Of a stretch of DNA of 64,000 nucleotides, positions 1 to 64,000 are shown piece after piece. Source of the stretch: Gemmatimonadota bacterium (lineage in GTDB: Bacteria > Gemmatimonadota > Gemmatimonadetes > Gemmatimonadales > Gemmatimonadaceae); contig JAQBQB010000002.1 of assembly GCA_028287235.1 (NCBI GenBank), positions 310,001-374,000 on the forward strand, read 5' to 3'. Below the pieces are notes generated by a model. That model had not been told where the DNA came from. It searched no databases and saw only the letters and a list, made by a program, of their open reading frames with translations. Numbering within the stretch: position 1 is the first letter of the stretch; every line of letters starts with the position of its first letter. The translations under genes and the position numbers were made by a program.

Positions 1-181
1 GACGGCGCAGTGCTTCGCGGCGCGCGTCGTCCGCCGCCATGCCGCGCGCCACGAGATCGTCGACGCGCTCGGCGAGGAAGGCGCGGAGCTCTTCGTCCGC
101 GTCGGCCTCGACTTGCGATTCGGTACGGATCGGGACACGGAAGAGTCGCCGCACCCCGGCGCGAAGGTCGCGGGAGCGCAT
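1..181 (-). CDS. ADOP-type ABC transporter permease, N-terminal fragment
   Basis: The gene runs leftward off the window, so only about 60 N-terminal residues are visible. They read MRSRDLRAGVRRLF, then an acidic stretch (EADADEELRAFL), then an arginine-rich repeat-like segment (DDLVARGMAADDARREALRR). This pattern is the N-terminal permease prefix domain of ADOP (acidobacterial duplicated orphan permease) proteins, which are MacB/FtsX-like. The same pattern opens the complete permease at 26043. The ATG at 179-181 lies four bases after the stop of the PadR gene, so the two are an operon and probably coupled. The transported substrate cannot be inferred. Confidence 0.75.
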   Translation of the reverse strand, partial: MRSRDLRAGVRRLFRVPIRTESQVEADADEELRAFLAERVDDLVARGMAADDARREALRR

Positions 182-185
182 CGGC

Positions 186-515
186 TCACCCTCGCGCCGA
201 GCGCGCGGTGAGCACCATCGTCAGGGCCTCGAACTGCTCGAGGAGCGACGCGGACTCGGCGCGCAGTTGGGCGCGGCCGGCGGGCGTCAATCTATAGTAA
301 CGGGCGCGGCGTTCGTTCTTCGTCACGCCCCATTCGGCGGTGAGGAGGTCGCGCGCCTCGAGCCGGTGGAGCGCCTGAAGCAGCGCCGCGTCAGTGACGT
401 CGAGCCGGCCGTCTGACCGGGTCTCGAGCCAGCGGGTGATCTCGAAGCCGTGCATCGGTCCCCAGGACAGGGTCTTGAGGACGAGCACGTCGAGCGTTCC
501 TTTCAATAGCGCCAT
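186..515 (-). CDS. PadR family transcriptional regulator
   Basis: This 109-residue protein has the PadR winged-helix pattern: MALLKGTLDVLVLKTL, then MHGFEITRWLETRS, then LLQALHRLEARDLLTAEWG and RRARYYRLTPAG. It should bind DNA as a dimer and repress its own promoter. The ATG at 513-515 was chosen because the PadR fold starts exactly there; the frame stays open upstream but encodes nothing PadR-like. An 11-bp inverted repeat at 528-554 sits just upstream of the start codon and is the likely operator. The ADOP permease follows four bases after the stop, the usual PadR/ADOP pairing. The second PadR of the window (25704) is clearly paralogous. Confidence 0.9.
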   Translation of the reverse strand: MALLKGTLDVLVLKTLSWGPMHGFEITRWLETRSDGRLDVTDAALLQALHRLEARDLLTAEWGVTKNERRARYYRLTPAGRAQLRAESASLLEQFEALTMVLTARSARG

Positions 516-527
516 GAACCGCCTCCA

Positions 528-554
528 CCAAGTGTCTTTCCCTAAGACACTTGG
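528..554. promoter_or_regulatory. Perfect inverted repeat, probable PadR operator
   Basis: CCAAGTGTCTT (528-538) and AAGACACTTGG (544-554) are perfect reverse complements separated by five bases. The site lies 13 bases upstream of the padR start codon. PadR proteins commonly bind dyads of this kind in their own promoters, so autoregulation of the padR-permease operon is the natural reading. The assignment rests on position and symmetry alone. Confidence 0.65.
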
Positions 555-773
555 TCCGGCGAAATGGTTGGGATGGGGGTGAGGCCGCAGTGAATGGACG
601 CGCCAGCTGACCTGTCGCCGGGTAAGCCCGCTGAGGCGCCATACATGCCACCCAATGTGAAGGCCGTCGAGGTGTATCCACCCGAAAGGCCCCGCCCCCT
701 GCGTTTTCAGGGCGATCCAACGTGCGGTGTTGTCGTGATCTGGACGAAGTGACGACGGCGCGACGTCGCCTCT

Positions 774-809
774 CGCGGCAAACGCGGCAAACGCGGCAAA
801 CGCGGCAAA
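774..809. repeat. Four tandem copies of a 9-bp unit
   Basis: The unit CGCGGCAAA occurs four times in exact head-to-tail array (774-782, 783-791, 792-800, 801-809), the last ending in G-rich sequence. It is intergenic. A length of nine bases would keep any frame open, but no supported gene crosses it. Confidence 0.85.
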
Positions 810-897
810 GGTTCGCCCCCGCACGCATGAAAACGGTGATGGGTCGATCGCGCCATAGACCCACATTGCGAGCGCCACTCTTTCTCGGAGGCGTTCG

Positions 898-1170
898 ATG
901 TCCACGCATCATCTCGACGGAATTCTCACGGCGCTCAACCAGCACCAACAGCGCGCCACCTACAGCGCTGTCGCCGCCCTCCTCGGCCAGACGCCGAGAC
1001 TGCTCATGCACGGCAAGCCGCGCGAGCAAGGCAATTCGTGGATCGTATCGAAGACCACCGGCCGGCCGACGGGCTACGCCGACTCCGACGTGCACCCGCA
1101 CCTCGCGGCGAACGAGACGATTCTGAAGACACGAGAAGAGTTAGCGGATTGGCTCGAGCGCCGGGGATGA
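898..1170 (+). CDS. Small conserved-looking hypothetical protein
   Basis: This 90-residue soluble protein has no signal peptide or membrane segment. It opens with an HQ-rich helix (LTALNQHQQRATYSAVAALL), followed by a basic segment with NSWIVSKTTGRPTGY and a C-terminal helix ending in ELADWLERRG. The TYSAVAALLG stretch faintly recalls the DNA-binding region of MGMT-like proteins, but no catalytic PCHR motif is present, so that comparison is weak. It starts with ATG and stands alone. Its function is unknown. Confidence 0.65.
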   Translation: MSTHHLDGILTALNQHQQRATYSAVAALLGQTPRLLMHGKPREQGNSWIVSKTTGRPTGYADSDVHPHLAANETILKTREELADWLERRG

Positions 1171-1220
1171 CGATCGCGCAAGCTCGCGGAGCCGGCGCTC
1201 TAGCGGCGGCGGTCCACAAG

Positions 1221-1721
1221 TCACGGCACGTCGTCCAGCTCGCGCGTCATCTCGATCATCGTCCGTCGAAATCCCGCGCGAGCGAAGAGCCGCTGCGCAG
1301 TTTCGTTCTGCTCGGCGGTCGAAAGCACCACGCGCGGCGTCCCCTGCGCATGGAGCGCGCGGAGCGCGGCATCGAGCAGCCGGCGGCCGACGCCGTGCCC
1401 CCGATGCGCGGGATCGACGACGATGTCGTACAACACCCCCGCCGGGCCGCGCAACGACATGTAATCGTATCCCTCGACACCCGCGTAGGTGTAGCCGACC
1501 ACATCGCCGGCCCGTTCCGCGACGAGCACCATGACGTTCGGCTCGTTCAGCTGTCTTCCGAGAAACGAGGCATAGCCCTGCTCGGTCTGCGGCGTGGCCG
1601 GTATGAAGCGTTGCGAGTCGAAGGCATGATGAAGCCGAACGAGGAGCGCACCAAGCCGGCCGATCGTTTGAAGATCTCTCGGCTCCGCCGGCCGAACGGC
1701 GACGCTAGGAGCGACGTCCAT
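1221..1721 (-). CDS. GNAT family N-acetyltransferase
   Basis: This 166-residue protein matches the size of a single GNAT domain. It has the central strand [12 protein letters not shown], then the acetyl-CoA pyrophosphate loop R-G-H-G-V-G at residues 107-112. The following helix [11 protein letters not shown] and the C-terminal [14 protein letters not shown] (asparagine/tyrosine motif B region) complete the fold. It should transfer an acetyl group from acetyl-CoA to an amine; the substrate is not apparent. The ATG at 1719-1721 overlaps the 3' end of the upstream cupin gene by 17 bases, so the two are likely co-transcribed. Confidence 0.9.
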
Positions 1722-2106
1722 ACTGTTCGTCGGTAACCTTCTCCATCCAGTCCACGGCCTTGCCGTCGAGCGCCTCCTGTATGGCGATGTGCTGCATGGC
1801 CGTGGTTGCCGACGCGCCGTGCCAATGCTTCTCACCGGGCTCGAACCAAACCACGTCACCGGGCCGTATCTCCTCGACCGCCCCACCCTCGCGCTGCACC
1901 CAGCCGTAGCCGAAGGTGACGATGAGCGTTTGTCCGAGCGGATGCGTATGCCAGGCGGTGCGCGCTCCAGGCTCGAACGTGACGGCGTTGCCGGCCGCGC
2001 GCGCCGGCGCGCTCGAGGCGAACATCGGGTCGACTCGCACGGTGCCGGTGAACCAATCGGCTGGGCCTTTGGTCGAGGGCTGAGAACCGCTTCGCGTGAT
2101 TTCCAT
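1705..2106 (-). CDS. Cupin-domain protein ((R)-mandelonitrile lyase-like cupin family)
   Basis: This 133-residue single-domain cupin has cupin motif 1 in [10 protein letters not shown] (His53, His55) with the following Gln59/Glu-type ligand region. Motif 2 is PGEKHWHGA (His94, His96). Such proteins bind one metal ion in a beta-barrel. The DPMF and AWHTHP patterns match a widespread family often encoded beside aldo/keto reductases and carboxymuconolactone decarboxylases. Remains of an aldo/keto reductase do lie directly upstream (2107-2271). The exact reaction is unknown. The ATG at 2104-2106 begins the recognisable family sequence. Confidence 0.88.
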
Positions 2107-2271
2107 TAATGCTCTCCGTTCTGGTTGTCGGTCAGCGACCGACCGGTTGCTCGCGATAAGGCAGGCAAGCGCAATCTGTGCCGCCGTCGCCCTTTTTTCC
2201 TCCGCGATGCGCGCCGCCAGATCGATCACCGCCTGATTTGCTTCGGATTCTCCGCCGAAGAGCGCGGGATG
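2107..2271 (-). pseudogene. Aldo/keto reductase C-terminal remnant
   Basis: In the frame that runs into the cupin start, the translated sequence reads [20 protein letters not shown], then [20 protein letters not shown]. This matches the NQALVDLL..IA..K.ATPAQIALAWLL region of aldo/keto reductases. The rest of the enzyme, including the catalytic Tyr/Lys/His part, is absent; the preceding residues are unrelated. The fragment suggests a former cupin-AKR operon that lost its first gene. Confidence 0.6.
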
Positions 2272-2378
2272 ATGTTGATGACCCGGCGACGAACGGCTGT
2301 GTTCGCATCGCCGCGGCGCGCGTTCTGCCTTCCAACCTCGGCAGAGGAGACCGAACACAGAACGCGGATTGTCGTCCG

Positions 2379-3632
2379 GTGAGTCAATACTCTGACGTGT
2401 CGATAGGCGCGAGGCGAGTGCTCGAGGCCAACTGGCGGGAAGGCCGCACGGCGGCCGGACTCGTGTACGGGTACACGTGCCCGGATGCCGCGAAGTACCC
2501 CGATCAGTTCTTCTGGGACTCCTGCTTTCATGCGCTGGCGTGGAGCCGCCTCGATCCGCATCGGGCAATGCGCGAGCTTCGCTCGCTGGCCGCGACCCAG
2601 CAGCCGTCGGGCATGATCGGACACACCACCTTCTGGCAGGGTCCCGCCCGCCTGTCGCGCGCGTTCACGTACAACCTGCTGCACCCGCGCGCATTTCAGA
2701 CCGCCACGATTCAACCGCCGCTCCTCGGCTGGGTGTGGGCGGAGGTTGCCGAGCGGTCGGGCGACGCGAGCTTCGCGGAGGAAGGCCGCGCGGCGGTCCA
2801 ACGCTTCCACGAATTCCTCGATCGCGAGCGCGCCGACGCCGATGGATTGATCGGCATCCTGCAGCCCGACGAAACGGGACTCGACGCCACGCCTGCGTAC
2901 GATGCGCCGCTCGGCTGGCGCAGTCATCCCAAGGTCGGCTTCCTCGCCCTTCAGGCCTTCAACCGGCGGCGCGGCTACGCCTACCGGAGGGTCGTTGCCG
3001 ACGGCGGCTTTCACGCCACCGACGTGCTCGTGAACACCGCGTGGATCCTCGGCTGGGAGGGGCTTGCCCGGCTCGGCCAGCCCGGCGCCGCGGCGCGCGC
3101 CGAGCAGGCAACCATGTCGTTGGTGCAACGGCTGTACGACCCGAAGGCGGGGATCTTCTTCGCCGAGGGTTCCACGGGTGAGCGGCTCCGCGTGAGCACC
3201 TGGGCGGGGCTCGCTCCACTTGCGATCGACCGATTGCCCGCCGACATCGGGCACCGGATCGCTAATGAGCATCTTCTAAATCCGCAGTGCTTATGGCTCG
3301 ACTTTCCCGTTCCGAGCACCGCGGCATGCGAGCCGACGTTCGTTCCGGGCAGCGACCGGTACCTGTGGATCGAGCGCTATTGGCGCGGTCCCACCTGGCT
3401 CTTCTCGACGTGGTTCATCCTGCGCGGGCTGCTGCGCCTTGGTTACGAGCGAGAGAGCGCCCACCTGGCCGACCGCACGCTCGCACTGATCAGACAGTCC
3501 GGATTTCGAGAGTACTTCAATTCGAACACGGGCGAAGGCATGGGGGCGCGCAACTTCGCGGTATCGACGATCGCGGTGGAATGCGCCGCGATCGTGGAGC
3601 GCGGGCCGGACGTTCGGCAATCGGTGGCATAG
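2379..3632 (+). CDS. Glycoside hydrolase of the GH63/GH37-like (alpha,alpha)6-barrel group
   Basis: This 417-residue protein has the layout of MGH1/trehalase-like glycosidases. It has [16 protein letters not shown] near the N-terminus, repeated helical hairpins, [10 protein letters not shown] near residue 330 and [14 protein letters not shown] near the C-terminus. Such enzymes hydrolyse alpha-glucosidic or mannosylglycerate-type bonds with inversion. No signal peptide is seen, so it is probably cytoplasmic. I chose the GTG at 2379 because the family sequence begins about there and the upstream frame overlaps the aldo/keto reductase remnant. The substrate is undetermined; glucosyl-glycerate or trehalose-like compounds are possible. 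Confidence 0.75.
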
Positions 3633-3636
3633 GTCG

Positions 3637-5316
3637 TCACCGCACGATGACGCTGTCTCGCGCGAGCACGGTACCCGACGCGTCGGCCATCGACTCGAAG
3701 TACGCGACGAATCGGTTCGTCTCCGGGGCCGGCTGCAGGCGGAGGTTCTGCGCCCAGCGGAAGCCAATCGGCTGATACCAGAGCTCCGCCACGATCCGGA
3801 ACGGTCCTTGGGCTCGCGCCACGTCGATGTTGTAGCGAATCCGGTGCGAGCCGCCGACGAAGGCGGGATCGCTCGCCGCGTCGCCGGCGACGGCGACGTC
3901 CGAGTTGGCTGTTCTCTTGTCGAATCCCCGAGGCAGGATGCGGTTGTCTTTCGCGTAGCCGATGCCGGACAGAAGCCCGGTGGTCACCGCGCCCTGCGGA
4001 TCGTGCATGATCGACTCGTAGATCTGCACCTGGCCGGGCTGCGTGATCTCGCGATAGTGCGGCTCGTACTTCATTCGATCGTCGTCGTTGTCGTTGCCGA
4101 CGATTCGGCCGGTCGGCGTGAGCGCACCCGACTCGAACACCGTTGCGCCCGTCCGGTCGCGCACCACCACGTGCAGCCAGGCGCGGCGCGAGGGAAAGGC
4201 CGTCGGCAGCTTGTGGCCGGTCAGGTTCGTCACGTCGACGTCCGCCACGACGTGTCCCGCAACGGCGGCCTGCGCGGGCTTCACCGCCACCGTCGCGGCC
4301 TGCGCCAGAATCTCCCGGGTCTGGGCCGTGACGGCCTCCAGCTCCTGCGGGAACGCCTCGACCGCCAGCTCCGCGCGATACCGATTCAGCATGCCGAGCA
4401 CGAAGAAGTTCGCGCCGGGGAACCAGTGCCGCCGCACGTCCGGCCGCGGCTGGCCCTGCACCACCGTGATCGGAACACTGTCGCCGGCGGCGACGACCAA
4501 GGGCATGTGACAGGACTGGCAGCTGCGCTCCGTGCGATACGCGCTGTGCCGCCACTCGAGAAACGGCATCTGCTCCGGCAGCGTGCCGACGCGGCGGCCG
4601 GTCGCATCGAGCGTTGGAGTGTACAGCGTGTGGCAGGTGGCGCAGAGCTCGGACTGCCGAATGTGATCGCCCTGCGTCGGGACGAAGCTGCTGGATGTGT
4701 GCATGACCTTCGTGTGTCCGCGATCGATCACGTAAGGACCAAAGACCGGCCGGCGGGCGACCGGCGTCGTGGTGTCGATCACGAAGCCGCCGTTGAAGCT
4801 GGCGGAGTCGCCCAATCGGTCTTTCTGGATCTGATGGCACATGGTGCACGAAACCCCGTCGGCGGCGAGGCTGTCGAGCGGATCGGTTCCGCGCTTCGTC
4901 GGAAACCGGTCGAAGACGAGTCCCTGCCCGCCCGCCGCCCGCGCGGCATACCGCTGCATGGGCATGTGGCAGGTGGAGCACTCGTCCTGGATCTCCGCGC
5001 GCGCGGTAGTGTGATCGAGCACCTCACGCCGCACCGACGCCTGCCAGTACGGGTCGCGCGAAGAGTTGGCCATCATCGAAGCGCGCCAATCGAGCCCGAT
5101 CGACGCGTCCCGACCGGACGGCGTCGAGAGGCCGTTGTGACACGCCATGCACCGATCGGCGGTGAGGAAATGCGCGGGACCCACATCGCCACGACCGCGC
5201 GGCGCGGTGGTGTAGCCCATGGCCGCGACGAGCACGGCCGATGTGGAAACTGTCGCGAGGAACGCGCCGACACGCGCGGCGACTGGTCCACCAAATATTG
5301 CAGCGAAGCGCTTCAT
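3637..5316 (-). CDS. Pentaheme c-type cytochrome, secreted
   Basis: This 559-residue protein has an N-terminal signal/anchor segment (about residues 8-34). Five CxxCH haem sites follow: C56-H60, C113-H117, C157-H161, C225-H229 and C266-H270. All five lie in the first half. The second half is haem-free and beta-rich (DVDVTNLTGHKLPTAFPSRR, then WLHVVVRD), a pattern seen in multiheme cytochromes of the cytochrome c554-like group. It should carry electrons in the periplasm or at the outer membrane. Its ATG overlaps the stop of the upstream cytochrome-barrel gene (ATGA at 5313-5316), so translation is coupled. Confidence 0.88.
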   Translation of the reverse strand: MKRFAAIFGGPVAARVGAFLATVSTSAVLVAAMGYTTAPRGRGDVGPAHFLTADRCMACHNGLSTPSGRDASIGLDWRASMMANSSRDPYWQASVRREVLDHTTARAEIQDECSTCHMPMQRYAARAAGGQGLVFDRFPTKRGTDPLDSLAADGVSCTMCHQIQKDRLGDSASFNGGFVIDTTTPVARRPVFGPYVIDRGHTKVMHTSSSFVPTQGDHIRQSELCATCHTLYTPTLDATGRRVGTLPEQMPFLEWRHSAYRTERSCQSCHMPLVVAAGDSVPITVVQGQPRPDVRRHWFPGANFFVLGMLNRYRAELAVEAFPQELEAVTAQTREILAQAATVAVKPAQAAVAGHVVADVDVTNLTGHKLPTAFPSRRAWLHVVVRDRTGATVFESGALTPTGRIVGNDNDDDRMKYEPHYREITQPGQVQIYESIMHDPQGAVTTGLLSGIGYAKDNRILPRGFDKRTANSDVAVAGDAASDPAFVGGSHRIRYNIDVARAQGPFRIVAELWYQPIGFRWAQNLRLQPAPETNRFVAYFESMADASGTVLARDSVIVR

Positions 5317-6542
5317 GGCTCGCACCCCGGGCACCAGCCTTTCCAGCCCTGAAGGAACGGGCCGTCGGCCATGTCCCATAAGAAGTACGCGCGCAGCTGC
5401 GAAGAGCGCGTGTCTCGGTGCGTCAGTGGGATGTCGAGCCCAACGCCCAAGCGGACGTGCTGGAGTGCGCTCAGCGTAACCTGGAACTGCGGCACCGTGT
5501 TCCAGTCGACGGGGGCACCGCTGACGAGGTCGCGCGTTCCCGTCAGCTCGACGATCGGCGACCAGATGCGAGTGATGGGGCCAACGGCCACGGTCGTGCC
5601 GAGCGCGCCAGCCCAGTACGCCGACCGCGGCGCACGAGACAGATCGGTCGGAAGAGTCACGCCGCCCTGGAACTGGAAGAAGCTCCGCGCCGGCAGCAGT
5701 TGCGCGCCGAGGATGAAACCCTCGAACGCCGTCGTGCCCGTGCCGAGTCCCGTCGCCTGATCGCCCGTCGGAAGGACGACGCCCGCCAGCGCGCTCACGA
5801 TCGTTCCGGACGTGCTGTTGGCGATGAGCACGTGCTTGCCGGCGATCGACAGGTCACCGAGTCCACCCGCCCACGAGCTTCCGCCCGGGCGATCCACGAA
5901 CCCAAACGGAAGGTCGACCTCGAGCTGATCGCGAATGCCGAAGCGCTTCTCGAAGATGATGTGGTTCTCCACCAATCCCGGCGACCGCGACGCCGCGCTG
6001 GTCACGACTATTTCGTCTTCGGGAAATGCTTTCTCGGTGGTCTGGGCGAGCGCCACGTTGAACTCGCCGAGCGGCCACCGCCGATCCTGGCAGAGCGTGC
6101 GGAGATACGCGGCGACGCTCCGAATCTGCTGCGGCGTGAGCAGGTCGCGGAACGCCGGCATGATCCGGTTGAAGCCGCGCACTGGACCGCCGTCGCGAAT
6201 GACCGCCATCCAATCCACCCGCATCTCGGCGGTGGTGGCGGCGCAGTCGCTGAAGTCCGGGAGCGGCGCCGTGAACCCCACGATGTTCCGCGGAGCCCCC
6301 GCGCCGTCGACACCGTGGCAGCCCATGCAGGTGGCGCGAAAGAGCTGCTCACCCGTGCTGTCCGCGCCGGCGTGGCGGCGCCGCAGCAAGCTCTCTCGAT
6401 TCGACGCGGCACTGATCGCACCAACGGCACTGCGTTGGCCAAGCGGGCGCATGGACGCAGGCGCGCCGGCTGCTCCACTCGCTCCCACGGCGAACGCGAG
6501 AACCGGCAGTGTGACGGCCGAGAGGCTCGCGGCGATGCGCAT
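5313..6542 (-). CDS. Monoheme cytochrome c domain fused to an outer-membrane beta-barrel
   Basis: This 409-residue protein has a signal peptide (residues 1-29), a class I cytochrome c domain with CMGCH at 72-76, and a candidate distal Met in NRIMPAF. From about residue 165 to the end the sequence consists of alternating amphipathic strands (ENHIIFEKRFGIRDQLEVDL, GVVLPTGD, QFQGGVTLPTD). These resemble the MetA-pathway/phenol-degradation outer-membrane channel family. The barrel part is shorter than many porins. I chose the ATG at 6540-6542, which opens a clean signal peptide, over an in-frame TTG 27 bases upstream. It overlaps and precedes the pentaheme cytochrome. Together they may form an electron conduit across the outer membrane. 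Confidence 0.7.
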   Translation of the reverse strand: MRIAASLSAVTLPVLAFAVGASGAAGAPASMRPLGQRSAVGAISAASNRESLLRRRHAGADSTGEQLFRATCMGCHGVDGAGAPRNIVGFTAPLPDFSDCAATTAEMRVDWMAVIRDGGPVRGFNRIMPAFRDLLTPQQIRSVAAYLRTLCQDRRWPLGEFNVALAQTTEKAFPEDEIVVTSAASRSPGLVENHIIFEKRFGIRDQLEVDLPFGFVDRPGGSSWAGGLGDLSIAGKHVLIANSTSGTIVSALAGVVLPTGDQATGLGTGTTAFEGFILGAQLLPARSFFQFQGGVTLPTDLSRAPRSAYWAGALGTTVAVGPITRIWSPIVELTGTRDLVSGAPVDWNTVPQFQVTLSALQHVRLGVGLDIPLTHRDTRSSQLRAYFLWDMADGPFLQGWKGWCPGCEP

Positions 6543-6674
6543 CGGCAAAGAATCGATGATCACGACCAATCGGGTTCGCAGGCAGACCAGTACGACGGGC
6601 GAGTCGAATTCTGCGAGCGATGACGGCCGAGCACTATCCTACGTTGGTAGGACCGGCGCTCGGCCGACCAGAAT

Positions 6675-7286
6675 CTATTTGTAGCAGGCCGTATCGCTGC
6701 TGCCGTTGCCACCGCCGCCGCTGACGCTCACGCCGCGCGGCTTCGGAGTCATGGAAACCGCGGAGCACGTGGCGACCAGATCGCCGGTGAGCGTGTCATT
6801 TACGTATACGCTGCTCGTGTACGACGTGGAATAGTTTTGGAAATCGAAGTCCACCACGTACATGATCGAGTCGCCCGGCTGTGCGATCCAGCGGCCGAGG
6901 TCACGCCTGGAACCAACCGGTGTGCTGCCGGTCAGTTCCATGCCGATCGCGGAGGAGACGTCCATCGGCGCCGTGCTGCAGTTCTTGAGCTTGACGTTCA
7001 CCCAGATCGCGGCGTACCTGAAGCCCTGAGGTGTGTAGCCCGAGTTCGGTGTGAGGCTGACCGTGCTGCACGCCGGGGGCGTAGCGGGAACGCCTACCAC
7101 GCCACCTCCACCTCCTCCGCCACCACCGCCACCACTGCCGGAGGACCCCGAGAACTGAGCGCGTTCGCCAGAGGCGATCGTCCTCGGACCGGTCGCGTCG
7201 CTGCACGCGATCATGGCCGATACGGCGAGTGCTCCGGCGGCGCCGCTAAATGCGCGAGCGGTCCAGCGAGCGGTGAGACGAGACAT
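6675..7286 (-). CDS. Putative lipoprotein with glycine-rich linker, unknown function
   Basis: This 203-residue protein starts with a signal sequence ending in a lipobox-like AMIACS, so it is probably lipid-anchored. A serine/glycine tract with eleven consecutive glycines (about residues 50-62) links the anchor to a beta-rich domain. Four cysteines are spread over that domain, at PACST, LKNCST, ATCSA and DTACYK, and could pair outside the cytoplasm. No family is recognised. It lies just upstream of the cytochrome pair on the same strand with a 132-base gap, so co-transcription is possible but not shown. Confidence 0.7.
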   Translation of the reverse strand: MSRLTARWTARAFSGAAGALAVSAMIACSDATGPRTIASGERAQFSGSSGSGGGGGGGGGGGVVGVPATPPACSTVSLTPNSGYTPQGFRYAAIWVNVKLKNCSTAPMDVSSAIGMELTGSTPVGSRRDLGRWIAQPGDSIMYVVDFDFQNYSTSYTSSVYVNDTLTGDLVATCSAVSMTPKPRGVSVSGGGGNGSSDTACYK

Positions 7287-7533
7287 GAACAGACTCCGGG
7301 AAGATGGAATGGCGGAACGGTTGGCCTGGCGCGCACAGGTATGGCGCGTGTCGCCCGACCTTTCGCGGATTCCATAGCAAGCCCGTGTCCCGGCATGAGC
7401 ATTCGCATAAGTGGCTCGTACGAATGGCGTTCCACTCGATCTGCAATTCCAGGCCGACGATAGCGCCCGCAGCGAAACGATACAGGCTGTACCGCTGTGA
7501 TAGACCGGAGACCCAGACGTTTACGGACGCCAC

Positions 7534-8184
7534 TCAGTACGCGACGCCGAATCGCTTGCCCACGTGCTTCGGCCGCTCCAGCTCGTCGAGCACCGCGACG
7601 GCGTAATCCTCGAAGCTGATGAAGCTGCGACCCTGTTCGTCCGTCAGGAATTGGTCGCCCGTAGAGCGATACTTCCCCGTCCGTTCGCCCGGAGCGATCT
7701 CCGCCGCTGGGCTGAGGTAGGTCCAGTCCAGGCCCGAGGCCTCTCCGCGCCAAATCCCCAGCGCGTCACGCCCCTCTCGCGCCTCGGCCTCGTAGGCGTC
7801 GGGGAAGCCCGGGTGGTCCGCGAGCGCCTGCCCTGGAGCGACCTCCAAGCTGCCCGCGCCGCCAACGTACAGCACGCGCGGCACGCCGGCGGTCCGAAGC
7901 CCTTCGATGAGCGCACGCGAATTCGCCACGAGCGACGGAGTTGGGAGCCCGCGCGAGTTCGGACGCGGCGAGATGGCGCTCACCACCGCGTCGGCGCCGC
8001 GCGCGACCTGGGCGACGCTGTCCGCGTTAGTCGCATCTCCCTTCACCAACTTGACGCGCGGATCGGGCGGCTGAACCGCATCCGGATCGCGAACGACACC
8101 GACGACGTCATGACCCCGACGGATGGCCTCAGCGGCCACGCGCTGCCCGACGTTTCCCGTGGCGCCGAACAGGACGAGCTTCAT
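7534..8184 (-). CDS. NAD(P)-binding atypical SDR family protein
   Basis: This 216-residue protein begins MKLVLFGATGNVGQRVAAEA, carrying the GxxGxxG dinucleotide loop of a Rossmann fold. Downstream are GDATNADSV, ADAVVSAIS, RVLYVGGAGS and DWTYLSPAAEI, the order found in NmrA/BLVRB-like 'NAD(P)H-binding' proteins. Length fits a single-domain family member. A canonical YxxxK catalytic pair is not evident, as usual for atypical SDRs. The ATG at 8182-8184 begins the fold. No operon partner is obvious. Confidence 0.85.
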   Translation of the reverse strand: MKLVLFGATGNVGQRVAAEAIRRGHDVVGVVRDPDAVQPPDPRVKLVKGDATNADSVAQVARGADAVVSAISPRPNSRGLPTPSLVANSRALIEGLRTAGVPRVLYVGGAGSLEVAPGQALADHPGFPDAYEAEAREGRDALGIWRGEASGLDWTYLSPAAEIAPGERTGKYRSTGDQFLTDEQGRSFISFEDYAVAVLDELERPKHVGKRFGVAY

Positions 8185-8418
8185 GACGCGATTCTCCAGT
8201 GGATGGACTAAGTGACAACTACCGCGACAGACTCGATCAACACGAAAAGTTCAGACGATCCGCGACTTTCGCGCCGTCGCTGCTCCGGATCACGCGGGAG
8301 GGAATTCCCCGACAGCCCCGATGAACTCGCCGCGGTATCGTGTGGGCGAAGCCGTCGCGCTCCTCAGGCCCTGTCGCCTGGCGGCGCATGCGCGCTCACG
8401 ACCCGTACGAATTCCCTC

Positions 8419-8775
8419 ATGCTGTTCCTCTCGAATGACCTCGCGCTCCCTGGCGCGTCGCACTCGTCGTACTCTCCACACGTCTCCGCCGTCGCGCCGG
8501 AGCTGGGCCGGGCGTTCTCCGTGGCATGCGACGACAGCTCGCCCGCGGCAACGAGCACGCTGCGCACCGCCACCGTTGGGCTCGTACGGCGACTCAAAAG
8601 CGACGGGCTTCCTCCGGAACGCGTCGTGATCGCCGTCAAGACGGCGCTCGTGCGATACGGCGGGTGCTACGCTACACCGTCGTTCGACGAGGATCGTGCG
8701 GCGAACGGCCGCCAATCCAAGATCTACCGGCGCGTGTTTTACTGGGCGCTCGACACGTACTACGAAACGGAATGA
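8419..8775 (+). CDS. Small hypothetical protein
   Basis: This 118-residue protein is mostly helical; its best-conserved-looking part is the C-terminus (TLRTATVGLVRRLKSDGLPP, ERVVIAVKTALVRYGG, FYWALDTYYETE). It resembles small regulator-like proteins common in this type of genome, but I do not recognise a named family. The frame is open upstream to 8212. The ATG at 8419 is preferred because the upstream part is low-complexity and serine/arginine-rich; the start remains uncertain. Confidence 0.5.
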   Translation: MLFLSNDLALPGASHSSYSPHVSAVAPELGRAFSVACDDSSPAATSTLRTATVGLVRRLKSDGLPPERVVIAVKTALVRYGGCYATPSFDEDRAANGRQSKIYRRVFYWALDTYYETE

Positions 8776-8837
8776 CCGCGACCCGGCCCCGTGAGCCAGA
8801 TCACCGCTGCCGGCGCGCGCAACGGGCATCGTAGTGC

Positions 8838-10001
8838 ATGCCTCTCCTCAATTCTGGCGCCGAACGCTGCGCCGTGCGACCGGGCACCTATACGGTGGGC
8901 GGGAACGGCCCCGGTGCGTTGCCCATGGCCGCGCTCGAATGGTGCGCCGCCGTGGCCACGATCGTGGTGCCGCCCTCCGGTCCGTCGACGATCCAACGCC
9001 TCGCGGCATCCGTCGTCGTGTGGGTCGATCGCGTGCCCCTCGGTGTCGCGCCGAGGCCGCTGCACGACGGCGCGCGCATCGAGTTCGAAGGACGCTCGCT
9101 GACGTTCGAGACCGATCGCGGCGGCGAGGCGATGGTCACGTCGGCGTCGAGCGGTGCCGAGCCGGGTGATCGCGCGGCGAGCCCCGAACCGAGTGCGCCA
9201 TTCACATCGACCGTCCATGCCCGAATCCTCAACGTGCGCACGGGCGAGGCCATCGAGCTCGGCAACTATCGCGTCGTGGTGGGCCGCGACGCGGCGTGTG
9301 ATTTCCTCGTAGCGGGAATGGGCGTGTCGCGCCGGCATTTCTCGGTCTCGCCGGTACAGGGGGGATACCTTCTGCGCGACGAGAGCGCCAACGGCACGGT
9401 GGTCAATGGATCGCGCGTGTCGGGGACGTACCTGCTCGGACACGGCGACGTCCTCCGCCTGGATGACGAAGAGCTTCGCTTCGAAGTGGACGGAGTCACG
9501 TCCCCCGCGCCGAGCGCGGCAGCGGCGCCGACGGCGATCCTCGACATGTCGCGGCTGAGACGCGAGCTCGCAGCGGGCGGCAAACGCGAACTGCCCGCGA
9601 CGCCGCTCGCGGCCAACCTGGAGATCGTGCGGGGACCATACGCCGGTGCCTCGTTTTCCATCGATCGGCCAGTCTGCTCGATCGGACGTGGACCGCAGAG
9701 CGACGTCCGCGTTCGCGACGACAGCGTCTCCACCAATCACGCGACGCTGCTGCGGAAGGGCGGCACCTGGTTCGTCGTGGATCTATGCTCGGCGAACGGA
9801 ACCTTCGTGGACGGTTCGCGCGTCGCTGGTGAGCGAGAGCTCGCGCCGGGCTCGCGCCTCAAGCTCGGAAGTGTCGAAATGATGTTCCGGTCGCTCAACG
9901 CCGGCGTCGATGCGCCGATTGAGAAGAAGCGGAAGAGCTCGTGGCTGAACGAGCTCTTGCGACCGTTCCGGCGCGCTTCTCCCGCCGCCGACATCGACTA
10001 G
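8838..10001 (+). CDS. Protein with two FHA domains
   Basis: This 387-residue protein carries two clear FHA phosphothreonine-binding domains. The first, at about 125-215, has VVVGRDAACDFLVAG, VSRRHFSV and ESANGTVVNGSRV. The second, at about 265-360, has SIGRGPQSDVRVRDDSVSTN-H and SANGTFVDGSRV. Both retain the GR, SxxH and NG residues needed for phosphopeptide contact. The first 100 residues are beta-rich with no GR/SxxH signature. No membrane segment is visible. It ends with a basic tail (KKRKSSWLNELLRPFRR). FHA proteins act downstream of Ser/Thr kinases such as the one at 55121. Confidence 0.88.
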   Translation: MPLLNSGAERCAVRPGTYTVGGNGPGALPMAALEWCAAVATIVVPPSGPSTIQRLAASVVVWVDRVPLGVAPRPLHDGARIEFEGRSLTFETDRGGEAMVTSASSGAEPGDRAASPEPSAPFTSTVHARILNVRTGEAIELGNYRVVVGRDAACDFLVAGMGVSRRHFSVSPVQGGYLLRDESANGTVVNGSRVSGTYLLGHGDVLRLDDEELRFEVDGVTSPAPSAAAAPTAILDMSRLRRELAAGGKRELPATPLAANLEIVRGPYAGASFSIDRPVCSIGRGPQSDVRVRDDSVSTNHATLLRKGGTWFVVDLCSANGTFVDGSRVAGERELAPGSRLKLGSVEMMFRSLNAGVDAPIEKKRKSSWLNELLRPFRRASPAADID

Positions 10002-10116
10002 GCTTTGTGTGGAAGCCGGGAGGCAGCTTCAACGCTGTCGATCCGGCGCCATCTCGTTCGTATAGATGGCGAGAGGGGGACGTGCCCTCTCTTCGACAGT
10101 CCTCACGGAGCCCGCC

Positions 10117-10467
10117 ATGCCACGATACCTGCTCAGCGTCTACCAGCCCGACGGTCCCGTGCCCGCGCCTGACATCCTCGGTGCAATCATGCGCGACGTC
10201 GGCGCCGTGCGCGACGAGATGAAGGCCGCGGGCGTTTGGGTATTCGCGGCCGGACTGCTGCCGGCCACCTCGGCCACGGTGGTGCGCGCGAAAGACGGCC
10301 GCATGCTGACCACCGACGGCCCGTTCGTCGAAGGCAAGGAGCACATCGGCGGATTCACCATCGTGAACGTGCCGGATCTCGATGCGGCGCTGGAGTGGGG
10401 ACGCAAGGTCGCCCGCGCCACGACGCTGCCCATCGAGGTGCGGCCGATGCAGGAGGGCCACGCCTGA
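10117..10467 (+). CDS. YCII/DGPF-domain protein
   Basis: This 116-residue protein has the YCII dimeric alpha/beta fold: MPRYLLSVYQPDG, MKAAGVWVFAAGLLP and the diagnostic TTDGPFVEGKEHIGGF. DGPF proteins are the standard genomic partners of ECF42 sigma factors, and such a sigma factor follows immediately. The stop (10465-10467) overlaps the likely start of that gene. I chose the ATG at 10117 because the fold begins there; the frame is open 51 bases further upstream. The biochemical activity is unknown. Confidence 0.9.
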   Translation: MPRYLLSVYQPDGPVPAPDILGAIMRDVGAVRDEMKAAGVWVFAAGLLPATSATVVRAKDGRMLTTDGPFVEGKEHIGGFTIVNVPDLDAALEWGRKVARATTLPIEVRPMQEGHA

Positions 10468-11708
10468 CCGCGGGCGCGCCCGGAATCGCTGGCGCGATCG
10501 AGCGGACCTTCCGCGAAGAGTACGGCCGCGCGGTGGCGGTGCTCGTTCGCCTCACCGGCGACATCCCACTCGCTGAGGAGGCGGTGCAGGACGCGTTCGC
10601 CATCGCGCTCGAGCGGTGGCCGGCCGGTGGCGTGCCGCCGAGCCCCGGCGGGTGGATCATCAGCACGGCGCGGAATCGCGCCATCGATCGCTTGCGTCGC
10701 GAGCAGACGCGCGACCAGCGCCACGAAGAGGCCGACCGCCTGCTGGCGCGCGACGAATCCATCGAGGATTCCGCCGAGGACCCTACGATGCTCGACGACC
10801 GTTTGCGATTGATCTTCACCTGCTGTCATCCGGCGCTGTCGCTGGAGGCGCAGGTCGCGTTGACGCTGCGCCTGCTGGGCGGATTGACCACCGCTGAAAT
10901 CGCGCGCGCGTTCCTCGTGCCCGAGGCGACGATGGCCCAGCGGCTCGTGCGCGCCAAGGGGAAGATCCGCGACGCGCGTATTCCGTATCGCGTGCCCGAA
11001 TCACACGACTTCGACGAGCGGCTCAGCGGCGTGCTCGCCGTGATCTACCTCGTCTTCAACGAGGGCTACGCCGCGAGCGCGGGCGAATCACTGATGCGCG
11101 ACGAGCTGTGCGCGGAAGCCATTCGCCTCGGCCGTGTGCTACGGTCACTCCTGCCCGAGCAGTCCGAGGTCGCCGGCCTGCTGGCACTCATGCTGTTGAT
11201 CCAGTCTCGCCGCGCCGCGCGCATCGACGCCGACGGCGCGCTCGTTCCGCTCGGCGAGCAGGATCGTTCGCGCTGGGAACGCCCCCTGATCGAGGAGGGT
11301 CAGACTCTCGTGCGCGAGTGCCTGCGCCGGAACACGCCCTGCCCGTACCAGATCCTGGCCGCGATCAACGCCGTGCACGCCGACGCCGCGATGACGTCGG
11401 ACACGGACTGGCGGCAGATTCTGGAGCTGTACGACCAACTGATGACGTTCGGCGCGAGCGACGTCGTGCGGCTGAATCGCGCGATCGCCGTGGCGGAGGT
11501 GGAAGGGCCGGCCGCGGCACTCGCCATCATCGATCGACTCGAGCTCGACGGGTATCACCTGCTGCATGCGACGCGGGCCGAGATGCTCGCCCGGCTGGGG
11601 CTGGAAGCGGAGGCGGGCCGTGAATACGAGCGGGCGATCGCGTTGACACAAAACGAAGTCGAGCGGGCTTTTCTGCGCGGTCGGTTGCGGCGGAGCACCT
11701 TGGCGTAG
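10464..11708 (+). CDS. ECF42-type RNA polymerase sigma factor with C-terminal TPR extension
   Basis: This 414-residue protein has region sigma-2 (EEYGRAVAVLVRLTGDIPLA, GGWIISTARNRAIDRLRR) and sigma-4 (LTLRLLGGLTTAEIARAFLV, MAQRLVRAKGKIRDA). A long C-terminal helical-repeat extension follows. That architecture, next to a DGPF protein, defines group ECF42. It recruits RNA polymerase to alternative promoters; no anti-sigma factor is seen, as is normal for the group. No ATG, GTG or TTG fits the family start. CTG at 10464 lies seven bases after a strong AGGAGGG and overlaps the YCII stop as CTGA, so I use it with caution. Confidence 0.85.
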   Translation: MTAGAPGIAGAIERTFREEYGRAVAVLVRLTGDIPLAEEAVQDAFAIALERWPAGGVPPSPGGWIISTARNRAIDRLRREQTRDQRHEEADRLLARDESIEDSAEDPTMLDDRLRLIFTCCHPALSLEAQVALTLRLLGGLTTAEIARAFLVPEATMAQRLVRAKGKIRDARIPYRVPESHDFDERLSGVLAVIYLVFNEGYAASAGESLMRDELCAEAIRLGRVLRSLLPEQSEVAGLLALMLLIQSRRAARIDADGALVPLGEQDRSRWERPLIEEGQTLVRECLRRNTPCPYQILAAINAVHADAAMTSDTDWRQILELYDQLMTFGASDVVRLNRAIAVAEVEGPAAALAIIDRLELDGYHLLHATRAEMLARLGLEAEAGREYERAIALTQNEVERAFLRGRLRRSTLA

Positions 11709-11718
11709 AGAGTGCAGT

Positions 11719-11740
11719 GTGGACCGGCCAGCCGGTCCAC
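11719..11740. terminator. GC-rich hairpin after the sigma-factor gene
   Basis: GTGGACCGGC and GCCGGTCCAC form a perfect 10-bp stem with a two-base loop, ten bases after the sigma-factor stop. No T-run follows, so it may be a rho-independent-like or mRNA-stabilising hairpin rather than a classical terminator. Confidence 0.45.
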
Positions 11741-11761
11741 TCGTAATGGCAGGAGCCATCC

Positions 11762-12412
11762 ATGCACGATTCCGACGCGCCCGATCGGGACGAGTCGCCG
11801 CGCGGACTTTCGCGCCGGGGCTTTCTCTCACACGCGGGCGCGGCCGGCCTCGCGGGCATCGCCGCCTCTGTCCCGCTCGCGGACGCGGCGGCCGAGCTCG
11901 CGCCCGCACCACCGGAGGCGCCTGAGATCCCCGGCACGGTGCCGGTCGCGCTCCGAATCAACGGCACGACGCACCGGGTCCGCATCGACCCGCGCGCCAC
12001 ACTGCTCGACACGCTGCGTGAGACGGTGCACCTCACCGGCACGAAGAAAGGATGCGATCACGGCCAGTGCGGCGCGTGCACGGTCCACGTCAACGGCGTC
12101 CGCGTCAACTCGTGCCTGCGCCTTGCGCTCATGCACGAGGGCGACGACATCACGACGATCGAAGGGTTGGGTACTCCTGAGGCGTTGCATCCGATGCAAG
12201 CCGCGTTCGTTGCCCACGACGGCTATCAGTGCGGCTACTGCACGTCCGGGCAGATCATGTCGGCCGTCGCGCTCATGAAGGAGCCGTGCGGCCCGGCTGA
12301 CACCGACGTGAAGGAGCTGATGAGTGGCAACATCTGCCGCTGCGGCGCCTACCCGAACATCGTCGCGGCGATTCAGCAAGTGCGCGGCAATCCCCGTGTG
12401 AGCGAAGGCTGA
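11762..12412 (+). CDS. paoA: Periplasmic aldehyde oxidoreductase, [2Fe-2S] subunit
   Basis: This 216-residue protein has a Tat signal (SRRGFLSH at 17-24, then a hydrophobic stretch). The plant-type [2Fe-2S] cluster is coordinated by C98, C103, C106 and C118. The second cluster of the xanthine oxidase family uses C157, C160, C192 and C194. It is the small electron-transfer subunit of a molybdenum hydroxylase of the PaoABC (YagTSR) type. It shares an operon with the FAD and molybdopterin subunits, with a three-base gap to the next gene. The folded complex is presumably exported through this Tat signal. Confidence 0.92.
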
Positions 12413-12415
12413 GCC

Positions 12416-13426
12416 ATGGAACGCTTCCAGTTCACGAAAGCACACAGCGTATCCGAAGCGATCGGGATCGCCGCGCAATCGACGACCGCGCAGCAGGGTG
12501 CGCCGGTTCGGTTCCTCGCCGGCGGCACGACGCTCGTCGATCTCATGAAGCTGAACGTCGAGCGGCCCACGCGCCTCGTCGACATCAATCACCTCGAGCT
12601 GAACAAGATCGAGCGGACGAGCGACGGCGGCCTCCGGATCGGCGCGCTCGTCCGCAACGCCACGCTCGCCCACGACGAGGCCGTCGTCCGCGATTATCGG
12701 GTGCTCTCCGAGGCGCTCCTCTCGGGCGCTTCCGCGCAGCTGCGCAACGTGGCGACGACGGGCGGGAACCTGCTCCAGCGTACGCGCTGCATGTATTTCC
12801 GCGACACGGCCATGGCGTGCAACAAGCGCGAGCCAGGCTCCGGATGCTCGGCCATCGCGGGAGAGAATCGCGCGCTCGCGATTCTCGGCACCAGTCCGCA
12901 GTGCATCGCGACCAATCCCTCGGACATGAACGTCGCGCTTGCCGCGCTCGAGGCGACGGTGCACGTGCAGGGCGCCCGGGGCACCCGCGCCATTGCATTC
13001 CAGGACTTTCACCTGCTGCCGGGCGACACACCGCACCGCGAAACGGCGCTCGAGCCCGGCGATCTCGTCACGCACGTCACGCTGCCGCCGCCGCGCGCGG
13101 GGGCGACGTCGCGCTACCTCAAGCTGCGCGACCGCGCATCGTACGAGTTCGCGCTCGCCTCAGCGGCTGTCGTCGTCGAGGTGGCAGGCGGGCGCTTCCG
13201 CTACGCGCGCCTCGCGATGGGAGGCGTCGGTACCAAGCCATGGCGCATGACCGCCGCCGAACAGGCGCTGACGGGCGCGGCGGTCGATGAGGGAACGATA
13301 AAGCAGGCGGCCGCGCTCGCGCTTCGCGATGCGCGACCGCAGAGCGAAAATGGCTTCAAGGTCGAGCTGGCGCAGCGATGCCTCACGCACGCGCTGCGCC
13401 TCGCGACCGGGATGGCGACGGTATGA
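12416..13426 (+). CDS. paoB: Aldehyde oxidoreductase, FAD-binding subunit
   Basis: This 336-residue protein has the FAD-binding signature FLAGGTTLVDLMK and the second flavin motif NVATTGGNLLQRTRC. Four cysteines (125, 135, 144, 163) sit in the insertion that carries a [4Fe-4S] cluster in E. coli PaoB, a feature absent from most xanthine dehydrogenase medium subunits. It passes electrons between the paoA clusters and the acceptor. It starts three bases after paoA and overlaps paoC (ATGA at 13423-13426). Confidence 0.92.
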   Translation: MERFQFTKAHSVSEAIGIAAQSTTAQQGAPVRFLAGGTTLVDLMKLNVERPTRLVDINHLELNKIERTSDGGLRIGALVRNATLAHDEAVVRDYRVLSEALLSGASAQLRNVATTGGNLLQRTRCMYFRDTAMACNKREPGSGCSAIAGENRALAILGTSPQCIATNPSDMNVALAALEATVHVQGARGTRAIAFQDFHLLPGDTPHRETALEPGDLVTHVTLPPPRAGATSRYLKLRDRASYEFALASAAVVVEVAGGRFRYARLAMGGVGTKPWRMTAAEQALTGAAVDEGTIKQAAALALRDARPQSENGFKVELAQRCLTHALRLATGMATV

Positions 13427-15672
13427 GCCGCGCAGGTGGGTCGCTCCACGCATCCGGCGCTCCGGAGGCGCCGAAAGTGCTCGGCGGCAAGTTGCCGCGC
13501 ATCGACGGGCCGCTCAAGGTGAGCGGGCGTGCGGTCTATACCTCCGACGTCTCGCTCGCGGGCATGCTGTACGCGGTGCCGGTGCGCAGCACCATCGCGA
13601 AGGGACGCATCGTCTCGATCGACGCTGCCGCCGCGCGGAAGCTGCCGGGAGTTCGCGCCGTCTACTATCGCGGAAACCTCAAACCGTTCTTCCGCAGCGC
13701 GCCGCCGCAGGGCTTCAGCGGGTTGATCGACGAGAAGCGTCCGCCGTTCGAGGACGACGAGGTGCGCTATTACGGGCAGTACGTCGCCGTGGCCGTGGCG
13801 CAAACGATGGAACAGGCGACAGCCGCGGCCGCCGCCGTGCGTGTTCGGTACACGACCGACGCACACAACGTCGACCGGCATCTCGTCGCGGCGAAGCCGC
13901 TGGAAACGGAGAGCCAGCGCGGCGACGCGGACGCGGCCTTCAAGTCCGCGCCGGTGCAGGTCGACCAGACATACGTCACGCCGGACGAGGTGCACAACCC
14001 GATCGAGCTGCATGCGACGGTCGCGGCGTGGGACGGCGACAGCGTCACGCTATATGAGACCTCTCAAGCGGTCATGAACCACCGGGAGGTGCTCCGCCAG
14101 ATGCTCGGCGTGCCGAAGGAGAACGTGCGCGTGGTGTCGCACTTCCTCGGCTCCGGCTTCGGCGGCAAGCTGTGGCCGTGGACCCACTCGATTCTCGCGG
14201 CAGGCGTGGCGCGGGAGGTTGGCGTGCCGGTGAAGCTCGTCGTCACGCGGCAGTCGATGTTCGAGGCCGTGGGCCACCGGCCGCGCACGCAGCAGCGCTT
14301 TCGCATCGGCGCGAGCCGCGATGGCACGCTGCAGTCGATCCACCACGAGTACTTGAACCAGACGTCGGTGCTCGACGACTACAAGGAGGAATGCGGCGAG
14401 TCCACGCCGTTCCTGTACAGCGTACCGAACCTGCGCGTGGCGTCGGCGCTTTCGCGTGCCAACGTCGGCACGCCCACGGCGATGCGCGGCCCCGGCGCGG
14501 TGCCGGGTCTCTTCGCAATGGAGTCGGCGATGGACGAGCTGGCGATCGCGCTGAAGATGGATCCGATCGAGCTGCGCCGCCGCAACGAGCCGAAGCTGGA
14601 CGAGTCGTCGAAGCTGCCGTTCTCGTCGCGGCACCTCCTCGAGTGCATGCAAGTCGGCGCCGAGAAGTTCGGTTGGGCGCGGCGCGATCCGCGCGTTGGC
14701 GCGATGAAGCGGGATGGACTGACTGTCGGCTGGGGAATGGCGGCCTGCGCGTGGGGTGCGATGCGCGACAACGCGCAAGCGTCGGTCGAGATCCGGCGCG
14801 ACGGCACGGCGCAAGTCAAGACGGCCACCCAGGACATCGGCACCGGCACGTACACCGTGCTCGCAATCGTCACCTCCGAGGCCACGGGCATTCCCGTCGA
14901 TCGGATCGACGTGCAGCTCGGCGACACCGCGCTGCCTCCGGGGCCGATCTCCGGCGGATCGTGGGCGACGGCGTCGGTGATTCCGGCCGTGTCCAGTGCC
15001 GCGCGCGCCGCGGTGCAGGCGCTGCTCGGAATGGCGACGTCGGGGCCGAGCGCGCCGTTCAAGGGTGCGAAGCCCGACGACCTCCAGCTCGTCAACGGCC
15101 GCGTGTCGCGGAAGAGCGACCCGTCAGCCGGCGTGCCGCTGGGCGACGTACTCGCCCGCGCGAACGTACGCGCGGCCACGGGCAGCGGGCAGTCGAGCAC
15201 CACGATCGGCGGCGAGGAGAGCCGGAAGTATTCGCTGCACTCGTTCGGCGCGCAGTTCGCTGAGGTCACGTGGCAGCCGGAAACCGCGCGGCTGCGCGTG
15301 TCGCGGTTCGTCAGCGTGATCGACGCGGGCCGCATGATCAACCCCAAGCCCGCGCGCAACCAGATCGAGGGGGCGGTCGTGATGGGTATCGGCATGGCGC
15401 TCTTCGAGGAAGCGCGATACGACAAGCGGTACGGCGCGCCGATCAACAGCAACCTCGCCGACTACATCGTGAGCACCAATGCGGATGCACCGCCGATCGA
15501 TGTGACTTTCCTCGACTACCCGGACAAGGTGCTGAACGAGCTCGGAGCGCGCGGCGTCGGCGAGATCGGACTGGCGGGAACGGCGGCGGCGATCACCGCG
15601 GCGGTCCATCACGCAACCGGAGTGCGGGTGCGCGAGCTGCCGGTGCGGATCGAGGACCTCCTGCGGGCGTAG
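13423..15672 (+). CDS. paoC: Aldehyde oxidoreductase, molybdopterin-binding subunit
   Basis: This 749-residue protein is the catalytic subunit of a xanthine oxidase-family enzyme. Hallmarks are SHFLGSGFGGK, GTPTAMRGPGAV, TATQDIGTGTYTVLAI and near the C-terminus GARGVGEIGLAG, whose Glu is the expected base catalyst. It oxidises aldehydes to acids at a molybdenum cofactor. The ATG at 13423 was chosen because it gives the stop/start overlap with paoB. The PaoD-type cofactor-insertion chaperone found in E. coli is not seen in the window. A hypothetical gene converges five bases downstream. Confidence 0.92.
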   Translation: MSRAGGSLHASGAPEAPKVLGGKLPRIDGPLKVSGRAVYTSDVSLAGMLYAVPVRSTIAKGRIVSIDAAAARKLPGVRAVYYRGNLKPFFRSAPPQGFSGLIDEKRPPFEDDEVRYYGQYVAVAVAQTMEQATAAAAAVRVRYTTDAHNVDRHLVAAKPLETESQRGDADAAFKSAPVQVDQTYVTPDEVHNPIELHATVAAWDGDSVTLYETSQAVMNHREVLRQMLGVPKENVRVVSHFLGSGFGGKLWPWTHSILAAGVAREVGVPVKLVVTRQSMFEAVGHRPRTQQRFRIGASRDGTLQSIHHEYLNQTSVLDDYKEECGESTPFLYSVPNLRVASALSRANVGTPTAMRGPGAVPGLFAMESAMDELAIALKMDPIELRRRNEPKLDESSKLPFSSRHLLECMQVGAEKFGWARRDPRVGAMKRDGLTVGWGMAACAWGAMRDNAQASVEIRRDGTAQVKTATQDIGTGTYTVLAIVTSEATGIPVDRIDVQLGDTALPPGPISGGSWATASVIPAVSSAARAAVQALLGMATSGPSAPFKGAKPDDLQLVNGRVSRKSDPSAGVPLGDVLARANVRAATGSGQSSTTIGGEESRKYSLHSFGAQFAEVTWQPETARLRVSRFVSVIDAGRMINPKPARNQIEGAVVMGIGMALFEEARYDKRYGAPINSNLADYIVSTNADAPPIDVTFLDYPDKVLNELGARGVGEIGLAGTAAAITAAVHHATGVRVRELPVRIEDLLRA

Positions 15673-15677
15673 CGCGC

Positions 15678-16445
15678 TTAGTTCGGGGTAATGACGCGCT
15701 GTCGTACGCCCTCGCGCTCCGGTGTGCGGATGGTCTCCGCCGGGCCTGCGCCCAGTGCGAGCGGCTCCTTGTCGTCGGAGCCGGCGGCGTCGCTCGCCTG
15801 GCGAGCCGCGTTTCGAGCCGGCGCCTCCGCGAGGATCTTGGTGACGAAGCGCTGCCCCTCCGCAACGCGCTCGACCTCGATGGCGATCGCGTCCAATGCC
15901 TGTTCCATCCGCTCCAGGCGCGACGCCTGCTCGAACGGCAGCGCCGCCGGTTGCGTCGTGCCGCGCCGGGCTCGTTTCGACCAGCTCAATAGCGCGACGA
16001 CGGCGACCACGAACATGACCGCGACCACGGGAAGGGCGAGGTTCGGATCGAGGGACCGGCGAGGAAACCCGGGAGGGTATGACGTACTCCCGCCCGGAAT
16101 GCCCTGCTTCTGCGCAATCCGAGCCTGCGCCTGCGCAATGTCCCCTTCGGTCTGCGCGATCTTCACGCCGACGTCCGCCCACTGTTGCTGGACCCTTGGG
16201 CGCGCCGGATTGCTCCGCAACATCTGGTCGAGTTGCGATTTGAGCCCGCTCCATTGGGCGCGGAGTCCGCTCAACTGAATGCGGAGCTCACCCACCTGGG
16301 CCTGGAGCGACGCGACGTCCGTCCCTTGAAGCGACGCCGGAAGAGCGGGCGTCGCCGGGGGTGGCGCGGTGGGTGCCTGGGGGACTTGCGGTGCTTGCGG
16401 TGCTTGCGAGGTCATGATCGGAGTCTCGCCGAATGAATCGGGCAT
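15678..16445 (-). CDS. Hypothetical single-pass membrane protein with coiled coil
   Basis: This 255-residue protein is organised in four parts. A Pro/Ala/Gln-rich N-terminus (residues 12-35) leads into a long coiled coil (about 45-115, SLQAQVGELRIQLSGLRAQW). A single membrane helix follows (LALPVVAVMFVVAVVALLSW, about 135-155), then a second helical segment (ERMEQALDAIAIEVERVAEG). No enzymatic motif is present. It looks like a structural or scaffold protein. An alternative start at 16415 (MTSQAP) is possible. It converges with paoC. Confidence 0.65.
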   Translation of the reverse strand: MPDSFGETPIMTSQAPQAPQVPQAPTAPPPATPALPASLQGTDVASLQAQVGELRIQLSGLRAQWSGLKSQLDQMLRSNPARPRVQQQWADVGVKIAQTEGDIAQAQARIAQKQGIPGGSTSYPPGFPRRSLDPNLALPVVAVMFVVAVVALLSWSKRARRGTTQPAALPFEQASRLERMEQALDAIAIEVERVAEGQRFVTKILAEAPARNAARQASDAAGSDDKEPLALGAGPAETIRTPEREGVRQRVITPN

Positions 16446-16521
16446 GGCAACCCTACGAGCCGTGTCCCAAAGGTGTTTCTATGCCCTCGACCTCGCGACG
16501 ACGATCCGTGGACGTTCGCGT

Positions 16522-18255
16522 TCAGGGCACAGAAGTCGGCGTCGGAGCTGTTCGTGGTAGAGCGCGGCCGGTAGGCGGAAGGGCGGCGATCGCCGCGCCG
16601 TCCTTCCGGGGGTCAGACGCACCGGAGTTGATCCTCGTCGAGAAGTCACGTACGACCGCTTGCCCCGAGCCCATGCGCGTGGACGAGAAGTCGCCGCGCA
16701 TGATGAGCTGGTGCCCCATCGCGGTGAGTGCATTCCGCGTCTCGGCGGGAATGCGCGCCTCGACACTCACGTCGCAGCCGGCAAACGTTTCCTTGGAAAA
16801 GCGAGGCGCGTCGAGCGCGGCTTGCGCGTTCATGCCGAAGTCGACGACGTTCGACACGAACTGCGCGTGCGCCTGGGCCTGATTCCAACCGCCCATGATG
16901 CCGAAGGCGATCCGGACGTCGCCTCGCTGCATGAACGCGGGAATGATCGTGTGGACGGGACGCTTGTGCGCGGCGAGGACGTTCGGATGCGACGTGTCCA
17001 ATGTGAACAGGCCGCCGCGATTCTGGAGCGCGAACCCCCCGCCGCCGACGGCCAGACCGGAGCCGAAGCCGACCGTGGCGTAGTTGCTCTGGATGAGCGA
17101 CACCATGTTGCCCTCGGCGTCCACGACTGAGAGATACGTCGTGCCGTGATCCGTGTTGGGCGGCGTGCCGGCCGGCACGTTGCAATTCGCCTTGCCGTCG
17201 TCGATGAGCGTTGCGCGCGCGGCGGCGAAGTCCTTCGACTTGAGTCCCGCCACCGGGATGCTGGCGAACTTCGGATCGGCGTCGTACCGAATCATGTCGG
17301 CGTACGCGAGCTTCTTCGCCTCGATCATCGTGTGGAGCGCACGGACGGAGTTCTGCCCCATCTCACCGAGGGGAAAGCGCTCCATGATGTTGAGCATCTC
17401 GAGCGCGGCGATGCCCTGCCCGTTCGGCGGCAGCTCGAAGACACTCCACCCGCGATACGTGGTGGAAATGGGCTCGACCCACTCGGCGGCGTAGTCGGCG
17501 AGATCGGCCGCCGCCATCGTGCCGCCGTGCGCGGCGGACGTCGCGAGGATCTTCTTCGCGACCTCCCCGCGATAGAAGGCGCTCCGTCCGTGCGCGGCGA
17601 TCTGTCGATACGTCCACGCGAGATCAGCGTTCTTGAATATCGTCCCGGCCGCCGGTGCGTGGCCGTCTGGAAGGAAGATCCTCGCGGTCGGCGCATCTTC
17701 CTTCAGCGCCTTCTCACTGTCGCGCCAATACACGGAGACGACTTCGCCAACAGGAAATCCGGCGTCGGCGAACGCGATCGCCGGGGCGAGCACGTCGGCG
17801 AACGTCTTGTGGCCGAAGCGCGTCAGCAACTTGTCCCACCCGTCGACCGTCCCGGGGACGGTCACCGACTGGATGCCGCGCTGTGGCATCTCCGTCAGTC
17901 CCTTCGCGCGCAAGTAGGCGGGCGTCAGCCCAGCCGGAGCCCAGCCCGACGCATTGAGACCATACAGCTTGCCGGTCTTCGCCTCGTACACGATGGCGAA
18001 CAGATCGCCGCCAACTCCGTCGTTCATCGGGGCGACGAGCCCCATCATCGCGTTCGTGGCGACGGCGGCGTCGATGGCGTTCCCGCCGTTCTCGAGAATC
18101 CGCGCACCCACTTCCGACGCGAGCACGTTCTCGCTTGCGACGACGCCCGTGCGCGAGACGACCATGGACCGCGACTGCGACCGGTCCTGCGCGAGCGCAG
18201 TGGACGCGGCGAGGAGCAGACCGCCAATGGCCGTGATCCGGAAGGAAGCTGGCAT
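16522..18255 (-). CDS. ggt: Gamma-glutamyltransferase
   Basis: This 577-residue protein has a signal peptide (1-22, ending ALAQ) and the full GGT length. It includes VVASENVLASEVGARILENG, NDGVGGDLFAIVY and the autoprocessing site in DHGTTYLSVVDAEGN. There the Thr preceding TYLS becomes the N-terminal nucleophile of the small subunit. It also has GFGSGLAVGGGGFALQN and IMGGWNQAQAHAQF. It hydrolyses or transfers gamma-glutamyl groups of glutathione and related peptides in the periplasm. Its family also includes cephalosporin acylases, which cannot be excluded. The ATG at 18253-18255 precedes the signal peptide. Confidence 0.9.
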   Translation of the reverse strand: MPASFRITAIGGLLLAASTALAQDRSQSRSMVVSRTGVVASENVLASEVGARILENGGNAIDAAVATNAMMGLVAPMNDGVGGDLFAIVYEAKTGKLYGLNASGWAPAGLTPAYLRAKGLTEMPQRGIQSVTVPGTVDGWDKLLTRFGHKTFADVLAPAIAFADAGFPVGEVVSVYWRDSEKALKEDAPTARIFLPDGHAPAAGTIFKNADLAWTYRQIAAHGRSAFYRGEVAKKILATSAAHGGTMAAADLADYAAEWVEPISTTYRGWSVFELPPNGQGIAALEMLNIMERFPLGEMGQNSVRALHTMIEAKKLAYADMIRYDADPKFASIPVAGLKSKDFAAARATLIDDGKANCNVPAGTPPNTDHGTTYLSVVDAEGNMVSLIQSNYATVGFGSGLAVGGGGFALQNRGGLFTLDTSHPNVLAAHKRPVHTIIPAFMQRGDVRIAFGIMGGWNQAQAHAQFVSNVVDFGMNAQAALDAPRFSKETFAGCDVSVEARIPAETRNALTAMGHQLIMRGDFSSTRMGSGQAVVRDFSTRINSGASDPRKDGAAIAALPPTGRALPRTAPTPTSVP

Positions 18256-18334
18256 TCAATCACCGTGAAGGGTATCGACCGGTTGCAATCTCGCCGGTTG
18301 ATCGCGCTGGAGCCAGGAGCGATGAGCGAGAGAG

Positions 18335-20773
18335 TCAGCCCCCGTTCCGGAGCGCGGCAATCGCGCGCTGCACGGCCGCGCGCGTGTCGGCGTGCGTCAA
18401 CCTCGGCAGCGCGCTCTCGAGCGCGGCCAATCGGCGGGCCGGCTCGAGCGCGCCAAAGGCCGCCAACGCCCAGCCGCGCACCCAACCGCGATCGTCGTTG
18501 AGATCGGCCGTGAGCACGTCGAGCGCGTGCTGGTTGCCGCGTGCCGCGAACACGCCGAGTATGCGCGCGGGGAGCGATTGATCGCCGACCACACGCTGAA
18601 CGTCGGCGATCATGCTCGTGTCATTCGTCCGAGCGATCGCGGTGAGTGCCGCGTTCTGAATCACATCGCGATAAGACGGCGTCGTCAGCCCCTCTCGCTC
18701 GACGTCGCGGCGGCCGGCCGCATCCAGTCGTGCGACGGACGTGAGCGCCTCCGCGCGCACGGCGTAGCTCGAGTCATGCTGCCACGTTTCGCGCGCCAGC
18801 GCGAGCGCCTGCGGACTGGCGATGCCACCGAGCGCGCCGGCGGCCGCGGCGCGCACCTGCGCCGAGGTGTCGCGTAACGCGCGCGCGATCGCCGGCAGCG
18901 CGATGGCAGCGGGGAACGTGTCGATTGCCGTTGCGGCAACGACGCGCGTGTAGGGATAGTCGGCATCGGTGAGCGCGTCCGCGACGGCGCGCGCGGCCAC
19001 GGCATCCGTCGGACGCTTCGCCAGCTCGCCCAACACCCACTCGCGGTCCCACAGATCCGGATCGCGGCGAAGCTGCGTCGCGAGCCACGCGGTGGGTTGG
19101 TCGAACGTGAGGCGCTTGAGCATGCGATTCCCGTCGTCGAACACGATCATGGTGGGCTCGGAGCTCACGCCGTCGACCACGATCGTATCCTCGCGCTGCC
19201 GGATCCACGTGTTCCGCACCACGTCGCCCGACGCGGTGCCGACGCGAACGGCGATCGGCATCGTGAACGTCTCTGGGATGACGAAGCGCATGCCGGTGCT
19301 GTCGGCCTTGAGCGTATCGCGCTGCGTTTGTCGCGCCACGAGCGTGACGCGCCGCGCCGCCGCGTCGTAGCGCGACGTCACCGTGAACGCCGGATACCCG
19401 GCGCTGTACATCCACTCGCGCCAGAACCAGGCGAGGTTCTCGCCGGTGGCGTCGAGGAAGGCCTGCCGCAGATCGTCGGTGGTCGCGACGCCGAACGCGT
19501 GGTCGACGAGATACCGGTGCACGCCCGCCCAGAAGCGATCGTCGCCGAGATAGTGCTTCAGCATCTCGAGGACGAGCGCACCTTTGGGGTAGATGTTGTT
19601 CGAGCCCATCGAGGCGAGCGGCATCGGCCGCCGCCCCTCGATGTTCATGAACTGGTGATACTCGTCGGCGTAGTAGTCCTGCTCCGTGTGCGCACCGCGC
19701 CTCTGCGCCCAGTACTGTCCCGGCATGAACTCGGCGAAGCCCTCGTTGAGCCACGTGTTCGCCCAGTTCTCCGTCGTGACGTAGTCGCCGAACCACTGGT
19801 GCGCGAGCTCGTGCGGAATGAGGATGTACTGATACCAGGGGCGGTCCTGGTACGCACGCGCGTCGGGTAGCCAGTCGACGAGGGTTGTGGCGCTCACGTT
19901 CTCCATGCCGCCGAAAAAGTCGGCGACGGTCGTCTGCGCGTACTTCTGCCACGGGTACGGAATGCCCGTGAGCCGCGAGTAGGTATCGATCATGTCGGGC
20001 GTCACGTGAAACAGGCGCCACGCCAGCGCGCTGTCGCGCTGGTACACATAGTAGTCCGCCGGCACCCCATGCCAGGTATCGTGCACCTTGGCGAGCGGCG
20101 CCACGACGAGCGACGCGAGATACGTCGCGCTCGGCTTGGCCTGGCTCCAATGCATCGTGTGCGAGCCGCCCGGCTCCGGCGTGTCGCCTACCAGCGCACC
20201 ATTCGACACCGCCGTGTATCCGCGGGGAACCGTCGCGTCGAGCTCCCAAGTCGCCTTGTCATTGGGAAAGTCGTAGGTCGGAAACCAGAAGTGATTGTCC
20301 GTGTCCTCACCCTGGCTCCAGAGTTGGCGTGGCGCGTTGGGACGCTCGTTGATGAACGTCAGCCCCCGGCCATTGGTGATGCGCGCGTCGTAGTCGATCG
20401 TGAAGCGCACCGTGTCGCCGAACGCGGCCGGCTTCGCGAGATGTACCACGAGCGTGTCGCCGTGACGGTCGCCTCGCAGCGACCCACCCTGCCCCGCCGT
20501 GACCGCCCGCAGCGCGAGCCGCGCGCCCATGTCGAGCACGACCGAATCCATGGCCGCTCGCCGAGCGACGAGCGTGGTCGCGACGCGGCCGCTGAACGAC
20601 AGTGAATCCCAGTTGAAGTCCCGGACGCTGATGCGCTGGTTCACCAGGTCATAGTCGTGCGATCGCGTGTAGATGTCGTTGGTCATCCGCTCCAGATTCG
20701 GATTCGCCGGTTGCTGCGCGAGTGCCGACGTGGCGGCGAGGACGAAGAGACCTATGGGGAGCAATGAACGCAT
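18335..20773 (-). CDS. M1 family metallo-aminopeptidase with C-terminal HEAT-like repeats
   Basis: This 812-residue protein has a signal peptide ending ALAQQ. The zinc site is HELAH (H321, E322, H325) with the third ligand E344 in NEGFAEF. The exopeptidase motif reads GGMEN (289-293 region) where GAMEN is usual, one Gly-for-Ala change. After the catalytic part the last 220 residues form alanine-rich helical hairpins (RAVADALTDADYPYTRVVAA, AQVRAAAAGALGGIAS) like HEAT/armadillo repeats. It should trim N-terminal residues from peptides in the periplasm. It is divergent from the PAP2 gene. Confidence 0.92.
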   Translation of the reverse strand: MRSLLPIGLFVLAATSALAQQPANPNLERMTNDIYTRSHDYDLVNQRISVRDFNWDSLSFSGRVATTLVARRAAMDSVVLDMGARLALRAVTAGQGGSLRGDRHGDTLVVHLAKPAAFGDTVRFTIDYDARITNGRGLTFINERPNAPRQLWSQGEDTDNHFWFPTYDFPNDKATWELDATVPRGYTAVSNGALVGDTPEPGGSHTMHWSQAKPSATYLASLVVAPLAKVHDTWHGVPADYYVYQRDSALAWRLFHVTPDMIDTYSRLTGIPYPWQKYAQTTVADFFGGMENVSATTLVDWLPDARAYQDRPWYQYILIPHELAHQWFGDYVTTENWANTWLNEGFAEFMPGQYWAQRRGAHTEQDYYADEYHQFMNIEGRRPMPLASMGSNNIYPKGALVLEMLKHYLGDDRFWAGVHRYLVDHAFGVATTDDLRQAFLDATGENLAWFWREWMYSAGYPAFTVTSRYDAAARRVTLVARQTQRDTLKADSTGMRFVIPETFTMPIAVRVGTASGDVVRNTWIRQREDTIVVDGVSSEPTMIVFDDGNRMLKRLTFDQPTAWLATQLRRDPDLWDREWVLGELAKRPTDAVAARAVADALTDADYPYTRVVAATAIDTFPAAIALPAIARALRDTSAQVRAAAAGALGGIASPQALALARETWQHDSSYAVRAEALTSVARLDAAGRRDVEREGLTTPSYRDVIQNAALTAIARTNDTSMIADVQRVVGDQSLPARILGVFAARGNQHALDVLTADLNDDRGWVRGWALAAFGALEPARRLAALESALPRLTHADTRAAVQRAIAALRNGG

Positions 20774-20928
20774 CGGGTCGGCTCGATTGGGGAGGACGCG
20801 AGCAATCTACGCGGCAGAGAGCAGCACCGCCCCGGACGCGCGGATCATCCGGCCCGAGTCGTGCATGCCTTGCGCCACCCGGAATGACCCGGCACAACGC
20901 GGAGAGACCCGGTGATACGCGGAGACAT

Positions 20929-21774
20929 ATGAGAACGATCATCGCCGGGCGTTTCGCCGCGGCAACGGCAGTGCTCGTCGCGCTCGCTGGCTCTGGTGGC
21001 TGCGCGGACGCGCAGACGCCCATGGCCGGCGACAGCATCCACGCTGCGAAGACACTGTTTACCTGGCGCGATGGCGTGCTCGCCGCCGGATTCACTGGGC
21101 TGACGATCGCGATGTTTCCGGCCGATCGATCGCTCGCCAAACACTTGCAGGACTCGAGCACCCAAGCAAATCGGTTCTTGAAGAATGCGTCGAAGGGCAT
21201 TCAGTATTTCGCCGATCCGGGCTCGGTCGTCATCGGCGTTTCGCTGTACGGCGTCGGCCGCCTCGCCCACTGGCGCGACGTCGCCGATCTCGGCCTGCAC
21301 GGCACCGAAGCGATCGCCCTTTCGGGTGTCGTCACCACGATCATCAAGGACGCGGCCGGACGCGCGCGGCCGTATGTCTCGGCCGACACCAGCCCTCACG
21401 ACTTCGGCTTCGGACGCGGGCTGCACCGCGGCAGCGGGTATCAGTCGTTCCCGTCGGGCCATGCGACGGCGGCGTTCGCCGCGGCCAGCGTCGTGACGAG
21501 CGAATCCCAGCGATGGTGGCCGCAGGGCATCTGGCTCGTTGCGCCGGCGATGTACGGTGGCGCGACGTTGGTCGGCCTATCACGGATGTACAACAACGCG
21601 CACTGGGCGAGCGACGTGGTCGTCGGCGCGGCGATTGGAACGTTCAGCGGGATCAAAGTGGTTCGATACAGCCACGGTCATACGAACAACTTCGTCGACC
21701 GGTGGTTGCTCGGCGTGCAGGCGATGCCGGCGCCTGACGGGCGGGTGGGGCTTGGTTGGTCGATGTCTTACTGA
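20929..21774 (+). CDS. PAP2-superfamily phosphatase
   Basis: This 281-residue protein has an N-terminal signal or membrane segment and the three phosphatase motifs. These are KDAAGRARPY (C1), YQSFPSGHATAAF (C2) and SRMYNNAHWASDVVVG (C3), with the catalytic His residues in C2 and C3. Such enzymes dephosphorylate undecaprenyl or other lipid pyrophosphates at the membrane. The ATG at 20929 follows GGAGA by three bases; the frame is open further upstream but without family sequence. It converges with the HxlR gene five bases downstream. Confidence 0.9.
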   Translation: MRTIIAGRFAAATAVLVALAGSGGCADAQTPMAGDSIHAAKTLFTWRDGVLAAGFTGLTIAMFPADRSLAKHLQDSSTQANRFLKNASKGIQYFADPGSVVIGVSLYGVGRLAHWRDVADLGLHGTEAIALSGVVTTIIKDAAGRARPYVSADTSPHDFGFGRGLHRGSGYQSFPSGHATAAFAAASVVTSESQRWWPQGIWLVAPAMYGGATLVGLSRMYNNAHWASDVVVGAAIGTFSGIKVVRYSHGHTNNFVDRWLLGVQAMPAPDGRVGLGWSMSY

Positions 21775-21779
21775 CGGAG

Positions 21780-22235
21780 TCAATCGCTGCCGGGCGGTGG
21801 GCCCGGCGGCTTCCCGTTAGCTGCCCCCCAGCCGCGTTCCTGCTGTTCGTATCGCGCGCGCGCCGCGTCGACCTCCACCAAGTGGGCACTCGACCAGTCG
21901 ATCAGAGACCGCACGATATCGCGGAGCGTCGCGCCGAGCGGGGTAACGCCGTATTCCACCCGCGGCGGCACCTCCGGGTACATGGTCCGGTGGACGAGCC
22001 CGTCCCGCTCGAGTCCGCGGAGCGTCACTGTCAGCATGCGCTGGCTGATGCTCGGGATGCGCCGCTGGAGCTCGCCGAAGCGAAGCGTGCCCTCGGCTGA
22101 GAGCACGTGGATCACGTGCACCGACCATTTGTCGCCGACCCGCGTCAGCATCTCGTGCGCCCGACAATTGGCCTCGGTGTGCTGAAGCTCCGGCGGCATC
22201 GCCGCCTCGACCGCGCCCGCTTTCCTCGTGGCCAT
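21780..22235 (-). CDS. HxlR family transcriptional regulator
   Basis: This 151-residue protein has the HxlR winged helix: CRAHEMLTRVGDKWSVHVIH, LRFGELQRRIPSISQRMLTV, TLRGLERDGLVHRTMYPEVP and VEYGVTPLG. Members bind AT-rich dyads and often respond to aldehydes or oxidants through a conserved N-terminal cysteine. A Cys is present in NCRAHE. It is divergent from a flavin reductase gene, with a 14-base dyad between them, so it probably controls that gene. Confidence 0.92.
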   Translation of the reverse strand: MATRKAGAVEAAMPPELQHTEANCRAHEMLTRVGDKWSVHVIHVLSAEGTLRFGELQRRIPSISQRMLTVTLRGLERDGLVHRTMYPEVPPRVEYGVTPLGATLRDIVRSLIDWSSAHLVEVDAARARYEQQERGWGAANGKPPGPPPGSD

Positions 22236-22307
22236 TGGTTCCTCCTACGTCACTGAGGCACGTTCGCGTGCGTTCTTCACCACGCCGCTCGCCGCCCCTA
22301 CGTTGCT

Positions 22308-22321
22308 GATAGTTACCTATC
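22308..22321. promoter_or_regulatory. Dyad in the hxlR/flavin-reductase divergent promoter
   Basis: GATAG-TTAC-CTATC is a perfect inverted repeat in a locally AT-rich stretch, 43 bases before the reductase start and 73 bases before the hxlR start. TAGTTACCTA-type sequences are typical of HxlR operators. Position and symmetry are the only evidence. Confidence 0.5.
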
Positions 22322-22363
22322 GGAACTTACACATCTGTCGTGACGAAGTCACTAGAGGTACGT

Positions 22364-22978
22364 ATGGCGGACTCCACTACGCTCAAGCTCGCGCTCATCG
22401 TTGGCAGTACACGCCCGAACCGGTTCGCCGATGTGCCCGCTCGCTGGGTAGCCGGCGCGGCGGCGGAGCGATCCGACTTCACGCTCGAGATCCTCGACCT
22501 CCGCGACTGGCCGCTGCCGTTCTTCGACCAGCCGACGTCACCGGCGAGGGCGAGCGGATACTCCAACCCGGTGGTCGACCGCTGGCGTCAGCGGGTCGGG
22601 GAGTTCGACGGGTTCATCGCGACCGTGGCCGAGTACAATCACGGACCGACGGCCGTGCTCAAGAATGCGTTCGACACCGTGTACACCGAGTGGAACAACA
22701 AGCCGATCGGCTTCGTCGGCTACGGAGGTGTTGGCGGTGCGCGCGCGGTGGAGCAGCTCCGAACGATCTCCATCGAGCTGCAGATGGCGCCCGTCATGCG
22801 CGCGGTGCACATCGGGCTGGAGCCGTCGCTGGGAGTGATGCTGCACGGCAAGGCGCTCGACGACTACCCGTATCTCGCGGAGAGCCGCACCGCGATGTTC
22901 GACCAGCTCGTCTGGTGGGGGAACGCACTCAAGGCGGCGCGCGAGGCGGCCGCGCTGACGGCGGCGGTGGCCGAATGA
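22364..22978 (+). CDS. NAD(P)H-dependent FMN reductase
   Basis: This 204-residue protein has the flavodoxin-like fold of the FMN_red family: KLALIVGSTRPNRFADVPAR (phosphate loop), FIATVAEYNHGPTAVLKNAF and GFVGYGGVGGARAVEQLR. It should reduce flavin or quinones using NAD(P)H. I chose the ATG at 22364 because AGAGGT lies four bases upstream; a GTG in frame at 22340 lacks a site. It is divergent from the HxlR regulator, a frequent arrangement for stress-responsive flavin reductases. Confidence 0.9.
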   Translation: MADSTTLKLALIVGSTRPNRFADVPARWVAGAAAERSDFTLEILDLRDWPLPFFDQPTSPARASGYSNPVVDRWRQRVGEFDGFIATVAEYNHGPTAVLKNAFDTVYTEWNNKPIGFVGYGGVGGARAVEQLRTISIELQMAPVMRAVHIGLEPSLGVMLHGKALDDYPYLAESRTAMFDQLVWWGNALKAAREAAALTAAVAE

Positions 22979-23017
22979 CCGGTACGCGCGGTTCAGCAAC
23001 AATGTGAGAAGCTGACA

Positions 23018-25483
23018 TCACTCGGCGCGCAGCGCATCGATGGGATCGATACGTGCGGCGCGTCTCGCCGGCAAATACGCCGCGGCGATTCCTGTCGCGA
23101 CGAGCAGCCCGCACGCGCCGAGCAACGAGCGTGGATCGCTCGGGCTCACGCCGAACAGTTGCGATGCGAGCAGTCGCGTCGCCACGAGGGCGATGATGAG
23201 CCCCGCAGCTGCGCCGAGGCCGACCACCCAGATCGCTTCGCCCAGGATGAGCCGCCGGACGTCGCGAGACGTGGCACCGAGTGCGACACGTACGCCGATG
23301 TCCCGCGTCTGCTGGCGGACTGCCGTCGCCATCAAGCCGTAGAGACCGATCGCCGACACGAGAAGCGCGACGAGACCAAATGCCGTGAGAAGGAGCGCGC
23401 TCAAGCGCGGTTGCGCGAGTGGACGACCGAGGAGGTCGTCCATCGTCTTGGAATCCCAGATCGAGAGGCGTGAATTGAACTCCGACGTCGCGCGCCGGAA
23501 CGCCGGCAACATCGTCGCAAGCGGTTGGGTGGTGCGGACGGCCAGGTAGCCGTTCCAGAACGGGTCTGCCTGTTCCCAGTCAAAGTAGACCACCGGGCCG
23601 ACGTCACGCAGGTCGCGAAAATGTGTGTTCTGCGCGATGGCAATGACGGTCGGCGACGCGCTCGTGTCGGCGACCACGCGGAGCTGCTTTCCGAGCGCGT
23701 CCTCGTTCGGCCAAAGTTGCTTCGCGAGCGCCTCGTTGACGATGACGACCCGCGCCGCGCCGCGCGTGTCGCCGGCCGCGAACGGCCGGCCGCGCAGAAT
23801 TGGGATACGGAAAGTCTGAAAGTAGTTCGGTCCGACGAACTCGAACGGAACGAAGGGACGCTTCTCGCCCTCGGATGGCGACTCTCCGGTCGGCATCAGT
23901 TGCATTATGAATGACGACATTCCCTTGAACGGCTGGCTTTCCACAGGCGTCGCGGCGACCACGCCCGGCAGCGTCTCGATTCGATCGAGCAGTCCCTTCG
24001 CGAGCTCCGGGGTGTGCTGAGTCGACGTGAACGCGGACTTGGGTCCGGCGAACGAGATCAGCGACAGATGCTCGGGATCGTAGCCGAGGTCCATCGATTG
24101 GAGGTGGTCGACGGTGCGAACGAGCAGCGCGGCGGCGGCAACGAGGACGACCGCGAGCGCCAGCTGCGACGCAACGAGAATCCGGCGCGTGCGTCGCTTC
24201 CCTTTGCCGTTGCTGCCCGTGCGCGCGTCAGACCGCAGTACCGAGTACGAGTCGACACGTGCCGCCGCGACACTCGGCGCCACGCCGAAGAGGATCATCG
24301 CCAGCACGGCGACGGCTGCCGTCACCGCGACCGGCGCGCCCGCGCTCTGCAGCAGGTCGAGACGCGTCGACGACACCGATGCGACAAGTGTCAGACCACG
24401 AAGCACCAACGCGGCGACAATCAAACCACCGATGCCGCCGGCGAGTCCGAGGGCGACATTCTCGACGACGAACAGATGGACAACGTCGCCAAAACCCGCG
24501 CCGATCGCTCGGCGCACCGCGACCTCGCGTTGTCGGGCGGCAAGGCGCACGAGCACGAGGCCTCCAACGTTCGTGCACGCGATCACGAGCAGCAATGCGA
24601 CGGCTAGCGTGACGCCGATGACGGTGGCGCGTGCGTTGCCAACGACGGTATCGCCGAACGTCTGAACCTCGCTATCGGCGATGGAAATGAACCTCGCGTT
24701 CGCACGCGGCTCCGTCGCAAAGGGGTTGATCCGCTGGATCAGCGCATTCAGCGCGGCACGCGCGCTCGCGGGCGTCGCGGTGTTCGCGATGCGCGCGACG
24801 ATGTCCACCTGCAGGGCGAAGTTCGGCGGCGTGACGCGCCACGCCTCGGTGCCCGCCGGATAGGTGAACCCCGGCGGCGCAATCCCGACGATGCGAAGCG
24901 GCTCGCCAGTGAACGGTACGGTGACCGTCTGGCCGATGATATTCGGGCTGCCGGCGTAGCGGCGCTGCCACACCGAGTAGCTCAAGACCATCGTCTGCAT
25001 CGCGCCGGCGAGGCCGTCTTCGTCGCGAAGCACGCGGCCGGCGAAGGGGCGCGTGCCGAGCGTCGCGAAGAAGTTCGCCGTCACGACTGACGTGACGAGA
25101 TTGACCGATTCGGTGCCACTCGTGTACGGTGCCGGTATCGCCGTGTTGTGGTAAACGCCGGCGACCGACTTGAACACCGCGCTATCGCGCCGGATATCCT
25201 CGAGATAGGAATACGGAACGTCGAGGTGCGCGCGGCTCCGGTCGAGCGGGTGCATGATCACGACGTGATCCTGGTCCGCGATGGGAAGCCGGTCAACGAG
25301 AAGCCCTTTGTAGATCGTGAACATCGCCGCCGACATCCCGATACCAAGGGCGAGGATGACGATCGTCGCGATGGTGAAGGTGGGAGCTCGGCGAAGCGAT
25401 CGCATCGCGACGACGAGATCCCGATGCAGGCGTTGACGCGCTTCCGTGGATCGACGAAGCCACTGCGAGGACGCTGACGACAT
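23018..25483 (-). CDS. ADOP-type ABC transporter permease without prefix domain
   Basis: This 821-residue protein carries two MacB periplasmic-core/FtsX repeats. Each has a membrane helix, a large extracytoplasmic domain, then three helices (AVALLLVIACTNVGGLVLVR, LLTAFGLVALLVSAIGLYGL). The end, PARRAARIDPIDALRAE, is typical of the family. Unlike the permease at 26043 it lacks the N-terminal prefix domain and opens directly with HRDLVVAMRSLRRAPTFTIA. No ATPase gene is adjacent. It lies back to back with a PadR gene 220 bases away. The exported substrate is unknown. Confidence 0.88.
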   Translation of the reverse strand: MSSASSQWLRRSTEARQRLHRDLVVAMRSLRRAPTFTIATIVILALGIGMSAAMFTIYKGLLVDRLPIADQDHVVIMHPLDRSRAHLDVPYSYLEDIRRDSAVFKSVAGVYHNTAIPAPYTSGTESVNLVTSVVTANFFATLGTRPFAGRVLRDEDGLAGAMQTMVLSYSVWQRRYAGSPNIIGQTVTVPFTGEPLRIVGIAPPGFTYPAGTEAWRVTPPNFALQVDIVARIANTATPASARAALNALIQRINPFATEPRANARFISIADSEVQTFGDTVVGNARATVIGVTLAVALLLVIACTNVGGLVLVRLAARQREVAVRRAIGAGFGDVVHLFVVENVALGLAGGIGGLIVAALVLRGLTLVASVSSTRLDLLQSAGAPVAVTAAVAVLAMILFGVAPSVAAARVDSYSVLRSDARTGSNGKGKRRTRRILVASQLALAVVLVAAAALLVRTVDHLQSMDLGYDPEHLSLISFAGPKSAFTSTQHTPELAKGLLDRIETLPGVVAATPVESQPFKGMSSFIMQLMPTGESPSEGEKRPFVPFEFVGPNYFQTFRIPILRGRPFAAGDTRGAARVVIVNEALAKQLWPNEDALGKQLRVVADTSASPTVIAIAQNTHFRDLRDVGPVVYFDWEQADPFWNGYLAVRTTQPLATMLPAFRRATSEFNSRLSIWDSKTMDDLLGRPLAQPRLSALLLTAFGLVALLVSAIGLYGLMATAVRQQTRDIGVRVALGATSRDVRRLILGEAIWVVGLGAAAGLIIALVATRLLASQLFGVSPSDPRSLLGACGLLVATGIAAAYLPARRAARIDPIDALRAE

Positions 25484-25703
25484 TCCGCCTCCGTTGTGAG
25501 CCTACTGAGCGAAGATCTCTCGCGGGTCCTGCAACCTGCTCAATTCGCGCCAACCATTTGGCGCCGTTCGCGCTGGACTCTTAATCCAATCGTAATTTCG
25601 CGACGCTTGACGATCACCGCCATCTGCCGGAATGTTTCCCTAACCTGGTGGAACGTGAACGACCCACGATTTGTTTGCACTAGCTGACAGCCCGGACTCC
25701 TTT

Positions 25704-26036
25704 ATGGCGCGCGATACGAACGACCTCCTCCACGGCACGCTCGATCTGTTGGTCCTGAAAGCTGTCTCTCGAGAACCGATCCACGGTTACGGGATCAGCA
25801 AGTGGATCGAGCAACGCACGAACGACACGCTCGAGATCGTCGACTCGGCGCTCTACAAGGCCTTACATCGCCTCGAGGACGGCGGCGCCATTGCTGCCGA
25901 GTGGGGTGTGTCCGACAAGAACCGCCGAGCGCGCTACTACTCGATCACCCCACGCGGCCGACAGATGCTCCGCGCCGAGGTCGCCACGTGGAAGCGGTAT
26001 GTGGCGGCGGTAACAGGCGTCCTCGGGACGGCGTGA
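25704..26036 (+). CDS. PadR family transcriptional regulator
   Basis: This 110-residue protein is paralogous to the PadR at 186: LLHGTLDLLVLKAVSREPIH, GYGISKWIEQRTNDTLEIVD, LYKALHRLEDGGAIAAEWGV and RRARYYSITPRGRQML. The ATG at 25704 begins the family sequence. The ADOP permease follows after six bases, so the two form an operon. It may also control the divergent permease at 23018, whose start is 220 bases away. No dyad as clear as that at 528 was found in the gap. Confidence 0.9.
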   Translation: MARDTNDLLHGTLDLLVLKAVSREPIHGYGISKWIEQRTNDTLEIVDSALYKALHRLEDGGAIAAEWGVSDKNRRARYYSITPRGRQMLRAEVATWKRYVAAVTGVLGTA

Positions 26037-26042
26037 CCTGAC

Positions 26043-28763
26043 ATGAGAAGACACCCATCGTTCCTGCCATCGGCGGTCCGTCGCATCTTCGAGCTGCCGC
26101 CGAGTACGGCGCGCGTCGCGCGCGAGCTGAGCGACGAGATGCGCATCCATATCGACATGCGCGTCGACGAACTGCGCGCGCTCGGCATGAGTGAGCCTGA
26201 CGCGCGAGCCGAAGCGCTTCGCCGGTTCGGCGACGGCGATGAGTTTCATGCCTACGCGGCGCGGCGCGCGGCCAAGCGCGCTCGCATGCATCGCATTGGC
26301 GAGTGGTTCAGCGAGTGGCGACAAGATCTTCGATTCGCACTGCGTCTCTTTCGGAAACATGCGCAGCTCACGCTGCTCGTTGTGTTCACGCTCGCCCTCG
26401 GGATCGGCGCGAACACCGCGATCTTCAGCGTCGTTCATCGTCTCCTTATCGCACCGCTTCCATACCGCGACGGCGACCGCATCGTGATGCTCTCGATGAA
26501 AGGGCGCGAGCATGGCTACTCGGCGCCGAGCGGCGACGCGGTGAACGTGTGGCGCACGCGCGCTCACTCGCTCGAGACCATCGCCGCGGTGCGCGTCGAC
26601 TACATCATGGTGCAGACTCCGGGCGAGCGCGACTCGATTGCCGCGTCGATCACGTCGAATTATTTGCGGATGCTCGGCATCCCGCCGGTGATCGGACGCG
26701 ATTTCACGCCGGAGGACGAACGGCCCGGCAGCCCGCGTGTTGCGATGATCAGCTACGGGCTGTGGCAGCGCGTGTACGGCGGCAGACCCGACGTCCTCGG
26801 CAAGCCGATCGCCGTGAGCGGCAGGACGGACAACCCGCATATCATCGTCGGTGTCGCGCCGCCGGCCATTGGACTGCCGATCTCCTACAATCCGCCAGGC
26901 AGCAAGTGGCGCGAAGCGACGCCGAGCATCTGGATTCCAACGAGTCTCGATTCATTGGCCGAGGGCTACACCTACGCCAAGCTTCGTGCCGGCGCATCGG
27001 CCGCTCAGGCCTCGAAGGAACTTCAAGGTATTCTCGACAGCGTACCGCCCCGGTCGAGTGGGACACGCGACGCGCCGGCCGCGTTGACGTGCTGCGCGCG
27101 CGCCGTCCGGCCGCAGGACATGCTCGATCCGCGCGAGACGCGTACCGTCGAAGTCCTCTTCGTCGCCGTCGCGGTGCTGCTGCTGATCGCGTGCGCCAAC
27201 GTTGCGAATTTGCTCTTGGCGCGCGCATGGACGCGCCGGCGCGAGTTCGCGGTGCGCATCGCGCTCGGCGCCGGACGCGGACGGCTCACGCGTCTCGTGC
27301 TCACGGAGAGCGTCCTCCTCGCTCTCGCCGGCGGCGTGCTCGGTGTCGCTCTCGCCTGGGGGATTCTGCACGCTGTCGTCGCCGTGCGCCCCCCTGCGCT
27401 CGAGAATCTCGACAGCGTTCGCGTCGAGCCAACGGTGCTTCTCTGGTGCGTAGCCGTGTCGGTGTTTACGGGACTCTTATTCGGGTCTGCGCCGGCGCTG
27501 CTGTCGATCGCCGCATCGGCGGGCGACGTGCTCAAGAGCGAGTCGCGCGCGAGCTCGGGCGACCGGCACGCGCGCCGCATTCGATCGGCGCTGATCGTCG
27601 CCGAGATCGCGATGTCCCTCGTGCTGCTGGTGGGCGCCGGCCTTCTCGTGCGCTCGTTCGTCGCGCTTCAGCACACGCCGCTCGGGTTCGATCCGCACGG
27701 TCTCGCCTCGGTTCAGGTGATTTTTCATCGTGGGCCGCGCCAGCAAGTCCCCGAGAAGCAGAAGGCGGTGCTCGGGCGACTACGCGCGATTCCCGGTGTG
27801 ACCGATGCCGCAATCGGGGTCATGCCGGGAGAGGCGTTCGGCGTCGCAGGCGAGCGCCTCGTGTCCGAGCCTGATGCGACGGGGCAATCGCGGAGCGTGG
27901 TGGCGTCGGGAGTGACGTTCATGTCGCCGACGTATTTCCGCGTCGCTCGCATGTCGCTGTGGCAAGGACGCGTGCCCGATGTAGAGACCGAAGTGTCGGC
28001 CGTGATGGGACCAGGTCCAATTCCGTCGCCAACGGAGATCGTGGTGAATCGCTCGCTCGCCGAGGGTCTGTGGCCGCACGAGAGCGCGATTGGGAAGCGC
28101 ATTCACTCGGCGGCAGAGCATGGCGACGGCCTGAGCTCGACCGTCGTGGGCGTCGTGGAAGATACGCGGATGCCTGGCCCGCGCCCGGCACTGGATGCGG
28201 AGATCTACCGGCCCCCGGTTCCAATTCAAACGCCCTTCGTCGTGCGCACGACGATCGCCCCGGCGGATCTCAAAGCCGCACTGAGTCACGCCGTTCTCGA
28301 GGCCGATCCGGGAAACATCGTGTATAGAATTACAATTGGAGACACCTATTTGCGCGACGCGATGGCACCGACGCGATTCGCGATGGCGCTGCTCGTGACG
28401 TTCTCGGGCGTTGCGCTGCTGCTCTCGGCCGTCGGCCTGTACGGCGTGATCTCGTATGCGGTGACACAGCGCACGCGCGAGATCGGCATTCGACTCGCGC
28501 TCGGCGCCGCGCCGCGGTCGGTGACGTCGTTGGTCGTACGAAGCGGAATGAATCTCACGGTGGCGGGAGTGGCACTCGGTGTCGTCACCGCCGTCGGTGG
28601 CACTCGCGTGTTGGGCGGGATGCTGTACGGTGTGCGTCCCGGCGATCCAACGACGTTTACGGCGATCGTTGCGCTCGTCGTCGCGATCGCGCTGACGGCG
28701 TGTTATGTCCCAGCCCGGCGGGCCGCGCACATCGATCCCACCGAGGCGTTGCGCGCGGAATGA
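26043..28763 (+). CDS. ADOP-type ABC transporter permease with prefix domain
   Basis: This 906-residue protein opens with the prefix domain (ARELSDEMRIHIDMRVDELR, MSEPDARAEALRRFGD). Two FtsX/MacB core modules follow, with helix LLVVFTLALGIGANTAIFSV near residue 110 and the middle and C-terminal three-helix bundles. The end, PARRAAHIDPTEALRAE, is the family hallmark. It likely needs a separately encoded ATPase. It is co-transcribed with the upstream PadR gene. The tRNA-Gly remnant at 28891 lies 127 bases downstream. Confidence 0.9.
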   Translation: MRRHPSFLPSAVRRIFELPPSTARVARELSDEMRIHIDMRVDELRALGMSEPDARAEALRRFGDGDEFHAYAARRAAKRARMHRIGEWFSEWRQDLRFALRLFRKHAQLTLLVVFTLALGIGANTAIFSVVHRLLIAPLPYRDGDRIVMLSMKGREHGYSAPSGDAVNVWRTRAHSLETIAAVRVDYIMVQTPGERDSIAASITSNYLRMLGIPPVIGRDFTPEDERPGSPRVAMISYGLWQRVYGGRPDVLGKPIAVSGRTDNPHIIVGVAPPAIGLPISYNPPGSKWREATPSIWIPTSLDSLAEGYTYAKLRAGASAAQASKELQGILDSVPPRSSGTRDAPAALTCCARAVRPQDMLDPRETRTVEVLFVAVAVLLLIACANVANLLLARAWTRRREFAVRIALGAGRGRLTRLVLTESVLLALAGGVLGVALAWGILHAVVAVRPPALENLDSVRVEPTVLLWCVAVSVFTGLLFGSAPALLSIAASAGDVLKSESRASSGDRHARRIRSALIVAEIAMSLVLLVGAGLLVRSFVALQHTPLGFDPHGLASVQVIFHRGPRQQVPEKQKAVLGRLRAIPGVTDAAIGVMPGEAFGVAGERLVSEPDATGQSRSVVASGVTFMSPTYFRVARMSLWQGRVPDVETEVSAVMGPGPIPSPTEIVVNRSLAEGLWPHESAIGKRIHSAAEHGDGLSSTVVGVVEDTRMPGPRPALDAEIYRPPVPIQTPFVVRTTIAPADLKAALSHAVLEADPGNIVYRITIGDTYLRDAMAPTRFAMALLVTFSGVALLLSAVGLYGVISYAVTQRTREIGIRLALGAAPRSVTSLVVRSGMNLTVAGVALGVVTAVGGTRVLGGMLYGVRPGDPTTFTAIVALVVAIALTACYVPARRAAHIDPTEALRAE

Positions 28764-28890
28764 TTCTCGAGCCCAATCACCGATGATCGCGATGCGGCGC
28801 GGCGCGGCGCGTTCGTCTCGTTGACGATCGTCGTCGCGTCCGCGTGCTCTTCTCGCGATCTGCGACTCGTTTTATCTAATAACGATTTGC

Positions 28891-28926
28891 AGACTCGAAC
28901 CCGTGACGTCCAGCTTGGCAAGCTGC
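28891..28926 (-). repeat. tRNA-Gly(GCC) 3'-half remnant, att-like
   Basis: Read on the minus strand, this carries the T-arm (GGGTTCGAGT), the variable region and part of the anticodon arm with loop TTGCCAA, giving anticodon GCC. The acceptor strand and the D-arm are missing. Left of it, TCTAATAACGATTTGCAG resembles TCTAACAACGAGTTACAG beside the intact tRNA-Gly at 52596. Right of it, AGCGAA..GGTCGTTGC resembles the sequence beside the remnant at 47572. It reads as the scar of an element that used a tRNA-Gly as attachment site. Confidence 0.6.
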
Positions 28927-28969
28927 ACGAAGCGAACGGGGTCGTTGCGTAAGTCGTTGATTTTCGGCG

Positions 28970-30043
28970 GTGCATACACGGGTGCAGGTACACAACCGCT
29001 CGGCCACACCCGCAGGAGTGCTCGAGGTGTGGGCGATCTCCTGTCTCTACTCAGGAGGCCTGCCCGCGCTGCCGCGCACGGCCGCGTTGAACGGCTTCTG
29101 GACGCGCTTCGGCAGCAACGGCTCGCTCGACACCACGCTCGAGACATCGTCTCCGTGGATCGCGCTCGTGCCGCGTACGCCGACGCCCATGACCCACTAT
29201 CCCGTCACCGGCGTATTCGCCGAGTCGCCGGGGGTGGCGAGCTTCGAGGTGCCGGCCGGCGCGAGCGGCAACCACCGTTGCGTCGTCGCGTTCGTCCACG
29301 GGGTCGACGCGCCGCTCGACGTTACCGGTCTCACAACCTCCGTCGACGACGTGGTGCCGCGCCAACCCCAGGTGGCGCAGCGCAACATCAGCGTCGGCGC
29401 CCCGCTCTCCGCGTCGGCCGATGCGAAGCAGCCGTCACCGCCGGGTGAGCAGAGCGTCACCGGTCCCGGAGGCGCCGCCGCAAGCGTGCAACGGTATGTC
29501 GAGTTCCACAACCCGACGGCGCGCGCCAGCACGATGACGGTGCGAATCGACTCGGCGTCGCTGCCTGCGCCGTTGTCGCTGTCGTTCCGGCTCAGCGAGA
29601 ACGCGCGGCCTGCGTCGATCGTGGGCGCCACAAAGCGCGAGGTAGTCGCATCGCCGTTCAACCTGCTCTTCTCGCTCCTCGAGGAGTTCATCGCGTTCCT
29701 GCATGCGCTGCTCGGCATTGCGCCGGCAAAGCATTCGGCGCCTCGCAAGCTCCGCCTCGCCGACGTCTGGCACGACGTCGCGCCCGGCGTTGCCCCCGAG
29801 GTGCGCGACGTGCCGATCGCCGCGCATGGACGCATCGCCGCCGAGATTTCGATTCGCCTCGCTGGCGCGCTCGAGCCGGGCAGCGAGCACCGCGTCGACG
29901 TGTTGCACCTGGAGAACGGCCGCATCGTGGGCGGCGCCACGATCATCGTGCCCATTGCTGGAGTGCCGAAGTACGAGCCGGCGTGGGACGTCGACGGCGG
30001 CGAGGGCGAAGTTGCCGCGGAGGTGGATCGGCGCGACGCGTGA
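28970..30043 (+). CDS. Hypothetical protein, probably N-terminally truncated
   Basis: The 357-residue frame starts with GTG directly in a beta-domain-like sequence (RVQVHNRSATPAGVLEVWAI), 44 bases after the tRNA-Gly remnant. It has no signal peptide, although the composition looks extracellular. A stop codon lies four codons upstream. Similar VRVHNRG sequences normally occur inside longer secreted proteins, so the 5' part was probably lost at the tRNA junction. The remainder has two immunoglobulin-like segments and one hydrophobic helix (FNLLFSLLEEFIAFLHALLG). I recognise no specific family. It may be a pseudogene. Confidence 0.5.
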   Translation: MHTRVQVHNRSATPAGVLEVWAISCLYSGGLPALPRTAALNGFWTRFGSNGSLDTTLETSSPWIALVPRTPTPMTHYPVTGVFAESPGVASFEVPAGASGNHRCVVAFVHGVDAPLDVTGLTTSVDDVVPRQPQVAQRNISVGAPLSASADAKQPSPPGEQSVTGPGGAAASVQRYVEFHNPTARASTMTVRIDSASLPAPLSLSFRLSENARPASIVGATKREVVASPFNLLFSLLEEFIAFLHALLGIAPAKHSAPRKLRLADVWHDVAPGVAPEVRDVPIAAHGRIAAEISIRLAGALEPGSEHRVDVLHLENGRIVGGATIIVPIAGVPKYEPAWDVDGGEGEVAAEVDRRDA

Positions 30044-30095
30044 TCGTCGCCTTGCCGCGTAGCGTCGTGATCCGTCGGTCGGAGGTCGTCCTCGA

Positions 30096-31391
30096 TCAAT
30101 ATCGTGGGCTAGCGTCGACCCATGCCTTGAGCTGGTCGAACGTTTGCGCGCCGAGCTTCGATCCGACGAGCACGCCGTCGCGGAACAACAGCGTCGTCGG
30201 CATCTGGTTGCGCGCCTCCGTCAGCGCGAGGCCCTTGCCGGACAGCGGGACTCTCGGCACATGTGTCTGGAAGGCGGCCCATTGCCGGAGAATCTCGCTC
30301 TCGGCGCTGCCGGGGTCGGCGGCCGCGGCCACCGACAGGTCCACGCCGCTCTCGGCGAAATAGGCGCGCGCGCGGTCGAGCTCCGTGAACGCGATCTGGC
30401 TGTGCGCGCTCCACGGCGCCCAGATCATGACGACGTTGAGTTTGTGCGCCGGCTGCGGCGTCTCCGGAAAGATGTCGTTCCACACGCGATGCTTCGGCAG
30501 CGGCTCCGCGACGGCGGGCAACGGCTGCGAAGCCACGTCGAGCACGTTGCTCGCCATCATGAACCCCCGATAGTCTGGCCCGTCGTACCGGAAGCAGAGG
30601 CGGCCGTCCTTCGTCCAGCTCGGAAAGACCGCGGATCCGCTGAGGCCGGGCAGCGTGCGAATCGTGCGCTGCTCGAGATCCACGACCTGAATGTCGTAGC
30701 CGGATCCGTTCGGCTTGAGCGCATGGAAGGCGATGTACCGTCCGTCCCACGAGAAGTCGGCCTTCGCTCCCTTGACGCCCGTGTCGAAGACGTCGTCGCA
30801 GTTGTCGAGGCCGCGCACGACGATGTTGCCCTCGACAAACGTCGTGATGCGTTTGCCATCTCTCGAGATGAGTGGCCGGTCGCCCGTATCCATCTTGCCG
30901 CACGACGCGACGCGTGTGACCGGCAGCTGCGCCTTGTCGCCGTTCAGATAGTAGTAATTGCTGGCGATGGTCAGGATCAGGTCGCGGCCGTCGCGCGTGG
31001 CCCAGCTGTAGTAGTCGCCCAATCCGGCGGGCGAGACGTTCTGGCTCACCGCGCCGGTCCGCATGTCCCGAATGCTCACGCCCACGCCCGAGTAGATGAT
31101 CCTGTTGCCATCCGGTGACCACCAAGCGTCGATTCCGTCCTCGGAGAACAGGATCTTCTTCGTCGCGAGATCCACCACGGTCTCCAGGGTGCGGATGCCG
31201 GTCGGATGACGCGCGTCGGTCTTTTCGGATGCATACACGAGCGTCCTGCCGTCGGGCGAGATGCGCGCGTACGCGAAGACGCCCTCCTTGGGCTTGAGCG
31301 AGAAGAGGCGCGTGTACTTCGGGGTCTGCCCCGCCGCCAGTTGCGCCATCATGGCGGCGGCGAGAGCAAGCAGAAATCTGCGTGGGAGCAT
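30096..31391 (-). CDS. PD40 beta-propeller fused to a thioredoxin-fold domain lacking CxxC
   Basis: This 431-residue protein has a signal peptide (1-21) and then a TolB-like propeller with repeated ISPDGRTLVYAS, WSPDGNRIIYS, FSWDGRYIAFHA and PSWTKDGRLCFRYDG blades. From about residue 315 it continues as a thioredoxin-like domain: KLNVVMIWAPWSAHSQIAFT, MPTTLLFRDGVLVG and FDQLKAWVDA. The usual WCxxC active site reads WSAHS, so no dithiol chemistry is possible there. It is last in the leftward operon that begins with the TonB-dependent receptor, 18 bases after the PD40 gene. Confidence 0.8.
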   Translation of the reverse strand: MLPRRFLLALAAAMMAQLAAGQTPKYTRLFSLKPKEGVFAYARISPDGRTLVYASEKTDARHPTGIRTLETVVDLATKKILFSEDGIDAWWSPDGNRIIYSGVGVSIRDMRTGAVSQNVSPAGLGDYYSWATRDGRDLILTIASNYYYLNGDKAQLPVTRVASCGKMDTGDRPLISRDGKRITTFVEGNIVVRGLDNCDDVFDTGVKGAKADFSWDGRYIAFHALKPNGSGYDIQVVDLEQRTIRTLPGLSGSAVFPSWTKDGRLCFRYDGPDYRGFMMASNVLDVASQPLPAVAEPLPKHRVWNDIFPETPQPAHKLNVVMIWAPWSAHSQIAFTELDRARAYFAESGVDLSVAAAADPGSAESEILRQWAAFQTHVPRVPLSGKGLALTEARNQMPTTLLFRDGVLVGSKLGAQTFDQLKAWVDASPRY

Positions 31392-31409
31392 GAGCGATCT
31401 CCTCCGGTC

Positions 31410-33323
31410 CTACGGACGGCCGCCGGCGCGCAGCGGCGACAGGTCCATCGTGAACACCCGCTGACCGGTGAACTCGTTGCTGACGTAATAGACGGTGCCG
31501 CCGTCGGGAGAGACGTTCATCTCGCCGACGAACAACTGTGGAAAGCGTACGAGCGTTTGAATGGCCTTCGTGGCCACGTTCACGACATAGATCGCCGGCA
31601 CCGGCTCGTCGTCCCCAGCACCGGCGAGGACCGCGAGCTGGTCCTTCCCGAGGAAGCGCAGTCCGGAGGCGCCGGGGTAAACGACGAACGGGAGGTCGAT
31701 CGTGACGCGGCCACCGCCATCCCGATTCACCACCTCGATGGCTTTCACCTGGCCTTCGTTCTGTTCGTTCGAGCGTCGGAAGGCAAGGCGCTGCCCGTCC
31801 GGCGACACCGCGACGTAGCCGGCGTAGCGATCGTTCGACGGCGGGAGCACGACGTTCTCGGTCGAGTCACCGTCGAGCGTCGCGAGGGTGACACTGCTGC
31901 CTCGGATCACCAACGCGTGTGATCCGTCGATGACCTGGGCGGCGATTGGCGTGGGTCCGAGGACCAGCTCCCGCAGCGTTCGCGCCTGGCCATCGAGCGT
32001 GACGCGTTGAATCATGGCCCGCCGAGCGGCGCCCGTTCCGCGAGTCGCGGACACGAGTACCGAGCGCGCATCGGCGTCCCACAGGAGCGACACCGCGAGT
32101 GCACGGATAGATAGCAGGCGAGTGACCGCTCCGCTCGCGACGTCCGCCGCATAGACGTTCGCCCCCGCGGCCGGCGAGCCGCACATGAACGCGATGCTGC
32201 GACTGTCCGGCGACCAGACGTTTCCACCACCGTAGCGTTCGGGCAGCTTGATGGTGTTCACCGGTGCGCCGCCGGCTCCGACGACGCGCACCTCGCACGC
32301 CTGTCCGACACAACGCACCGCGGAGACGAGCTGGCCGTCCGGCGACGGCGAGATCTCGACGAGGCTCTCGAGGCTATCGATGAGGACGCGACTCGAGCCG
32401 TCGCTCAGGGAATGCGCGCGCAGCCGCCGGCTGTCGCCGCGGTCGGAGAAGACGAGCGTCGAGGGCCCGAGCCAACCCTCGATCGTCTGTCGCGCCGGCA
32501 TCGGAAGGTTGCTGAGTCGCTTTCCCGAGCCGTCCGCGACGACGAGCCGCGCCGAGCTCGTGTCACCGTACACGAGGAGCGTTCCGTCGTTGGAGAGGCC
32601 GGGCCACCCGTTGCCGAGCTTCGGCACGACGACCGCGGATTCGCCGCCGTTCAGCGCGACGCGCCGCAAGCTGCCGGCGGTCTGCTTGAACGCCGGCTTG
32701 AGCTCCAGGCAGCTCCACTCGGGATCGCACGGCGGAGGGCCGTTCACGCTGTAGTAGATCGAACGTCCGTCCGGTGCCCAGCGAATGGCACTCATGCTGG
32801 AACGCTGGAGAGGAACGACGGTTCGCTCCCCACCGCCGCCGACCGCGACCACCACGACGCTCTGGCCGACGCCGCCAGCATCGTCGTGCGCGAAGGCGAT
32901 CCAGCGGCCGTCCGGCGAGAAGGCGGGCGCGTCGCCCTGCCGCGCGCTCGCGCGGCGTTCGGCGCCGCTCGCGACGCCGGTGCGCCCATCGAGCGGCAGG
33001 ATCCAGATGTGCTGATCCGCCGAGCTCGCGTCGCGCTTCACGTAGGCAAGCGCGTTTCCGCTGGGCGCGACGACCAGATCGGAATTCTCGCCTCCGGCGA
33101 GTCGCACGCTGCTCTTGTCGGAGCGGTCGTAGAGCCAGATCGCGCGCGTGGAGTCGCCGTAGTACACGCGCCGCGCGTCCGCGGTGAGCGCGAACTGCGT
33201 CACGCGCACGCCGGGCGGCAGCACGCCGGACAAGCGAACCTGCTCCGGCGCGGCGGCTTGGGCACCCCCGAGCGCGGGCAGCCCCGCTAGGCAGAGACCA
33301 GCACCGACCAGGCGGCGCATCAT
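31410..33323 (-). CDS. Secreted WD40-like (PD40) beta-propeller protein
   Basis: This 637-residue protein has a signal peptide (MMRRLVGAGLCLAGLPALGG). About ten PD40 blades follow with the SPDGRxxxY core (APSGNALAYVKR, FSPDGRWIAFAHDD, RWAPDGRSIYYSV, SPDSRSIAFMCG, VSPDGQRLAFRRS, VSPDGGTVYYVS). It resembles the TolB/DPP-IV N-terminal propeller but has no peptidase domain. It should be periplasmic or surface-associated and bind a partner. I preferred the ATG at 33321-33323, which opens the signal peptide and leaves 34 bases after the upstream gene, over an earlier start that overlaps it. Confidence 0.8.
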   Translation of the reverse strand: MMRRLVGAGLCLAGLPALGGAQAAAPEQVRLSGVLPPGVRVTQFALTADARRVYYGDSTRAIWLYDRSDKSSVRLAGGENSDLVVAPSGNALAYVKRDASSADQHIWILPLDGRTGVASGAERRASARQGDAPAFSPDGRWIAFAHDDAGGVGQSVVVVAVGGGGERTVVPLQRSSMSAIRWAPDGRSIYYSVNGPPPCDPEWSCLELKPAFKQTAGSLRRVALNGGESAVVVPKLGNGWPGLSNDGTLLVYGDTSSARLVVADGSGKRLSNLPMPARQTIEGWLGPSTLVFSDRGDSRRLRAHSLSDGSSRVLIDSLESLVEISPSPDGQLVSAVRCVGQACEVRVVGAGGAPVNTIKLPERYGGGNVWSPDSRSIAFMCGSPAAGANVYAADVASGAVTRLLSIRALAVSLLWDADARSVLVSATRGTGAARRAMIQRVTLDGQARTLRELVLGPTPIAAQVIDGSHALVIRGSSVTLATLDGDSTENVVLPPSNDRYAGYVAVSPDGQRLAFRRSNEQNEGQVKAIEVVNRDGGGRVTIDLPFVVYPGASGLRFLGKDQLAVLAGAGDDEPVPAIYVVNVATKAIQTLVRFPQLFVGEMNVSPDGGTVYYVSNEFTGQRVFTMDLSPLRAGGRP

Positions 33324-33357
33324 ATGATATGTCGTAGATATATGGTACAACCCGACG

Positions 33358-34683
33358 TCAGCGGATGGCGGCGCGCTCAACCTTCACGCCGCCGTCGTCG
33401 CGCGACGTCAAGTACACGGCCCCACCCGTTCCGAACCCGGCGATCGTCCGTCCCGCCGGCACCTGCACCCGATCGATCAGTTCGCCCTTCGGGTTGATCA
33501 CGTCGTAGATCGGACCGGCGATTGCGCCCTGCCGCGTGGCCGTCGTGCGCACCCAGAGATTCCCATCGGCGTCGCCGCGCACCGCCATCGGGCCCACAAA
33601 CACCGGACGATAGTCGGGGAGCTCGCTCGCCGTGACGAAAGTCGCCGGAGGCAGCACCGCCGTGGCATTGGCCGCGCCGGCGCGCGCGCCCTCGAGCGCG
33701 CTGCGCATCCCGTCGGCTCCGCCGCCGCCAACGGCGATCCGCGTCCCCGTCGCAAACCCCATCTCGGCCGCGCGCGCCGCCGCCGCCGGACCGGCCGCCC
33801 GCAAACGGTCATACGCCGTCTTCGCCGAATCGATGACGGCGACCTTGTCTTCGTCCGTCAGCCGCTGCCATTCGTACGGGATCTTCGGGTTCGAGGTGAT
33901 CTTTCCGTCCGCCGCGAGCCGATCGACATGATAGTCGCGCCCGCGCACGATCACGATGGACCCGTTCGGCAACACGGCCCATTCGTCAACGGCCTGCAAC
34001 GGATTGATCTCCGGCATCAGCGTCGCGCCGGCATCCGTGCGCGTGATGTTCATCTTCGTCCGCGCGATCTTGAAATACCCCAGCGTATCCGACTTGCGCG
34101 TCACCAGGTCGATGGCGACCACTGCCGCCGAATCCGGCTGCTCCGGCATGCTGAACGTCTGCGCGTTGGACGCTCCCATCGTGATCGGCGGCAGCGCCGA
34201 ACGGACCGGCGTGCGATACACGAGCCGACCCTTCCCGTCGAAGCCGGGCGATCCGAATGCCGGATTGACCAGTGACGGCGCATCCTGCGACCGCGGCACC
34301 GACATCACGCGTGCGATCGCGCCGCTCGGCGACAGCACGAGCATCGACAACGAGGCGCCGTCCACGAACAGCGTCGAATCGCCGTACGGGATCAGCGCGC
34401 CGCCGCGCGGGCCGTAGGAGTTACCCGCCGTCGACGAATCCAGCACGACGCTGGCGGTGGCCAAGCTGGAATCGAGCAGCACGAGTTGCCGCTTGCCCAC
34501 GTCGTTGACCAGCACTCCGCCGTTCAGCAGCTGGCGCACGGTCGTCACGCTGCCGAACACCGTCTTGGATGCGGCGCTCGGAAGATTGAGCAGGCGGACG
34601 CGCGGTGCCTTCTGCGCCCCGAGCGGCGCGTGGACCGCGGCGCACACCAGGAGCGCGGAGGCCGAAGCTATACGTGTTCTCAT
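33358..34683 (-). CDS. Secreted 6-bladed beta-propeller-like protein
   Basis: This 441-residue protein has a signal peptide ending LGAQ. It consists of repeats with the pattern of NHL/6-bladed propellers: VRQLLNGGVLVNDVGKRQLV, YGDSTLFVDGASLSMLVLSP, FDGKGRLVYR, VLPNGSIVIVRGRDYHVDR and RGDADGNLWVRTT. An alanine-rich helical insertion (about 285-345) interrupts it. No catalytic residues are evident. It lies between the TonB-dependent receptor and the PD40 gene. The protein at 39966 across the divergent promoter has a similar plan, suggesting related roles. Confidence 0.75.
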   Translation of the reverse strand: MRTRIASASALLVCAAVHAPLGAQKAPRVRLLNLPSAASKTVFGSVTTVRQLLNGGVLVNDVGKRQLVLLDSSLATASVVLDSSTAGNSYGPRGGALIPYGDSTLFVDGASLSMLVLSPSGAIARVMSVPRSQDAPSLVNPAFGSPGFDGKGRLVYRTPVRSALPPITMGASNAQTFSMPEQPDSAAVVAIDLVTRKSDTLGYFKIARTKMNITRTDAGATLMPEINPLQAVDEWAVLPNGSIVIVRGRDYHVDRLAADGKITSNPKIPYEWQRLTDEDKVAVIDSAKTAYDRLRAAGPAAAARAAEMGFATGTRIAVGGGGADGMRSALEGARAGAANATAVLPPATFVTASELPDYRPVFVGPMAVRGDADGNLWVRTTATRQGAIAGPIYDVINPKGELIDRVQVPAGRTIAGFGTGGAVYLTSRDDGGVKVERAAIR

Positions 34684-34717
34684 GAGTCGCGGGGTTGAGG
34701 AAACTGGAACGAGCTGT

Positions 34718-37700
34718 TCATCGAACGATCCGGATCTCGGTCGAGCCTCCGCCCGGGATCATGTTCGCGCCGGGAAGCATCATCATACCCTGCCCGAAGC
34801 CCGCGGTGCCCGAGCGAATCGAAGCGAGGAACCGCGTGTCGAGATAGTTCGCGATGAACGGAGAAAGGCGCCGCCGCTGGTCGGACGTCAGCAACGACCG
34901 CACATCCGGCGCGATGCGCAGCAACAAATCCACCGATGCCTCGCGCGCGCGCTTGAACCGGTCGTACGCCTCGTCCTGGCTATACACCTCCGGCAGCGCG
35001 GCGAGATACTTCACGACGGGACTCCAGATCGAGTCGAGACGCAGGGCGAACCACCGATTGAGCGCGGCGATGCTGTCGGCCTGCACGCTCGACAACTTCA
35101 GCGTGTCCGCCTCGCCCAGGATCTGAGCCAGCGGATTGGGCATGCTGCCCGTGCCGTACATCGCTTTCAGCGTCCCCTCGGGCGTCCTCTGGCCGCCGAG
35201 TCGCCGGCCGCGATCGAGCATCATCGACAGCGTCTGCCGCTCGCGCGTGGGACCCACGTCGAAGCGAATCATGGCCGTGAGCGTGACCGGGTTGCGTACC
35301 GTGGTCTGCTGCAGTGCCGTGGCGCCGAACCGCTGGTTGACGTCGTACCTGAACCGCTGCGTGGTCGGATCGAAGCCGCGCACCGCGAGCAGTTGCGACG
35401 ACGGGAAGCCTTGCTGTCCCCATCCGTGCAGATGGCCTTCGCCGTGAGCCAGCAGATCGGCGGCGCCGAGCGGGTTGGAGAGCTGGAAGGTGAGCGCCGC
35501 ACGCTGCGGGAGGCGCAGCTTCGCCGGATTGACGAGGGAGAACGTGAGGTTCGCGCTGGGCATCCACGGGCCGACGCAGCTGTTGCGGCCGGCGAACCGG
35601 CCGAGCTGACGCGACAGGCAGTCGCGCGCCGACCGCGAGCCGTTGGCGAGCAGCGAGCGCATGTTGGCCGCCAGGGAGGAATCCGTGGTGTGCGCCGGAT
35701 CGAAGATGAACGCGCGATCGTTCGCGTAGCCATCGCCGTTGACGTCGCCGGAAACCATCGGGGTGTACGGCAACCCCGACTCCAACCGCCCGTTCCAGCT
35801 CACCTGGAGCGTATTGAAGAAGTTGTATCCCAGGCCATACGTGATCTGGTGGCGCGACGTGAACGACGAGCGTCCCCATCCCGTCTCGAACGGATTGCCA
35901 CTGGTGCTGGCGAATCCGTTGAACTGCTCGCGATTGTCGGCAAACACGTAAGACAGATTCCAGGTATACGAGGTGTTGAAGGTAAACGGCGCCACCCGAA
36001 CCATGAGCTGCCGCGTTTCCGAGGCCAGGTCGGAGCGCAGCACGCTGACGTGATTGAACGTCGGCGAGACGCGCGCGTCACGCGCGCCCACGGCACCCGA
36101 TTGCGGCACGATGCTCGTGGGCTGCGCGAACACCGGCCGGTCCGCTTCGTCCGCGAGGGCGAAACGAACGTTCGGCGCGAAATTGAGGTCGACCGCGCCC
36201 GCCTGATGCGTCGTGCGCGCGAACGTGCCGTCGATGAATAATGAATAGCGGGCATCGAGCACCATTCCGCTCCAGTTCAGATTGCCGCTGGTGCGCCGCG
36301 CCCCGCCATAGTGCGGATCGAATAGCGTGACGTTCGGCACCGTACTGGAGAAGACCGTGCCGCTCGTGCCGTCCGCGCATTGGGTCGGTATGGCCCCCGG
36401 ATTGCCGGCGTAAGTCCCCCACGCAGGCGTCGGTGTCGCGGCTCCCACGCAGGCCAGCTGCTGCAGCGCGTCGGGCAGACCGGTGTTGTCGAGCGCCTGT
36501 CCGATACTACTGACGGTCGACACATTCTGGAACACCCCGACGCCGCCGCGCACCACCGCGCGCGGTCCGCGCACCGCGCCGTTGAATGCGGCGAGCTGCG
36601 ACGACGTCCCGTACGTCCACGCGAACCCGATGCGCGGGCTCAGATACACGCGATTGGGCACGTCGTCGTTCGACAGCCCGTAGGTGCGCTGCACCTCGGA
36701 GTTCAGGGTCGGGTTTGTGAGGAAGCGATTCGCATCCGCGCGCAGCCCGTACTGGATCTGCAAGTCGTTGCTCGGCCGATAGGTATCGCCGAGCGACGCC
36801 GCGCCGACGACCTGCCCCGCGGTGTGCTCCTGCGGCTTCAGCGACCGGGTGAACGCCGTGGGACGATTGGCTGCCAGATCCGCTAGCGAGTTGTAGGTGA
36901 ACGAGCCCAGCGTGTTCAGCGACAGGTTCTGCTCGAAGGACTCGTGGCGCAGCTCTGTGGTGAACTTGAGCCGATGCTTGTTGTCGACGCTCGCCCACGA
37001 AAGCTGATTCATGAAGTTCTGCGACAACGACTGAATGCTGGTGCTCAACGGGCTGCCACCGAACGCCACCGTCGAGACGCCGGTCGTCCCGTTGGAGTTC
37101 AGCCGGACGTTCCCGCTCGGTAGGTCGAGGTATGGCGACGAGTAGCTGCGCTGTCCGCCGATCCCCAGCGACGTCTCGCTCAACACGAATCCATAGTAGT
37201 TCGTGTACCGGCCCTGGAGCGTGGCGTTCCAACTGGTCCGGTCGGTCGCGTGCGACGGAAGCTCCGTCGGCTGCATCGAGGACGGCGTCTGCTTCGTCCA
37301 AGAGCCTGTATAGGTGACGTTGATGGCTTGGCCCGTGGCCGACGTCGGCGGATTGAGATCGAAGCTGCCTAACAGGGTGCCCTGGTCGCTCAGCTTGCGC
37401 CGCGGCGAACGGTCGATCGCCGTCGGAACGTTCGCGGCGCCGAGGAGCGACAGCAGCCGACGCACCGAATCCGGAGAAAGGCCGGCCGCTTGGAGACCCA
37501 AGGGGCCCGTGTTCAGCAACGTCTGAAGATCGTTCGACTGCCGACCGAGCTGATAGCTGACGTAATAGAAGGCCTTGTCGGGGACGATCGGACCGGCGAG
37601 CGATCCGCCGAGCGATCCGCTCGTGTATTGCTGGCCGAGCGCACGGCCGGCTGGGTCGGTCCACTGCAGTTGCGGCGCCGCAAAAACGAAGCTGCCCATC

Positions 37701-38443
37701 CGGCTGCTGATGTTGCTGCCGGGGCGCGTGCGCAGGCTGAACTGCGCGCCGGCGAATCCGCCGCGCGACACATCATATGGATTCAGAGCGAGCGTCGAGC
37801 CGAGGTTCGCGTCGCGCGGCACGTTCGCGCCGCTGAAGCTCAACCCGTTGAGCGTTGTGGTGTTCTGATCCGGCGCCAGGCCAAGCACCGAGAAGCCGTT
37901 CGTGCCGTCCCCGTTCGGGGTCAGCTGCACGCCGGGAATCGACGCGGCCATGGCGGCGAGATTTCCGAGCTGATCCGCGGCCAGCGCCGAGTTCTGCGTC
38001 GTGCGCTCGGTGCCGCTGACGTCAGGCGTGCTCTCATTTCGCCCGACCTTCTGGCGCTGGGCGTTCACCTTGATGGCGTCGAGCTGCACCGCGTTGATCT
38101 GCAGCTTGGCGTCGGCGACGAGGATGTCCTGATCGGCGGTCCGCTTCACCTCGAAGTGCTTGGCGAGGAATCCGATGGCGGCGACCGACACGAAGTAGTC
38201 GCCTTCGTCGCCGGGGAAGACGATCTGAAAGCGGCCGTCCTTGCTGGTTTTCACACTTCGGTTGACGTTGCCTTGGAGCGAGGTCGCCTTGATGGTGGCG
38301 TTTTCAACCGGCTTGTTGTCGGGACCGGTGATCCGGCCTCGAATGACGTCAGACTGCGCCTGTAGACCGGCGCGGACCAGTGGCGAGGCGACGGCGACGG
38401 CGGCGATGGCGGCGACGACGTGGAGCAGGCGGCTGAGACTCAC
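34718..38443 (-). CDS. TonB-dependent receptor with regulatory-like domain and C-terminal helical extension
   Basis: This 1241-residue protein has a signal peptide (1-30) and a carboxypeptidase-regulatory-like domain (about 32-115, IRGRITGPDNKPVENATIKA). The plug (about 150-240, GFSVLGLAPDQNTTTLNGLS) and a long beta-barrel to about residue 1070 follow. The barrel does not end the protein. About 157 further residues (encoded by 34718-35191) are mostly helical (ALNRWFALRLDSIW, LTSDQRRRLSPFIANYLDTR), resembling Spy/CpxP-type periplasmic domains. The GTG at 38441-38443 gives the best signal peptide. It heads a four-gene leftward operon and is divergent from the cysteine-rich peptides. The ligand is unknown. 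Confidence 0.82.
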   Translation of the reverse strand: MSLSRLLHVVAAIAAVAVASPLVRAGLQAQSDVIRGRITGPDNKPVENATIKATSLQGNVNRSVKTSKDGRFQIVFPGDEGDYFVSVAAIGFLAKHFEVKRTADQDILVADAKLQINAVQLDAIKVNAQRQKVGRNESTPDVSGTERTTQNSALAADQLGNLAAMAASIPGVQLTPNGDGTNGFSVLGLAPDQNTTTLNGLSFSGANVPRDANLGSTLALNPYDVSRGGFAGAQFSLRTRPGSNISSRMGSFVFAAPQLQWTDPAGRALGQQYTSGSLGGSLAGPIVPDKAFYYVSYQLGRQSNDLQTLLNTGPLGLQAAGLSPDSVRRLLSLLGAANVPTAIDRSPRRKLSDQGTLLGSFDLNPPTSATGQAINVTYTGSWTKQTPSSMQPTELPSHATDRTSWNATLQGRYTNYYGFVLSETSLGIGGQRSYSSPYLDLPSGNVRLNSNGTTGVSTVAFGGSPLSTSIQSLSQNFMNQLSWASVDNKHRLKFTTELRHESFEQNLSLNTLGSFTYNSLADLAANRPTAFTRSLKPQEHTAGQVVGAASLGDTYRPSNDLQIQYGLRADANRFLTNPTLNSEVQRTYGLSNDDVPNRVYLSPRIGFAWTYGTSSQLAAFNGAVRGPRAVVRGGVGVFQNVSTVSSIGQALDNTGLPDALQQLACVGAATPTPAWGTYAGNPGAIPTQCADGTSGTVFSSTVPNVTLFDPHYGGARRTSGNLNWSGMVLDARYSLFIDGTFARTTHQAGAVDLNFAPNVRFALADEADRPVFAQPTSIVPQSGAVGARDARVSPTFNHVSVLRSDLASETRQLMVRVAPFTFNTSYTWNLSYVFADNREQFNGFASTSGNPFETGWGRSSFTSRHQITYGLGYNFFNTLQVSWNGRLESGLPYTPMVSGDVNGDGYANDRAFIFDPAHTTDSSLAANMRSLLANGSRSARDCLSRQLGRFAGRNSCVGPWMPSANLTFSLVNPAKLRLPQRAALTFQLSNPLGAADLLAHGEGHLHGWGQQGFPSSQLLAVRGFDPTTQRFRYDVNQRFGATALQQTTVRNPVTLTAMIRFDVGPTRERQTLSMMLDRGRRLGGQRTPEGTLKAMYGTGSMPNPLAQILGEADTLKLSSVQADSIAALNRWFALRLDSIWSPVVKYLAALPEVYSQDEAYDRFKRAREASVDLLLRIAPDVRSLLTSDQRRRLSPFIANYLDTRFLASIRSGTAGFGQGMMMLPGANMIPGGGSTEIRIVR

Positions 38444-38962
38444 GGGAGTTTCACGGTCGGAGTGGGGGCCTGTCGAAGCGCGTTGGGCACGGCGTCGGAG
38501 CCCTCGGTGCGCATACAGCAATTGGACCCGCGAACCCCGCTGAGGGTTTCCATGCGACTATGCCACCGCGCCGAGGAAATCGCAACAGTCAGGCAAGCTC
38601 ACGGGCCGTGTCGCGGGGCGGATGATAGCCTTGGCATTAAGAAACACAAATAAACAAATGGCGATTATGAGAAGCTTCTAATATAGTTTTTCGCTCCATC
38701 ACGGGCCGCGCACCGTTTTCTGTCGCTTCCGATGCGACACAACAACATGGCGATGGCTATTAGTATGTCTTAATATAACGATTTGAACGATGCTTGTTAC
38801 AAATCTCTTGACAGTTCGCTCACAAACGCGCACCATACCCCTCGCGAACACCCGACGTTCTCATGGCCGCCGCAGCGTTCAGCGTCGGTGGCGTGCTGCT
38901 CCTTGCGATTTCAGTCGCCTTCCCGAGCGACCACTCCTCACCTTTATCTCTGGAGCATCATC
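38444..38962. promoter_or_regulatory. AT-rich divergent promoter region
   Basis: This 519-base gap separates the receptor operon from the peptide genes. From about 38630 to 38810 it is markedly AT-rich against a GC-rich background. It includes a perfect palindrome AGAAGCTTCT (38670-38679) and TTGACA (38808-38813) followed 17 bases later by CACCAT, a weak rightward promoter. A leftward -10-like CTATATTAG lies near 38680-38688. No gene is supported here; the frame upstream of the first peptide lacks coding character. Confidence 0.5.
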
Positions 38963-39193
38963 ATGAAGAAACAGTTGGCGGTCGTGAGAAACCTGTGCGC
39001 TGCGTCTGCCTTCGCCCTGGTTGGCCTCGGGCTCACTCCGTCTCACAGCGCGGCCGCGGTGAACGCCGCGAACAAGGGGATGGTCTGGTGCACCAACGTT
39101 GGCGAGTGCGTGTACTGCACCGACGGGGCCTGGATGGGCTGCGAACTGTGGGCCTGCGGCGACGTCGTCATGGTCGCGTGCTATGGCGGCTGA
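38963..39193 (+). CDS. Secreted cysteine-rich small peptide 1
   Basis: This 76-residue protein is the first of three tandem paralogues. The leader (MKKQLAVVRNL, hydrophobic AASAFALVGLGLT, then SHSAAA) is a Sec signal with a likely cut after AAA, leaving about 43 residues that begin VNAANKGM. The mature part has six cysteines in CTNVGECVYC, GCELWAC and VACYGG, enough for three disulfides. TGGAG lies nine bases before the ATG. The leader is nearly identical among the three while the core differs, as in precursor-peptide families. Function unknown; secretion and disulfide bonding are inferred. Confidence 0.8.
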   Translation: MKKQLAVVRNLCAASAFALVGLGLTPSHSAAAVNAANKGMVWCTNVGECVYCTDGAWMGCELWACGDVVMVACYGG

Positions 39194-39231
39194 TACCCGC
39201 CGCCACGACTGCCGTTGACAACTGCCTTTCT

Positions 39232-39253
39232 GACCGCCTTCCCGGACGACGAT
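39232..39253 (+). repeat. Conserved 22-base element upstream of peptide 2
   Basis: GACCGCCTTCCCGGACGACG plus AT lies 32 bases before the peptide 2 start codon. The same 22 bases with one change occur at 39569-39590, 31 bases before peptide 3. A diverged form (AGTCGCCTTCCCGAGCGACC) lies at about 38913-38933 before peptide 1. It is either left over from tandem duplication of whole units or a common regulatory element. Confidence 0.7.
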
Positions 39254-39285
39254 GTCCCAGACCCTCTCGCACGTGGAGCCTGTCC

Positions 39286-39513
39286 ATGAAAAATCAATTG
39301 GCTGTTGTCAGAAACCTGCTGGCCGCGTCTGTCTTCGCCCTCGCTGGCCTCGGGCTCACTCCGGCTCGCAGCATGGCCGCGACGAACGCGGCGAACAAAG
39401 GAATTCTCGCGTGTGGCTACTACGATGGTGGCTGGTGTGTCGCCTGCCTGACCACTGATTTCTGCGTGGCCTCCTGCTGTGGTGGCTGTGACCTCATCGA
39501 AATCAGCTGCTGA
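39286..39513 (+). CDS. Secreted cysteine-rich small peptide 2
   Basis: This 75-residue paralogue has leader MKNQLAVVRNLLAASVFALA and a likely cut after SMAA. The mature part of about 42 residues starts TNAANKGI and holds eight cysteines: LACGYY, GWCVAC, FCVASCCGGC and a C-terminal ISC. The spacing C-x2-C, C-x3-CC-x2-C and the terminal Cys are shared with peptide 3. The TGGAG ribosome site before the ATG is conserved in all three. It lies 92 bases after peptide 1 and is preceded by a 22-base element also found before peptide 3. Confidence 0.8.
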   Translation: MKNQLAVVRNLLAASVFALAGLGLTPARSMAATNAANKGILACGYYDGGWCVACLTTDFCVASCCGGCDLIEISC

Positions 39514-39568
39514 GACTCACGCGCGCCGGTGCCCTGCACTGGCGCGCGCTCGCATTTGCGCTCATCCC

Positions 39569-39590
39569 GACCGCCTTCCTGGACGACGAT
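39569..39590 (+). repeat. Conserved 22-base element upstream of peptide 3
   Basis: GACCGCCTTCCTGGACGACG plus AT matches the element at 39232-39253 in 21 of 22 positions and has the same distance to the following start codon. Confidence 0.7.
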
Positions 39591-39621
39591 ACCAACACCC
39601 TCTAATACCTGGAGAATCATC

Positions 39622-39834
39622 ATGAAGAAACACCTTACGGTGGCGAGAAACCTCCTCGCAGCATCTGCGTTCGCGCTGGTCGGGCTTGGCATGACGCCGT
39701 CTCGGAGCGCCGCCGCCGTGAACGACAAGGGCATCATCGTTTGCGTCTCTGATGGAGACTGTTCCGCCTGTACCGATGGTAATTGCGTCGCGGCCTGCTG
39801 CGGAAGCTGCAATATCATTATTGTGGTTTGCTAA
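39622..39834 (+). CDS. Secreted cysteine-rich small peptide 3
   Basis: This 70-residue paralogue has leader MKKHLTVARNLLAASAFALV and a likely cut after SAAA. The mature part of about 38 residues starts VNDKGIIVC and holds eight cysteines: DCSAC, NCVAACCGSC and a C-terminal VVC. It ends on Cys like peptide 2, after a very hydrophobic IIIVV stretch. It starts after CTGGAG. The 131-base gap to the next gene contains no further copy. Co-expression with the downstream propeller, DsbA-like and S41 genes is likely from orientation and spacing. Confidence 0.8.
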   Translation: MKKHLTVARNLLAASAFALVGLGMTPSRSAAAVNDKGIIVCVSDGDCSACTDGNCVAACCGSCNIIIVVC

Positions 39835-39965
39835 TCGTCGTAGCCACGCTGTACTAGAAGTCTCAATCAGAATCCCGTTGGACTTTTGGGCTTGATTGTC
39901 CGGGAAGGCGATCAGCTCGCCGGCGCGATGACGATTCTCCGACGTAACTGATTCCTGGGAGCCAC

Positions 39966-41129
39966 ATGCCGAGCCGCATGCCGACACGCAGTCGTTCCAT
40001 CTTGTTGTTGATTTGTGCCGCCGTGCCGGCGCTCGGCGCCTCCGCCGGCCGGTCGGCAGTCCCCTCCTGCGCGGCGCGCGAGGGCGGAAGCCGATGGGAG
40101 CCATCGCCGGCGCGGCAATACCGAGCGAAGGAAGCGTTCGGACGCGGGACCAACGGGCCGTTCGCGGGCATCCAGAGCGTCGTGGTCGCGAAAGACGCGG
40201 TGTACGCGAACGATTCGAAGAGCAGCGTCGTCACTGTGCTGAGTCCCGACCTCAAGCTCGTCCGCCGTATCGAGCTCCGCGTGCCGACGCAAGGCATGGG
40301 GATAATGATGGGCACCATGGGCAATCGCCGTCTCCTCGACGTCACCGATTCCGCGGTGTACGTCTACGACGGAAAAGGCGTGACGGCATTCTCGCACGCC
40401 GGCGCGTCCCTCGGCGAGACGCGGCTGATTCCGGCGGGCCTCGCGCCGTTCTCCGTCATCGGGATCCAGGCCGTCGGCCCCAACCTGCTGTTCGGCGTGG
40501 ACTCGATCAGCCGCGAGGAGCGCCACCTGCAACTGTGGTCGGCCCCATTGAAAGGCGGAGCAGCGACGCGCGTTCCGTTCGACGTTGCGCTCCGGGGACC
40601 CAAGGGCGGCGTAATGGTCCTCAGCCGCAACAACCCGCGCCCGCTCTGGGTCGCGAGCGGCCGCTGCGTGATCGCCTCGGATGGCGAGAACGAATGGATT
40701 CTTCGTCATGCGCTCGACAGCCGCATGGCGGACACCATCCGCCTGCCGCGTCTCGAAGTGCAGGCCCAAGCCGACGGCGACGACGACAACGAGAAGGCGA
40801 GGGAGCTGCTCGGCGCACTCCAGGCAAGGCGCGGAGTGAAATCGAACCCCCTGGGGGCACCGGGCGTCGGCGGGACCGGCGTCCTGCGATGGACCGACAT
40901 GATCGTCGACCCCGACGGTTACCTCTGGATCGAGTTGCGGCGACCACCGAACGACGCCAAGGCGGCAGTGCACGTGTACCGGGTGAATCTCGCCACGGGC
41001 GCCGTCGAGAAAGACGTCCTGCCCGCGTTCCCGGCGGCCTTCGGCCCACCCGGCAGCTACTACGCACGCGCGACCGATGCATCCGGCACACCGTATGTCG
41101 CGCGCTATGAACTGACCCCTTCGCGATAA
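39966..41129 (+). CDS. Secreted 6-bladed beta-propeller-like protein
   Basis: This 387-residue protein has a signal peptide (SRSILLLICAAVPALGASAG). Its body is propeller-like: GIQSVVVAKDAVYANDSKSS, VTVLSPDLKLVRRIELRVP, LLDVTDSAVYVYDGKGVTAF, GENEWILRHALDSRMADTIR and VDPDGYLWIELRRP. An acidic helical insertion (ADGDDDNEKARELLGAL) lies near residue 265. GGGAGCC precedes the ATG. It follows the three cysteine-rich peptides and precedes the DsbA-like gene by 11 bases. Small secreted peptides beside 6-bladed propellers also occur in Bacteroidota (NVEALA-type loci), a possible analogy. Confidence 0.75.
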   Translation: MPSRMPTRSRSILLLICAAVPALGASAGRSAVPSCAAREGGSRWEPSPARQYRAKEAFGRGTNGPFAGIQSVVVAKDAVYANDSKSSVVTVLSPDLKLVRRIELRVPTQGMGIMMGTMGNRRLLDVTDSAVYVYDGKGVTAFSHAGASLGETRLIPAGLAPFSVIGIQAVGPNLLFGVDSISREERHLQLWSAPLKGGAATRVPFDVALRGPKGGVMVLSRNNPRPLWVASGRCVIASDGENEWILRHALDSRMADTIRLPRLEVQAQADGDDDNEKARELLGALQARRGVKSNPLGAPGVGGTGVLRWTDMIVDPDGYLWIELRRPPNDAKAAVHVYRVNLATGAVEKDVLPAFPAAFGPPGSYYARATDASGTPYVARYELTPSR

Positions 41130-41140
41130 CGAGGCCCTCC

Positions 41141-41800
41141 ATGAAGAAGTTCTCCGAGAAGCTCGTCATGCTCACGAACATCCTGGTCATCGTCGCCTTT
41201 CTCGTGTTCATCGTCGGGCCGAACGGCGTCGTGTACGGCAAGTGGAAGGACTGGCGCACGACCGCGAAAGCGCAGCAGCAAATCGCCGACAAATGGCCTG
41301 CGCTCACCGAGGGCGGCTCGCGCCTGGACACGGGAAAGACGGCGCCGGCGTTCGTCGAATTCGCCGACTATCAGTGCCCCTTCTGCAAGAATGCCGGGCG
41401 GACGATGGAGCAGTGGCTGGCGTCGAATGACACGGGCGTCGTCTTTCGGCACCTGCCGCTCACCGCGATCCACCCGGCCGCCGACGGCGCCGCGCGTACT
41501 GCGATCTGTGCCGAGGCGCAGGGGCGCTTTCGCCAGATGCACCACCAGCTCTTTGCGGACAACACGTGGGAGAAGGACACGAACTGGGTTCGCGAGGCAA
41601 CGGCGGCGGGCGTCCCGGACATCCCGGCCTTCGAGGCCTGCCGCCATAGCGAGAAGACCACTGCCCGGCTCAATGCGGACATGAAGCTCGCCGAGGGCCT
41701 CGGCATCAAGGGCACGCCGACTTACGTCGCGCGCAACGGACTTCGCCAGGGCATCCTCACCGACGATATGCTGCGCCTCCTCACCCAGAAAGGTCAATGA
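41141..41800 (+). CDS. Membrane-anchored DsbA-like thiol oxidoreductase
   Basis: This 219-residue protein has an N-terminal membrane helix (LTNILVIVAFLVFIVGPNGV, 12-31). The thioredoxin-fold domain follows with active site FADYQCPFCKNAGR (CPFC) and the cis-proline loop GIKGTPTYV. A helical insertion (MHHQLFADNTWEKDTNWVRE) lies between them. It should catalyse disulfide formation or exchange outside the cytoplasm. Its place eleven bases after the propeller gene and downstream of three cysteine-rich secreted peptides suggests it oxidises those peptides. That link is inference from context. A perfect 14-bp hairpin follows. Confidence 0.88.
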   Translation: MKKFSEKLVMLTNILVIVAFLVFIVGPNGVVYGKWKDWRTTAKAQQQIADKWPALTEGGSRLDTGKTAPAFVEFADYQCPFCKNAGRTMEQWLASNDTGVVFRHLPLTAIHPAADGAARTAICAEAQGRFRQMHHQLFADNTWEKDTNWVREATAAGVPDIPAFEACRHSEKTTARLNADMKLAEGLGIKGTPTYVARNGLRQGILTDDMLRLLTQKGQ

Positions 41801-41828
41801 GTCTGGGCGAGTGAACCTGATCAAGACC

Positions 41829-41875
41829 AACGCCAACCACGATTGAGGGCGCCGGTTACCGTCGTGGTTGGCGTT
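41829..41875. terminator. Long perfect hairpin after the DsbA-like gene
   Basis: AACGCCAACCACGA (41829-41842) and TCGTGGTTGGCGTT (41862-41875) form a perfect 14-bp stem with a 19-base loop, 28 bases after the stop codon. No T-run follows on either strand. It may attenuate or stabilise the transcript between the peptide/DsbA genes and the S41 peptidase. Confidence 0.55.
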
Positions 41876-42009
41876 GCCGCCAGGCAAGAGCGGCGGCGCG
41901 CGTCACGCCGTTCTTGCTGCTCGCGGATTAATCGAACCCTCATGTTGGCGCAATGGTCCTCGCGCCTGGTCGGCCGTATCTATCAGCCAACCACGGGCTC
42001 GGAGACCCC

Positions 42010-43353
42010 ATGACGCATTCGTCATTGCGCACCGCCGTAGTCGCCGTACTAGCAGCGCTCCTCGCAACAGCGTCGGCCGGCGCACAAGCCGCCAATCTGA
42101 CTACCACACCCGCTGGCCGCGTGCTCAAGGCCTGGCTCGACGCGATCAACAGCGGTGACACGGTGCGGATGAGCACCTACGTGCGACAATACGAGCCTGC
42201 TGCCTCCGTCGCCGAACTGGCGGCACGCCACCAAAGAATCGGCAATATCGAGCTGCTCACGGTGGAGCGCAGCGAGCCGCGGCACATTGAATTCACGATA
42301 CACTCCGCGGCGCAGAGTATCGACGGTTTCGCATATCTCGACGTCACTGCGGCCGAGCCGCCGCAGGTGGGCCTGTTCCCGCTCATCGTGCCTTTTCCGC
42401 AAGGCGGAACCCTCGCGTCGCTCTCGGTCGACGCCGCGGCCCGCGCGCAGGCGATCGATGGCGCGAGCGCGCAGTTGGATACGTTCTACGTCTTTCCCGA
42501 GGTCGCTCGGCGCCTCGCCGATTCGTTGCACGCGCGTCTGAAGCGCGGCATGTACGATCGCTACACCAACGGCGTGATGTTCGCCAAGGCGCTCAACGAC
42601 GAGGTGCGCGAGATCTCGCACGATAAGCACATGGGCGTGCAATACTCGGTGAATCCGATTCCGGTGCGGCCGCCGGGGCCCCCGCCGGCGCCGACGGCCG
42701 AGCAGTTGAAGCGCATGCAATCACAGATGGACGGCGTGAACTGCGGCTTCCAGAAGGTCGAGCGGCTCGACGGCAACGTGGGCTATCTCAAGTTCGATTT
42801 CTTCGCTGACCCGGAGATGTGCGGCCCAACGGCATCGGCGGCGATGAACTTTGTCGCCGGGGCGCGGGCCCTGATCGTCGACATGCGTGAGAACGGCGGC
42901 GGCAGCCCGGCGATGGTGACATACGTCGCGTCGTACCTGTTCGACGACTCGACGCACCTCAACGATCTCTGGGATCGCAAATCGGGCAACACCACGCAGT
43001 TCTGGACCAAGCCGGGTGTGTCGGGCAGAAAGTTCGGCGCTGACAAGCCGGTGTTCGTGCTGACGTCGTCGCGCACATTCTCCGGTGCGGAGGAGTACAC
43101 GTACGATCTGAAGACGCAGAAGCGGGCGACGATCGTCGGCGAAACGACGGGTGGCGGCGCGCATCCGGTGGCGGGACGGCGAATCAACGAGCATTTCATT
43201 ATTGCCGTGCCTGGCGCGCGCGCGATCAATCCGATCACGCACACGAATTGGGAGGGCGTCGGCGTCGAGCCGGATGTCAAAGTGCCGGCAAAGGACGCAC
43301 TTGCGACTGCGCTGCGGCTCGTGAATGAGAAGGTGGGGGCGGCGAGGCCGTAG
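42010..43353 (+). CDS. S41 family (C-terminal processing-type) peptidase
   Basis: This 447-residue protein has a signal peptide ending SAGAQA and an N-terminal helper region with an NTF2-like look (RVLKAWLDAINSGDTVRMST). The S41 domain contains VGYLKFDFF, ALIVDMRENGGGSPAMV and the nucleophile region VFVLTSSRTFSGAEEYTYDL with the catalytic Ser, then GETTGGGAHPV. No PDZ domain is evident, as in the IRBP-like branch. GGAGA lies four bases before the ATG. It follows the DsbA-like gene by 209 bases with a hairpin between, so co-regulation is possible rather than certain. It could process peptides outside the cytoplasm. Confidence 0.88.
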   Translation: MTHSSLRTAVVAVLAALLATASAGAQAANLTTTPAGRVLKAWLDAINSGDTVRMSTYVRQYEPAASVAELAARHQRIGNIELLTVERSEPRHIEFTIHSAAQSIDGFAYLDVTAAEPPQVGLFPLIVPFPQGGTLASLSVDAAARAQAIDGASAQLDTFYVFPEVARRLADSLHARLKRGMYDRYTNGVMFAKALNDEVREISHDKHMGVQYSVNPIPVRPPGPPPAPTAEQLKRMQSQMDGVNCGFQKVERLDGNVGYLKFDFFADPEMCGPTASAAMNFVAGARALIVDMRENGGGSPAMVTYVASYLFDDSTHLNDLWDRKSGNTTQFWTKPGVSGRKFGADKPVFVLTSSRTFSGAEEYTYDLKTQKRATIVGETTGGGAHPVAGRRINEHFIIAVPGARAINPITHTNWEGVGVEPDVKVPAKDALATALRLVNEKVGAARP

Positions 43354-43422
43354 TGGCGCGTGCTAGCCTAAAAGTGGTTTCACCGGTCCCGTTCATCACG
43401 TCGGTCCAGCGTGTCCCCCCTC

Positions 43423-43473
43423 ATCCGTGTCAAGCAGTTCGTCATCGTCCCGACAACAACTGCTTGCACGGAT
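43423..43473. terminator. Hairpin between convergent S41 peptidase and RNase genes
   Basis: ATCCGTGTCAAGCAGTT (43423-43439) pairs with AACTGCTTGCACGGAT (43458-43473) with a single bulged base and an 18-base loop. It sits between two converging genes and probably ends transcription from both sides, although no T-run is present. Confidence 0.5.
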
Positions 43474-43546
43474 TGGGGTGATTGTGAGGACCGGCACGGA
43501 GACGCGTGACCGGATGTGATGGCTCAACACGCCATCCAAGCATGCC

Positions 43547-45550
43547 TCACGACGCCGGCAAGACCGCCGCCTCCGTCGAGAAGTCGATGAACCCCCGCTC
43601 GGGATCGGTGGCGAGGAGCACCACCCCGACCGAATCCCCGACCCGCAGCCCGCGTCCGCCGCGAACGAGCCGGCCCTCGACGCCGTCGGGAAGCGTCGTG
43701 ATCCACGTCGCGCGGCGCGACGTTCCAGACACCACGGCGGGAAAGTGTTCCCCCACCCGATCCAGGAGCGCACGCGCCGCCACACGCTTCCGTTCCAGCC
43801 GGTCGAGCTTCGACGGCTCGAGGCCCGCACCATACTCGAAATCGATGAAGCCATGCACGCTGTCGGTGCCGATCAATTTCACCGAGACGTTCATGCCGAC
43901 GGCAAGCCGCTTGTAGCCGCGAACGACCCGCCCTTCGGCCGATCCATCGACGAGGCGCACGTACGTCCCACTCTCCGAGACGCCCGTCACCTGGGCGTCG
44001 AACGTCTCGCCGATTCGCGGACGCAGCCGGTCGGCCGCGGCCTTTTTGCGACGGCTTCGCGCCAGCTTCCGGGCCGCGTCATCGGCCTCGTGCGCGAAGT
44101 CGATGTGCCCCCTGATCGGATCGGCGACGACGAGCGTGAGTCGCACCGTGTCGCCGACGTCGAGCCCGCGTGCGCCACTGACGATGCGGCCTTCGACGGG
44201 AGGACTCAGCAGACGCGCGTATGTCCCCTTCGCCGATGCGGCCGTCACGATCGCCGCGAAACTTTCGCCGACACGCTCGGCCAGCATCGACGCGCCGGCG
44301 ATCTTGCGCATCGTGCGCTCGACCTTGCGCGCCGCGACACCGCGTTCGGTGCAGCGTCGCGCGATCTCCGTGAGGTCGGCGTCCGAATACGGCGCTGGCC
44401 CCTTCGACTCGACGGCGAACAGCATGCGCTGCGTCACGAGGTCGGCGAATCGCCGATTGGGGGCCGTAGAATGCACGTAGTCGGCGATCGCGAGGCCAAA
44501 ATGTCCCGCGTCGCGCCGGCTCCCGAGGCGCCGCTCGAGCACATAGATCCCGGGTCCGAGCAACTTGACCACGGAGAGCGACAGGTCCGCGAAGTGGTCG
44601 GGGTCGGCCGCTTTGCGGCGCGCGAGAAAGTCACCCAGGGCAATGGAGTCCGGCTTCTCGGGCAGCACCTCTCCGACCTCCGCCGCAAGCGACACGATCC
44701 GGTCCCAGCGCTGCGGCTCTCGCACCACGCGCCGCAGCGACACCGAGCCGTGCTCCAGCAGATATGTCGCGACCGTTCGATTGGCGGCGACCATGAAGTC
44801 CTCGATCAGATCGCGCGCCCGATTGCGCCGAGCGACCGCGAGATCGACGACCTTGCCATTCACCACGACGGGCGATGCCTCGATGCTCTCGAGGTTGAGC
44901 GCCCCGGCACGATCGCGCGCCGTCCGCAGTCGTTGCGCGGCTTCATCCTGTAAGAGCAGCTGCTCGCGCATCCGGGGCGATCGCGCGAGCGCCGCGGGCT
45001 CCGGTCCTGCTCCGTCCAGCCACGTGCCCACCTCGTTGTACGTGAGCTTGGCGTGGTTGTGCAACAGGCCGCGATAGACGGAGGCATTGTTCAGCGATCC
45101 ATCGAGGGCGACGTCGAACTCGATGATCACCGCCAACCGATCTTCGCCTTCGTTGAGCGAGGTGAGATCGGTCGAGAGCCGTTCGGGGAGCATGGGAAAG
45201 ACCGCGACGCCGGCGTACACCGACGTGGTGTTCGATGCGGCGTGCGCGTCGGCGGCCGAGCCCTGTGGAACGAGCGTGCCGACGTCGGCGACGCCGATTC
45301 GGATTCGGATCGAGCCGTCGGGCAATCGCTCGCCGACCTCGACCTGATCCAGGTCGCGCGACTCCCGGTTGTCGATCGACGACCAGAGTTGTGCGCGCAA
45401 GTCTCGCGCGCCCGCCGGAAGCGGAGCGTCGTCGAGCCGCTCGACCTCGCGAACGATCTCGGCGGAAAACTCCGGCTCGAACCCGTTCTCGCGCATGACC
45501 GCCGTGGCGGCGCTGCGAAGGCTCGGGCGTTGCTGTTTGTCAGGCATCAT
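43547..45550 (-). CDS. RNB-domain (RNase II/R family) exoribonuclease with three C-terminal S1 domains
   Basis: This 667-residue protein lacks the N-terminal cold-shock domains of RNase II/R and enters the RNB domain early. The signature is SIDNRESRDLDQ, then RIRIGVADVGTLVPQG, SNTTSVYAGVAVFPMLPE and HFGLAIADYVHSTAPNRRFA. The usual DFDD metal motif reads DLDQ, with Gln in place of the last Asp. Three S1-like repeats follow (FAAIVTAASAKGTYARLLSP, FDAQVTGVSESGTYVRLVDG, FPAVVSGTSRRATWITTLPD). It should degrade RNA from 3' to 5'. The ATG at 45548-45550 is adjacent to a second ATG; neither has a clear ribosome site. Confidence 0.85.
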   Translation of the reverse strand: MMPDKQQRPSLRSAATAVMRENGFEPEFSAEIVREVERLDDAPLPAGARDLRAQLWSSIDNRESRDLDQVEVGERLPDGSIRIRIGVADVGTLVPQGSAADAHAASNTTSVYAGVAVFPMLPERLSTDLTSLNEGEDRLAVIIEFDVALDGSLNNASVYRGLLHNHAKLTYNEVGTWLDGAGPEPAALARSPRMREQLLLQDEAAQRLRTARDRAGALNLESIEASPVVVNGKVVDLAVARRNRARDLIEDFMVAANRTVATYLLEHGSVSLRRVVREPQRWDRIVSLAAEVGEVLPEKPDSIALGDFLARRKAADPDHFADLSLSVVKLLGPGIYVLERRLGSRRDAGHFGLAIADYVHSTAPNRRFADLVTQRMLFAVESKGPAPYSDADLTEIARRCTERGVAARKVERTMRKIAGASMLAERVGESFAAIVTAASAKGTYARLLSPPVEGRIVSGARGLDVGDTVRLTLVVADPIRGHIDFAHEADDAARKLARSRRKKAAADRLRPRIGETFDAQVTGVSESGTYVRLVDGSAEGRVVRGYKRLAVGMNVSVKLIGTDSVHGFIDFEYGAGLEPSKLDRLERKRVAARALLDRVGEHFPAVVSGTSRRATWITTLPDGVEGRLVRGGRGLRVGDSVGVVLLATDPERGFIDFSTEAAVLPAS

Positions 45551-45578
45551 AGAGGACAGGGCAATTAACAATCCCCAA

Positions 45579-45616
45579 GCAAAAACCGCCGGCGCACAAA
45601 TGTGCCCCGGCGGTTT
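45579..45616 (-). terminator. Rho-independent terminator on the minus strand
   Basis: AAACCGCCGG (45583-45592) pairs with CCGGCGGTTT (45607-45616), with an inner GCACA/TGTGC pair. On the minus strand the stem is followed by a run of five T. It lies 33 bases downstream (minus strand) of the tRNA-Gly remnant at 45650 and is best read as the original terminator of that tRNA gene. Confidence 0.8.
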
Positions 45617-45649
45617 CAATTTCTCTTTTGGTGTAACCACGTAGTACAG

Positions 45650-45678
45650 AGCGCGCGACGGGACTCGAACCTACGACG
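45650..45678 (-). repeat. Degraded tRNA-Gly 3'-end remnant, att-like
   Basis: Minus-strand sequence shows an acceptor strand (CGCGCGC) and T-loop (GGTTCGAGTCCCG) closely matching the intact tRNA-Gly(CCC) at 52596. The T-stem no longer pairs fully, and no anticodon or D-arm follows. The flank on its 3' side (GTGTAACCACGTAGTACAGA) also resembles the intact tRNA flank. It marks the outer, older end of the tRNA-Gly-associated island. Confidence 0.65.
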
Positions 45679-45739
45679 CCCCGGTGGACCCTGCCCGAAT
45701 CACGCCTAGATTGCGTCCATGTCTCGCAGGAGGTCCGTG

Positions 45740-46033
45740 ATGCCTGGAAGCGCCACTTTGTCCGTTGAAATCACGCACGTGTCACGGCACGGGTTCTGGC
45801 TTCTCCCCGACAGCGAGGAGTTGCTCGTGTCATTCGCGGAATTCCCGTGGTTTCGCCAAGCAACGATTGACCAACTCCTGAACGTCGAGCGCCCGACACC
45901 GGACCATTTGTATTGGCCGCAGCTCGACGTTGATCTCTCAGTTCAATCCGTGCGGGACCCATCGGCGTTCCCCCTGATGGCGCGAGTCAGCCGCGTAGCT
46001 GAAGGCGCTGACCCGACGCCCCGCAGCTCATGA
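45740..46033 (+). CDS. DUF2442-type small protein
   Basis: This 97-residue protein has the DUF2442 pattern: ATLSVEITHVSRHGFWLLPD, EELLVSFAEFPWFRQATIDQ and YWPQLDVDLSVQSVRDP. Such proteins are often paired with DUF4160 proteins in toxin-antitoxin-like loci; no partner is seen here. The ATG at 45740 follows AGGAGG by six bases, which decides it over an ATG 21 bases upstream. The stop overlaps the next start as ATGA at 46030-46033, so it is coupled to the flavin-dependent oxidoreductase gene. Confidence 0.85.
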   Translation: MPGSATLSVEITHVSRHGFWLLPDSEELLVSFAEFPWFRQATIDQLLNVERPTPDHLYWPQLDVDLSVQSVRDPSAFPLMARVSRVAEGADPTPRSS

Positions 46034-47046
46034 AGAAGATCGGCTTCCTATCCTTTGGCCATTGGAGCGCGTCACGCCAATCGGCTGCACGATCCGCGCG
46101 AGATGTTCTGCAGCAGTCGATCGAGTTGGCGGTGGCAGCAGAGGAACTTGGCGCCGACGGGGCGTACTTTCGCGTCCATCACTTTGCCCAGCAGCTCGCA
46201 TCCCCCTTCCCGCTTCTCGCCGCCGTCGGTGCCAGGACGAGCCGCATCGAGATCGGAACGGCCGTCATCGACATGCGGTACGAGAATCCGTTCTACATGG
46301 TCGAGGACGCGGGCGCGGCCGATTTGATCAGCAATGGCCGCCTCCAGCTTGGGATCAGCCGCGGCTCACCAGAACAGGTCATCGAAGGCTGGCGCCATTT
46401 CGGCTATACGCCGCCGGAAGGCGGAACCGATGCGGACCTGGGCCGCCGTCATGCAGAAGTGTTTCTCGATCTGTTGAAAGGCGAAGGGTTCGCCGAGCCC
46501 AATCCGCGGCCCATGTTTCCCAACCCGCCCGGCCTGCTTCGGCTGGAGCCATACTCCGCGGGACTGCGCGACCGCGTTTGGTGGGGCTCGGCGTCCAACC
46601 AGACCGCGATCTGGGCCGCGCAACACGGCATGAACCTGCAAAGCTCCACGCTCAAGGAAGACGAGTCGGGCGAGCCCTTTCACGTCCAGCAAGCGCGCCA
46701 GATCCGCATCTTCCGGAAGGCCTGGACCGATGCGGGGCATACGCGAGAGCCGCGCGTGTCGGTATCTCGATCCATCTTCGCGCTGATGAACGATCGCGAC
46801 CGCGCCTACTTCGGTCACGATGAAAGCAGCGATCAGGTTGGATTGATCGACAACATGCGGGCGGTGTTTGGCCGGTCCTATGCGGCCGAGCCGAACGTGT
46901 TGATCGAGGAACTCAGGGGGGACGAGGCCATCGCCGAAGCCGATACGCTACTGCTGACGGTGCCCAATACGCTCGGCGTCGAATACAATGCGCATGTCAT
47001 TGAATCGATCCTCACGCACGTCGCGCCGGCGCTCGGCTGGCGATAG
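46030..47046 (+). CDS. LLM-class (luciferase-like) flavin-dependent oxidoreductase
   Basis: This 338-residue protein is a TIM barrel of the bacterial luciferase family. It begins MKKIGFLSFGHWS and continues with ELAVAAEELGADGAYFRVHH, ASPFPLLAAVGARTSRIEIG, GRLQLGISRGSPEQVIEGW and RDRVWWGSASNQTAIWAA. It should use reduced FMN and oxygen to oxidise an unknown substrate. Its start overlaps the DUF2442 stop. It lies between two tRNA-Gly remnants and is likely accessory. The two-gene unit has no terminator that I can see; the next sequence is a pseudogene on the other strand. Confidence 0.9.
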   Translation: MKKIGFLSFGHWSASRQSAARSARDVLQQSIELAVAAEELGADGAYFRVHHFAQQLASPFPLLAAVGARTSRIEIGTAVIDMRYENPFYMVEDAGAADLISNGRLQLGISRGSPEQVIEGWRHFGYTPPEGGTDADLGRRHAEVFLDLLKGEGFAEPNPRPMFPNPPGLLRLEPYSAGLRDRVWWGSASNQTAIWAAQHGMNLQSSTLKEDESGEPFHVQQARQIRIFRKAWTDAGHTREPRVSVSRSIFALMNDRDRAYFGHDESSDQVGLIDNMRAVFGRSYAAEPNVLIEELRGDEAIAEADTLLLTVPNTLGVEYNAHVIESILTHVAPALGWR

Positions 47047-47089
47047 GGCTGCTTCAGATGTAGTGGATCTGAGTTGGCTCGAGGGTGCG

Positions 47090-47457
47090 ATCGATGCCGA
47101 CGACACGGAAGAGTCGCCGATCTCAAGATCGTGACGATGCTGGTGGAGACGTTGCGTCAGCGTCCATCGTCGGGGCCGACAAGGTGCTTTGGTCGATACG
47201 CAGTGCCCGCTGGCGACGCGCCGGTTGATTTCCTTAAGCCAGTCCTTCGGAACTCGAGCGACGATCGCCGATCTCGCCGTTCCTTGATGATTCCCTCTGA
47301 GCGCGAGTTGCGAGGAAATCGGAAACGCCAATTCGGCATTCGTAGTTGCGACTCCGTCTGCGTCGAACTAGTAGGCCGGATTGTCGCTCGTGATGAACCG
47401 ACCAGTGTCCCCATGGCTCGGCGATTCGTAGCATCCCGGTTCACAAAACAGCGTCAT
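47090..47457 (-). pseudogene. DUF4238-like gene remnant with an in-frame amber codon
   Basis: The minus strand reads MTLFCEPGCYESPSHGDTGR, then FITSDNPAY, a TAG stop (47368-47370), and continues in the same frame with FDADGVATTNAELAFPISSQ, LALRG and WLKEINRRVASG. The order TSDNP, FP(I/L)SSQLAL, EINRR matches the C-terminal half of DUF4238 proteins. The normal C-terminus is lost, apparently through a later frameshift. No intact start remains because a terminator hairpin (47509-47534) precedes it. The gene is dead or its product truncated. Confidence 0.6.
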
Positions 47458-47508
47458 AGGACGATCTGTCGCCGATTTCCGTGCCCCGGCATGTGCCCCA
47501 AAGCGAAA

Positions 47509-47534
47509 CCGCCGTGAACGGGCGTTCACGGCGG
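47509..47534 (-). terminator. Perfect hairpin downstream of the tRNA-Gly remnant at 47572
   Basis: CCGCCGTGAAC and GTTCACGGCGG form an 11-bp perfect stem with a four-base loop. On the minus strand it is followed by TTTCGCTTTGGGG, very like the TTTTTGCTTGGGG after the hairpin at 45583. It is probably a second copy of the tRNA terminator. Confidence 0.7.
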
Positions 47535-47571
47535 CTACTGTAAACCCTTCAAGATGTACCACTTACACTAG

Positions 47572-47617
47572 AGCGGGCGACGGGACTCGAACCCGTGACG
47601 TCCAGCTTGGGAAGCTG
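47572..47617 (-). repeat. tRNA-Gly(CCC) 3'-half remnant, att site candidate
   Basis: This is near-identical to the 3' part of the intact tRNA at 52596: acceptor strand, a fully paired T-arm, variable loop and anticodon loop TTCCCAA. It ends in the anticodon stem at CAGC, where identity stops. The 5' half is missing, so it cannot be a working tRNA. It is the expected left junction of an element integrated into the 3' part of tRNA-Gly(CCC). Confidence 0.8.
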
Positions 47618-47719
47618 AGCGAAAACAACTGGTTCGTTGCCTAGGGCGCTAAATCCGGACTCCAGACGCCCTGCTCACTGCGATCTCCGCTAAGAAATTG
47701 GCGCGGTTAGCGCTTCGTT

Positions 47720-47736
47720 GGCCCCCAGCGGCCCCC
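47720..47736. repeat. Two GGCCCCC repeats near the left island junction
   Basis: GGCCCCC occurs at 47720-47726 and 47730-47736, about 100 bases inside the remnant at 47572. Three more copies (one inverted) lie at 52483-52544, the same kind of distance inside the intact tRNA. Paired arrays like this can be arm-type binding sites of a tyrosine recombinase; this is inference. Confidence 0.45.
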
Positions 47737-47793
47737 AAAAACCGAGCGGCGTTTTGGCCGCGGTTTGTGAGTTTGATCCGACGCGATGCTCGA

Positions 47794-48315
47794 TTAGAGT
47801 TTGTTCAACATTTGGTCGAGAGCCGAGTCGGCTTTCACCAACGCCGTACGAATGAGTGGTAATGTCCGCTCAATCCACTCGAGCGCGAGTTTCCGCTCGG
47901 ATTCTCCGGCAATCGTCGGATCGTACATCGATCCTTTCCTGAGTCCGCGGATTTCCTCAGATTCTGCGACTAGATCTCCAAGCGCATCACCACCGAGCGC
48001 CCCAGCGGCGTGAAACGCCATTTCATGATGACCCTGCCCCGATGATGGTTTCAACCCATGAACCGCAAGCAGCGCAAGCGCGGCGAGATGTCCAGCATCG
48101 TATGCCAGCCGAATCGCGCTATCGACGCTCAACTGCTCGATCGCGGCGTCGTTCGCCGACTCGGTGGCCTTTTGCCAGACGGCCGCGACATCAACTTGCG
48201 CGAAGTCTTGCTCCTTGAGGCGACGATCGTCGAGCAAGAGACGAATCCGATCAGGGACGTTCACACTGAGCCGATACGTCACGGCGTTTGTCGGCCGTCG
48301 CTTATCCGTGGCCAC
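47794..48315 (-). CDS. HEPN-domain protein, probable toxin of an MNT/HEPN pair
   Basis: From GTG at 48315 this is 173 residues. It is all-helical with the HEPN pattern: KEQDFAQVDVAAVWQKATES, SAIRLAYDAGHLAALALLAV, HGLKPSSGQGHHEMAFHAAG and ESERKLALEWIERTLPLIRT. HEPN toxins are RNases and are neutralised by a partner nucleotidyltransferase, here the gene immediately upstream. The GTG lies four bases after that gene's stop and follows GAGG. An ATG at 48396 would overlap the partner by 77 bases and is less likely. A clean RxxxxxH site is ambiguous, so activity is uncertain. Confidence 0.78.
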   Translation of the reverse strand: MATDKRRPTNAVTYRLSVNVPDRIRLLLDDRRLKEQDFAQVDVAAVWQKATESANDAAIEQLSVDSAIRLAYDAGHLAALALLAVHGLKPSSGQGHHEMAFHAAGALGGDALGDLVAESEEIRGLRKGSMYDPTIAGESERKLALEWIERTLPLIRTALVKADSALDQMLNKL

Positions 48316-48319
48316 GCGC

Positions 48320-49027
48320 TTAGCCGCCTCTGACCTGATCGACTGAAATGCCGGCCGCGAGAGCGACGGGCGTGAGCGCGTCTGGAGTTCCAGCAACCCA
48401 CTGCTTTGGACCTGTCAACACCTCGCGTACGAACCGAGATCCAGGCAATGCATGATTGCCTAAGCGCTCGGCCAACTTCTCAAGCGTGTATCGAGTTGGA
48501 TTGACTTCGCGACCAAGAAGTACAGCTGCTTCGCCGAGCTGCCGATGAAGCGCCTTTGGATCCGCCGCTACGCCTTCCACCACAAACACGTCGATGTCAC
48601 TGTCTGGACGAGCCGTTCCTTTTGCGCTCGACCCGAACACAAAGGCCGCCGTGACTCCCTCGACGTCGCAGAGCGAATCGCGTAGCAATTCGGCCGGGTT
48701 GCTTGGATCAGCAATGAGAAGTCGTATACCGCGCCAAAATCGCGAGCTCGGTTGCGCAACGTATCGAACGAGCCGGCCGTCTACAACTCTCTTTAGCGCG
48801 CCGATCTCAGTGAGATGATCGAGGTCGCGTTGCGCAGAAGCACCGCCGAGACCAAGCGTTCGCTGCAGCTCACGTGCGTAAGGATGCGCCGTTGGATGCG
48901 TCGCGAAGTATCGGACCGTTTTCTCAGCGGACGTCGGCACGCCAAGCGCATCGAGCATCGTCACAGGACGATTGGACGTCTTCTTGCCCTGACGGACACG
49001 CCGCGCCCGCTCTTGGCTCGTTGGCAT
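48320..49027 (-). CDS. MNT-type nucleotidyltransferase with winged-helix domain, probable antitoxin
   Basis: This 235-residue protein has an N-terminal winged helix (AEKTVRYFATHPTAHPYARE, LGGASAQRDLDHLTEIGALK). The minimal nucleotidyltransferase domain FVFGSSAKGTARPDSDIDVF shows the GSxxxG and DxD catalytic motifs. In MNT/HEPN modules this partner modifies and silences the HEPN toxin. The winged helix makes autoregulation likely; a dyad overlaps the start codon (49027-49045). The next gene (HEPN) follows after four bases on the same strand. Confidence 0.88.
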   Translation of the reverse strand: MPTSQERARRVRQGKKTSNRPVTMLDALGVPTSAEKTVRYFATHPTAHPYARELQRTLGLGGASAQRDLDHLTEIGALKRVVDGRLVRYVAQPSSRFWRGIRLLIADPSNPAELLRDSLCDVEGVTAAFVFGSSAKGTARPDSDIDVFVVEGVAADPKALHRQLGEAAVLLGREVNPTRYTLEKLAERLGNHALPGSRFVREVLTGPKQWVAGTPDALTPVALAAGISVDQVRGG

Positions 49028-49045
49028 GATCTATAATTTAGATCA
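49027..49045. promoter_or_regulatory. Dyad at the start of the MNT/HEPN operon
   Basis: TGATCTA and TAGATCA flank a five-base AT spacer, forming a 19-base inverted repeat that begins at the first base of the MNT start codon. The AT-rich stretch probably also contains the -10 region. Binding of the MNT winged helix here would repress the operon. Confidence 0.55.
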
Positions 49046-49189
49046 ATTACTTGATCCAGGCAAGGCCTAGAAGCGGCCAGCTGCCCCCGCTGGCGCCTTC
49101 AGTTAACCGCTTCTCTGCGCGGTCGCGGCTCTCCGCGAACTTGATTCGGTCGACGATGATTCTTCCCGACTCGTACGTCTGATCCAGTT

Positions 49190-49927
49190 CTAGCGTTTGA
49201 CGAGCGTCACAATGGCGACCAGCGCCTCTCCGGCATTCCGGTCGATATGCGTCGCTCGCTTGTGGATCGGTTGGCCGGTCAGGTCCGGATTGACGACGAT
49301 CAATGACGAGCCGTTGTTGAGAGCAATATTCGGAAGTTGTCTTGCCGGCCACACCTGATTGGACGTTCCGATTGACAACATCACATCGCAACCAAGTGCC
49401 GCGCTCTGCGCGGCTTCCAGCTCATTCATCGGAAGATCTTCTTCGAACATCACGACGTCTGGGCGAAGCATCCCACGACAAACATCGCAACTAGGCGTCA
49501 CGGGTGCTTCAGCCCATGGCAATCGCTGGCCGCACGCCGAACACCGGACCTCGCGCAGGTTTCCATGGAGTTCAACGACTTGCTTCGAACCAGCTCGTTG
49601 GTGTAAGGAGTCAATGTTCTGCGTGACGACGGTGAGACCGGGCACCAGAGTGGCCAACTCGACGATCGCCAAATGGGCCGCGTTCGGCTCTTTGTCCGCC
49701 AAACTCAGAGCTCGCTGCCGGTACCACTCATACGCTTCAGGCAGGTTCTTGGCGTATCCTGCGGGGTTGGCAAAGCGCTCCATTTTCTGCCGCGACCACA
49801 GGCCGTCATCATCTCCTCGGTATGTCGGAATGCCGCTCTCAGCGGAGACACCGGCGCCGGTGAACACGACAACTGACTTCGCCGCACGAAGTAGGACGGC
49901 GGCAGCGGACAATTCGCTGGCACTCAT
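49190..49927 (-). CDS. Sir2 family NAD-dependent deacylase (sirtuin)
   Basis: This 245-residue protein has all sirtuin motifs: VVVFTGAGVSAESGIPTYRG, VVTQNIDSLHQRAG, ELHGNLREVRC and LSIGTSNQVWPA. It also has two zinc cysteine pairs (CSACG, CDVCRG). It should remove acyl groups from lysine using NAD and release O-acyl-ADP-ribose. It is a classical sirtuin, not the SIR2-SLOG form of Thoeris ThsA. The ATG overlaps the DUF1810 stop as ATGA (49924-49927), so it is the last coupled gene of a three-gene operon whose first protein carries a Macro-like domain. Confidence 0.92.
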   Translation of the reverse strand: MSASELSAAAVLLRAAKSVVVFTGAGVSAESGIPTYRGDDDGLWSRQKMERFANPAGYAKNLPEAYEWYRQRALSLADKEPNAAHLAIVELATLVPGLTVVTQNIDSLHQRAGSKQVVELHGNLREVRCSACGQRLPWAEAPVTPSCDVCRGMLRPDVVMFEEDLPMNELEAAQSAALGCDVMLSIGTSNQVWPARQLPNIALNNGSSLIVVNPDLTGQPIHKRATHIDRNAGEALVAIVTLVKR

Positions 49928-50394
49928 GACGGCGGCAGAACGTGACGTTTCCGCGACAACCCACCATCCGACTTGCCCCGAGCCGCGAGCAAGTCCAGAG
50001 ACACCTGATCGAGTTCGCCGGCGAAGTAATTCTCGATTGCCAAGGCAAATGGCCCATCGGACGCGGCCTTGGAAAACAGCGTCATCGATGAGCGGAATTT
50101 CATTGCGTCGATGGATCCGAAGATTTCGATGATGCTCCGGCCTGTGGTTTCGTTGACCAGAGTCGTGCATTCGTTGAGGCGCCTGCCTAGTATCGGATGC
50201 TTCCAGTAGGCGACGGCTTCATCCAGCGATCCAATTCCGAAGAATTGAGATGTCGAAGAATGGCCCAGCCCGGCGAGCTGGGGAAAGATGAACCACATCC
50301 AGTGCCCCCGTTTCTGGCCATTGCGTAATTCCTGTAGCACTTCGGCGTAAACCGGTTCCTGCGCCTCGAGGAATCTTTCCAGGTCGTAGGGCAT
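49924..50394 (-). CDS. DUF1810 family protein
   Basis: This 156-residue protein has the DUF1810 sequence: YDLERFLEAQEPVYAEVLQE, GQKRGHWMWFIFPQLAGLGH, FFGIGSLDEAVAYWKHPILG and SSMTLFSKA. The family is widespread and without established function. The ATG at 50392-50394 lies two bases after the stop of the hydrolase-Macro gene, and its own stop overlaps the sirtuin start, so all three are co-translated. The tight context suggests a role in NAD or ADP-ribose-linked chemistry, which is inference. Confidence 0.9.
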   Translation of the reverse strand: MPYDLERFLEAQEPVYAEVLQELRNGQKRGHWMWFIFPQLAGLGHSSTSQFFGIGSLDEAVAYWKHPILGRRLNECTTLVNETTGRSIIEIFGSIDAMKFRSSMTLFSKAASDGPFALAIENYFAGELDQVSLDLLAARGKSDGGLSRKRHVLPPS

Positions 50395-50396
50395 GG

Positions 50397-51923
50397 CTAG
50401 TGTCGACCGATCGATCCGACGATCGACAAAGCCTGCTTGATTCGGACCGGTTGAATTTCTATCGGACTGCGCGCGTCCCTTCGAAACACTACGATGGTTA
50501 CTTGCCGTAGCGGGTTGCGAGGACGACGCGCTTCTTGAGAGATGGCCAGCAGCAAGCCGCACAGCGCCTCCGCCGGTTCGATGCCGCCGTGACCCGCTCC
50601 GAGAACTGGTATGATGGCGTTGTTAAGTCGGGCATCGGCCATTCGTCGAACGAGGTCTTCGATCGCCGGGAATAAATACGACACTTGTGCGGCGAGCCCG
50701 ACACCTGCCCGCTGCGTTGTGGTCGATAGCAGGGCGATCGGGATCGGCGACCCGAGTGGCGATTGAAGCAGCAGGCATCGACCGATTCCGAAACTCATAC
50801 CTGATTCGCTTTCTGTCTTTGCAGTCGGGTTGCCGTGGCCAAACCGCGAGAGACATTCCCGTTTGACATCAGCCATGAATTCTTGGCTGCGACCACCTAG
50901 GCGTTTCGCAACCCATGACCCAAGCGCACTCCGCGAATCGGCGGCACAGTTGTCATCGAAATACTCATTACACGGAAGGACAGCCACAGTATTGGCGGCC
51001 ACAGACTGATCTTCCATCCTCCCAGCCCGGATCTGGATCTCGCAGCTCCCCACCGTGGAGATGAGAGATTCGCCAGTGTCCAGAAACTCTGGTTCGCTCG
51101 GTAGACGGTTGCTACCGGTGTGAAAAGGGCTATTGTCCTCGCGTGTCACCTGGACGATGAACTCGACGACTGACTTGTGGATCTGAGCCTCGCGCGTGGC
51201 GGGCTTGCAGATGGTAAAATGGTCTTCTGGCAGCGGAATGGCGGTGTCGCCGTCGACGTGCGGATCGCCGCTCGAAACAACTCGCACGCTTGGACCGCGA
51301 ATACCCAGCCAGATAGGCGTTGCCACCCCGTCTGTCTCCGAGAAGCTTCGGACCGAGAACCCGAGCTCTTTATGGAGCGCTCTGAATTGAGTGTTGAGTG
51401 TGGACAGGTGGGGATCGTGCATCCTCAAATCACCGACCTGCGGATTGCGGCGAAAGGGCACACGGAGGGCGTCGATAAGGGTTGCCAGTTGCGAACCGAA
51501 ATGCGGTGTAGCGATGAATACGACACCGCGAAGGTGCCGCGGAAAGAAATCATATCGCTGTACGCCCAACGTCTTCGCGTTCAGCAGGGCGGACTTTATC
51601 ACAAGGCCGCCCAAGCTATGCCCGATGACTACAAACGGTGCGGCTTGAAAGCGTGGCTCGCCAGCAAGGCGATCGAGCACTGCCGTTCCTTGAGCCGTAA
51701 GCGGCATGGCTCCAGCGGTCCACCCTGACAACGCCGCATCATATCCGAGGAGCCACACAGGGCATTGGAGTTCCTGACCAATCCAGTTCGGCCAGAGTGT
51801 GGATTCGTCCTTCGGATTCCGCATCCAGGTTTCCCGGATGTGGCCACCAAGACCGTGGACAAAAACCAAATGCGGGGATCGGGCCGCATGTTTTGGTTCG
51901 TAGAGGATTTCGAACGTGGCCAT
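50397..51923 (-). CDS. Alpha/beta-hydrolase fused to a ThsA-like Macro domain
   Basis: This 508-residue protein has two domains. Residues 1-260 are a lipase-like alpha/beta hydrolase: FVHGLGGHIRETW (oxyanion region), nucleophile Ser103 in VIGHSLGGLVIK and likely catalytic His235 in PEDHF. Residues about 305-495 have a Macro-type plan: NTVAVLPCNEYFDDN, then GRCLLLQSP, QVSYLFPAIEDLVRRMADAR and AIIPVLGAGHGGIEPAEALC. The N-E-Y-F-D start resembles the Macro domain of Thoeris ThsA proteins, which senses NAD-derived nucleotides. No membrane segment is seen. It heads the operon with DUF1810 and Sir2. Domain calls are by eye; the Macro call is the weaker. Confidence 0.72.
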   Translation of the reverse strand: MATFEILYEPKHAARSPHLVFVHGLGGHIRETWMRNPKDESTLWPNWIGQELQCPVWLLGYDAALSGWTAGAMPLTAQGTAVLDRLAGEPRFQAAPFVVIGHSLGGLVIKSALLNAKTLGVQRYDFFPRHLRGVVFIATPHFGSQLATLIDALRVPFRRNPQVGDLRMHDPHLSTLNTQFRALHKELGFSVRSFSETDGVATPIWLGIRGPSVRVVSSGDPHVDGDTAIPLPEDHFTICKPATREAQIHKSVVEFIVQVTREDNSPFHTGSNRLPSEPEFLDTGESLISTVGSCEIQIRAGRMEDQSVAANTVAVLPCNEYFDDNCAADSRSALGSWVAKRLGGRSQEFMADVKRECLSRFGHGNPTAKTESESGMSFGIGRCLLLQSPLGSPIPIALLSTTTQRAGVGLAAQVSYLFPAIEDLVRRMADARLNNAIIPVLGAGHGGIEPAEALCGLLLAISQEARRPRNPLRQVTIVVFRRDARSPIEIQPVRIKQALSIVGSIGRH

Positions 51924-51963
51924 TGAGAATAGTGGATGGATAACGCGAATATGCGATTTAAAG

Positions 51964-52360
51964 CGAATTTCGGCGATGCCGATCACTCAGCTCGGCTGAA
52001 GTCGATCACGCGTTTCGGTTCCAAACCGATCACTGATTTCGGTCGATGTCGATCAGACACTCCGGTGGAAGTCGATCACGTTGTGAGTGGGTGCCGCGAG
52101 ATCAGTAAAAACGCGTGCTACTCCGTGGGCGCCGTCAGTGGGTGGAGTTTGCGCGAGGAGCCTCCGGCGAGGGTGACGTCGTGCGTGATGCACTTGCCGA
52201 TCGAGGATCGCGTCGCCAAACGTCGCGTCCCCGACGAGGTCGTGCCAGTGCTGAGCGATGAGCGCCACACGGCGGCGGCTGCGATCCTTCGACGAGTTCG
52301 AGGAGATCCCGTCGCTCCCGATCGCCGAGCGCGGGATAGAGAGCCGTTCGACGCAAGAAT
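51964..52360. mobile_element. IS21-family remnant (terminal repeats plus broken istB)
   Basis: From 51964 to 52083 GCCGATCAC and GTCGATCACG-type sequences recur several times in direct orientation (CCGATCAC, GTCGATCACG, CCGATCAC, GTCGATCAG, GTCGATCACG), as at IS21-family ends. An istB fragment follows on the minus strand. The istA transposase and the other terminus are gone. It lies about 40 bases upstream of the hydrolase-Macro start and may have delivered or disrupted that gene's promoter. Confidence 0.6.
52130..52360 (-). pseudogene. istB: istB ATPase C-terminal remnant with frameshifts
   Basis: Three overlapping frames carry successive IstB pieces on the minus strand: ALYPALGDRERRDLLELVEG, then ALIAQHWHDLVGDATFGDAI plus LDRQVHHA, then VTLAGGSSRKLHPL. 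They match the C-terminal order ERRDLLELLEDRY, HW(H)xxxGDPTLADAILDRLVHNAH, LxGxSxRK of the IS21 helper ATPase. At least two frameshifts or small deletions separate them. Confidence 0.65.
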
Positions 52361-52384
52361 GCCAGCCGGGCAGGCTGGCATTCT
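52356..52384 (+). terminator. Strong hairpin at the edge of the IS21 remnant
   Basis: AGAATGCCAGCC (52356-52367) and GGCTGGCATTCT (52373-52384) form a perfect 12-bp stem with a five-base loop, followed by ATTTCTC on the plus strand. The right arm shares the 12-mer GCTGGCATTCTA with the anticodon/D region of the tRNA-Gly at 52596. Confidence 0.6.
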
Positions 52385-52478
52385 ATTTCTCATCTGCCCG
52401 ACGAGACGTCGCGCACTAGCCCGCGCAAGTCTCAGTGGCGTATCCACATCGCGCGCCACCGATTCGCTTCCGCCATCG

Positions 52479-52544
52479 AGTGGCCCCCAGCCAATATTCG
52501 GCCGGGGGCCACTCGAGACGCCAATAAGCGCAAAGTGGCCCCCA
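52479..52544 (-). terminator. Hairpin and GGCCCCC repeats downstream of tRNA-Gly
   Basis: GAGTGGCCCCC (52479-52489) and GGGGGCCACTC (52505-52515) form a perfect 11-bp stem. A third copy, GTGGCCCCCAC, lies at 52536-52546. On the minus strand this follows the tRNA by 80 bases and could terminate it, though the T-run is poor. The GGCCCCC words recur at the far end of the island (47720-47736), so they may instead be recombinase arm sites. Confidence 0.5.
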
Positions 52545-52595
52545 CACCAGAGTGCGGAGGCCGCTTCTTACTACTTGTCTAACAACGAGTTACAG

Positions 52596-52668
<73 letters not shown>

Positions 52669-52842
52669 GTTCCCGCAACATAACCCTCAGCCGACGCCGC
52701 TTCAACACGAATATCGGCCGCGACCGCTGCCTACGACACTTGACGTATGCCGCGAACCCACGCGCGAAACGACCATTCCTTCGTCGTCACGCGCCATGGC
52801 TCGACTCCCGGCGCACACGGCCTCTCTCATTCTGGAGATTCC

Positions 52843-53439
52843 ATGCGCTCATCGTCCGGGTTCGCTTCGTCGGTCTCGTCCGCCCTGTACGCCGTGGCCG
52901 TCGTCGCCGGCGCCACGCTCCTCTCTCCCACCCTGCGCATCTGCGGCGCCCAAACCGTCCTCCCCGCGCCCACGTGGACGTCGGCGCGACAGTTGCCGCC
53001 ACCGCGCTTGGTCGATGACGATCACCGATCGGGCCCGCGCTTCGGAGTCGCTGCCATCATCGGTGGCAGCGTCACTGCCGAGAATGCGGGGCGTCCCATT
53101 ACGCCGATCACGACGCTGTTCGGCTGGCAGTCAGAGCACCAATTCCAACCGGCGCCCGGCATGCCGATTCCCGTCACGGAGCTCATCGGGTTGGTGGGCG
53201 GCGTGGAGCAAGGGGTGTTTCTCCCGAGCGTGAGCTGGTTGATCGGCTTGCGGCAGCCGAACGGGTGGGAGGCCGCCGTGGGACCGACGCTCACCGGCGC
53301 GGGGTTGCAGCTCGCCTTCGCCGCGGGCATGACGCGCAAGTTCGGCACGTTGAACGTTCCGGTGAACCTCGCCGTCGCACCCGGAAGGCGAGGAGCGGCC
53401 ATCAGCTTGACCACCGGCTTCAATGTGCGGGCGTACTGA
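52843..53439 (+). CDS. Secreted hypothetical protein, beta-rich
   Basis: This 198-residue protein has a long signal peptide (MRSSSGFASSVSSALYAVAV through LRICGAQ). A glycine-rich domain of short strands follows (FGVAAIIGGSVTAENAGRP, PVTELIGLVGGVEQGVFLPS, LAFAAGMTRKFGTLNVPVNL, RRGAAISLTTGFNVRAY), which may be a small outer-membrane or surface beta structure. No family is recognised. The ATG at 52843 follows TGGAGA by four bases. It is the first gene outside the tRNA-Gly island. Confidence 0.7.
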   Translation: MRSSSGFASSVSSALYAVAVVAGATLLSPTLRICGAQTVLPAPTWTSARQLPPPRLVDDDHRSGPRFGVAAIIGGSVTAENAGRPITPITTLFGWQSEHQFQPAPGMPIPVTELIGLVGGVEQGVFLPSVSWLIGLRQPNGWEAAVGPTLTGAGLQLAFAAGMTRKFGTLNVPVNLAVAPGRRGAAISLTTGFNVRAY

Positions 53440-53461
53440 CGCTGCTACGCACACACCGCGA

Positions 53462-53797
53462 TTGAATAACGAACGCGCTAATCTTTCGCGCAGGCGCATT
53501 CTCTTCATCGGTGCAACAGGCACAATCGGAACGGCCGTGGTCGCCACGCTCGGCGACCGTCATGAGATCATCCCGGCGAGCCGGCACAAGGCACAGGAGC
53601 AGGTGAACGTCGCCCGCTCTGGCTTCGCCTACGTCAACGTCGTCAGCCCGCCATGGGTCGCTGAGTCGTTGAAGGCCACGGGTCAGGATCCCAGCGGTGG
53701 CCTGCCGGCGAGCGACGTGGCTCGCGCGGCAGCGTCGCAAGTCTCGCGGCCGCGGAGCTCGACTCGCGGCTCCTGGGCGGGACGGCGCGGACGCTGA
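53462..53797 (+). pseudogene. Internally deleted short-chain dehydrogenase
   Basis: The frame starts with a Rossmann loop, RRILFIGATGTIGTAVVATL, then DRHEIIPASRHKAQEQVNV. It jumps after a few residues to YVNVVSPPWVAESLKATGQD and PSGGLPASDVARAA, which is the C-terminal end of the same SDR subfamily. Roughly 130 residues with the catalytic Ser-Tyr-Lys are missing, yet the frame is kept. The product would be about 111 residues and cannot be an active dehydrogenase. The start at TTG 53462 is a guess. Confidence 0.7.
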
Positions 53798-54312
53798 GCA
53801 GCACCCGCGGCGCTCGCCGCGCGCTCAACAGCACTCGAGTCGTCCGACGCGGTCCGATCCATCGCGTTTCGGCCGGCCACGGTTCGAGGCCGCGTCGAGC
53901 CCGACGTTTGCGCGGCCATTCGATCAAGGAATCGCCGCCGTTTCGTATTCGCCGCGGCTCGGCGACGGATCCCACAATAGAGTATTCTCGCAACACGCGG
54001 TGCGCCGCCACGCACGAGCGCCCCTCACGATCGGCGACACGGCAGCCAAGGGCGCAGCGCGGTGCGAGCAGTCGCCGAACGCGGCGGACGGCAGCGTGTT
54101 CGCGGGACTGGTGCGCGCGGCGCGGCATGTCCCCCCAGCACGCGCCGCCGCAAGTCGCCGCGCGACGGACCGTCCAGCGTGTGCGGCGCCGTCTGCCCAA
54201 TGCGTGGCGCCGTCTCCGCCGTTCGCGGTGCCCGCCCTCGAGCGCCGTACATGACGCTCGCATGACGCGGAAGCAGTACCGTTCCTTCCCCACCCTTCCC
54301 CAGGAGCCGCGG
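53798..54312. other. Gene-free stretch
   Basis: About 500 bases of very GC-rich sequence. Frames are open on both strands but arginine- and alanine-rich without domain character. I see no RNA gene, repeat array or mobile element. The only signal is the AGGAG ribosome site at 54302-54306 for the next gene. Confidence 0.5.
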
Positions 54313-54999
54313 ATGGACGCACGCACCCTCGAGGTCAGCCGTTCGATGCAGCGGATCGCCGACGTGATCGACTCGCACCCCGACTTGCACGCGCGGGCTG
54401 CCGAGTCGACGGCGTTCGAGCATTTCCAGACCGTCATTGCGATGTTCGAAGCGCTGCACGCGGAACATTCGTCCACGCCGAACGAGCTCCGGGAGCTCGA
54501 CGCGCGTCGTCGCATGCTGATGGACGAGATTCGCCTCAGCCTCGCGAGCGTGGAAGCCACCCGCGTGCTGCTGTTGGGCGATGCAGTCGCCGTTCCGCCG
54601 CTCGCGCAACCTCCCAGGAGGCTCGACGCATACCGCTTTTCGTATCAGGCAATCGCCGCCATCGACTTGGCCGCCAAGCACGCACCGGCCTTCATTCGGG
54701 AAGGGCTGCACCCTCGAACGTTCGACGATGCGCGGGCATTGATCGATGCGCTCATCGACGTCGACCGGCAGCACGCATACCTGGAGGTCAACTTTCGATC
54801 GTTCGACCGTCGAGTCGATCAGGTGGTCGAGCTGGCGACGAAACGGAAGCGTCAGCTGTATCTCGAATTCAAGCGCTCGCTCACCGCCGAGCTGCGCGCG
54901 ACATGGCGGCAAGCCGGCTCGCTCGGCCGCAAGCACCGTCCCAAGACGCTCGGTGCGGGCGAATCGCAGAAGCTACTTCCATCGACGCCGGGCGGCTGA
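54313..54999 (+). CDS. Helical hypothetical protein
   Basis: This 228-residue protein is almost entirely helical and soluble. It begins MDARTLEVSRSMQRIADVID and contains several amphipathic helices (FEHFQTVIAMFEALHAEHSS, ALIDALIDVDRQHAYLEVNF, VVELATKRKRQLYLEFKRSL) with a basic tail. It has no signal peptide, cysteines or catalytic motif. AGGAG lies six bases before the ATG, which fixes the start although the frame stays open upstream. No family is recognised. Confidence 0.65.
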   Translation: MDARTLEVSRSMQRIADVIDSHPDLHARAAESTAFEHFQTVIAMFEALHAEHSSTPNELRELDARRRMLMDEIRLSLASVEATRVLLLGDAVAVPPLAQPPRRLDAYRFSYQAIAAIDLAAKHAPAFIREGLHPRTFDDARALIDALIDVDRQHAYLEVNFRSFDRRVDQVVELATKRKRQLYLEFKRSLTAELRATWRQAGSLGRKHRPKTLGAGESQKLLPSTPGG

Positions 55000-55120
55000 A
55001 CGCCCGAGTTCACGTGTGAGCGAATCAAACAAGAGCGAGCGCGAGGTACTTGCGGTCGCATGATCATCCACCGGCCAATCGAGGATCCGCGCTCGCGCGG
55101 GGGATCTTCGACAGCATCCG

Positions 55121-58100
55121 TCAGCGGGCCTCTATCCGGAGACGCGCGAGCGACGCACGTGCCGCAGCAACCAACGGCTGGAACTCGGGATCGGCGCTGC
55201 TCCACAGGCCGACGAACCGCGAGTAGTTCTCCGCGGCCTTGGCTCGGTCACCCTTCTGCTCGTACAGTTCGCCGAGGCGGCGAGAAATTGCAGCGGACCA
55301 GTACGCGTCCGACCTGCCATTGCCGGTCGACCCTTCGTAGCCGCGCATGAAATACGGCGTGCGGAGATACTCCTCGTAGAACACGATCGCCGAATCGGGC
55401 ATCCCGGCCCTATCGAAGGCCCGGCCGAGCGGGCCGAAGACACAAATGCGACAGACACCGGCCGGCAGCCCAACGTTCGTCGTATCCGAGCGACGAATTT
55501 CCGCGATCCCCTCGCGCCATCGCTTTTCCGCGAGGGCGATTTCACCGAGCACGCGATGACGGCTCGGCGCGTCGAGCCGTCGCTCCACGGTGTCGAGCGC
55601 GGCACCGACGTCGTATCGCGCCAGCACCGAACGCGCACGGTCGGGTCGCCCGCCCATGGCATACGCAATCGCCGCGAGAAAGTGGAACTCCGGATCGACG
55701 GCCGTGTCGAGCGGGTGCCGGGCAAGCGCGGCGTCGAGCCGTGCCAGACCGTGCCCCGGGCTCGCGCTCATCCAAACGTCGCGGTAGGCGAACAAAATCG
55801 AGTCGGCCAGACCGGGCACCGGCGTTCGCCGCGCCGACTGTGTGGCGCGGGCCAGCTTGAGATAATGCTCGTAGCCGCGCGCCTGGCCCTGCAGCAATGC
55901 CAGATCGGCGAGGCGGATCGCGCCCCAAACCTGCAGCATCGGGACCGCGCTCGTGCGCGCGCTGTCGGCGAGACGCGCCACCGTTCCCAGGTCCCCGTGC
56001 TGATACGCGAACTCGGCGCCCCACCGCGGCACGAGCGGAAACTTGGGCGCGCTGGTGCGGACGGCGGTGAACACGGACTCGGCTTCCGACAGTTTCCCCT
56101 GATTGAACAGCACCGGCACGAAATTCATGGGCCTGAGCGGATCATCCGCGGACTGCCGAATCGACGCGCGGAAGAGCGGCTCCGCGCGCGCGTAGTCGCG
56201 TCGGTTCAGATACAGCGTCGCGAGGCTGGTCATGGGCCCTCCCGCGTAGCCACGATCGACGAGCGTCTGCAACGCCTCTTCGGCCTTGCGTGGGTCGCGC
56301 TGGTACGGAAAGCCCAGATAGGCGCCGGTAATCCAGAGGCGTTCGTACTCCGGGAGGTGGTCGCGCAGCGCGTACGCCCGCTGGCGCGCAGAGTCGGCCG
56401 CGGCGTTGAGCCCGACGAAATTCAGCAGGTTCCCGAGGTCGCTCCACGCCATGCCAAACGTCGAATCGAGACGAGTCGCATCACGCAACAGCGCAATGGC
56501 CCGCTCATTGTCGTTTTCGTCCGCCGCGTGCATCGCCATGGTAAAAGTCCGGAGCGCGTCGATGGAGCTGGTCGTGAAATTCTCCAGCGCGCGGCTGCCG
56601 TTCACGTGGCGCAGCGACTCGCCGGCCTTTGCGCGCAGCTGCCGCGCGAGCTTGTCGGCGGTCTCGATGAGCTCCTTGGTTCCGTTCGCGGCTGCGTGAA
56701 ACGACGCCAGCTGCCTTCCGGAATCGGCCGTTACCAACCGCACCGACACGACATAGCCTCCCGCGGTCCCCGCGACATCGCCGTCGATCACCGCTTTCGC
56801 GTTCGTGCGCTGCGCGACGTCGCGGGCGGTTCGCAGGTCGAGCGACGCCGACGAATCTCTGCGCATCAGACGGAGCGCGTCGCGAACCGATTCCGCCGAG
56901 ACCACCGTGAGCGCCTTTGACTCCGACAGCTCCGTGCGCACGGCCTCGCCCAGCACAGCCCCCAGAGTGGAGTCGGCCTGCACCGTGCGAAAATCGGTGA
57001 CGACAACGGCATCGCGCTCTTTCAACACACCTTGGGCGAACAGCGATCCTGCCGGCCCAATGCCGAGCGCACGAAGCGCCATGTAGGCCGCGATCATGGT
57101 TGTCAGCATGCCCACGGCCGCGAGTCCGCCGCGCAGCGCCCGTGTGGGAGTCAACAGCAGCGTCGCCGGTAGTCCGAGCGCCATGACGACGAGCGTCGCT
57201 GGAAAAACCCAATCGGGAAGTCCGATCCCCGTGGTCGCGAAGCGCGCCGCGAGAGTGACGATCGCGAACGCGATACCATAGATCGCGAGCGCTCGCCGGA
57301 GATTGCGATCGGCCGGCGCCTGTGCAGCGTCAATGTCGAGCGCCGTCAGTATCTCGGATGCCGACGCGGGTCGATCATTCGGATCCTTGGCGAGGCACCG
57401 CATGACCAGCGCGGCAAGTGCGGGGGGCACGTCAGGCCGTCGCACGGCGATCGACACCGGCGTCTCGGTCATGTGTGACACGATCAGTTGGTGCGCCCCG
57501 CGGCCGTCGAAGAGCGGCCGGCCGGCGAGTGTCTCGTACGCCAGCACGCCGAGCGAATAAATGTCGGAGCGATGGTCCACCGATGGATCTCCGGCGGCCT
57601 GCTCGGGGCTCAGGTACGCAGGCGTACCGAGCGATGTGCCGAGCTGCGTCAGCGCACGAGTGGAAGCGGCGGCCGGCGGCGGCGGCGAATCGTCGCCCTG
57701 TTTCGCCGCGGCGATCGCCTTCGCGATCCCGAAGTCGGTCACCACGGCCGCGCCGCCGGAGAGGAGCACGTTCTCGGGCTTGATGTCCCGGTGCACGATC
57801 CCCGCGGCATGCGCCGCCGCGAGCGCGCGCGCGATGTCGCGCACGACCGACACGACTTCCGATACGGGGAGCGCGCCGTGTTGCTCCATGCGTTCGCGGA
57901 GCGACTGCCCTTGAACGTACGGCATGGCGTAATATGGAACGCCGTCGACCTCGCCCGCCGCGAGCACGGGGACGATGTTGGCCTGCTGCAAGCGCGCGGC
58001 GAGCTGAATCTCGCGGCGGAATCGGTCGACGCTCACGCCCGCCGCGAGATCGGACGGCAGCACCTTGATGACGACGAGCCGATCGAGCCCGATCTCGCGC

Positions 58101-58198
58101 GCCACGAAGACGCGCGACATGCCACCCCCGCCGAGCTCTCGCTCGATCGCGTAGCTGCCGCTGATGGCCTGCGTGAGGTGTTGGAGGAGGGGATCCAT
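55121..58198 (-). CDS. Transmembrane Ser/Thr protein kinase with TPR-like sensor region
   Basis: This 1025-residue protein has an N-terminal Hanks-type kinase domain (about 15-290). It shows ELGGGGMSRVFVAREIGLDR (P-loop), VVIKVLPSD (Lys), GIVHRDIKPENVLL (catalytic Asp), VTDFGIAKA (DFG) and GTPAYLSPEQAAG. Three or four membrane helices follow (about 305-410). A long extracytoplasmic helical part resembles TPR arrays (YALRDHLPEYERLWITGAYL, VDRGYAGGPMTSLATLYLNR). It is typical of Acidobacteriota/Gemmatimonadota. It likely senses periplasmic or surface signals and phosphorylates targets such as FHA-domain proteins. The ATG at 58196-58198 begins the kinase fold. Confidence 0.93.
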   Translation of the reverse strand: MDPLLQHLTQAISGSYAIERELGGGGMSRVFVAREIGLDRLVVIKVLPSDLAAGVSVDRFRREIQLAARLQQANIVPVLAAGEVDGVPYYAMPYVQGQSLRERMEQHGALPVSEVVSVVRDIARALAAAHAAGIVHRDIKPENVLLSGGAAVVTDFGIAKAIAAAKQGDDSPPPPAAASTRALTQLGTSLGTPAYLSPEQAAGDPSVDHRSDIYSLGVLAYETLAGRPLFDGRGAHQLIVSHMTETPVSIAVRRPDVPPALAALVMRCLAKDPNDRPASASEILTALDIDAAQAPADRNLRRALAIYGIAFAIVTLAARFATTGIGLPDWVFPATLVVMALGLPATLLLTPTRALRGGLAAVGMLTTMIAAYMALRALGIGPAGSLFAQGVLKERDAVVVTDFRTVQADSTLGAVLGEAVRTELSESKALTVVSAESVRDALRLMRRDSSASLDLRTARDVAQRTNAKAVIDGDVAGTAGGYVVSVRLVTADSGRQLASFHAAANGTKELIETADKLARQLRAKAGESLRHVNGSRALENFTTSSIDALRTFTMAMHAADENDNERAIALLRDATRLDSTFGMAWSDLGNLLNFVGLNAAADSARQRAYALRDHLPEYERLWITGAYLGFPYQRDPRKAEEALQTLVDRGYAGGPMTSLATLYLNRRDYARAEPLFRASIRQSADDPLRPMNFVPVLFNQGKLSEAESVFTAVRTSAPKFPLVPRWGAEFAYQHGDLGTVARLADSARTSAVPMLQVWGAIRLADLALLQGQARGYEHYLKLARATQSARRTPVPGLADSILFAYRDVWMSASPGHGLARLDAALARHPLDTAVDPEFHFLAAIAYAMGGRPDRARSVLARYDVGAALDTVERRLDAPSRHRVLGEIALAEKRWREGIAEIRRSDTTNVGLPAGVCRICVFGPLGRAFDRAGMPDSAIVFYEEYLRTPYFMRGYEGSTGNGRSDAYWSAAISRRLGELYEQKGDRAKAAENYSRFVGLWSSADPEFQPLVAAARASLARLRIEAR

Positions 58199-58271
58199 CG
58201 GTGGGGGGAGTGCGTGGGACGGCGCGGTGCGCGAATCTACGCCCACCTCGAGGACAGCGCCATCGTCCGAA

Positions 58272-58297
58272 AGCGGGCGATGAGACTCGAACCCATG
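58272..58297 (-). repeat. tRNA 3'-end remnant (Gly-like)
   Basis: The minus strand reads ATGGGTTCGAGTCTCATCGC then CCGCT, matching the T-arm and acceptor strand of the tRNA-Gly at 52596 with only a few changes. No anticodon or D-arm precedes it. Translation of this segment gives the tell-tale HGFESH sequence seen when tRNA ends are read as protein. It lies 74 bases upstream of the kinase start and may mark an old integration scar. Confidence 0.6.
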
Positions 58298-58370
58298 CCG
58301 GCCGGTCAAGTCACATCAGTGTTTCGGCGCCGAACCGCCCCGGCCGGAGCGAGGCGGGCAAGAACGCGCG

Positions 58371-60761
58371 TCATCGCACCGTGAACTCGAACGTGCCGGT
58401 CGACAAGCTGTTAAGAGAAAAGTACGTCGCGGTCCAGGCGCCTTTCTCTGCGAGGATCGCGTTGATCGTGACGGAGCCGGCCGTCAGCGCGAGTAGTTGC
58501 GCGCCACTGAACGAGTAGGTGACCACGGCGCCCGTGGACATGCGGTGGCTCAGCGATAAGACGAGCTCCGGCCGAAGCAAGGAGCCGGAGAAGGTCAGCG
58601 CCTGCGCGTCGAGCGAGGCCGCGGGTGAACTCGGATTCACCGCGCTCAAGGTCATCGCGGGATATTCCGCCACGCGCAGCGTGCTGTCGCCGGACCGCTT
58701 CCCGTCGGGGTTCACGACGGTCACCGTCCACGAACCCGATATCGCGACTTTGACCTGCGCCGACAACGCGGCATCAACCAAAGACGATGGCGTTGACTGA
58801 ACCGTCGATGTGGATCCATCTGGCGCACGCAATACGACCGACGCACCGGATTGAAACTGCCGACCGACAATGCGGAGCGATTGGAGCGTATCGGCGCGCG
58901 CGAGAGCGACGACCTGGCCGATCACCGGCGGCGCGAAATCCACCGGAATGCGGAAGGCGGCCGAGGCGCCGCCGTCGGGGTTCACCACCTGCGCCGTCGC
59001 GGTAGCGTAGAAATCTGTGCTGAATTCAGCCGTTGTCGCGGTAACGCGCCCGACGACGGACGTCCCCTTCGTGCCGTCAGCCCGTGTCACGCCGACCGTG
59101 AGGCCGGGCTGAAAACCGGTTCCGATCAAGGTGTCGGTCTGAATGACTCTGGCCACCGCATTCGTTACGAGGGTGGCGCGCGTGATGACGGGCAGCGGAG
59201 CGTTTTGCGGCGTCACCGTGAACACGAACGGAGCGGAGCTCAGTCCATCGGTATTGGTGGCGCGCACGGCCCAGTCACCAGCTGTGGTGAGCGCGATCTG
59301 CGCCTGGCGTGCCGCCCCGTTCAGCCCCGTGAGTTGCGCCGCGGTCATGGTCGTCACCGCGCCACTTGGCGACGTGAAGTCGAGCAACAATCCGGAGCGA
59401 AAGAAATCTCCGGCCACCACGACCGTCTGCGGCGCCGCACTCGAAATCAATCTCGCCGGCGTAACGGACCGGATGGCCGGCGACCCGTCCGAGACGACGA
59501 AGCTGAACGCGTCCGAGATCACCCCCTCCGCAGTCTCGGCGCGAATGCCCCACGTTCCAGCGGTCGAGAAAACTCCTGTCCCCCGGGCAAGCGTCGATGA
59601 CACGGTCTTCGGCGCAGACGTCGGCCCAAATACACCGGGCGACGGCGGCACGAATGTGAATCGAGTGTCGGACAAGAAATCCGTTCCGGTCAGCGTGATC
59701 GTCGTCGAGTCGCCGGCGCGCGGACTCGTCAGCGCGACGCCCGTCACCGTCGGCGCGACCGTCGTCGGCGCATGCACCGCGAAGGAATTGGTCGTTGATC
59801 CGTCCACGTTCTTCGCCCGCAACGTCCACAAGCCGGCGACGTCCGGGATGTTGGCGAAGAACACGAGGCTCTTCGCGCTGGCGAGTGTGAGCGCGATCGT
59901 CGGCGTCACGACGCCGGCGGGCGACGTGAGTGTGATGGAGATTCCCGGGAGAAATCCGCTTCCGGTCACGGCGAACGACCTGTCGCCGTTGGACTGACGC
60001 ACCGCGGCGTGCACGTCGGTGATCGTCGGCGCGTCTGTCGGCGCGCGTACGGTGACGGCCACCGCATCCGACCGCGCGCCGTCGGGATTCTGGACGGCGA
60101 AGCTCCACACGCCGGTGAGTGTGGGCGCGAGTGACACCACCGTCTCGACGCTGTCGCCGAACGCGCTCAGCGTGGGCGTCGTCGAGAACAATTCCCCAGC
60201 GGGAGACGTGACCCGCACCGCGGCGCCGGCCTTGACGCCGTAGCCCGCTACGGTGAACGTCGTACGATCGAGCGTCGCGCTGAGCGCCGCCGGACTGATC
60301 GACGCAATGACCGGCTTCGAGGGCGACGCGCGGACGGTGAATGGCGCCGAGGCGGTGCGGACGCCATCGGCGCTCGCCACCTTCACCGACCAGCTTCCCG
60401 CCTCGCGCAGCACGACGGTGGCGTCGAATGAAGTCGCCGTCACGTTGGAGATCGCGCCCGGATCCACAGCACTCGCTGCGCCCGACGGCGCCGTGAGCGA
60501 CACGACGACGGCGGGTGAAAAGCCGGAGCCGGAGACGGTCAGCAGTTGCGGGAGCGAGCTCGCGGCGATGCCGCCCGCCGCGACGTTGGCGACGACGATC
60601 GATGGTGCCGCGGGCGGCGTCGCGGGCGGCACGGCGGGTGGCACGGACGCCGTGGTAGGCTGGTCTCCGCCGCAGGCCTCGACGATCAGCAGGGTGGCCA
60701 CGGCGGCCACGGTGGCGACGACGATCCGCGCGGCGGCCGCGATTCTAGTTCTCGAATGCAT
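58371..60761 (-). CDS. IPT/TIG-repeat lipoprotein
   Basis: This 796-residue protein has a signal with lipobox-like VEACGG, a proline/alanine linker, then about seven IPT/TIG (immunoglobulin-like) repeats. Each repeat has the form P.I..I.P......T.TV.G..F..G..V.LTSPAG (TVSGSGFSPAVVVSLTAPSG, TVAGYGVKAGAAVRVTSPAG, AVTGSGFLPGISITLTSPAG, VVAGDFFRSGLLLDFTSPSG). Each module ends with WSVKV.N.DG, for example SWSVKVASADG and VWSFAVQNPDG. It is probably anchored in the outer membrane and faces outward; the binding partner is unknown. I chose the ATG at 60759-60761 at the signal peptide. Confidence 0.85.
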   Translation of the reverse strand: MHSRTRIAAAARIVVATVAAVATLLIVEACGGDQPTTASVPPAVPPATPPAAPSIVVANVAAGGIAASSLPQLLTVSGSGFSPAVVVSLTAPSGAASAVDPGAISNVTATSFDATVVLREAGSWSVKVASADGVRTASAPFTVRASPSKPVIASISPAALSATLDRTTFTVAGYGVKAGAAVRVTSPAGELFSTTPTLSAFGDSVETVVSLAPTLTGVWSFAVQNPDGARSDAVAVTVRAPTDAPTITDVHAAVRQSNGDRSFAVTGSGFLPGISITLTSPAGVVTPTIALTLASAKSLVFFANIPDVAGLWTLRAKNVDGSTTNSFAVHAPTTVAPTVTGVALTSPRAGDSTTITLTGTDFLSDTRFTFVPPSPGVFGPTSAPKTVSSTLARGTGVFSTAGTWGIRAETAEGVISDAFSFVVSDGSPAIRSVTPARLISSAAPQTVVVAGDFFRSGLLLDFTSPSGAVTTMTAAQLTGLNGAARQAQIALTTAGDWAVRATNTDGLSSAPFVFTVTPQNAPLPVITRATLVTNAVARVIQTDTLIGTGFQPGLTVGVTRADGTKGTSVVGRVTATTAEFSTDFYATATAQVVNPDGGASAAFRIPVDFAPPVIGQVVALARADTLQSLRIVGRQFQSGASVVLRAPDGSTSTVQSTPSSLVDAALSAQVKVAISGSWTVTVVNPDGKRSGDSTLRVAEYPAMTLSAVNPSSPAASLDAQALTFSGSLLRPELVLSLSHRMSTGAVVTYSFSGAQLLALTAGSVTINAILAEKGAWTATYFSLNSLSTGTFEFTVR

Positions 60762-60837
60762 CGACAACAATAGTGCCCGAACCAGTCGGCGGCCAGCGGG
60801 CGTTGCTTGCGCCTTACGAGTCTGCTGATGAGCAAAC

Positions 60838-60868
60838 GACAACGGCGCCCTCGCGGGGCGCCGTTGTC
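60838..60868 (-). terminator. Terminator of the tRNA cluster
   Basis: GACAACGGCGCCC (60838-60850) and GGGCGCCGTTGTC (60856-60868) form a perfect 13-bp stem with a five-base loop, followed on the minus strand by GTTTGCTC. It lies 16 bases after the last tRNA of the cluster and should end its transcript. Confidence 0.8.
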
Positions 60869-60884
60869 TGTTTCCATCATGCAG

Positions 60885-60956
60885 AGCCACAGGTCGGAAT
60901 TGAACCGACGACCGCTCGATTACGAATCGAGTGCTCTACCCCTGAGCTACTGTGGC
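60885..60956 (-). tRNA. tRNA-Thr(CGT)
   Basis: Acceptor GCCACAG (60950-60956 on the reverse strand) pairs with CTGTGGC (60886-60892). The anticodon stem CTCGA/TCGAG encloses loop TTCGTAA, giving anticodon CGT. The T-arm GTCGG TTCAATT CCGAC is perfect. CCA is not encoded. Confidence 0.93.
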
Positions 60957-60984
60957 ACTTTCGTCGGTAAACAGCCGGTACACA

Positions 60985-61066
60985 TGCCCTGGCGCGGACT
61001 CGAACCGCGACGCCTTGCGGCACCACCCCCTCAAGATGGCGTGTCTACCAATTTCACCACCAGGGC
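60985..61066 (-). tRNA. tRNA-Leu(GAG)
   Basis: This is a class II tRNA with a long variable arm. Acceptor GCCCTGG/CCAGGGC is paired and the discriminator is A. The anticodon stem CCATC/GGTGG encloses loop TTGAGGG, giving anticodon GAG. The T-arm is GCGGTTCGAGTCCGC. Confidence 0.92.
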
Positions 61067-61180
61067 CCTACCAGTCTCCAGCTCCTTCACACATCCCAGC
61101 CGCCAGCTACTAGCTATCAGAGAATAAGAATTACAGGCTGCTTATTCGACCCAAGTCGCTTTCACTTTCAGCTGCCCCAA

Positions 61181-61255
61181 CGGGAGCGACGGGGTTCGAA
61201 CCCGCGACCTCTCGAGTGACAGTCGAGTGCTCTAACCAAACTGAGCTACGCCCCC
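61181..61255 (-). tRNA. tRNA-Asp(GTC)
   Basis: Acceptor GGGGGCG pairs with CGCTCCC through one G-T wobble and the discriminator is G. The anticodon stem CTCGA/TCGAG encloses loop CTGTCAC, giving anticodon GTC. The T-arm GCGGG TTCGAAC CCCGT is normal. Confidence 0.94.
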
Positions 61256-61319
61256 AACTCATGCTGCGTCCTGCATCCTGCCCTGCGGTCGTACCGCCCT
61301 GCAGCCTGCTCCTCCACGA

Positions 61320-61391
61320 TAGCCCGTAGGAGAATCGAACTCCTCTCTGCACCGTGAAAGGGTGCCGTCCTAACCGATAGACGAACGGGCC
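61320..61391 (-). tRNA. tRNA-Glu(TTC)
   Basis: Acceptor GGCCCGT pairs with ACGGGCT and the discriminator is A. The anticodon stem GCACC/GGTGC encloses loop CTTTCAC, giving anticodon TTC. The T-arm is AGGAG TTCGATT CTCCT. Confidence 0.94.
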
Positions 61392-61438
61392 CACTCCGAT
61401 CGAACAAACTAGTCGAACACGACTGAGAACTGCGACAA

Positions 61439-61511
61439 TAGCGGTAACGGGATTCGAACCCGTGTTTGGGCCTTGAGAGGGCCCCGTCCTAGTCCCCTAG
61501 ACGATACCGCC
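61439..61511 (-). tRNA. tRNA-Glu(CTC)
   Basis: Acceptor GGCGGTA pairs with TACCGCT and the discriminator is A. The anticodon stem GGGCC/GGCCC encloses loop CTCTCAA, giving anticodon CTC. The T-arm is ACGGG TTCGAAT CCCGT. The 4 x 87 bp repeat array starts immediately upstream of its 5' end. Confidence 0.94.
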
Positions 61512-61515
61512 ATAG

Positions 61516-61846
61516 TGATCCGCCTGCGGCGGATCGCCATGGCGGTATCATTTCATTCGAAGTCGCGATCGCTACGCGATCACTCCTCTTTCGTCTCCCT
61601 GCGATGCCGCCTGCGGCGGATCGCCATGGCGGTATCATTTCATTCGAAGTCGCGATCGCTACGCGATCACTCCTCCTTCCTCGCCCAGCGACACCGCCTG
61701 CGGCAAATCGCCATGGCGGTATCATTTCAATCGAAGTCGTGATCGCTACGCGATCACTCCTCCTTCCTCGCCCAGCGATACCACCTGCGGCGGATCGCCA
61801 TGGCGGTATCATTTCATTCAACGTCGTGATCGCTATGCGATCACGC
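61516..61846. repeat. Four tandem 87-bp repeats inside the tRNA cluster
   Basis: The motif ATCGCCATGGCGGTATCATT recurs at 61533, 61620, 61707 and 61794, exactly 87 bases apart. Each unit has two small hairpins: one around GCC-TGC-GGC and one around GATCGC-TAC-GCGATC. In copies 3 and 4 the second stem is extended to GTGATCGC/GCGATCAC. GGCGGTATC in each unit equals the first nine bases of the neighbouring tRNA-Glu(CTC). No protein is supported; the frames stay open only because 87 is divisible by three. Confidence 0.9.
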
Positions 61847-61877
61847 CCCACGGCCCACGCCCAACGCCCCACGCAAA

Positions 61878-61950
61878 CAGGCCGGGAGGGACTTGAACCC
61901 CCAACCGCTGGTTTTGGAGACCAGTGCTCTACCAATTGAGCTACCGACCT
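61878..61950 (-). tRNA. tRNA-Trp(CCA)
   Basis: Acceptor AGGTCGG pairs with CCGGCCT and the discriminator is G. The anticodon stem CTGGT/ACCAG encloses loop CTCCAAA, giving anticodon CCA. The T-loop TTCAAGT is normal. Confidence 0.94.
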
Positions 61951-61985
61951 AACGCACAAGTGGCGAACGACCAACGGCGAAACAG

Positions 61986-62060
61986 GGTGACTGACGGGAA
62001 TTGAACCCGCAACCCCCGGTGCCACAGACCGGTGCTCTAACCGATTGAGCTACAGCCACC
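61986..62060 (-). tRNA. tRNA-His(GTG)
   Basis: Acceptor GTGGCTG with the extra 5' G typical of tRNA-His pairs with CAGTCAC; the discriminator is C. The anticodon stem CCGGT/ACCGG encloses loop CTGTGGC, giving anticodon GTG. It is the first tRNA of the leftward cluster, 66 bases downstream of the EF-P gene. Confidence 0.94.
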
Positions 62061-62125
62061 ATTGTCTGCACCCTGCGGTGCAGAGACTTGCATTTTAACC
62101 GGACCGCGCCGTCGTATCAACCCGA

Positions 62126-62689
62126 TTATTTCGCGCGCTCCTGATATTCACCCGTGCTCGGATTCACCTTCACCTTGTCGCCCGTGCCAACGAACTCAGG
62201 CACGTTGATCGTCACGCCGTTCTCCAGCTTCGCCGGCTTCGTGCTCGACGTCTTCGTCGCCGTCTTCATCACCGGCGCCGTGTCGATCACCTCGAGAATC
62301 ATCGAGTTCGGCAGCTTGATGGCCACCGGACGGCCGTCGTAATACTCCGCCTGGATCTTCATCCCCGGCTGCATCCACTCGGCGTTGTCGCCCAGCATCT
62401 CCTCGTCCATCTCGAGCTGGTCGTAGCTCTCCGTGTTCATGAAGTGGTACGTGTCACCACCCTGGTACATGAACTCGAGATCGTGCGTTTCCATGAACGC
62501 CGGATCGATCGAATCGGCGGCGCGGAAGCGATGGTCGAAGCTCGAGCCGGTGCGCAGATTCTTGAGCTTCGCCTGAACCATTGCGCGCAGATTGCCAGGC
62601 GTATGGTGACGGAACTCGACGATGCGGCACGGCTCGCCCTCGAACACGATCACCATTCCGCGGCGAATCTGGGTTGCCGGAATAGCCAT
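62126..62689 (-). CDS. efp: Translation elongation factor P
   Basis: This 187-residue protein has the three OB-like domains of EF-P: IPATQIRRGMVIVFEGEPCR, AKLKNLRTGSSFDHRFRAAD, YDQLEMDEEMLGDNAEWMQP and a C-terminal VTINVPEFVGTGDKVKVNPS. EF-P binds between the ribosomal P and E sites and relieves stalling at polyproline. The tip loop reads TPGNLRAMV instead of the common PGKGGAF, so the usual modified lysine is absent. The ATG at 62687-62689 gives the canonical N-terminus. The tRNA cluster follows on the same strand. Confidence 0.95.
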   Translation of the reverse strand: MAIPATQIRRGMVIVFEGEPCRIVEFRHHTPGNLRAMVQAKLKNLRTGSSFDHRFRAADSIDPAFMETHDLEFMYQGGDTYHFMNTESYDQLEMDEEMLGDNAEWMQPGMKIQAEYYDGRPVAIKLPNSMILEVIDTAPVMKTATKTSSTKPAKLENGVTINVPEFVGTGDKVKVNPSTGEYQERAK

Positions 62690-62804
62690 ATGGATCAGCT
62701 CGACGATGTAGAAGACGCGGGAAAAACGCGGGAGACGAGAATTTCGCGGTAAACACAAACAGCCTTTGAACTTAGATCTATTGCCGGCCGCGGTCAAGCG
62801 GGGC

Positions 62805-63515
62805 TCAGCTCCCCGTCTGCCGCGCCGCCTTCTCCAGCACCGGCCGCAATCCCCTCCAGACGTTCGCCGCGACCATCCGCTCGCCAATGATGTTGGGATG
62901 CACGCCGTCCCCCTGGTTGAGCTCGCGATGACCCGCGACGTCGGTGAGCAAAAAGGGCAGCAGCGTCACGCCCTTCTCCTTCGCGACGTCGCCGTACACC
63001 GCGTGAAAGTCCGCCGCGTACCTGGCGCCGAGGTTGGGCAGTGCCTCTATCTGGACCAGTACCACCTTCGCATCGGGACGCTTCGCCTGGATGCGATCGA
63101 GCGCCGTCTCGATGTTCGCCTTGAGCGTCGCCGGCGGAATGCCGCGCAATCCGTCGTTCGCGCCGGTCTCCAGGACCAACACGTCGAAGTTCGCTCGCGT
63201 CAGCCAATCCAGCCGGTCGAGCAATCCCGCCGACGTTTCCCCGCTCACGCCCGCATTCACGACCTCGAACGGCAAACCCGCCGAGTCGATCTTGCGTTGT
63301 ATGAGCATGGGGTAGGCGCTGTCGGGCTCGAGCCCCAAGCCCGCGGTGAGGCTGGTGCCGACGAACAGGAGCGTGGGCCGCGGGGCGCGGGGCGTGGGGC
63401 GTGCCTGCGCACCGCTAGATTCCACAGCTGAGCGCGACGCGCCGGAATCGGCGGGCGGTCGCTGATCGTTTGTTCGTCCGCATGCGGTTATGACGGCGAG
63501 AATCAGGCTGGCCAT
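62805..63515 (-). CDS. tesA: SGNH-hydrolase, thioesterase/lysophospholipase L1-like lipoprotein
   Basis: This 236-residue protein has a signal with a lipobox-like ITACGR. The SGNH blocks follow: LLFVGTSLTAGLGLEPDSAY (block I, Ser in a GTS context replacing GDS), VVNAGVSGETSAGLLDRL (II), ETGANDGLRGI (III, GxND) and GVHPN (V, His). It hydrolyses acyl thioesters or lysophospholipids in the periplasm. It is divergent from an ABC ATPase gene exactly as tesA and ybbA are in E. coli. The ATG at 63513-63515 opens the signal; an earlier in-frame start at 63569 would overlap the divergent gene. Confidence 0.88.
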   Translation of the reverse strand: MASLILAVITACGRTNDQRPPADSGASRSAVESSGAQARPTPRAPRPTLLFVGTSLTAGLGLEPDSAYPMLIQRKIDSAGLPFEVVNAGVSGETSAGLLDRLDWLTRANFDVLVLETGANDGLRGIPPATLKANIETALDRIQAKRPDAKVVLVQIEALPNLGARYAADFHAVYGDVAKEKGVTLLPFLLTDVAGHRELNQGDGVHPNIIGERMVAANVWRGLRPVLEKAARQTGS

Positions 63516-63567
63516 CCAGCGCCGCCGTTCATCGCCCCACGTCCCACGCCTCACGCCCCACGCATCC

Positions 63568-64000
63568 ATGCTCGTCACCCGAGAGTTGTCCAAGGAATAT
63601 CGCAGCGGTGAGAACCGGCTGGCGGTGCTGCGCGACGTTTCTTTCTCGATCCCGCAGGGCGCCTTCGTCGCCATCGTCGGTCCATCGGGCAGCGGCAAGA
63701 CGACCCTGCTCGGCCTCATGGCCGGTCTCGATACCCCGTCCCATGGTCAGGTGTTGCTCGACAACGCCGACCTCACGGCGATGGACGAGGACCAGCGGGC
63801 CAAGCTGCGCGGGCAAAAAGTGGGGTTCGTCTTTCAGAGCTTTCAGCTGATCTCCACGCTCACGGCCATCGAGAACGTCCAGGTGCCGCTCGAGCTCCGT
63901 GGCGAAAGTGGTGCCGCCGATCGGGCGCGCGAGCTGCTCGGACGCGTGGGGCTGGCGGACCGCCTCGACCACTTCCCCACCCAGCTCTCGGGCGGCGAGC
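63568..64000 (+). CDS. ybbA: LolD/YbbA-type ABC transporter ATPase, partial
   Basis: This gene is cut by the window end after about 144 residues. It has MLVTRELSKEYRSGENRLAV, Walker A in IVGPSGSGKTTLLGLMAGLD, the Q-loop VGFVFQSFQLIST and the start of the signature (QLSGGE). It belongs to the MacB/LolD-like ATPases that drive FtsX-type permeases; a permease gene probably follows. Its divergence from tesA mirrors the E. coli ybbAP-tesA arrangement and supports the symbol. Confidence 0.92.
   Translation, partial: MLVTRELSKEYRSGENRLAVLRDVSFSIPQGAFVAIVGPSGSGKTTLLGLMAGLDTPSHGQVLLDNADLTAMDEDQRAKLRGQKVGFVFQSFQLISTLTAIENVQVPLELRGESGAADRARELLGRVGLADRLDHFPTQLSGGE

Follow-up and report, generated by a model that had tools for sequence, protein, structure and literature searches.

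One system or two: a Gemmatimonadota locus with Cys-rich peptides, a DsbA, propeller proteins and a TonB-dependent-receptor-type protein

The 64,000-nucleotide stretch of DNA analysed here, referred to below as the window, carries two sets of genes placed back to back. The plus-strand side consists of three Cys-rich peptides in tandem, predicted to be exported, followed by a propeller protein and a DsbA; on the minus strand lie a receptor and its associated genes. A sequence-only reading of the window suggested that the two sides form one two-sided system, and the question is whether they are indeed parts of one system or two unrelated units that happen to be neighbours. Gemmatimonadota are widespread, little-studied bacteria, and recurring sets of peptide, oxidoreductase, propeller and receptor genes would provide a testable handle on their uncharacterised secreted peptides.

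Gene content around the divergent region

Peptide 1 (38963..39193, 76 aa) has a Sec-type leader and a Cys-rich core with six core Cys, and it is followed by peptide 2 (39286..39513, 75 aa) and peptide 3 (39622..39834, 70 aa), each with eight core Cys. Downstream on the same strand are an exported propeller (39966..41129, 387 aa), of NHL/6-bladed type according to AlphaFold2 and Foldseek, and a membrane-anchored DsbA (41141..41800; PF01323, 2.8e-15). The minus strand encodes a TonB-dependent-receptor-type outer-membrane protein with an N-terminal carboxypeptidase-regulatory domain (34718..38443), a propeller-like partner of 441 aa that forms a conserved gene pair with it and is recognised by profile similarity (33358..34683), a PD40 propeller protein without a hydrolase domain (31410..33380; PD40, 5e-21), and a PD40 propeller protein with a thioredoxin-like domain that has W-x-x-W-S-A-H and no Cys (30096..31391; PD40, 7e-9). 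All of the genes named in the earlier reading lie where it had placed them, and the gap between the two sides (38444..38962), bounded by the GTG start of the receptor (38443) and the start of peptide 1 (38963), is exactly 519 bp long. This gap had been described as an AT-rich divergent promoter. The composition holds, at 55.7% GC against 65.9% for the window and 39% in the lowest 100 bp; as for a promoter, a single, weak promoter-like match was found, and the description amounts to a statement about composition.

Propeller-type proteins do occur on both sides as claimed, although those of one side are not closely related to those of the other (E 0.18 in a pairwise comparison). Thioredoxin folds had likewise been assigned to both sides. 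That of DsbA stands (PF01323, CPFC), and on the minus side the domain is confirmed to be free of Cys, with W-A-P-W-S-A-H-S at the place of W-C-x-x-C. The AlphaFold2 model of this PD40-thioredoxin protein (pLDDT 86.6) combines a propeller with a downstream unit of the order beta-alpha-beta-alpha-beta-beta-alpha. Because its top Foldseek matches span the propeller part only, the thioredoxin fold is suggested by the order of secondary structure together with weak NCBIfam matches (E 0.05-0.08). That the locus might be a lasso peptide cluster, complete with a receptor and an isopeptidase, was considered and rejected, since the match of the PD40 protein to the isopeptidase model is confined to the propeller and scores 48.6 bits against a cut-off of 400 bits.

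Two MacB-like (FtsX/MacB) permease genes (window 23018-28763) and a PadR-like regulator (25671-26036), all named by reading the sequence, lie to the left of the cluster. An S41 peptidase gene (41953-43353) starts 152 bp past DsbA. Homologues of this peptidase and of the hypothetical protein at 28970-30043 were sought at other DsbA loci and none was found at E<1e-15; both genes were therefore excluded from the system.

Recurrence of the peptide, DsbA and propeller genes

The leaders of the three peptides are mutually 69-81% identical, and their cores 27-32% identical outside the shared Cys; for peptide 2 against peptide 1 the values are 79% and 29%. None of the three matches a family in Pfam or NCBIfam. 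A wider trial for NVEALA or any other family, with 17 peptides in Pfam and seven in NCBIfam, gave nothing above cut-off, and a peptide profile search across the class returned convincing E-values solely for the window's own three. Cys peptides at other loci were called by a rule (a leader and at least five Cys) and not by homology, a rule that may overlook genuine peptides and let in false ones. The core sequences so collected diverge strongly between loci, with little in common besides Cys, and across this system each has about 6-11 core Cys. The diversification of core relative to leader was not observed in the other tandem pairs (L263, L282).

The DsbA of the window scores 57 bits with PF01323, against a cut-off of 25.6. 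Its CPFC active site is directly evident and is conserved in the DsbA alignment along with the TP loop; a second Cys pair (C123, C167) is conserved as well. The Pfam score, the CxxC and the TP loop together mark it as a predicted DsbA-family oxidoreductase. To avoid bait bias, a DsbA profile was searched across the window's family, yielding 40 further loci chosen without regard to receptors. An exported Cys-rich peptide lies within 400 bp of 21 of the 42 DsbA genes at these loci. Of 240 control genes, 2 have such a neighbour, which gives an odds ratio of 119 (P 4e-18), and among low-scoring DsbA genes the count is 3 of 20. Gene neighbourhoods and their statistical recurrence are here observed directly, in relatives that are mostly draft genomes and with several loci cut by contig ends. 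A rule anchored on DsbA offers a way to find short precursors overlooked by homology searches. At four loci (L259, L262, L263, L266) MacB-like permeases adjoin or lie near DsbA; these, and the two to the left of the window's cluster, could be exporters, although the numbers are small.

The 387-aa propeller has no Pfam family. It and the PD40-thioredoxin protein are the two propeller proteins whose folds were predicted, and its own AlphaFold2 model (pLDDT 81.8, pTM 0.82) shows a propeller. Foldseek matches it, at a generic level, to propellers of NHL type and of other kinds, among them Bacteroides DUF4221 and the BtuB-BtuG complex. Homologues, about 30% identical, are present in 24 of 294 other genomes of the class, and none was found in the two congeners within this sample. 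Named relatives in a scan with a narrowed propeller alignment were mostly Gemmatimonadetes MAGs, with weaker matches including Longimicrobiales and Palauibacter; a plasmid search gave no match. Two sister loci have propellers that score above the cut-off of Pfam DUF5128 (L218, 2.4e-6; L296, 7e-7). In 10 of 23 members of the propeller family the gene is immediately preceded by a short exported Cys-rich frame, compared with 0 of 199 other genes, and the adjacency of peptide and propeller genes is tight, often with overlap. Peptide, propeller and DsbA follow one another in the same order as in the window at L036 and L052, which belong to distant Gemmatimonadota families, and no receptor relatives were found at the loci of propeller homologues in distant families. 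Two consecutive pairs of a small Cys peptide and a propeller, with a propeller-DsbA pair on the opposite strand, occur at L035 (6663-9862) and L037.

Bait searching with the PD40-thioredoxin gene located it in 5 of 179 family genomes, at seven places, and the PD40 protein travels with it. In L218 it is divergent from a set comprising DsbA, a propeller, a short lipoprotein-like gene, a Cys peptide, a receptor and the first part of a 441-type propeller gene. It occurs with DsbA and a Cys peptide in L220, while in L219 its neighbours are a 441-type propeller and a Cys-rich protein. The pair of PD40 and PD40-thioredoxin genes is found without peptide or DsbA in L217 and L076, and on the short contig of L228 with little flanking context. 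At L219 (12616-13607) a propeller-like gene is apparently split into two frames, beside a Cys-rich protein of 171 aa.

The receptor with and without peptide genes

The receptor matches OMP_b-brl_4 (1.9e-19, 70 bits, cut-off 30) and CarboxypepD_reg (3.4e-12) in Pfam, and its Plug domain falls just under the cut-off of 23.9 bits (20.8 bits, 5.7e-4). Its relatives are near-universal, being present in 72 of 74 other genomes of the window's family, and a paralogue with 58% identity lies elsewhere in the window's genome. At each of the 14 receptor loci checked the receptor gene is followed by one for a 441-type propeller, the gene pairing expected of a BtuG/XusB-like lid. No DsbA was found near these 14 loci, and no Cys peptide in their 270 kb. 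The 441-aa propeller itself has no Pfam family and no lipobox by eye; a propeller fold is suggested by a profile comparison, in which it resembles the propeller family of the plus side (88.8% probability, 94 columns). L090 (9843-16322) has a receptor relative with five ORFs in tandem behind it, all related to this 441-aa propeller.

A receptor relative nevertheless adjoins a peptide or DsbA, in varied orders, at L218, L263, L264, L270, L273, L289 and L293. The last six of these fall in the 40-locus DsbA set, where 0.06-0.6 such loci would be expected by chance (P 6e-11 to 4e-5 for six or more, by a simple Poisson estimate with 3 to 30 receptors and 4000 genes per genome and loci treated as independent). 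In L218, L264 and L293 the receptor is on the same strand, inside the peptide/DsbA cluster. Most peptide-DsbA loci are without a receptor. The full divergent layout of the window was seen at no other locus examined, and has partial echoes in L273, where DsbA is divergent from a receptor, and in L218, where PD40-thioredoxin is divergent from the peptide operon.

A tree of 22 receptors places those of L264, L273, L289 and L293, from four genera and all linked to DsbA or peptides, in one clade (support 100/97). The receptor of the window groups with others of its own genus, that of L218 with one of its genus, and that of L270 elsewhere, while L263 branches outside the main group; an earlier receptor tree agrees on the placement of the window and L218. 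The receptors of the window, L218 and L270 sit among receptors of non-peptide loci, apart from the peptide-linked clade, a distribution that points to repeated recruitment. The receptor seems to have joined peptide/DsbA loci several times, through one dedicated clade and several separate recruitments.

Interpretation and relation to known systems

Conserved divergence, one of the checks that the sequence-only reading had set, did not bear it out: in most relatives either half is found by itself, the outcome it had named as counting against it. The opposite conclusion, that the two sides simply do not belong together, was dropped after the PD40-thioredoxin bait, and then the DsbA profile, revealed recurrent linkage. 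Since the halves occur alone yet their parts reunite in other orders, one system remains plausible; a conserved two-sided operon does not, the layout being private to the window's genome.

That the same parts regroup in shuffled orders points to a hitherto undescribed peptide system, of which the receptor would be a recurrent but optional member. The window rather probably holds one member of such a recurrent, modular Gemmatimonadota system, made up of peptides, their own DsbA and propellers, with the receptor as an optional partner. Small Cys-rich precursors would be exported via a Sec-type leader, and the membrane-anchored, cluster-specific DsbA would form their disulfides in the periplasm, so that in the window the peptides would be oxidised by the neighbouring enzyme. 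The co-encoded exported propeller may then bind or protect the peptide once it has folded. A TonB-dependent-receptor-type protein and its propeller partner would have been recruited at some of the loci, in the window together with the PD40/degenerate-thioredoxin protein, and the receptor would most likely recognise the peptide, or a ligand that it carries, at the cell surface; binding or uptake of the peptide may follow. It is a more tentative suggestion, and one we hold to be doubtful, that Gemmatimonadota possess a new class of highly variable disulfide-rich peptides, each encoded with a dedicated DsbA and in many cases with a propeller, which after release are recognised or retaken through a TonB-type receptor. 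Were this true, such recognition or re-uptake would serve signalling, ligand scavenging or competition. A literature search on Gemmatimonadota that combined Cys peptides with DsbA and TonB, together with related terms, gave no matching description and one for NVEALA found nothing, most subscription papers being outside the scope of both.

The two sides might instead be unrelated, adjacent by chance, with a receptor and propeller for nutrient uptake, like BtuB/BtuG or XusA/XusB, next to a separate peptide-propeller-DsbA module. The receptor-propeller pair is conserved alone (14/14), 72 of the 74 other genomes in the family carry a receptor relative, the 58%-identical receptor lies elsewhere in the same genome, and the peptide module stands alone in other families. 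Against this, receptors adjoin DsbA or a peptide at 6 of 40 loci where at most 0.6 are expected, there is a dedicated receptor clade besides several separate recruitments, and the receptor lies on the same strand within the cluster in L218, L264 and L293; chance adjacency is therefore unlikely. Less probable still is that the peptides are small protein subunits docking into propellers rather than secreted messengers or weapons, with the receptor incidental. Cys-rich light chains dock in some periplasmic dehydrogenases. The tight, often overlapping peptide and propeller genes would fit such a role, and the PD40-thioredoxin model does match a quinohemoprotein amine dehydrogenase chain, at rank 34 among many propellers; no cofactor-forming enzyme or cytochrome was recognised in the cluster, however, and the cores have little in common besides Cys across loci.

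A further explanation is a version of the favoured modular system with a purpose added: the peptides would be disulfide bacteriocins acting on neighbouring bacteria, matured by DsbA, with propellers or the receptor providing immunity, release or target recognition. The conserved leader and diversified core in the window, the strong differences between cores of different loci, the MacB-like permeases near DsbA in L259, L262, L263 and L266, and the dependence of staphylococcal TMcin on a cluster-encoded DsbA-like enzyme (PMC13252029) are in its favour. We hold it to be somewhat unlikely: neither an immunity gene nor a dedicated exporter was recognised in the plus-strand operon of the window, no diversification of core over leader was observed in the tandem pairs of L263 and L282, and no known bacteriocin family was matched in Pfam or NCBIfam.

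Several known systems share features with the modular peptide system favoured here. Like membrane-anchored DsbA-like oxidoreductases, the DsbA of the window belongs to the DsbA family and has the CxxC and TP loop, its nearest solved structures by profile being the DsbA-like 3gyk and 4pwp; unlike them, it is encoded beside Cys peptides and has a conserved second Cys pair. In the NVEALA type of Bacteroidota, small exported peptides are encoded beside 6-bladed propellers. The window has the same juxtaposition, and the DUF5128 matches of the L218 and L296 propellers are a further likeness, but its peptides give no NVEALA match, and a dedicated DsbA and receptor linkage are added. TMcin/TmcD combines a small disulfide precursor having one disulfide with a DsbA-like enzyme in the cluster, an ABC exporter and an intramembrane protease (PMC13252029). 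Small precursors and a cluster-encoded DsbA are common to both, whereas neither ABC exporter nor intramembrane protease was recognised at the window and the peptides have about 6-11 core Cys. Finally, XusA/XusB (PMC13142918) and BtuB/BtuG (PMC10404256) of Bacteroides are TonB receptors with a propeller lid, and XusA bears an N-terminal carboxypeptidase-like domain (PMC13142918). The receptor of the window similarly adjoins a propeller gene and, like XusA, has an N-terminal carboxypeptidase-regulatory domain; it differs from both in that its partner propeller is without a lipobox by eye, and in having peptides and a DsbA next door.

What the first reader, a model, noticed from the sequence alone, without database searches (positions are those of the whole stretch)
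38963..43353. Three tandem secreted cysteine-rich peptides with a dedicated DsbA-like protein, propeller and S41 peptidase
Seen: three paralogous 70-76 residue proteins with nearly identical Sec leaders and diverged cores holding 6, 8 and 8 cysteines. They are followed on the same strand by a secreted beta-propeller, a membrane-anchored CPFC thioredoxin-fold protein and an S41 peptidase. Constant leader plus variable Cys-rich core is the pattern of precursor-peptide families. Known: DsbA-type proteins make disulfides outside the cytoplasm, and small secreted peptides beside 6-bladed propellers occur in Bacteroidota. Inferred: the locus makes, oxidises and perhaps trims disulfide-rich peptides used as toxins, signals or metal binders.
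Basis: partly seen in the sequence, partly recalled or inferred. Interest (0 to 1): 0.88.

Follow-up and report, generated by a model that had tools for sequence, protein, structure and literature searches.

The report
Secreted disulfide-rich peptides with dedicated oxidase
A bacterium of the little-known phylum Gemmatimonadota carries three fast-changing, cysteine-rich secreted peptides next to their own disulfide-making enzyme and a propeller-shaped partner protein, and the same three-part gene set, with quite different peptides, recurs across the phylum, so it looks like an undescribed peptide system rather than a one-off.

Summary
Three tandem Sec-leader peptides (76/75/70 aa; 6, 8, 8 Cys in the cores) precede a secreted NHL-type six-bladed propeller and a membrane-anchored CPFC DsbA-like protein. 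The peptides have no sequence relatives, even in 394 genomes of the class. The arrangement nevertheless recurs: 34 of 78 testable DsbA-like loci in Gemmatimonadota have a secreted small ORF with at least 6 Cys within 900 nt upstream on the same strand (opposite strand 1/78; shuffles 14/1560; DsbA genes of other phyla about 4/77). A homologous propeller is adjacent or fused in 54 of 80 loci (0/192 control genes; 0/79 DsbAs of other phyla); 13 loci encode one-chain DsbA-propeller fusions. Cys number is even in 55 of 56 cores. In one orthologue set the cores change about four times faster than leader or DsbA. All peptide-linked DsbAs fall in Gemmatimonadota-only clades. The S41 peptidase is not part: a hairpin separates it and no relative occurs at any other locus. 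Best reading: Sec export, signal-peptidase cleavage, disulfide formation by the tethered DsbA, and a propeller that holds the peptide. The end use (toxin, signal, metal binder) is unproven.

The parts
38963..39193 (+). peptide 1: Sec leader + 6-Cys core, 76 aa
39286..39513 (+). peptide 2: Sec leader + 8-Cys core, 75 aa
39622..39834 (+). peptide 3: Sec leader + 8-Cys core, 70 aa
38951..39749 (+). three in-register copies of a 140-nt direct repeat (ribosome-binding site + leader + start of core): tandem duplication of the peptide gene
   Evidence: family D1 (79% and 69% identity to the first copy)
39966..41129 (+). secreted NHL-type six-bladed beta-propeller, 387 aa; two Cys (35, 234) invariant in its family
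   Evidence: homologues in 24 other genomes; profile matches TRIM2/3/71 NHL domains, E to 2e-12
41141..41800 (+). membrane-anchored DsbA-like oxidoreductase, CPFC active site, T-P cis-Pro loop, two further invariant Cys (123, 167), 219 aa
41828..41876 (+). 15-bp perfect inverted repeat (hairpin) downstream of the DsbA-like gene, likely end of the unit (no T-run, so not a canonical terminator)
   Evidence: (I5); the scan did not list it
42010..43353 (+). secreted S41 peptidase: neighbour, judged NOT part of the module
   Evidence: no relative at any other locus
34718..38443 (-). divergent outer-membrane barrel (CarboxypepD_reg + plug + OMP_b-brl_4), possible accessory
   Evidence: relatives beside peptide/DsbA loci; further paralogues in the same genome are not beside peptides
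33358..34647 (-). 429-aa secreted protein, same strand as the barrel; paired with barrel paralogues elsewhere in the genome
30096..31352 (-). PD40 propeller with a C-terminal thioredoxin-like domain lacking CxxC; relatives lie near peptide/DsbA loci in L283 and L284

Best explanation
The locus is one copy of a Gemmatimonadota-wide gene module that makes small, hypervariable, extracytoplasmic disulfide-rich peptides. The Sec system exports each precursor and signal peptidase removes the conserved leader (inferred from sequence). The module's own membrane-tethered DsbA-like enzyme then oxidises the paired cysteines to 3-4 disulfides (inferred from the dedicated clade, adjacency, fusions and even Cys numbers). 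The NHL-type propeller works on the same peptide on the same side of the membrane, most likely by binding it during or after oxidation as chaperone, partner subunit or receptor (inferred from adjacency and from one-chain DsbA-propeller fusions). The enzyme is probably re-oxidised by the genome's VKOR-like protein, which lies beside a housekeeping DsbA at another locus (inferred). The peptides' final task is unproven; I favour a secreted effector against competitors (about 0.4), ahead of signalling (0.25), a metal-binding or structural role (0.2) and a redox-enzyme subunit (0.1). The S41 peptidase is a separate gene.
For: Triads in other genera and families (L075, L079, L082, L090, L196). Secreted ORF with at least 6 Cys upstream on the same strand 34/78, against 1/78 on the opposite strand and 14/1560 in shuffles. 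Control of DsbA genes mainly from other phyla 5/78, of which one (L195) is a mislabelled Gemmatimonadota record. Propeller adjacent or fused 54/80 against 0/192 control genes and 0/79 other-phyla DsbAs. Single-chain TM-DsbA-propeller fusions in 13 non-redundant loci, 10 of them with a detected peptide. Even Cys count in 55/56 cores. Core pN 0.31 against leader 0.08 and DsbA 0.07 in an orthologue set with largely conserved Cys. Peptide-linked DsbAs confined to Gemmatimonadota-only clades; the five sampled Gemmatimonadota DsbAs that branch with other phyla have no peptide. Prediction test: two of three truncated 'no peptide' loci showed an 8-Cys peptide once extended. Second peptide+DsbA pair in the window's own genome (L314). 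Tandem peptides in the same genus (L275).
Against: No experiment: translation, secretion, disulfides and any contact between the three proteins are unproven. About 46% of the sampled DsbA-like loci have no detected peptide within 1.9 kb, and L322, the nearest DsbA relative, shows none even after extension. Some loci have peptide and DsbA without a recognised propeller (10/80). The AlphaFold model of the propeller was unusable (pLDDT 37.5). The propeller HMMs were built partly from loci that are counted (about 18 of 80).
Confidence: 0.72

Rival explanations
1. Secreted signalling or recognition peptides: the propeller is the receptor or carrier and the peptide the ligand, as one may suspect for the NVEALA-type peptides found beside six-bladed propellers in Bacteroidota.
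For: Peptide and propeller co-occur; propellers are very divergent (25-31% identity), as expected if they track changing peptides; outer-membrane barrels with a plug lie beside several loci and could be uptake receptors.
Against: No regulator or signalling kinase was seen in the triads; the NVEALA model finds nothing in 198 genomes of the class; DsbA-propeller fusions point to maturation rather than reception.
Confidence: 0.25
2. Cys-rich small subunit of a propeller redox enzyme, as in methylamine dehydrogenase (small Cys-rich MauA, propeller MauB, thioredoxin-like MauD): the peptide would carry a cofactor and the propeller would be the heavy subunit.
For: Same three kinds of part (small Cys-rich secreted protein, propeller, thioredoxin-fold maturation protein; the Mau details are general knowledge).
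Against: No Pfam match of any peptide to a light-chain family; peptide 3 has no Trp at all, so no tryptophylquinone; tandem peptides with hypervariable cores do not fit a catalytic subunit; the invariant propeller residues include no His and no evident active site.
Confidence: 0.1
3. Metal-binding or redox-buffering peptides (secreted metallothionein-like), kept reduced or rearranged by the DsbA-like protein acting as reductase or isomerase.
For: Dense CxxC and CC motifs; relatives of the DsbA-like protein include copper-resistance ScsC-type proteins.
Against: Even Cys number in 55/56 cores suits paired disulfides; no metal transporter or resistance gene seen beside the triads inspected.
Confidence: 0.12
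4. Chance neighbours: ordinary secreted small ORFs beside an ordinary periplasmic DsbA.
For: The window peptides have no sequence relatives and peptide calling was heuristic.
Against: All controls and the tree.
Confidence: 0.02

Closest known systems
NVEALA peptides (PF14055) beside six-bladed propellers in Bacteroidota (neighbourhood from general knowledge)
   Same: Small secreted Cys-bearing peptide encoded next to a six-bladed propeller
   Different: The model finds 0 of 198 Gemmatimonadota genomes though it rings in Bacteroides; no peptide here matches it; a dedicated DsbA-like gene and DsbA-propeller fusions are not known to me there
Bacteriocin clusters with a dedicated DsbA-like or thioredoxin protein: TMcin TmcD (PMC13252029), pediocin PedC/BrcD (TIGR01295)
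   Same: Ribosomal secreted peptide whose disulfides are made by a dedicated thioredoxin-fold protein of the same cluster
   Different: TMcin has one disulfide, a transmembrane helix, an ABC exporter and a site-2 protease; PedC/BrcD is a different family (E 0.19 only); none has a propeller, 3-4 disulfides or phylum-wide hypervariability
Methylamine dehydrogenase operon (MauA/MauB/MauD; general knowledge)
   Same: Small Cys-rich secreted protein, propeller and thioredoxin-fold maturation protein in one operon
   Different: No sequence match; no conserved Trp pair; tandem hypervariable peptides
ScsC/Com1-type periplasmic DsbA-like proteins
   Same: Closest solved structures of the DsbA-like protein (3gyk, 4xvw, 6nen)
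   Different: Here membrane-anchored, in Gemmatimonadota-only clades, linked or fused to propellers
NHL-repeat propellers (TRIM2/3/71, Thin)
   Same: Six-bladed NHL fold by profile
   Different: Secreted bacterial family without Pfam or NCBIfam model; function unknown

Membership tests
DsbA-like thioredoxin-fold oxidoreductases (PF01323) | profile match and CxxC active site with cis-Pro | tested here: met
   E 2.8e-15, CPFC, GTPT loop
DsbA-like thioredoxin-fold oxidoreductases (PF01323) | oxidase activity on the neighbouring peptides | not testable with these tools
   needs biochemistry
NHL-type six-bladed propellers | profile similarity to solved NHL propellers | tested here: met
   best E 2.2e-12
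NHL-type six-bladed propellers | six-bladed fold in a model | tested here: inconclusive
   AlphaFold pLDDT 37.5
NVEALA peptides (PF14055) | match to the NVEALA model | tested here: not met
RiPP / bacteriocin precursor | conserved leader and variable core | tested here: met
   but the leader is an ordinary Sec signal
RiPP / bacteriocin precursor | dedicated exporter, leader protease or immunity gene | tested here: not met
   none recognised in the inspected neighbourhoods of window and triads; the Sec route makes an exporter unnecessary
RiPP / bacteriocin precursor | antimicrobial activity | not testable with these tools
   needs assay
Methylamine dehydrogenase light chain | profile match and conserved Trp pair | tested here: not met
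   no Pfam hit; peptide 3 lacks Trp
PedC/BrcD bacteriocin disulfide isomerase (TIGR01295) | score above the curated cut-off of 120 bits | tested here: not met
   11.6 bits

The most novel reading that the evidence does not exclude
A phylum-wide, undescribed 'disulfide peptide factory': a membrane-tethered DsbA-like domain joined to a peptide-binding NHL propeller oxidises a large, hypervariable repertoire of secreted mini-proteins that act between cells (toxins or ligands), a bacterial counterpart of animal venom peptides or plant defensins with their own folding enzyme.
Probability: 0.4. Interest if true: 0.9.

Novelty: new variant of a known kind. Interest (0 to 1): 0.8.

Why it matters
Gemmatimonadota are abundant in soil and almost uncultured, and their interactions with other cells are largely unknown. 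A recurring module of disulfide-rich secreted peptides would give the phylum an effector or signal repertoire that can be mined (about 50 different cores were collected here from a sample). Because the peptides share no sequence, ordinary homology searches miss them; the DsbA-like gene and the propeller are the handle. The DsbA-propeller fusions also raise a testable question: how a folding enzyme is matched to a fast-changing substrate.

Tried and rejected
Searching by peptide homology failed (nothing convincing in 394 genomes or in the genome collection); the propeller and then the DsbA-like protein were the useful handles. A first control that relied on my crude gene caller missed many DsbA genes (10/34 against 6/165) and was replaced. 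The structure model of the propeller with only three sequences was unusable, so no fold search was run. The S41 peptidase as part of the module was rejected. The outer-membrane barrel as a fixed component was rejected because its paralogues in the same genome have no peptide beside them; it is kept as a possible accessory. NVEALA membership was rejected. Positive selection on the cores was not shown: pN/pS is 0.79 in the best set, and synonymous changes in the window set approach saturation. Literature searches for the combination found no description (open-access papers only). A synteny test with the flanking RNB gene was uninformative, since that gene is a divergent copy special to this genome.
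Full report
1. What is there. Three ORFs at 38963-39193, 39286-39513 and 39622-39834 (+) encode 76, 75 and 70 residues. Their first 32 residues are near-identical Sec leaders ending in an AxA-type site; the remainders hold 6, 8 and 8 Cys. Peptide 1 has one more Cys inside the leader. The genes arose by tandem duplication: a 140-nt block repeats in register at 323 and 336 nt. In all pairs pN is below pS in leader and core, so the ORFs are genes under coding constraint, with faster cores (pN 0.33-0.38 against 0.13-0.17). Downstream on the same strand lie a secreted 387-aa protein (39966-41129) and a 219-aa protein with one N-terminal helix and a DSBA domain (41141-41800; Pfam E 2.8e-15). The 387-aa protein has no Pfam or NCBIfam match, but its family profile matches solved NHL six-bladed propellers at E 2e-12.

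2. The S41 gene is not part of it. A 15-bp perfect inverted repeat lies at 41828-41876 between the DsbA-like gene and S41 (it lacks a T-run, and the terminator scan did not list it). The better S41 start is 42010, where a signal peptide begins. A tblastn of the S41 protein against about 240 other loci of this study found no relative.

3. The peptides have no sequence relatives. Their profile finds only themselves in the genome, nothing convincing in 394 genomes of the class, and nothing confirmed in one species-level genome collection. Homology to the peptide is therefore the wrong test, and neighbours were used instead.

4. The arrangement recurs. The propeller has homologues in 24 other genomes of 388. 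In L090, L082, L079/L093 and L075 a different small secreted Cys-rich peptide (two in L082) lies directly upstream of it, and in all but the contig-cut L093 a homologous DsbA-like gene lies directly downstream. L196, a named Gemmatimonadetes record, has the same order. With the DsbA-like family as query, the best loci outside these triads again have unrelated small Sec-leader Cys peptides just upstream. Examples are three tandem 59-60-residue peptides in a genome of the window's own genus (L170/L275) and a second pair in the window's own genome (L314).

5. Controls. Of 80 non-redundant DsbA-like loci, 78 could be tested: a secreted small ORF with at least 6 Cys within 900 nt upstream on the same strand occurs in 34, against 1 on the opposite strand and 14 of 1560 dinucleotide shuffles. 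Around DsbA genes retrieved mainly from other phyla it occurs in 5 of 78. A propeller is adjacent or fused in 54 of 80 DsbA-like loci, against 0 of 192 control genes of Gemmatimonadota and 0 of 79 DsbA frames of other phyla. Part of the 54 (about 18) helped to build the propeller profiles; without them it is about 36 of 62. Two of three 'no peptide' loci that had been cut short showed an 8-Cys peptide once the sequence was extended; the third, L322, did not.

6. Fusions. In 13 non-redundant loci the DsbA-like domain continues into a propeller in one open chain of about 590-680 residues, for example L116, L122 and L141 (and the related L128/L195); 10 of these loci have a detected peptide. Fusion places both domains on the same side of the membrane and suggests a common substrate (inference).

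7. Nature of the peptides. Of 56 collected cores, 55 have an even number of Cys (35 with six, 10 with eight). The binomial P of 8e-16 is inflated by relatedness, and a few of the 56 are probably spurious ORFs, but the excess is plain, and it fits fully paired disulfides. In an orthologue set (L113, L114, L115, L117, L138, L139) mean pN is 0.31 in the core, 0.08 in the leader and 0.07 in the adjacent DsbA, while Cys positions largely persist. The core is thus the fast-evolving part; positive selection is not shown.

8. The DsbA-like protein is dedicated. In a quick tree of 125 sequences all peptide-linked DsbAs lie in Gemmatimonadota-only clades. The window's clade has 47 rows (support 99), 28 of them with a detected peptide. 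The five sampled Gemmatimonadota DsbAs that branch with other phyla have none. The careful tree did not finish, so deep forks are provisional. A separate housekeeping-type DsbA next to a VKOR-like protein exists at L310 (naming by eye).

9. Surroundings. Divergent from the peptides is an outer-membrane barrel (34718-38443, -), with three further secreted genes behind it (two of them PD40 propellers, one of these ending in a thioredoxin-like domain). Barrel relatives lie beside several peptide/DsbA loci (L170, L161/L232, L154, L188 and others). The other barrel paralogues in the same genome do not, so I treat the barrel as a possible accessory only.

10. How it most likely works. Shown: gene order and recurrence, fusions, dedicated clade, even Cys number, fast cores. 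Inferred: Sec export and leader removal by signal peptidase; oxidation by the tethered DsbA-like enzyme; peptide binding by the propeller; an extracellular effector role. Bacteriocin clusters offer a precedent for a dedicated DsbA-like protein: in TMcin the cluster-encoded TmcD forms the disulfide that activity needs (PMC13252029). That system has one disulfide, an ABC exporter, an intramembrane protease and no propeller.

11. Comparison with known families. NVEALA peptides of Bacteroidota resemble it in outline (from general knowledge), but the model matches nothing in 198 genomes of the class. The methylamine dehydrogenase operon resembles it in parts, but peptide 3 lacks Trp and nothing matches by profile. 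No paper describing the combination was found in the open-access library. I therefore rate it a new variant of a known kind (secreted disulfide peptides with a dedicated oxidoreductase), with a fair chance that it proves a kind of its own.

12. Limits. Peptide calling was heuristic; loci were sampled from the best DsbA hits; many genomes are metagenome assemblies; the structure model failed; nothing is tested at the bench.

Noticed in passing
L314:995-1989 (G000:C4 near 257.8 kb; also L327:7321 onwards): A second secreted Cys-rich peptide (66 aa) with its own divergent DsbA-like gene in the window's genome, followed by an ABC-permease-like gene.
   Followed up: partly
window 30096-31352 (-): PD40 propeller ending in a thioredoxin-like domain without CxxC (WAPWSAHS); relatives lie near peptide/DsbA loci in L283 and L284.
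   Followed up: partly
window 34718-38443 (-) and L303-L309: Eight matches of one large outer-membrane barrel family in the genome (one a fragment); two copies besides the window's are paired with a relative of the 33358-34647 gene.
   Followed up: partly
L218, L225, L238 upstream of the DsbA match: Conserved 112-116-residue Myxococcota protein with many Cys (CLVHxDC...CVDPCEGDLxCP) upstream of DsbA genes: perhaps another DsbA-linked small secreted protein.
   Followed up: no
L195 (JAPPHB010000102.1): Record labelled Gammaproteobacteria carries a Gemmatimonadota-type peptide and DsbA-propeller fusion and matches G287:C53; probably a mislabelled bin.
   Followed up: partly
L310 (G000:C23 near 521 kb): Housekeeping-type DsbA next to a VKOR-like membrane protein, the likely general disulfide source of the genome.
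   Followed up: no
L077:7452-8570: Propeller whose N-terminus carries a short Cys-rich stretch (CEEPCG), possibly a peptide-propeller fusion, near a peptide/propeller pair.
   Followed up: no
window 43547-45640 (-) and L321: RNB-domain exonuclease with S1 domains that is only about 54-57% identical to the genus homologues; a second copy lies elsewhere in the same genome.
   Followed up: no

Follow-up and report, generated by a model that had tools for sequence, protein, structure and literature searches.

Sequence analysis of the window (the entire 64,000-nt stretch of Gemmatimonadota DNA examined here) revealed a tRNA-Gly-borne island carrying an operon whose first gene encodes a serine hydrolase fused to a ThsA-type Macro domain (P0001), followed by genes for a DUF1810 protein (P0002) and a sirtuin (P0003). 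The Macro and DUF1810 genes constitute a recurrent pair, present in three of five loci (i.e. in few cases) and not singled out in the first-pass annotation of this DNA. Judging from its sequence, the operon is a probable anti-virus switch. In the interpretation that we favor, although with slightly less than even confidence, P0001 is the stand-by effector of a Thoeris-like system lacking an adjacent TIR gene: the Macro domain senses an NAD-derived nucleotide, the hydrolase fires, DUF1810 acts on that signal, and the sirtuin has joined the operon locally. The module varies on a familiar theme, its novelty lying in the link to DUF1810. The genes and their predicted elements are as follows.

50397..51923, minus strand: P0001, hydrolase-Macro fusion of 508 aa, putative effector
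51126..51875, minus strand: alpha/beta serine hydrolase domain of P0001 (aa 17-266), PADLOC DUF626_VIII 2.1e-63, with putative triad Ser103, Glu196, His235
51615..51617, minus strand: codon of Ser103 within GHSLGG, putative nucleophile (located by counting along the sequence)
50472..51053, minus strand: ThsA-type Macro domain of P0001 (about aa 291-484)
50952..50969, minus strand: NEYFDD motif of the Macro (aa 319-324; likewise located by counting), identical in all 5 sequences aligned
50583..50600, minus strand: GAGHGG loop (aa 442-447), where ThsA has GSG-x-TR
49924..50394, minus strand: P0002, DUF1810 protein of 156 aa, recurrent Macro partner
49190..49927, minus strand: P0003, canonical sirtuin (deacylase type) of 245 aa

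The three genes are co-directional; a gap of 2 nt (50395-50396) separates P0001 from P0002, and P0002 overlaps P0003 by the 4 nt of an ATGA sequence (49924-49927). The arrangement described in the first-pass annotation was thus found at 49190-51923 on the minus strand, and its description of a GHSLGG hydrolase joined to a domain opening with NEYFD also held, with Ser103 and NEYFDD both present in P0001.

The N-terminal domain of P0001 matched positions 10-245 of the 474 in the DUF626_VIII profile, with the Macro domain standing where the rest of the profile would be; Pfam matches were obtained with Abhydrolase_6 (3.5e-7) and DUF676 (2.1e-4). Residues Ser103, Glu196 and His235 are invariant in five aligned sequences (P0001 and four plasmid relatives) and may form the catalytic triad. 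We take the “VIII” of the profile name to denote retron type VIII, whose effector resembles P0001 in this N-terminal hydrolase domain. The window differs from that system, since reading of the island ORFs disclosed no gene for a reverse transcriptase (or for another signal maker), and the Macro replaces the unmatched part of the profile. The closest relative found for the hydrolase domain was a 1284-aa protein (42%, 8e-60) adjoining phage genes, in which a P-loop-like stretch (APGSGKT) was recognized by eye. The same domain heads PD-Lambda-4_A in another locus (L066) and, by annotation, ABC-three-component, AAA-like and NB-ARC proteins; in PD-Lambda-4 and the other large hydrolase-headed defence proteins the sensor part is a different domain. 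Partner domains are therefore swapped on this hydrolase. Structure prediction for P0001 from its single sequence gave no usable fold (pLDDT 36.6), a result counted against the favored interpretation.

Taken alone, the C-terminal domain of P0001 is weak as a Macro (PADLOC ThsA 0.054; DarG macro 5m31 E 0.03) and has no Pfam match, and hhalign comparison of a ThsA profile with the C-terminal half of P0001 (P0004) yielded a probability of 3.7% (E 0.012), counted as weak. The Macro-like core proposed in the first-pass annotation was settled through relatives of this domain. Searching viral contigs for NEYFDDxC revealed one locus (L074), and P0004 aligned with L074 led to three others among 163 matching stretches of genome contigs: L075 (Streptosporangiaceae), L076 (Bacteroidales) and L077 (Paractinoplanes). 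The tblastn E-values of these three relatives (7e-33, 1e-31 and 1e-29) are valid against the candidate stretches only. Five NEYFDD-Macro loci, including the window, were thus available. When three full-length relatives were scanned, L076 and L075 passed PF20016 (ThsA_Macro; 3.2e-10 and 3.2e-8), while L077 matched in Pfam only PF01661 (0.021, below the cut-off) and scored 1e-10 with PADLOC ThsA. Compared with solved structures, a profile of the five Macro rows (A5; L074 being represented by the first of its two pieces alone) found ThsA first (9uuz, 1.7e-5; 8r66, 3.2e-5), followed by macroH2A. Since two of the relatives pass PF20016 and the profile finds ThsA first, the C-terminal domain of P0001 is, on sequence grounds, a ThsA-type Macro.

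This Macro type was rarely encountered. Exact-peptide scans of genome contigs and viral contigs with P0001 gave no relatives, and in 98 related genomes the only match was P0001 itself (none in the other 97). P0004 matched in 10 of 395 cases in the phylum at E 0.01, namely itself and weak matches, of which L005-L007 were read and looked like chance, the others being judged on score alone; no plasmid match was obtained at 0.01 (one Mycobacterium macro appeared at E 1). The A5 profile recovered only its own seed in Bacteroidia (1/395), the class of L077 (1/296) and the phylum of the window (1/298), and the L076 Macro had no match in plasmids and phage records. The PDLC00413 search of the phylum returned an ordinary ThsA-like gene (1/390).

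The five loci differ in what the Macro is joined to. L076 has two transmembrane (TM) segments before the Macro, L074 a hydrophobic segment (its Macro is split by a frameshift), and in L075 and L077 the Macro is fused to a CAP12/Pycsar TIR domain (PF10137, 1e-29). P0001 has no hydropathy segment above 1.6, and the hydrolase occupies the place where the TM part would be; no other hydrolase-Macro fusion was found among the loci examined. Effector domains (TM, TIR and hydrolase) are thus swapped on the NEYFDD Macro, and such recombining of sensors with effectors is commonplace in bacterial immunity. A close parallel is TM-Macro Thoeris, in whose ThsA (PF20016) a ThsA-type Macro, the presumed nucleotide sensor, is likewise carried on an N-terminal effector, as in the related TM-Macro protein of L076. 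The operon probably works in a similar way, as the comparison suggests, but it has a hydrolase instead of a TM part, a DUF1810 partner and no adjacent TIR gene (none in the scanned genes of 47.5-52.6 kb). Assignment to TM-Macro Thoeris proper was considered and rejected: two defining features, the TM part and the adjacent TIR gene, are absent, and the operon was therefore not filed under that system.

The sensor itself may also have diverged. According to the portion of PMC11204291 available, the ThsA Macro binds ADPR, with N114 and T220 of EcThsA among the contacts, and oligomerizes upon ligand binding. In a weak alignment (own residue count), made with an eye to the EcThsA ligand residues N114, S217 and T220, NEYFD of P0001 corresponds to N96-D100 of EcThsA, N114 is replaced by Leu and T220/R221 by Gly-Gly, the latter within the GAGHGG loop. 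Since both ADPR contacts look changed, the ligand of the P0001 Macro may differ from that of ThsA.

P0002 is a DUF1810 protein (1e-54; PF08837, 184.6 bits against a cut-off of 25). Its model (pLDDT 91) has one clear fold match, Rv1873 (2jek), a member of the same sequence family with the same fold; the other rows are weak. A NADAR-like fold was absent among the fold matches listed, which is not a test of that fold. Fourteen residues, including R7, K28, H31, S46, R72, D96 and K99, are invariant in 34 rows, and the set looks enzyme-like. The family is widespread and has a single solved structure; the openly licensed literature yielded no function for it, the two papers there that mention DUF1810 being unrelated to judge by their titles and opening abstract lines.

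In the window, L074 and L076 a DUF1810 gene lies directly 3′ of the Macro gene, at distances of 2, 10 and 11 nt, respectively; these are 3/5 Macro loci and all three non-TIR cases. None was found beside the Macro in L075 and L077, where the contigs (4.2 and 3.7 kb) cover more than 1 kb on each side. Conversely, a scan of 67 DUF1810 loci, many on short contigs, identified two with such a Macro, both already known from the Macro search (L090 is L074, and L081 is L076). Since the remaining 65 have no NEYFDD-type Macro nearby, DUF1810 also has an existence independent of the Macro, and P0002, coupled to a Macro, differs in this respect from a family that is mostly stand-alone in the loci seen. DUF1810 occurs in 6 of 98 related genomes; its adjacency to the Macro in three unrelated hosts is therefore not expected by chance, although the cases are few. 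When 47 DUF1810 sequences were placed in a tree, the three linked to a Macro did not form one clade, but a single clade was not rejected (p-AU 0.4), so that no repeated origin of the pairing is claimed and the pairings need not be independent. Grouping of P0002 and the DUF1810s of five relatives as one clade gave a marginal p-AU of 0.044, which was not relied on. No hydrolase-Macro-DUF1810 system was found in the titles and abstracts of the openly licensed literature.

From these features we infer a possible course of events, extending from the ligand and activation to the target, phage defence and the activity of DUF1810. Infection would lead to production of an NAD-derived nucleotide, which would be bound by the ThsA-type Macro of P0001. 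Binding would assemble or unlock the N-terminal serine hydrolase, on the pattern of ligand-driven ThsA Macro oligomers, and the activated enzyme would attack an ester or peptide of the host, with membrane lipid as the likeliest target, thereby stopping the infected cell. DUF1810 would make, convert or restrain the signal read by the Macro, and the sirtuin, translationally coupled to the operon, would be an optional local addition. The genes for DarT and an ADP-ribosylglycohydrolase downstream in L076 provide an ADP-ribose context that speaks for this course. Weighing against it are the small number of Macro loci, the many DUF1810 loci lacking such a Macro, the apparently changed ThsA ligand residues, and the lack in the island ORFs of a TIR, reverse transcriptase or other signal-maker gene, as well as the failure to find a clean empty site.

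A narrower Thoeris reading, in which the ligand comes from a TIR protein encoded at another place in the genome while DUF1810 and the sirtuin are passengers, appears unlikely. It would account for the ThsA-like Macro and the TIR-Macro relatives, and ordinary ThsA-like genes do adjoin annotated TIR genes in 3/5 plasmid stretches read (none is annotated in the other two). However, it leaves aside the occurrence of DUF1810 3′ of the Macro in three hosts with no TIR gene seen alongside, and the ThsA ligand residues appear changed in P0001, if the weak alignment is followed.

The first-pass annotation suggested that an ADP-ribose-type signal could switch on the hydrolase. On that view, O-acyl-ADP-ribose or ADP-ribose produced by the sirtuin would be sensed by the Macro, which would then fire the hydrolase. 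P0003 is a SIR2 protein (3e-45) scoring above the cut-off of NF001753, with Sir2Af1 as its best structure match (2.9e-52), and its alignment to 4twi shows the catalytic His (HG) and the four zinc Cys; by these sequence features it is a canonical deacylase-type sirtuin. Deacylase sirtuin chemistry yields O-acyl-ADP-ribose, and this, together with the ATGA coupling to DUF1810, is in keeping with a ligand-making role. A YxxR motif (WYRQR) is reminiscent of class III sirtuins. As for class M (ADP-ribosylating) sirtuins, the best matches among the models run were the deacylases NF001753 and Sir2Af1. No sirtuin was seen in the ORF lists of the other four NEYFDD-Macro loci, nor a P0003-like one (E 0.01) beside the 67 DUF1810 loci, and a 51% relative in sister genome G003 has, by reading, neither other operon gene nearby. 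Furthermore, a constantly active sirtuin would require gating, and the available part of PMC11204291 reports no deacetylation of O-acetyl-ADP-ribose by the ThsA Macro, its authors stating in their discussion that the domain cannot bind or process this compound. A ligand-making sirtuin is thus improbable, and P0003, seen only here with the Macro, is treated as accessory to the module. Sirtuin and Macro genes also share an operon in the toxin-antitoxin-like pairs described, in the part of the source available, in PMC9503650; the window differs from these in its deacylase sirtuin, its hydrolase-fused ThsA-type Macro and the DUF1810 gene in between.

It is less probable still that the operon is an ADP-ribose processing or repair module, with the GAGHGG Macro stripping ADP-ribose from targets, the hydrolase cleaving acyl-ADP-ribose esters, and DUF1810 and the sirtuin acting as enzymes of the same chemistry. 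The glycine loop is indeed nearer to those of macroH2A and DarG Macros than to that of ThsA, and genes for DarT (4e-15) and an ADP-ribosylglycohydrolase (1.4e-46) lie downstream of the Macro-DUF1810 pair in L076. However, effector domains (TM segments or a CAP12-type TIR) are what the Macro is joined to in relatives, and this type of hydrolase domain is fused to many other sensor-like domains.

The genomic setting of the operon comprises the following features.

52595..52668, minus strand: tRNA-Gly (CCC), intact, at the right island boundary
47570..47617, minus strand: attachment-site-like repeat of 48 nt at the left island boundary, a 94% match to the 3′ half of tRNA-Gly
48320..49027, minus strand: nucleotidyltransferase (MNT-like), island neighbour, PADLOC PDC-M05A 9.1e-32
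47794..48396, minus strand: partner of the MNT-like nucleotidyltransferase, island neighbour, PADLOC PDC-M05B 1.4e-12
52053..52268, minus strand: IstB_IS21 fragment, 4.3e-5, just under the cut-off

The region 47570-52594 (~5 kb), containing the operon, the IS21 fragment and the PADLOC two-gene candidate PDC-M05A/B, is a low-GC tRNA-borne island, as indicated both by the repeat of the tRNA 3′ end and by the shift in composition (57-60% GC over 47-52 kb versus 62-70% outside; 1-kb steps, rounded). Short repeats are present at 51965-52080. No integrase was seen among the island ORFs, and a clean empty site was not found in five same-genus genomes, in which the neighbours of tRNA-Gly differ (a GNAT gene in G005; DUF5677 and SEC-C genes in G003). 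The tRNA-associated island, the toxin-antitoxin-like pair and the IS remnant reported in the first-pass annotation were all recovered, the first being traced to tRNA-Gly and its partial copy. The proposed defence module stands in part: the ThsA-like Macro, a hydrolase type recurring in defence proteins and the defence-like island favor it, but the trio is not one recurrent system. The three genes were not found together at any other locus examined, and rare co-occurrence had itself been named as counting against the proposal. That the operon is decaying cargo, fragments collected in the island and having no present function, would fit the IS21 fragment, the att-like repeat and the frameshifted Macro of L074, but is highly improbable, as the operon's three reading frames are uninterrupted and keep their catalytic motifs.

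Returning to the stand-by effector with a Macro sensor, the Macro-DUF1810 pairing provides a concrete, testable hypothesis for the function of the widespread DUF1810 family. If the interpretation is correct, the hydrolase would join the effectors driven by Macro sensors, and NAD-nucleotide immunity would operate without a neighbouring TIR gene. In a bolder form, possible but doubtful, DUF1810 would be an immune nucleotide-signalling enzyme, producing or converting an NAD-derived signal to which a new clade of Macro sensors responds, the whole representing a TIR-independent Thoeris-like branch with exchangeable effectors (membrane, hydrolase). Many DUF1810 genes occur in viral contigs, and these would then be phage-side players acting on the same signal.

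The island that carries the operon of the hydrolase-Macro fusion, DUF1810 and sirtuin genes also contains the following feature, identified by a PADLOC match:

47794-49027, two-gene pair, PADLOC candidate PDC-M05A/B

The tRNA-Gly gene has additional short matches elsewhere in the window, at 28892-28925 and 45631-45681; these are perhaps old attachment sites. The 48070-48217 region is similar to a segment of a sister genome (L057:1483-1629; 149-bp match, 76.5%), which is positioned left of the same tRNA-Gly.

Relatives of the hydrolase include the N-terminal part of a 1284-aa protein (L146:2562-6416; 42% to the fusion protein P0001), which contains a P-loop-like stretch and whose gene adjoins phage genes. 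A second sirtuin is encoded near a DUF676-like hydrolase, on opposite strands, in contig C22 of the genome from which the window comes (L145:4427-7267).

The NEYFDD Macro domain is fused to a CAP12/Pycsar-type TIR in one Streptosporangiaceae contig (L075:1758-3041) and one Paractinoplanes contig (L077:1367-2590); no DUF1810 was found on these two contigs, both of which are short. In a Bacteroidales locus, the TM-Macro and DUF1810 pair is followed by a gene for a GajB-like UvrD helicase and by matches to DarT (4e-15) and ADP-ribosylglycohydrolase (1.4e-46), and this neighbourhood (L076:9358-13118) is ADP-ribose-centred.

By reading, one viral contig (L079:2458-7396) carries a pair of ThsA-like genes of the TM-Macro type together with several genes that resemble TIR. 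DUF1810 is carried by 53 viral-contig loci (L082-L134), only one of which (L090, the contig of NEYFDD-Macro locus L074) has the NEYFDD-type Macro gene beside it; in the others, DUF1810 may be a phage-side player.
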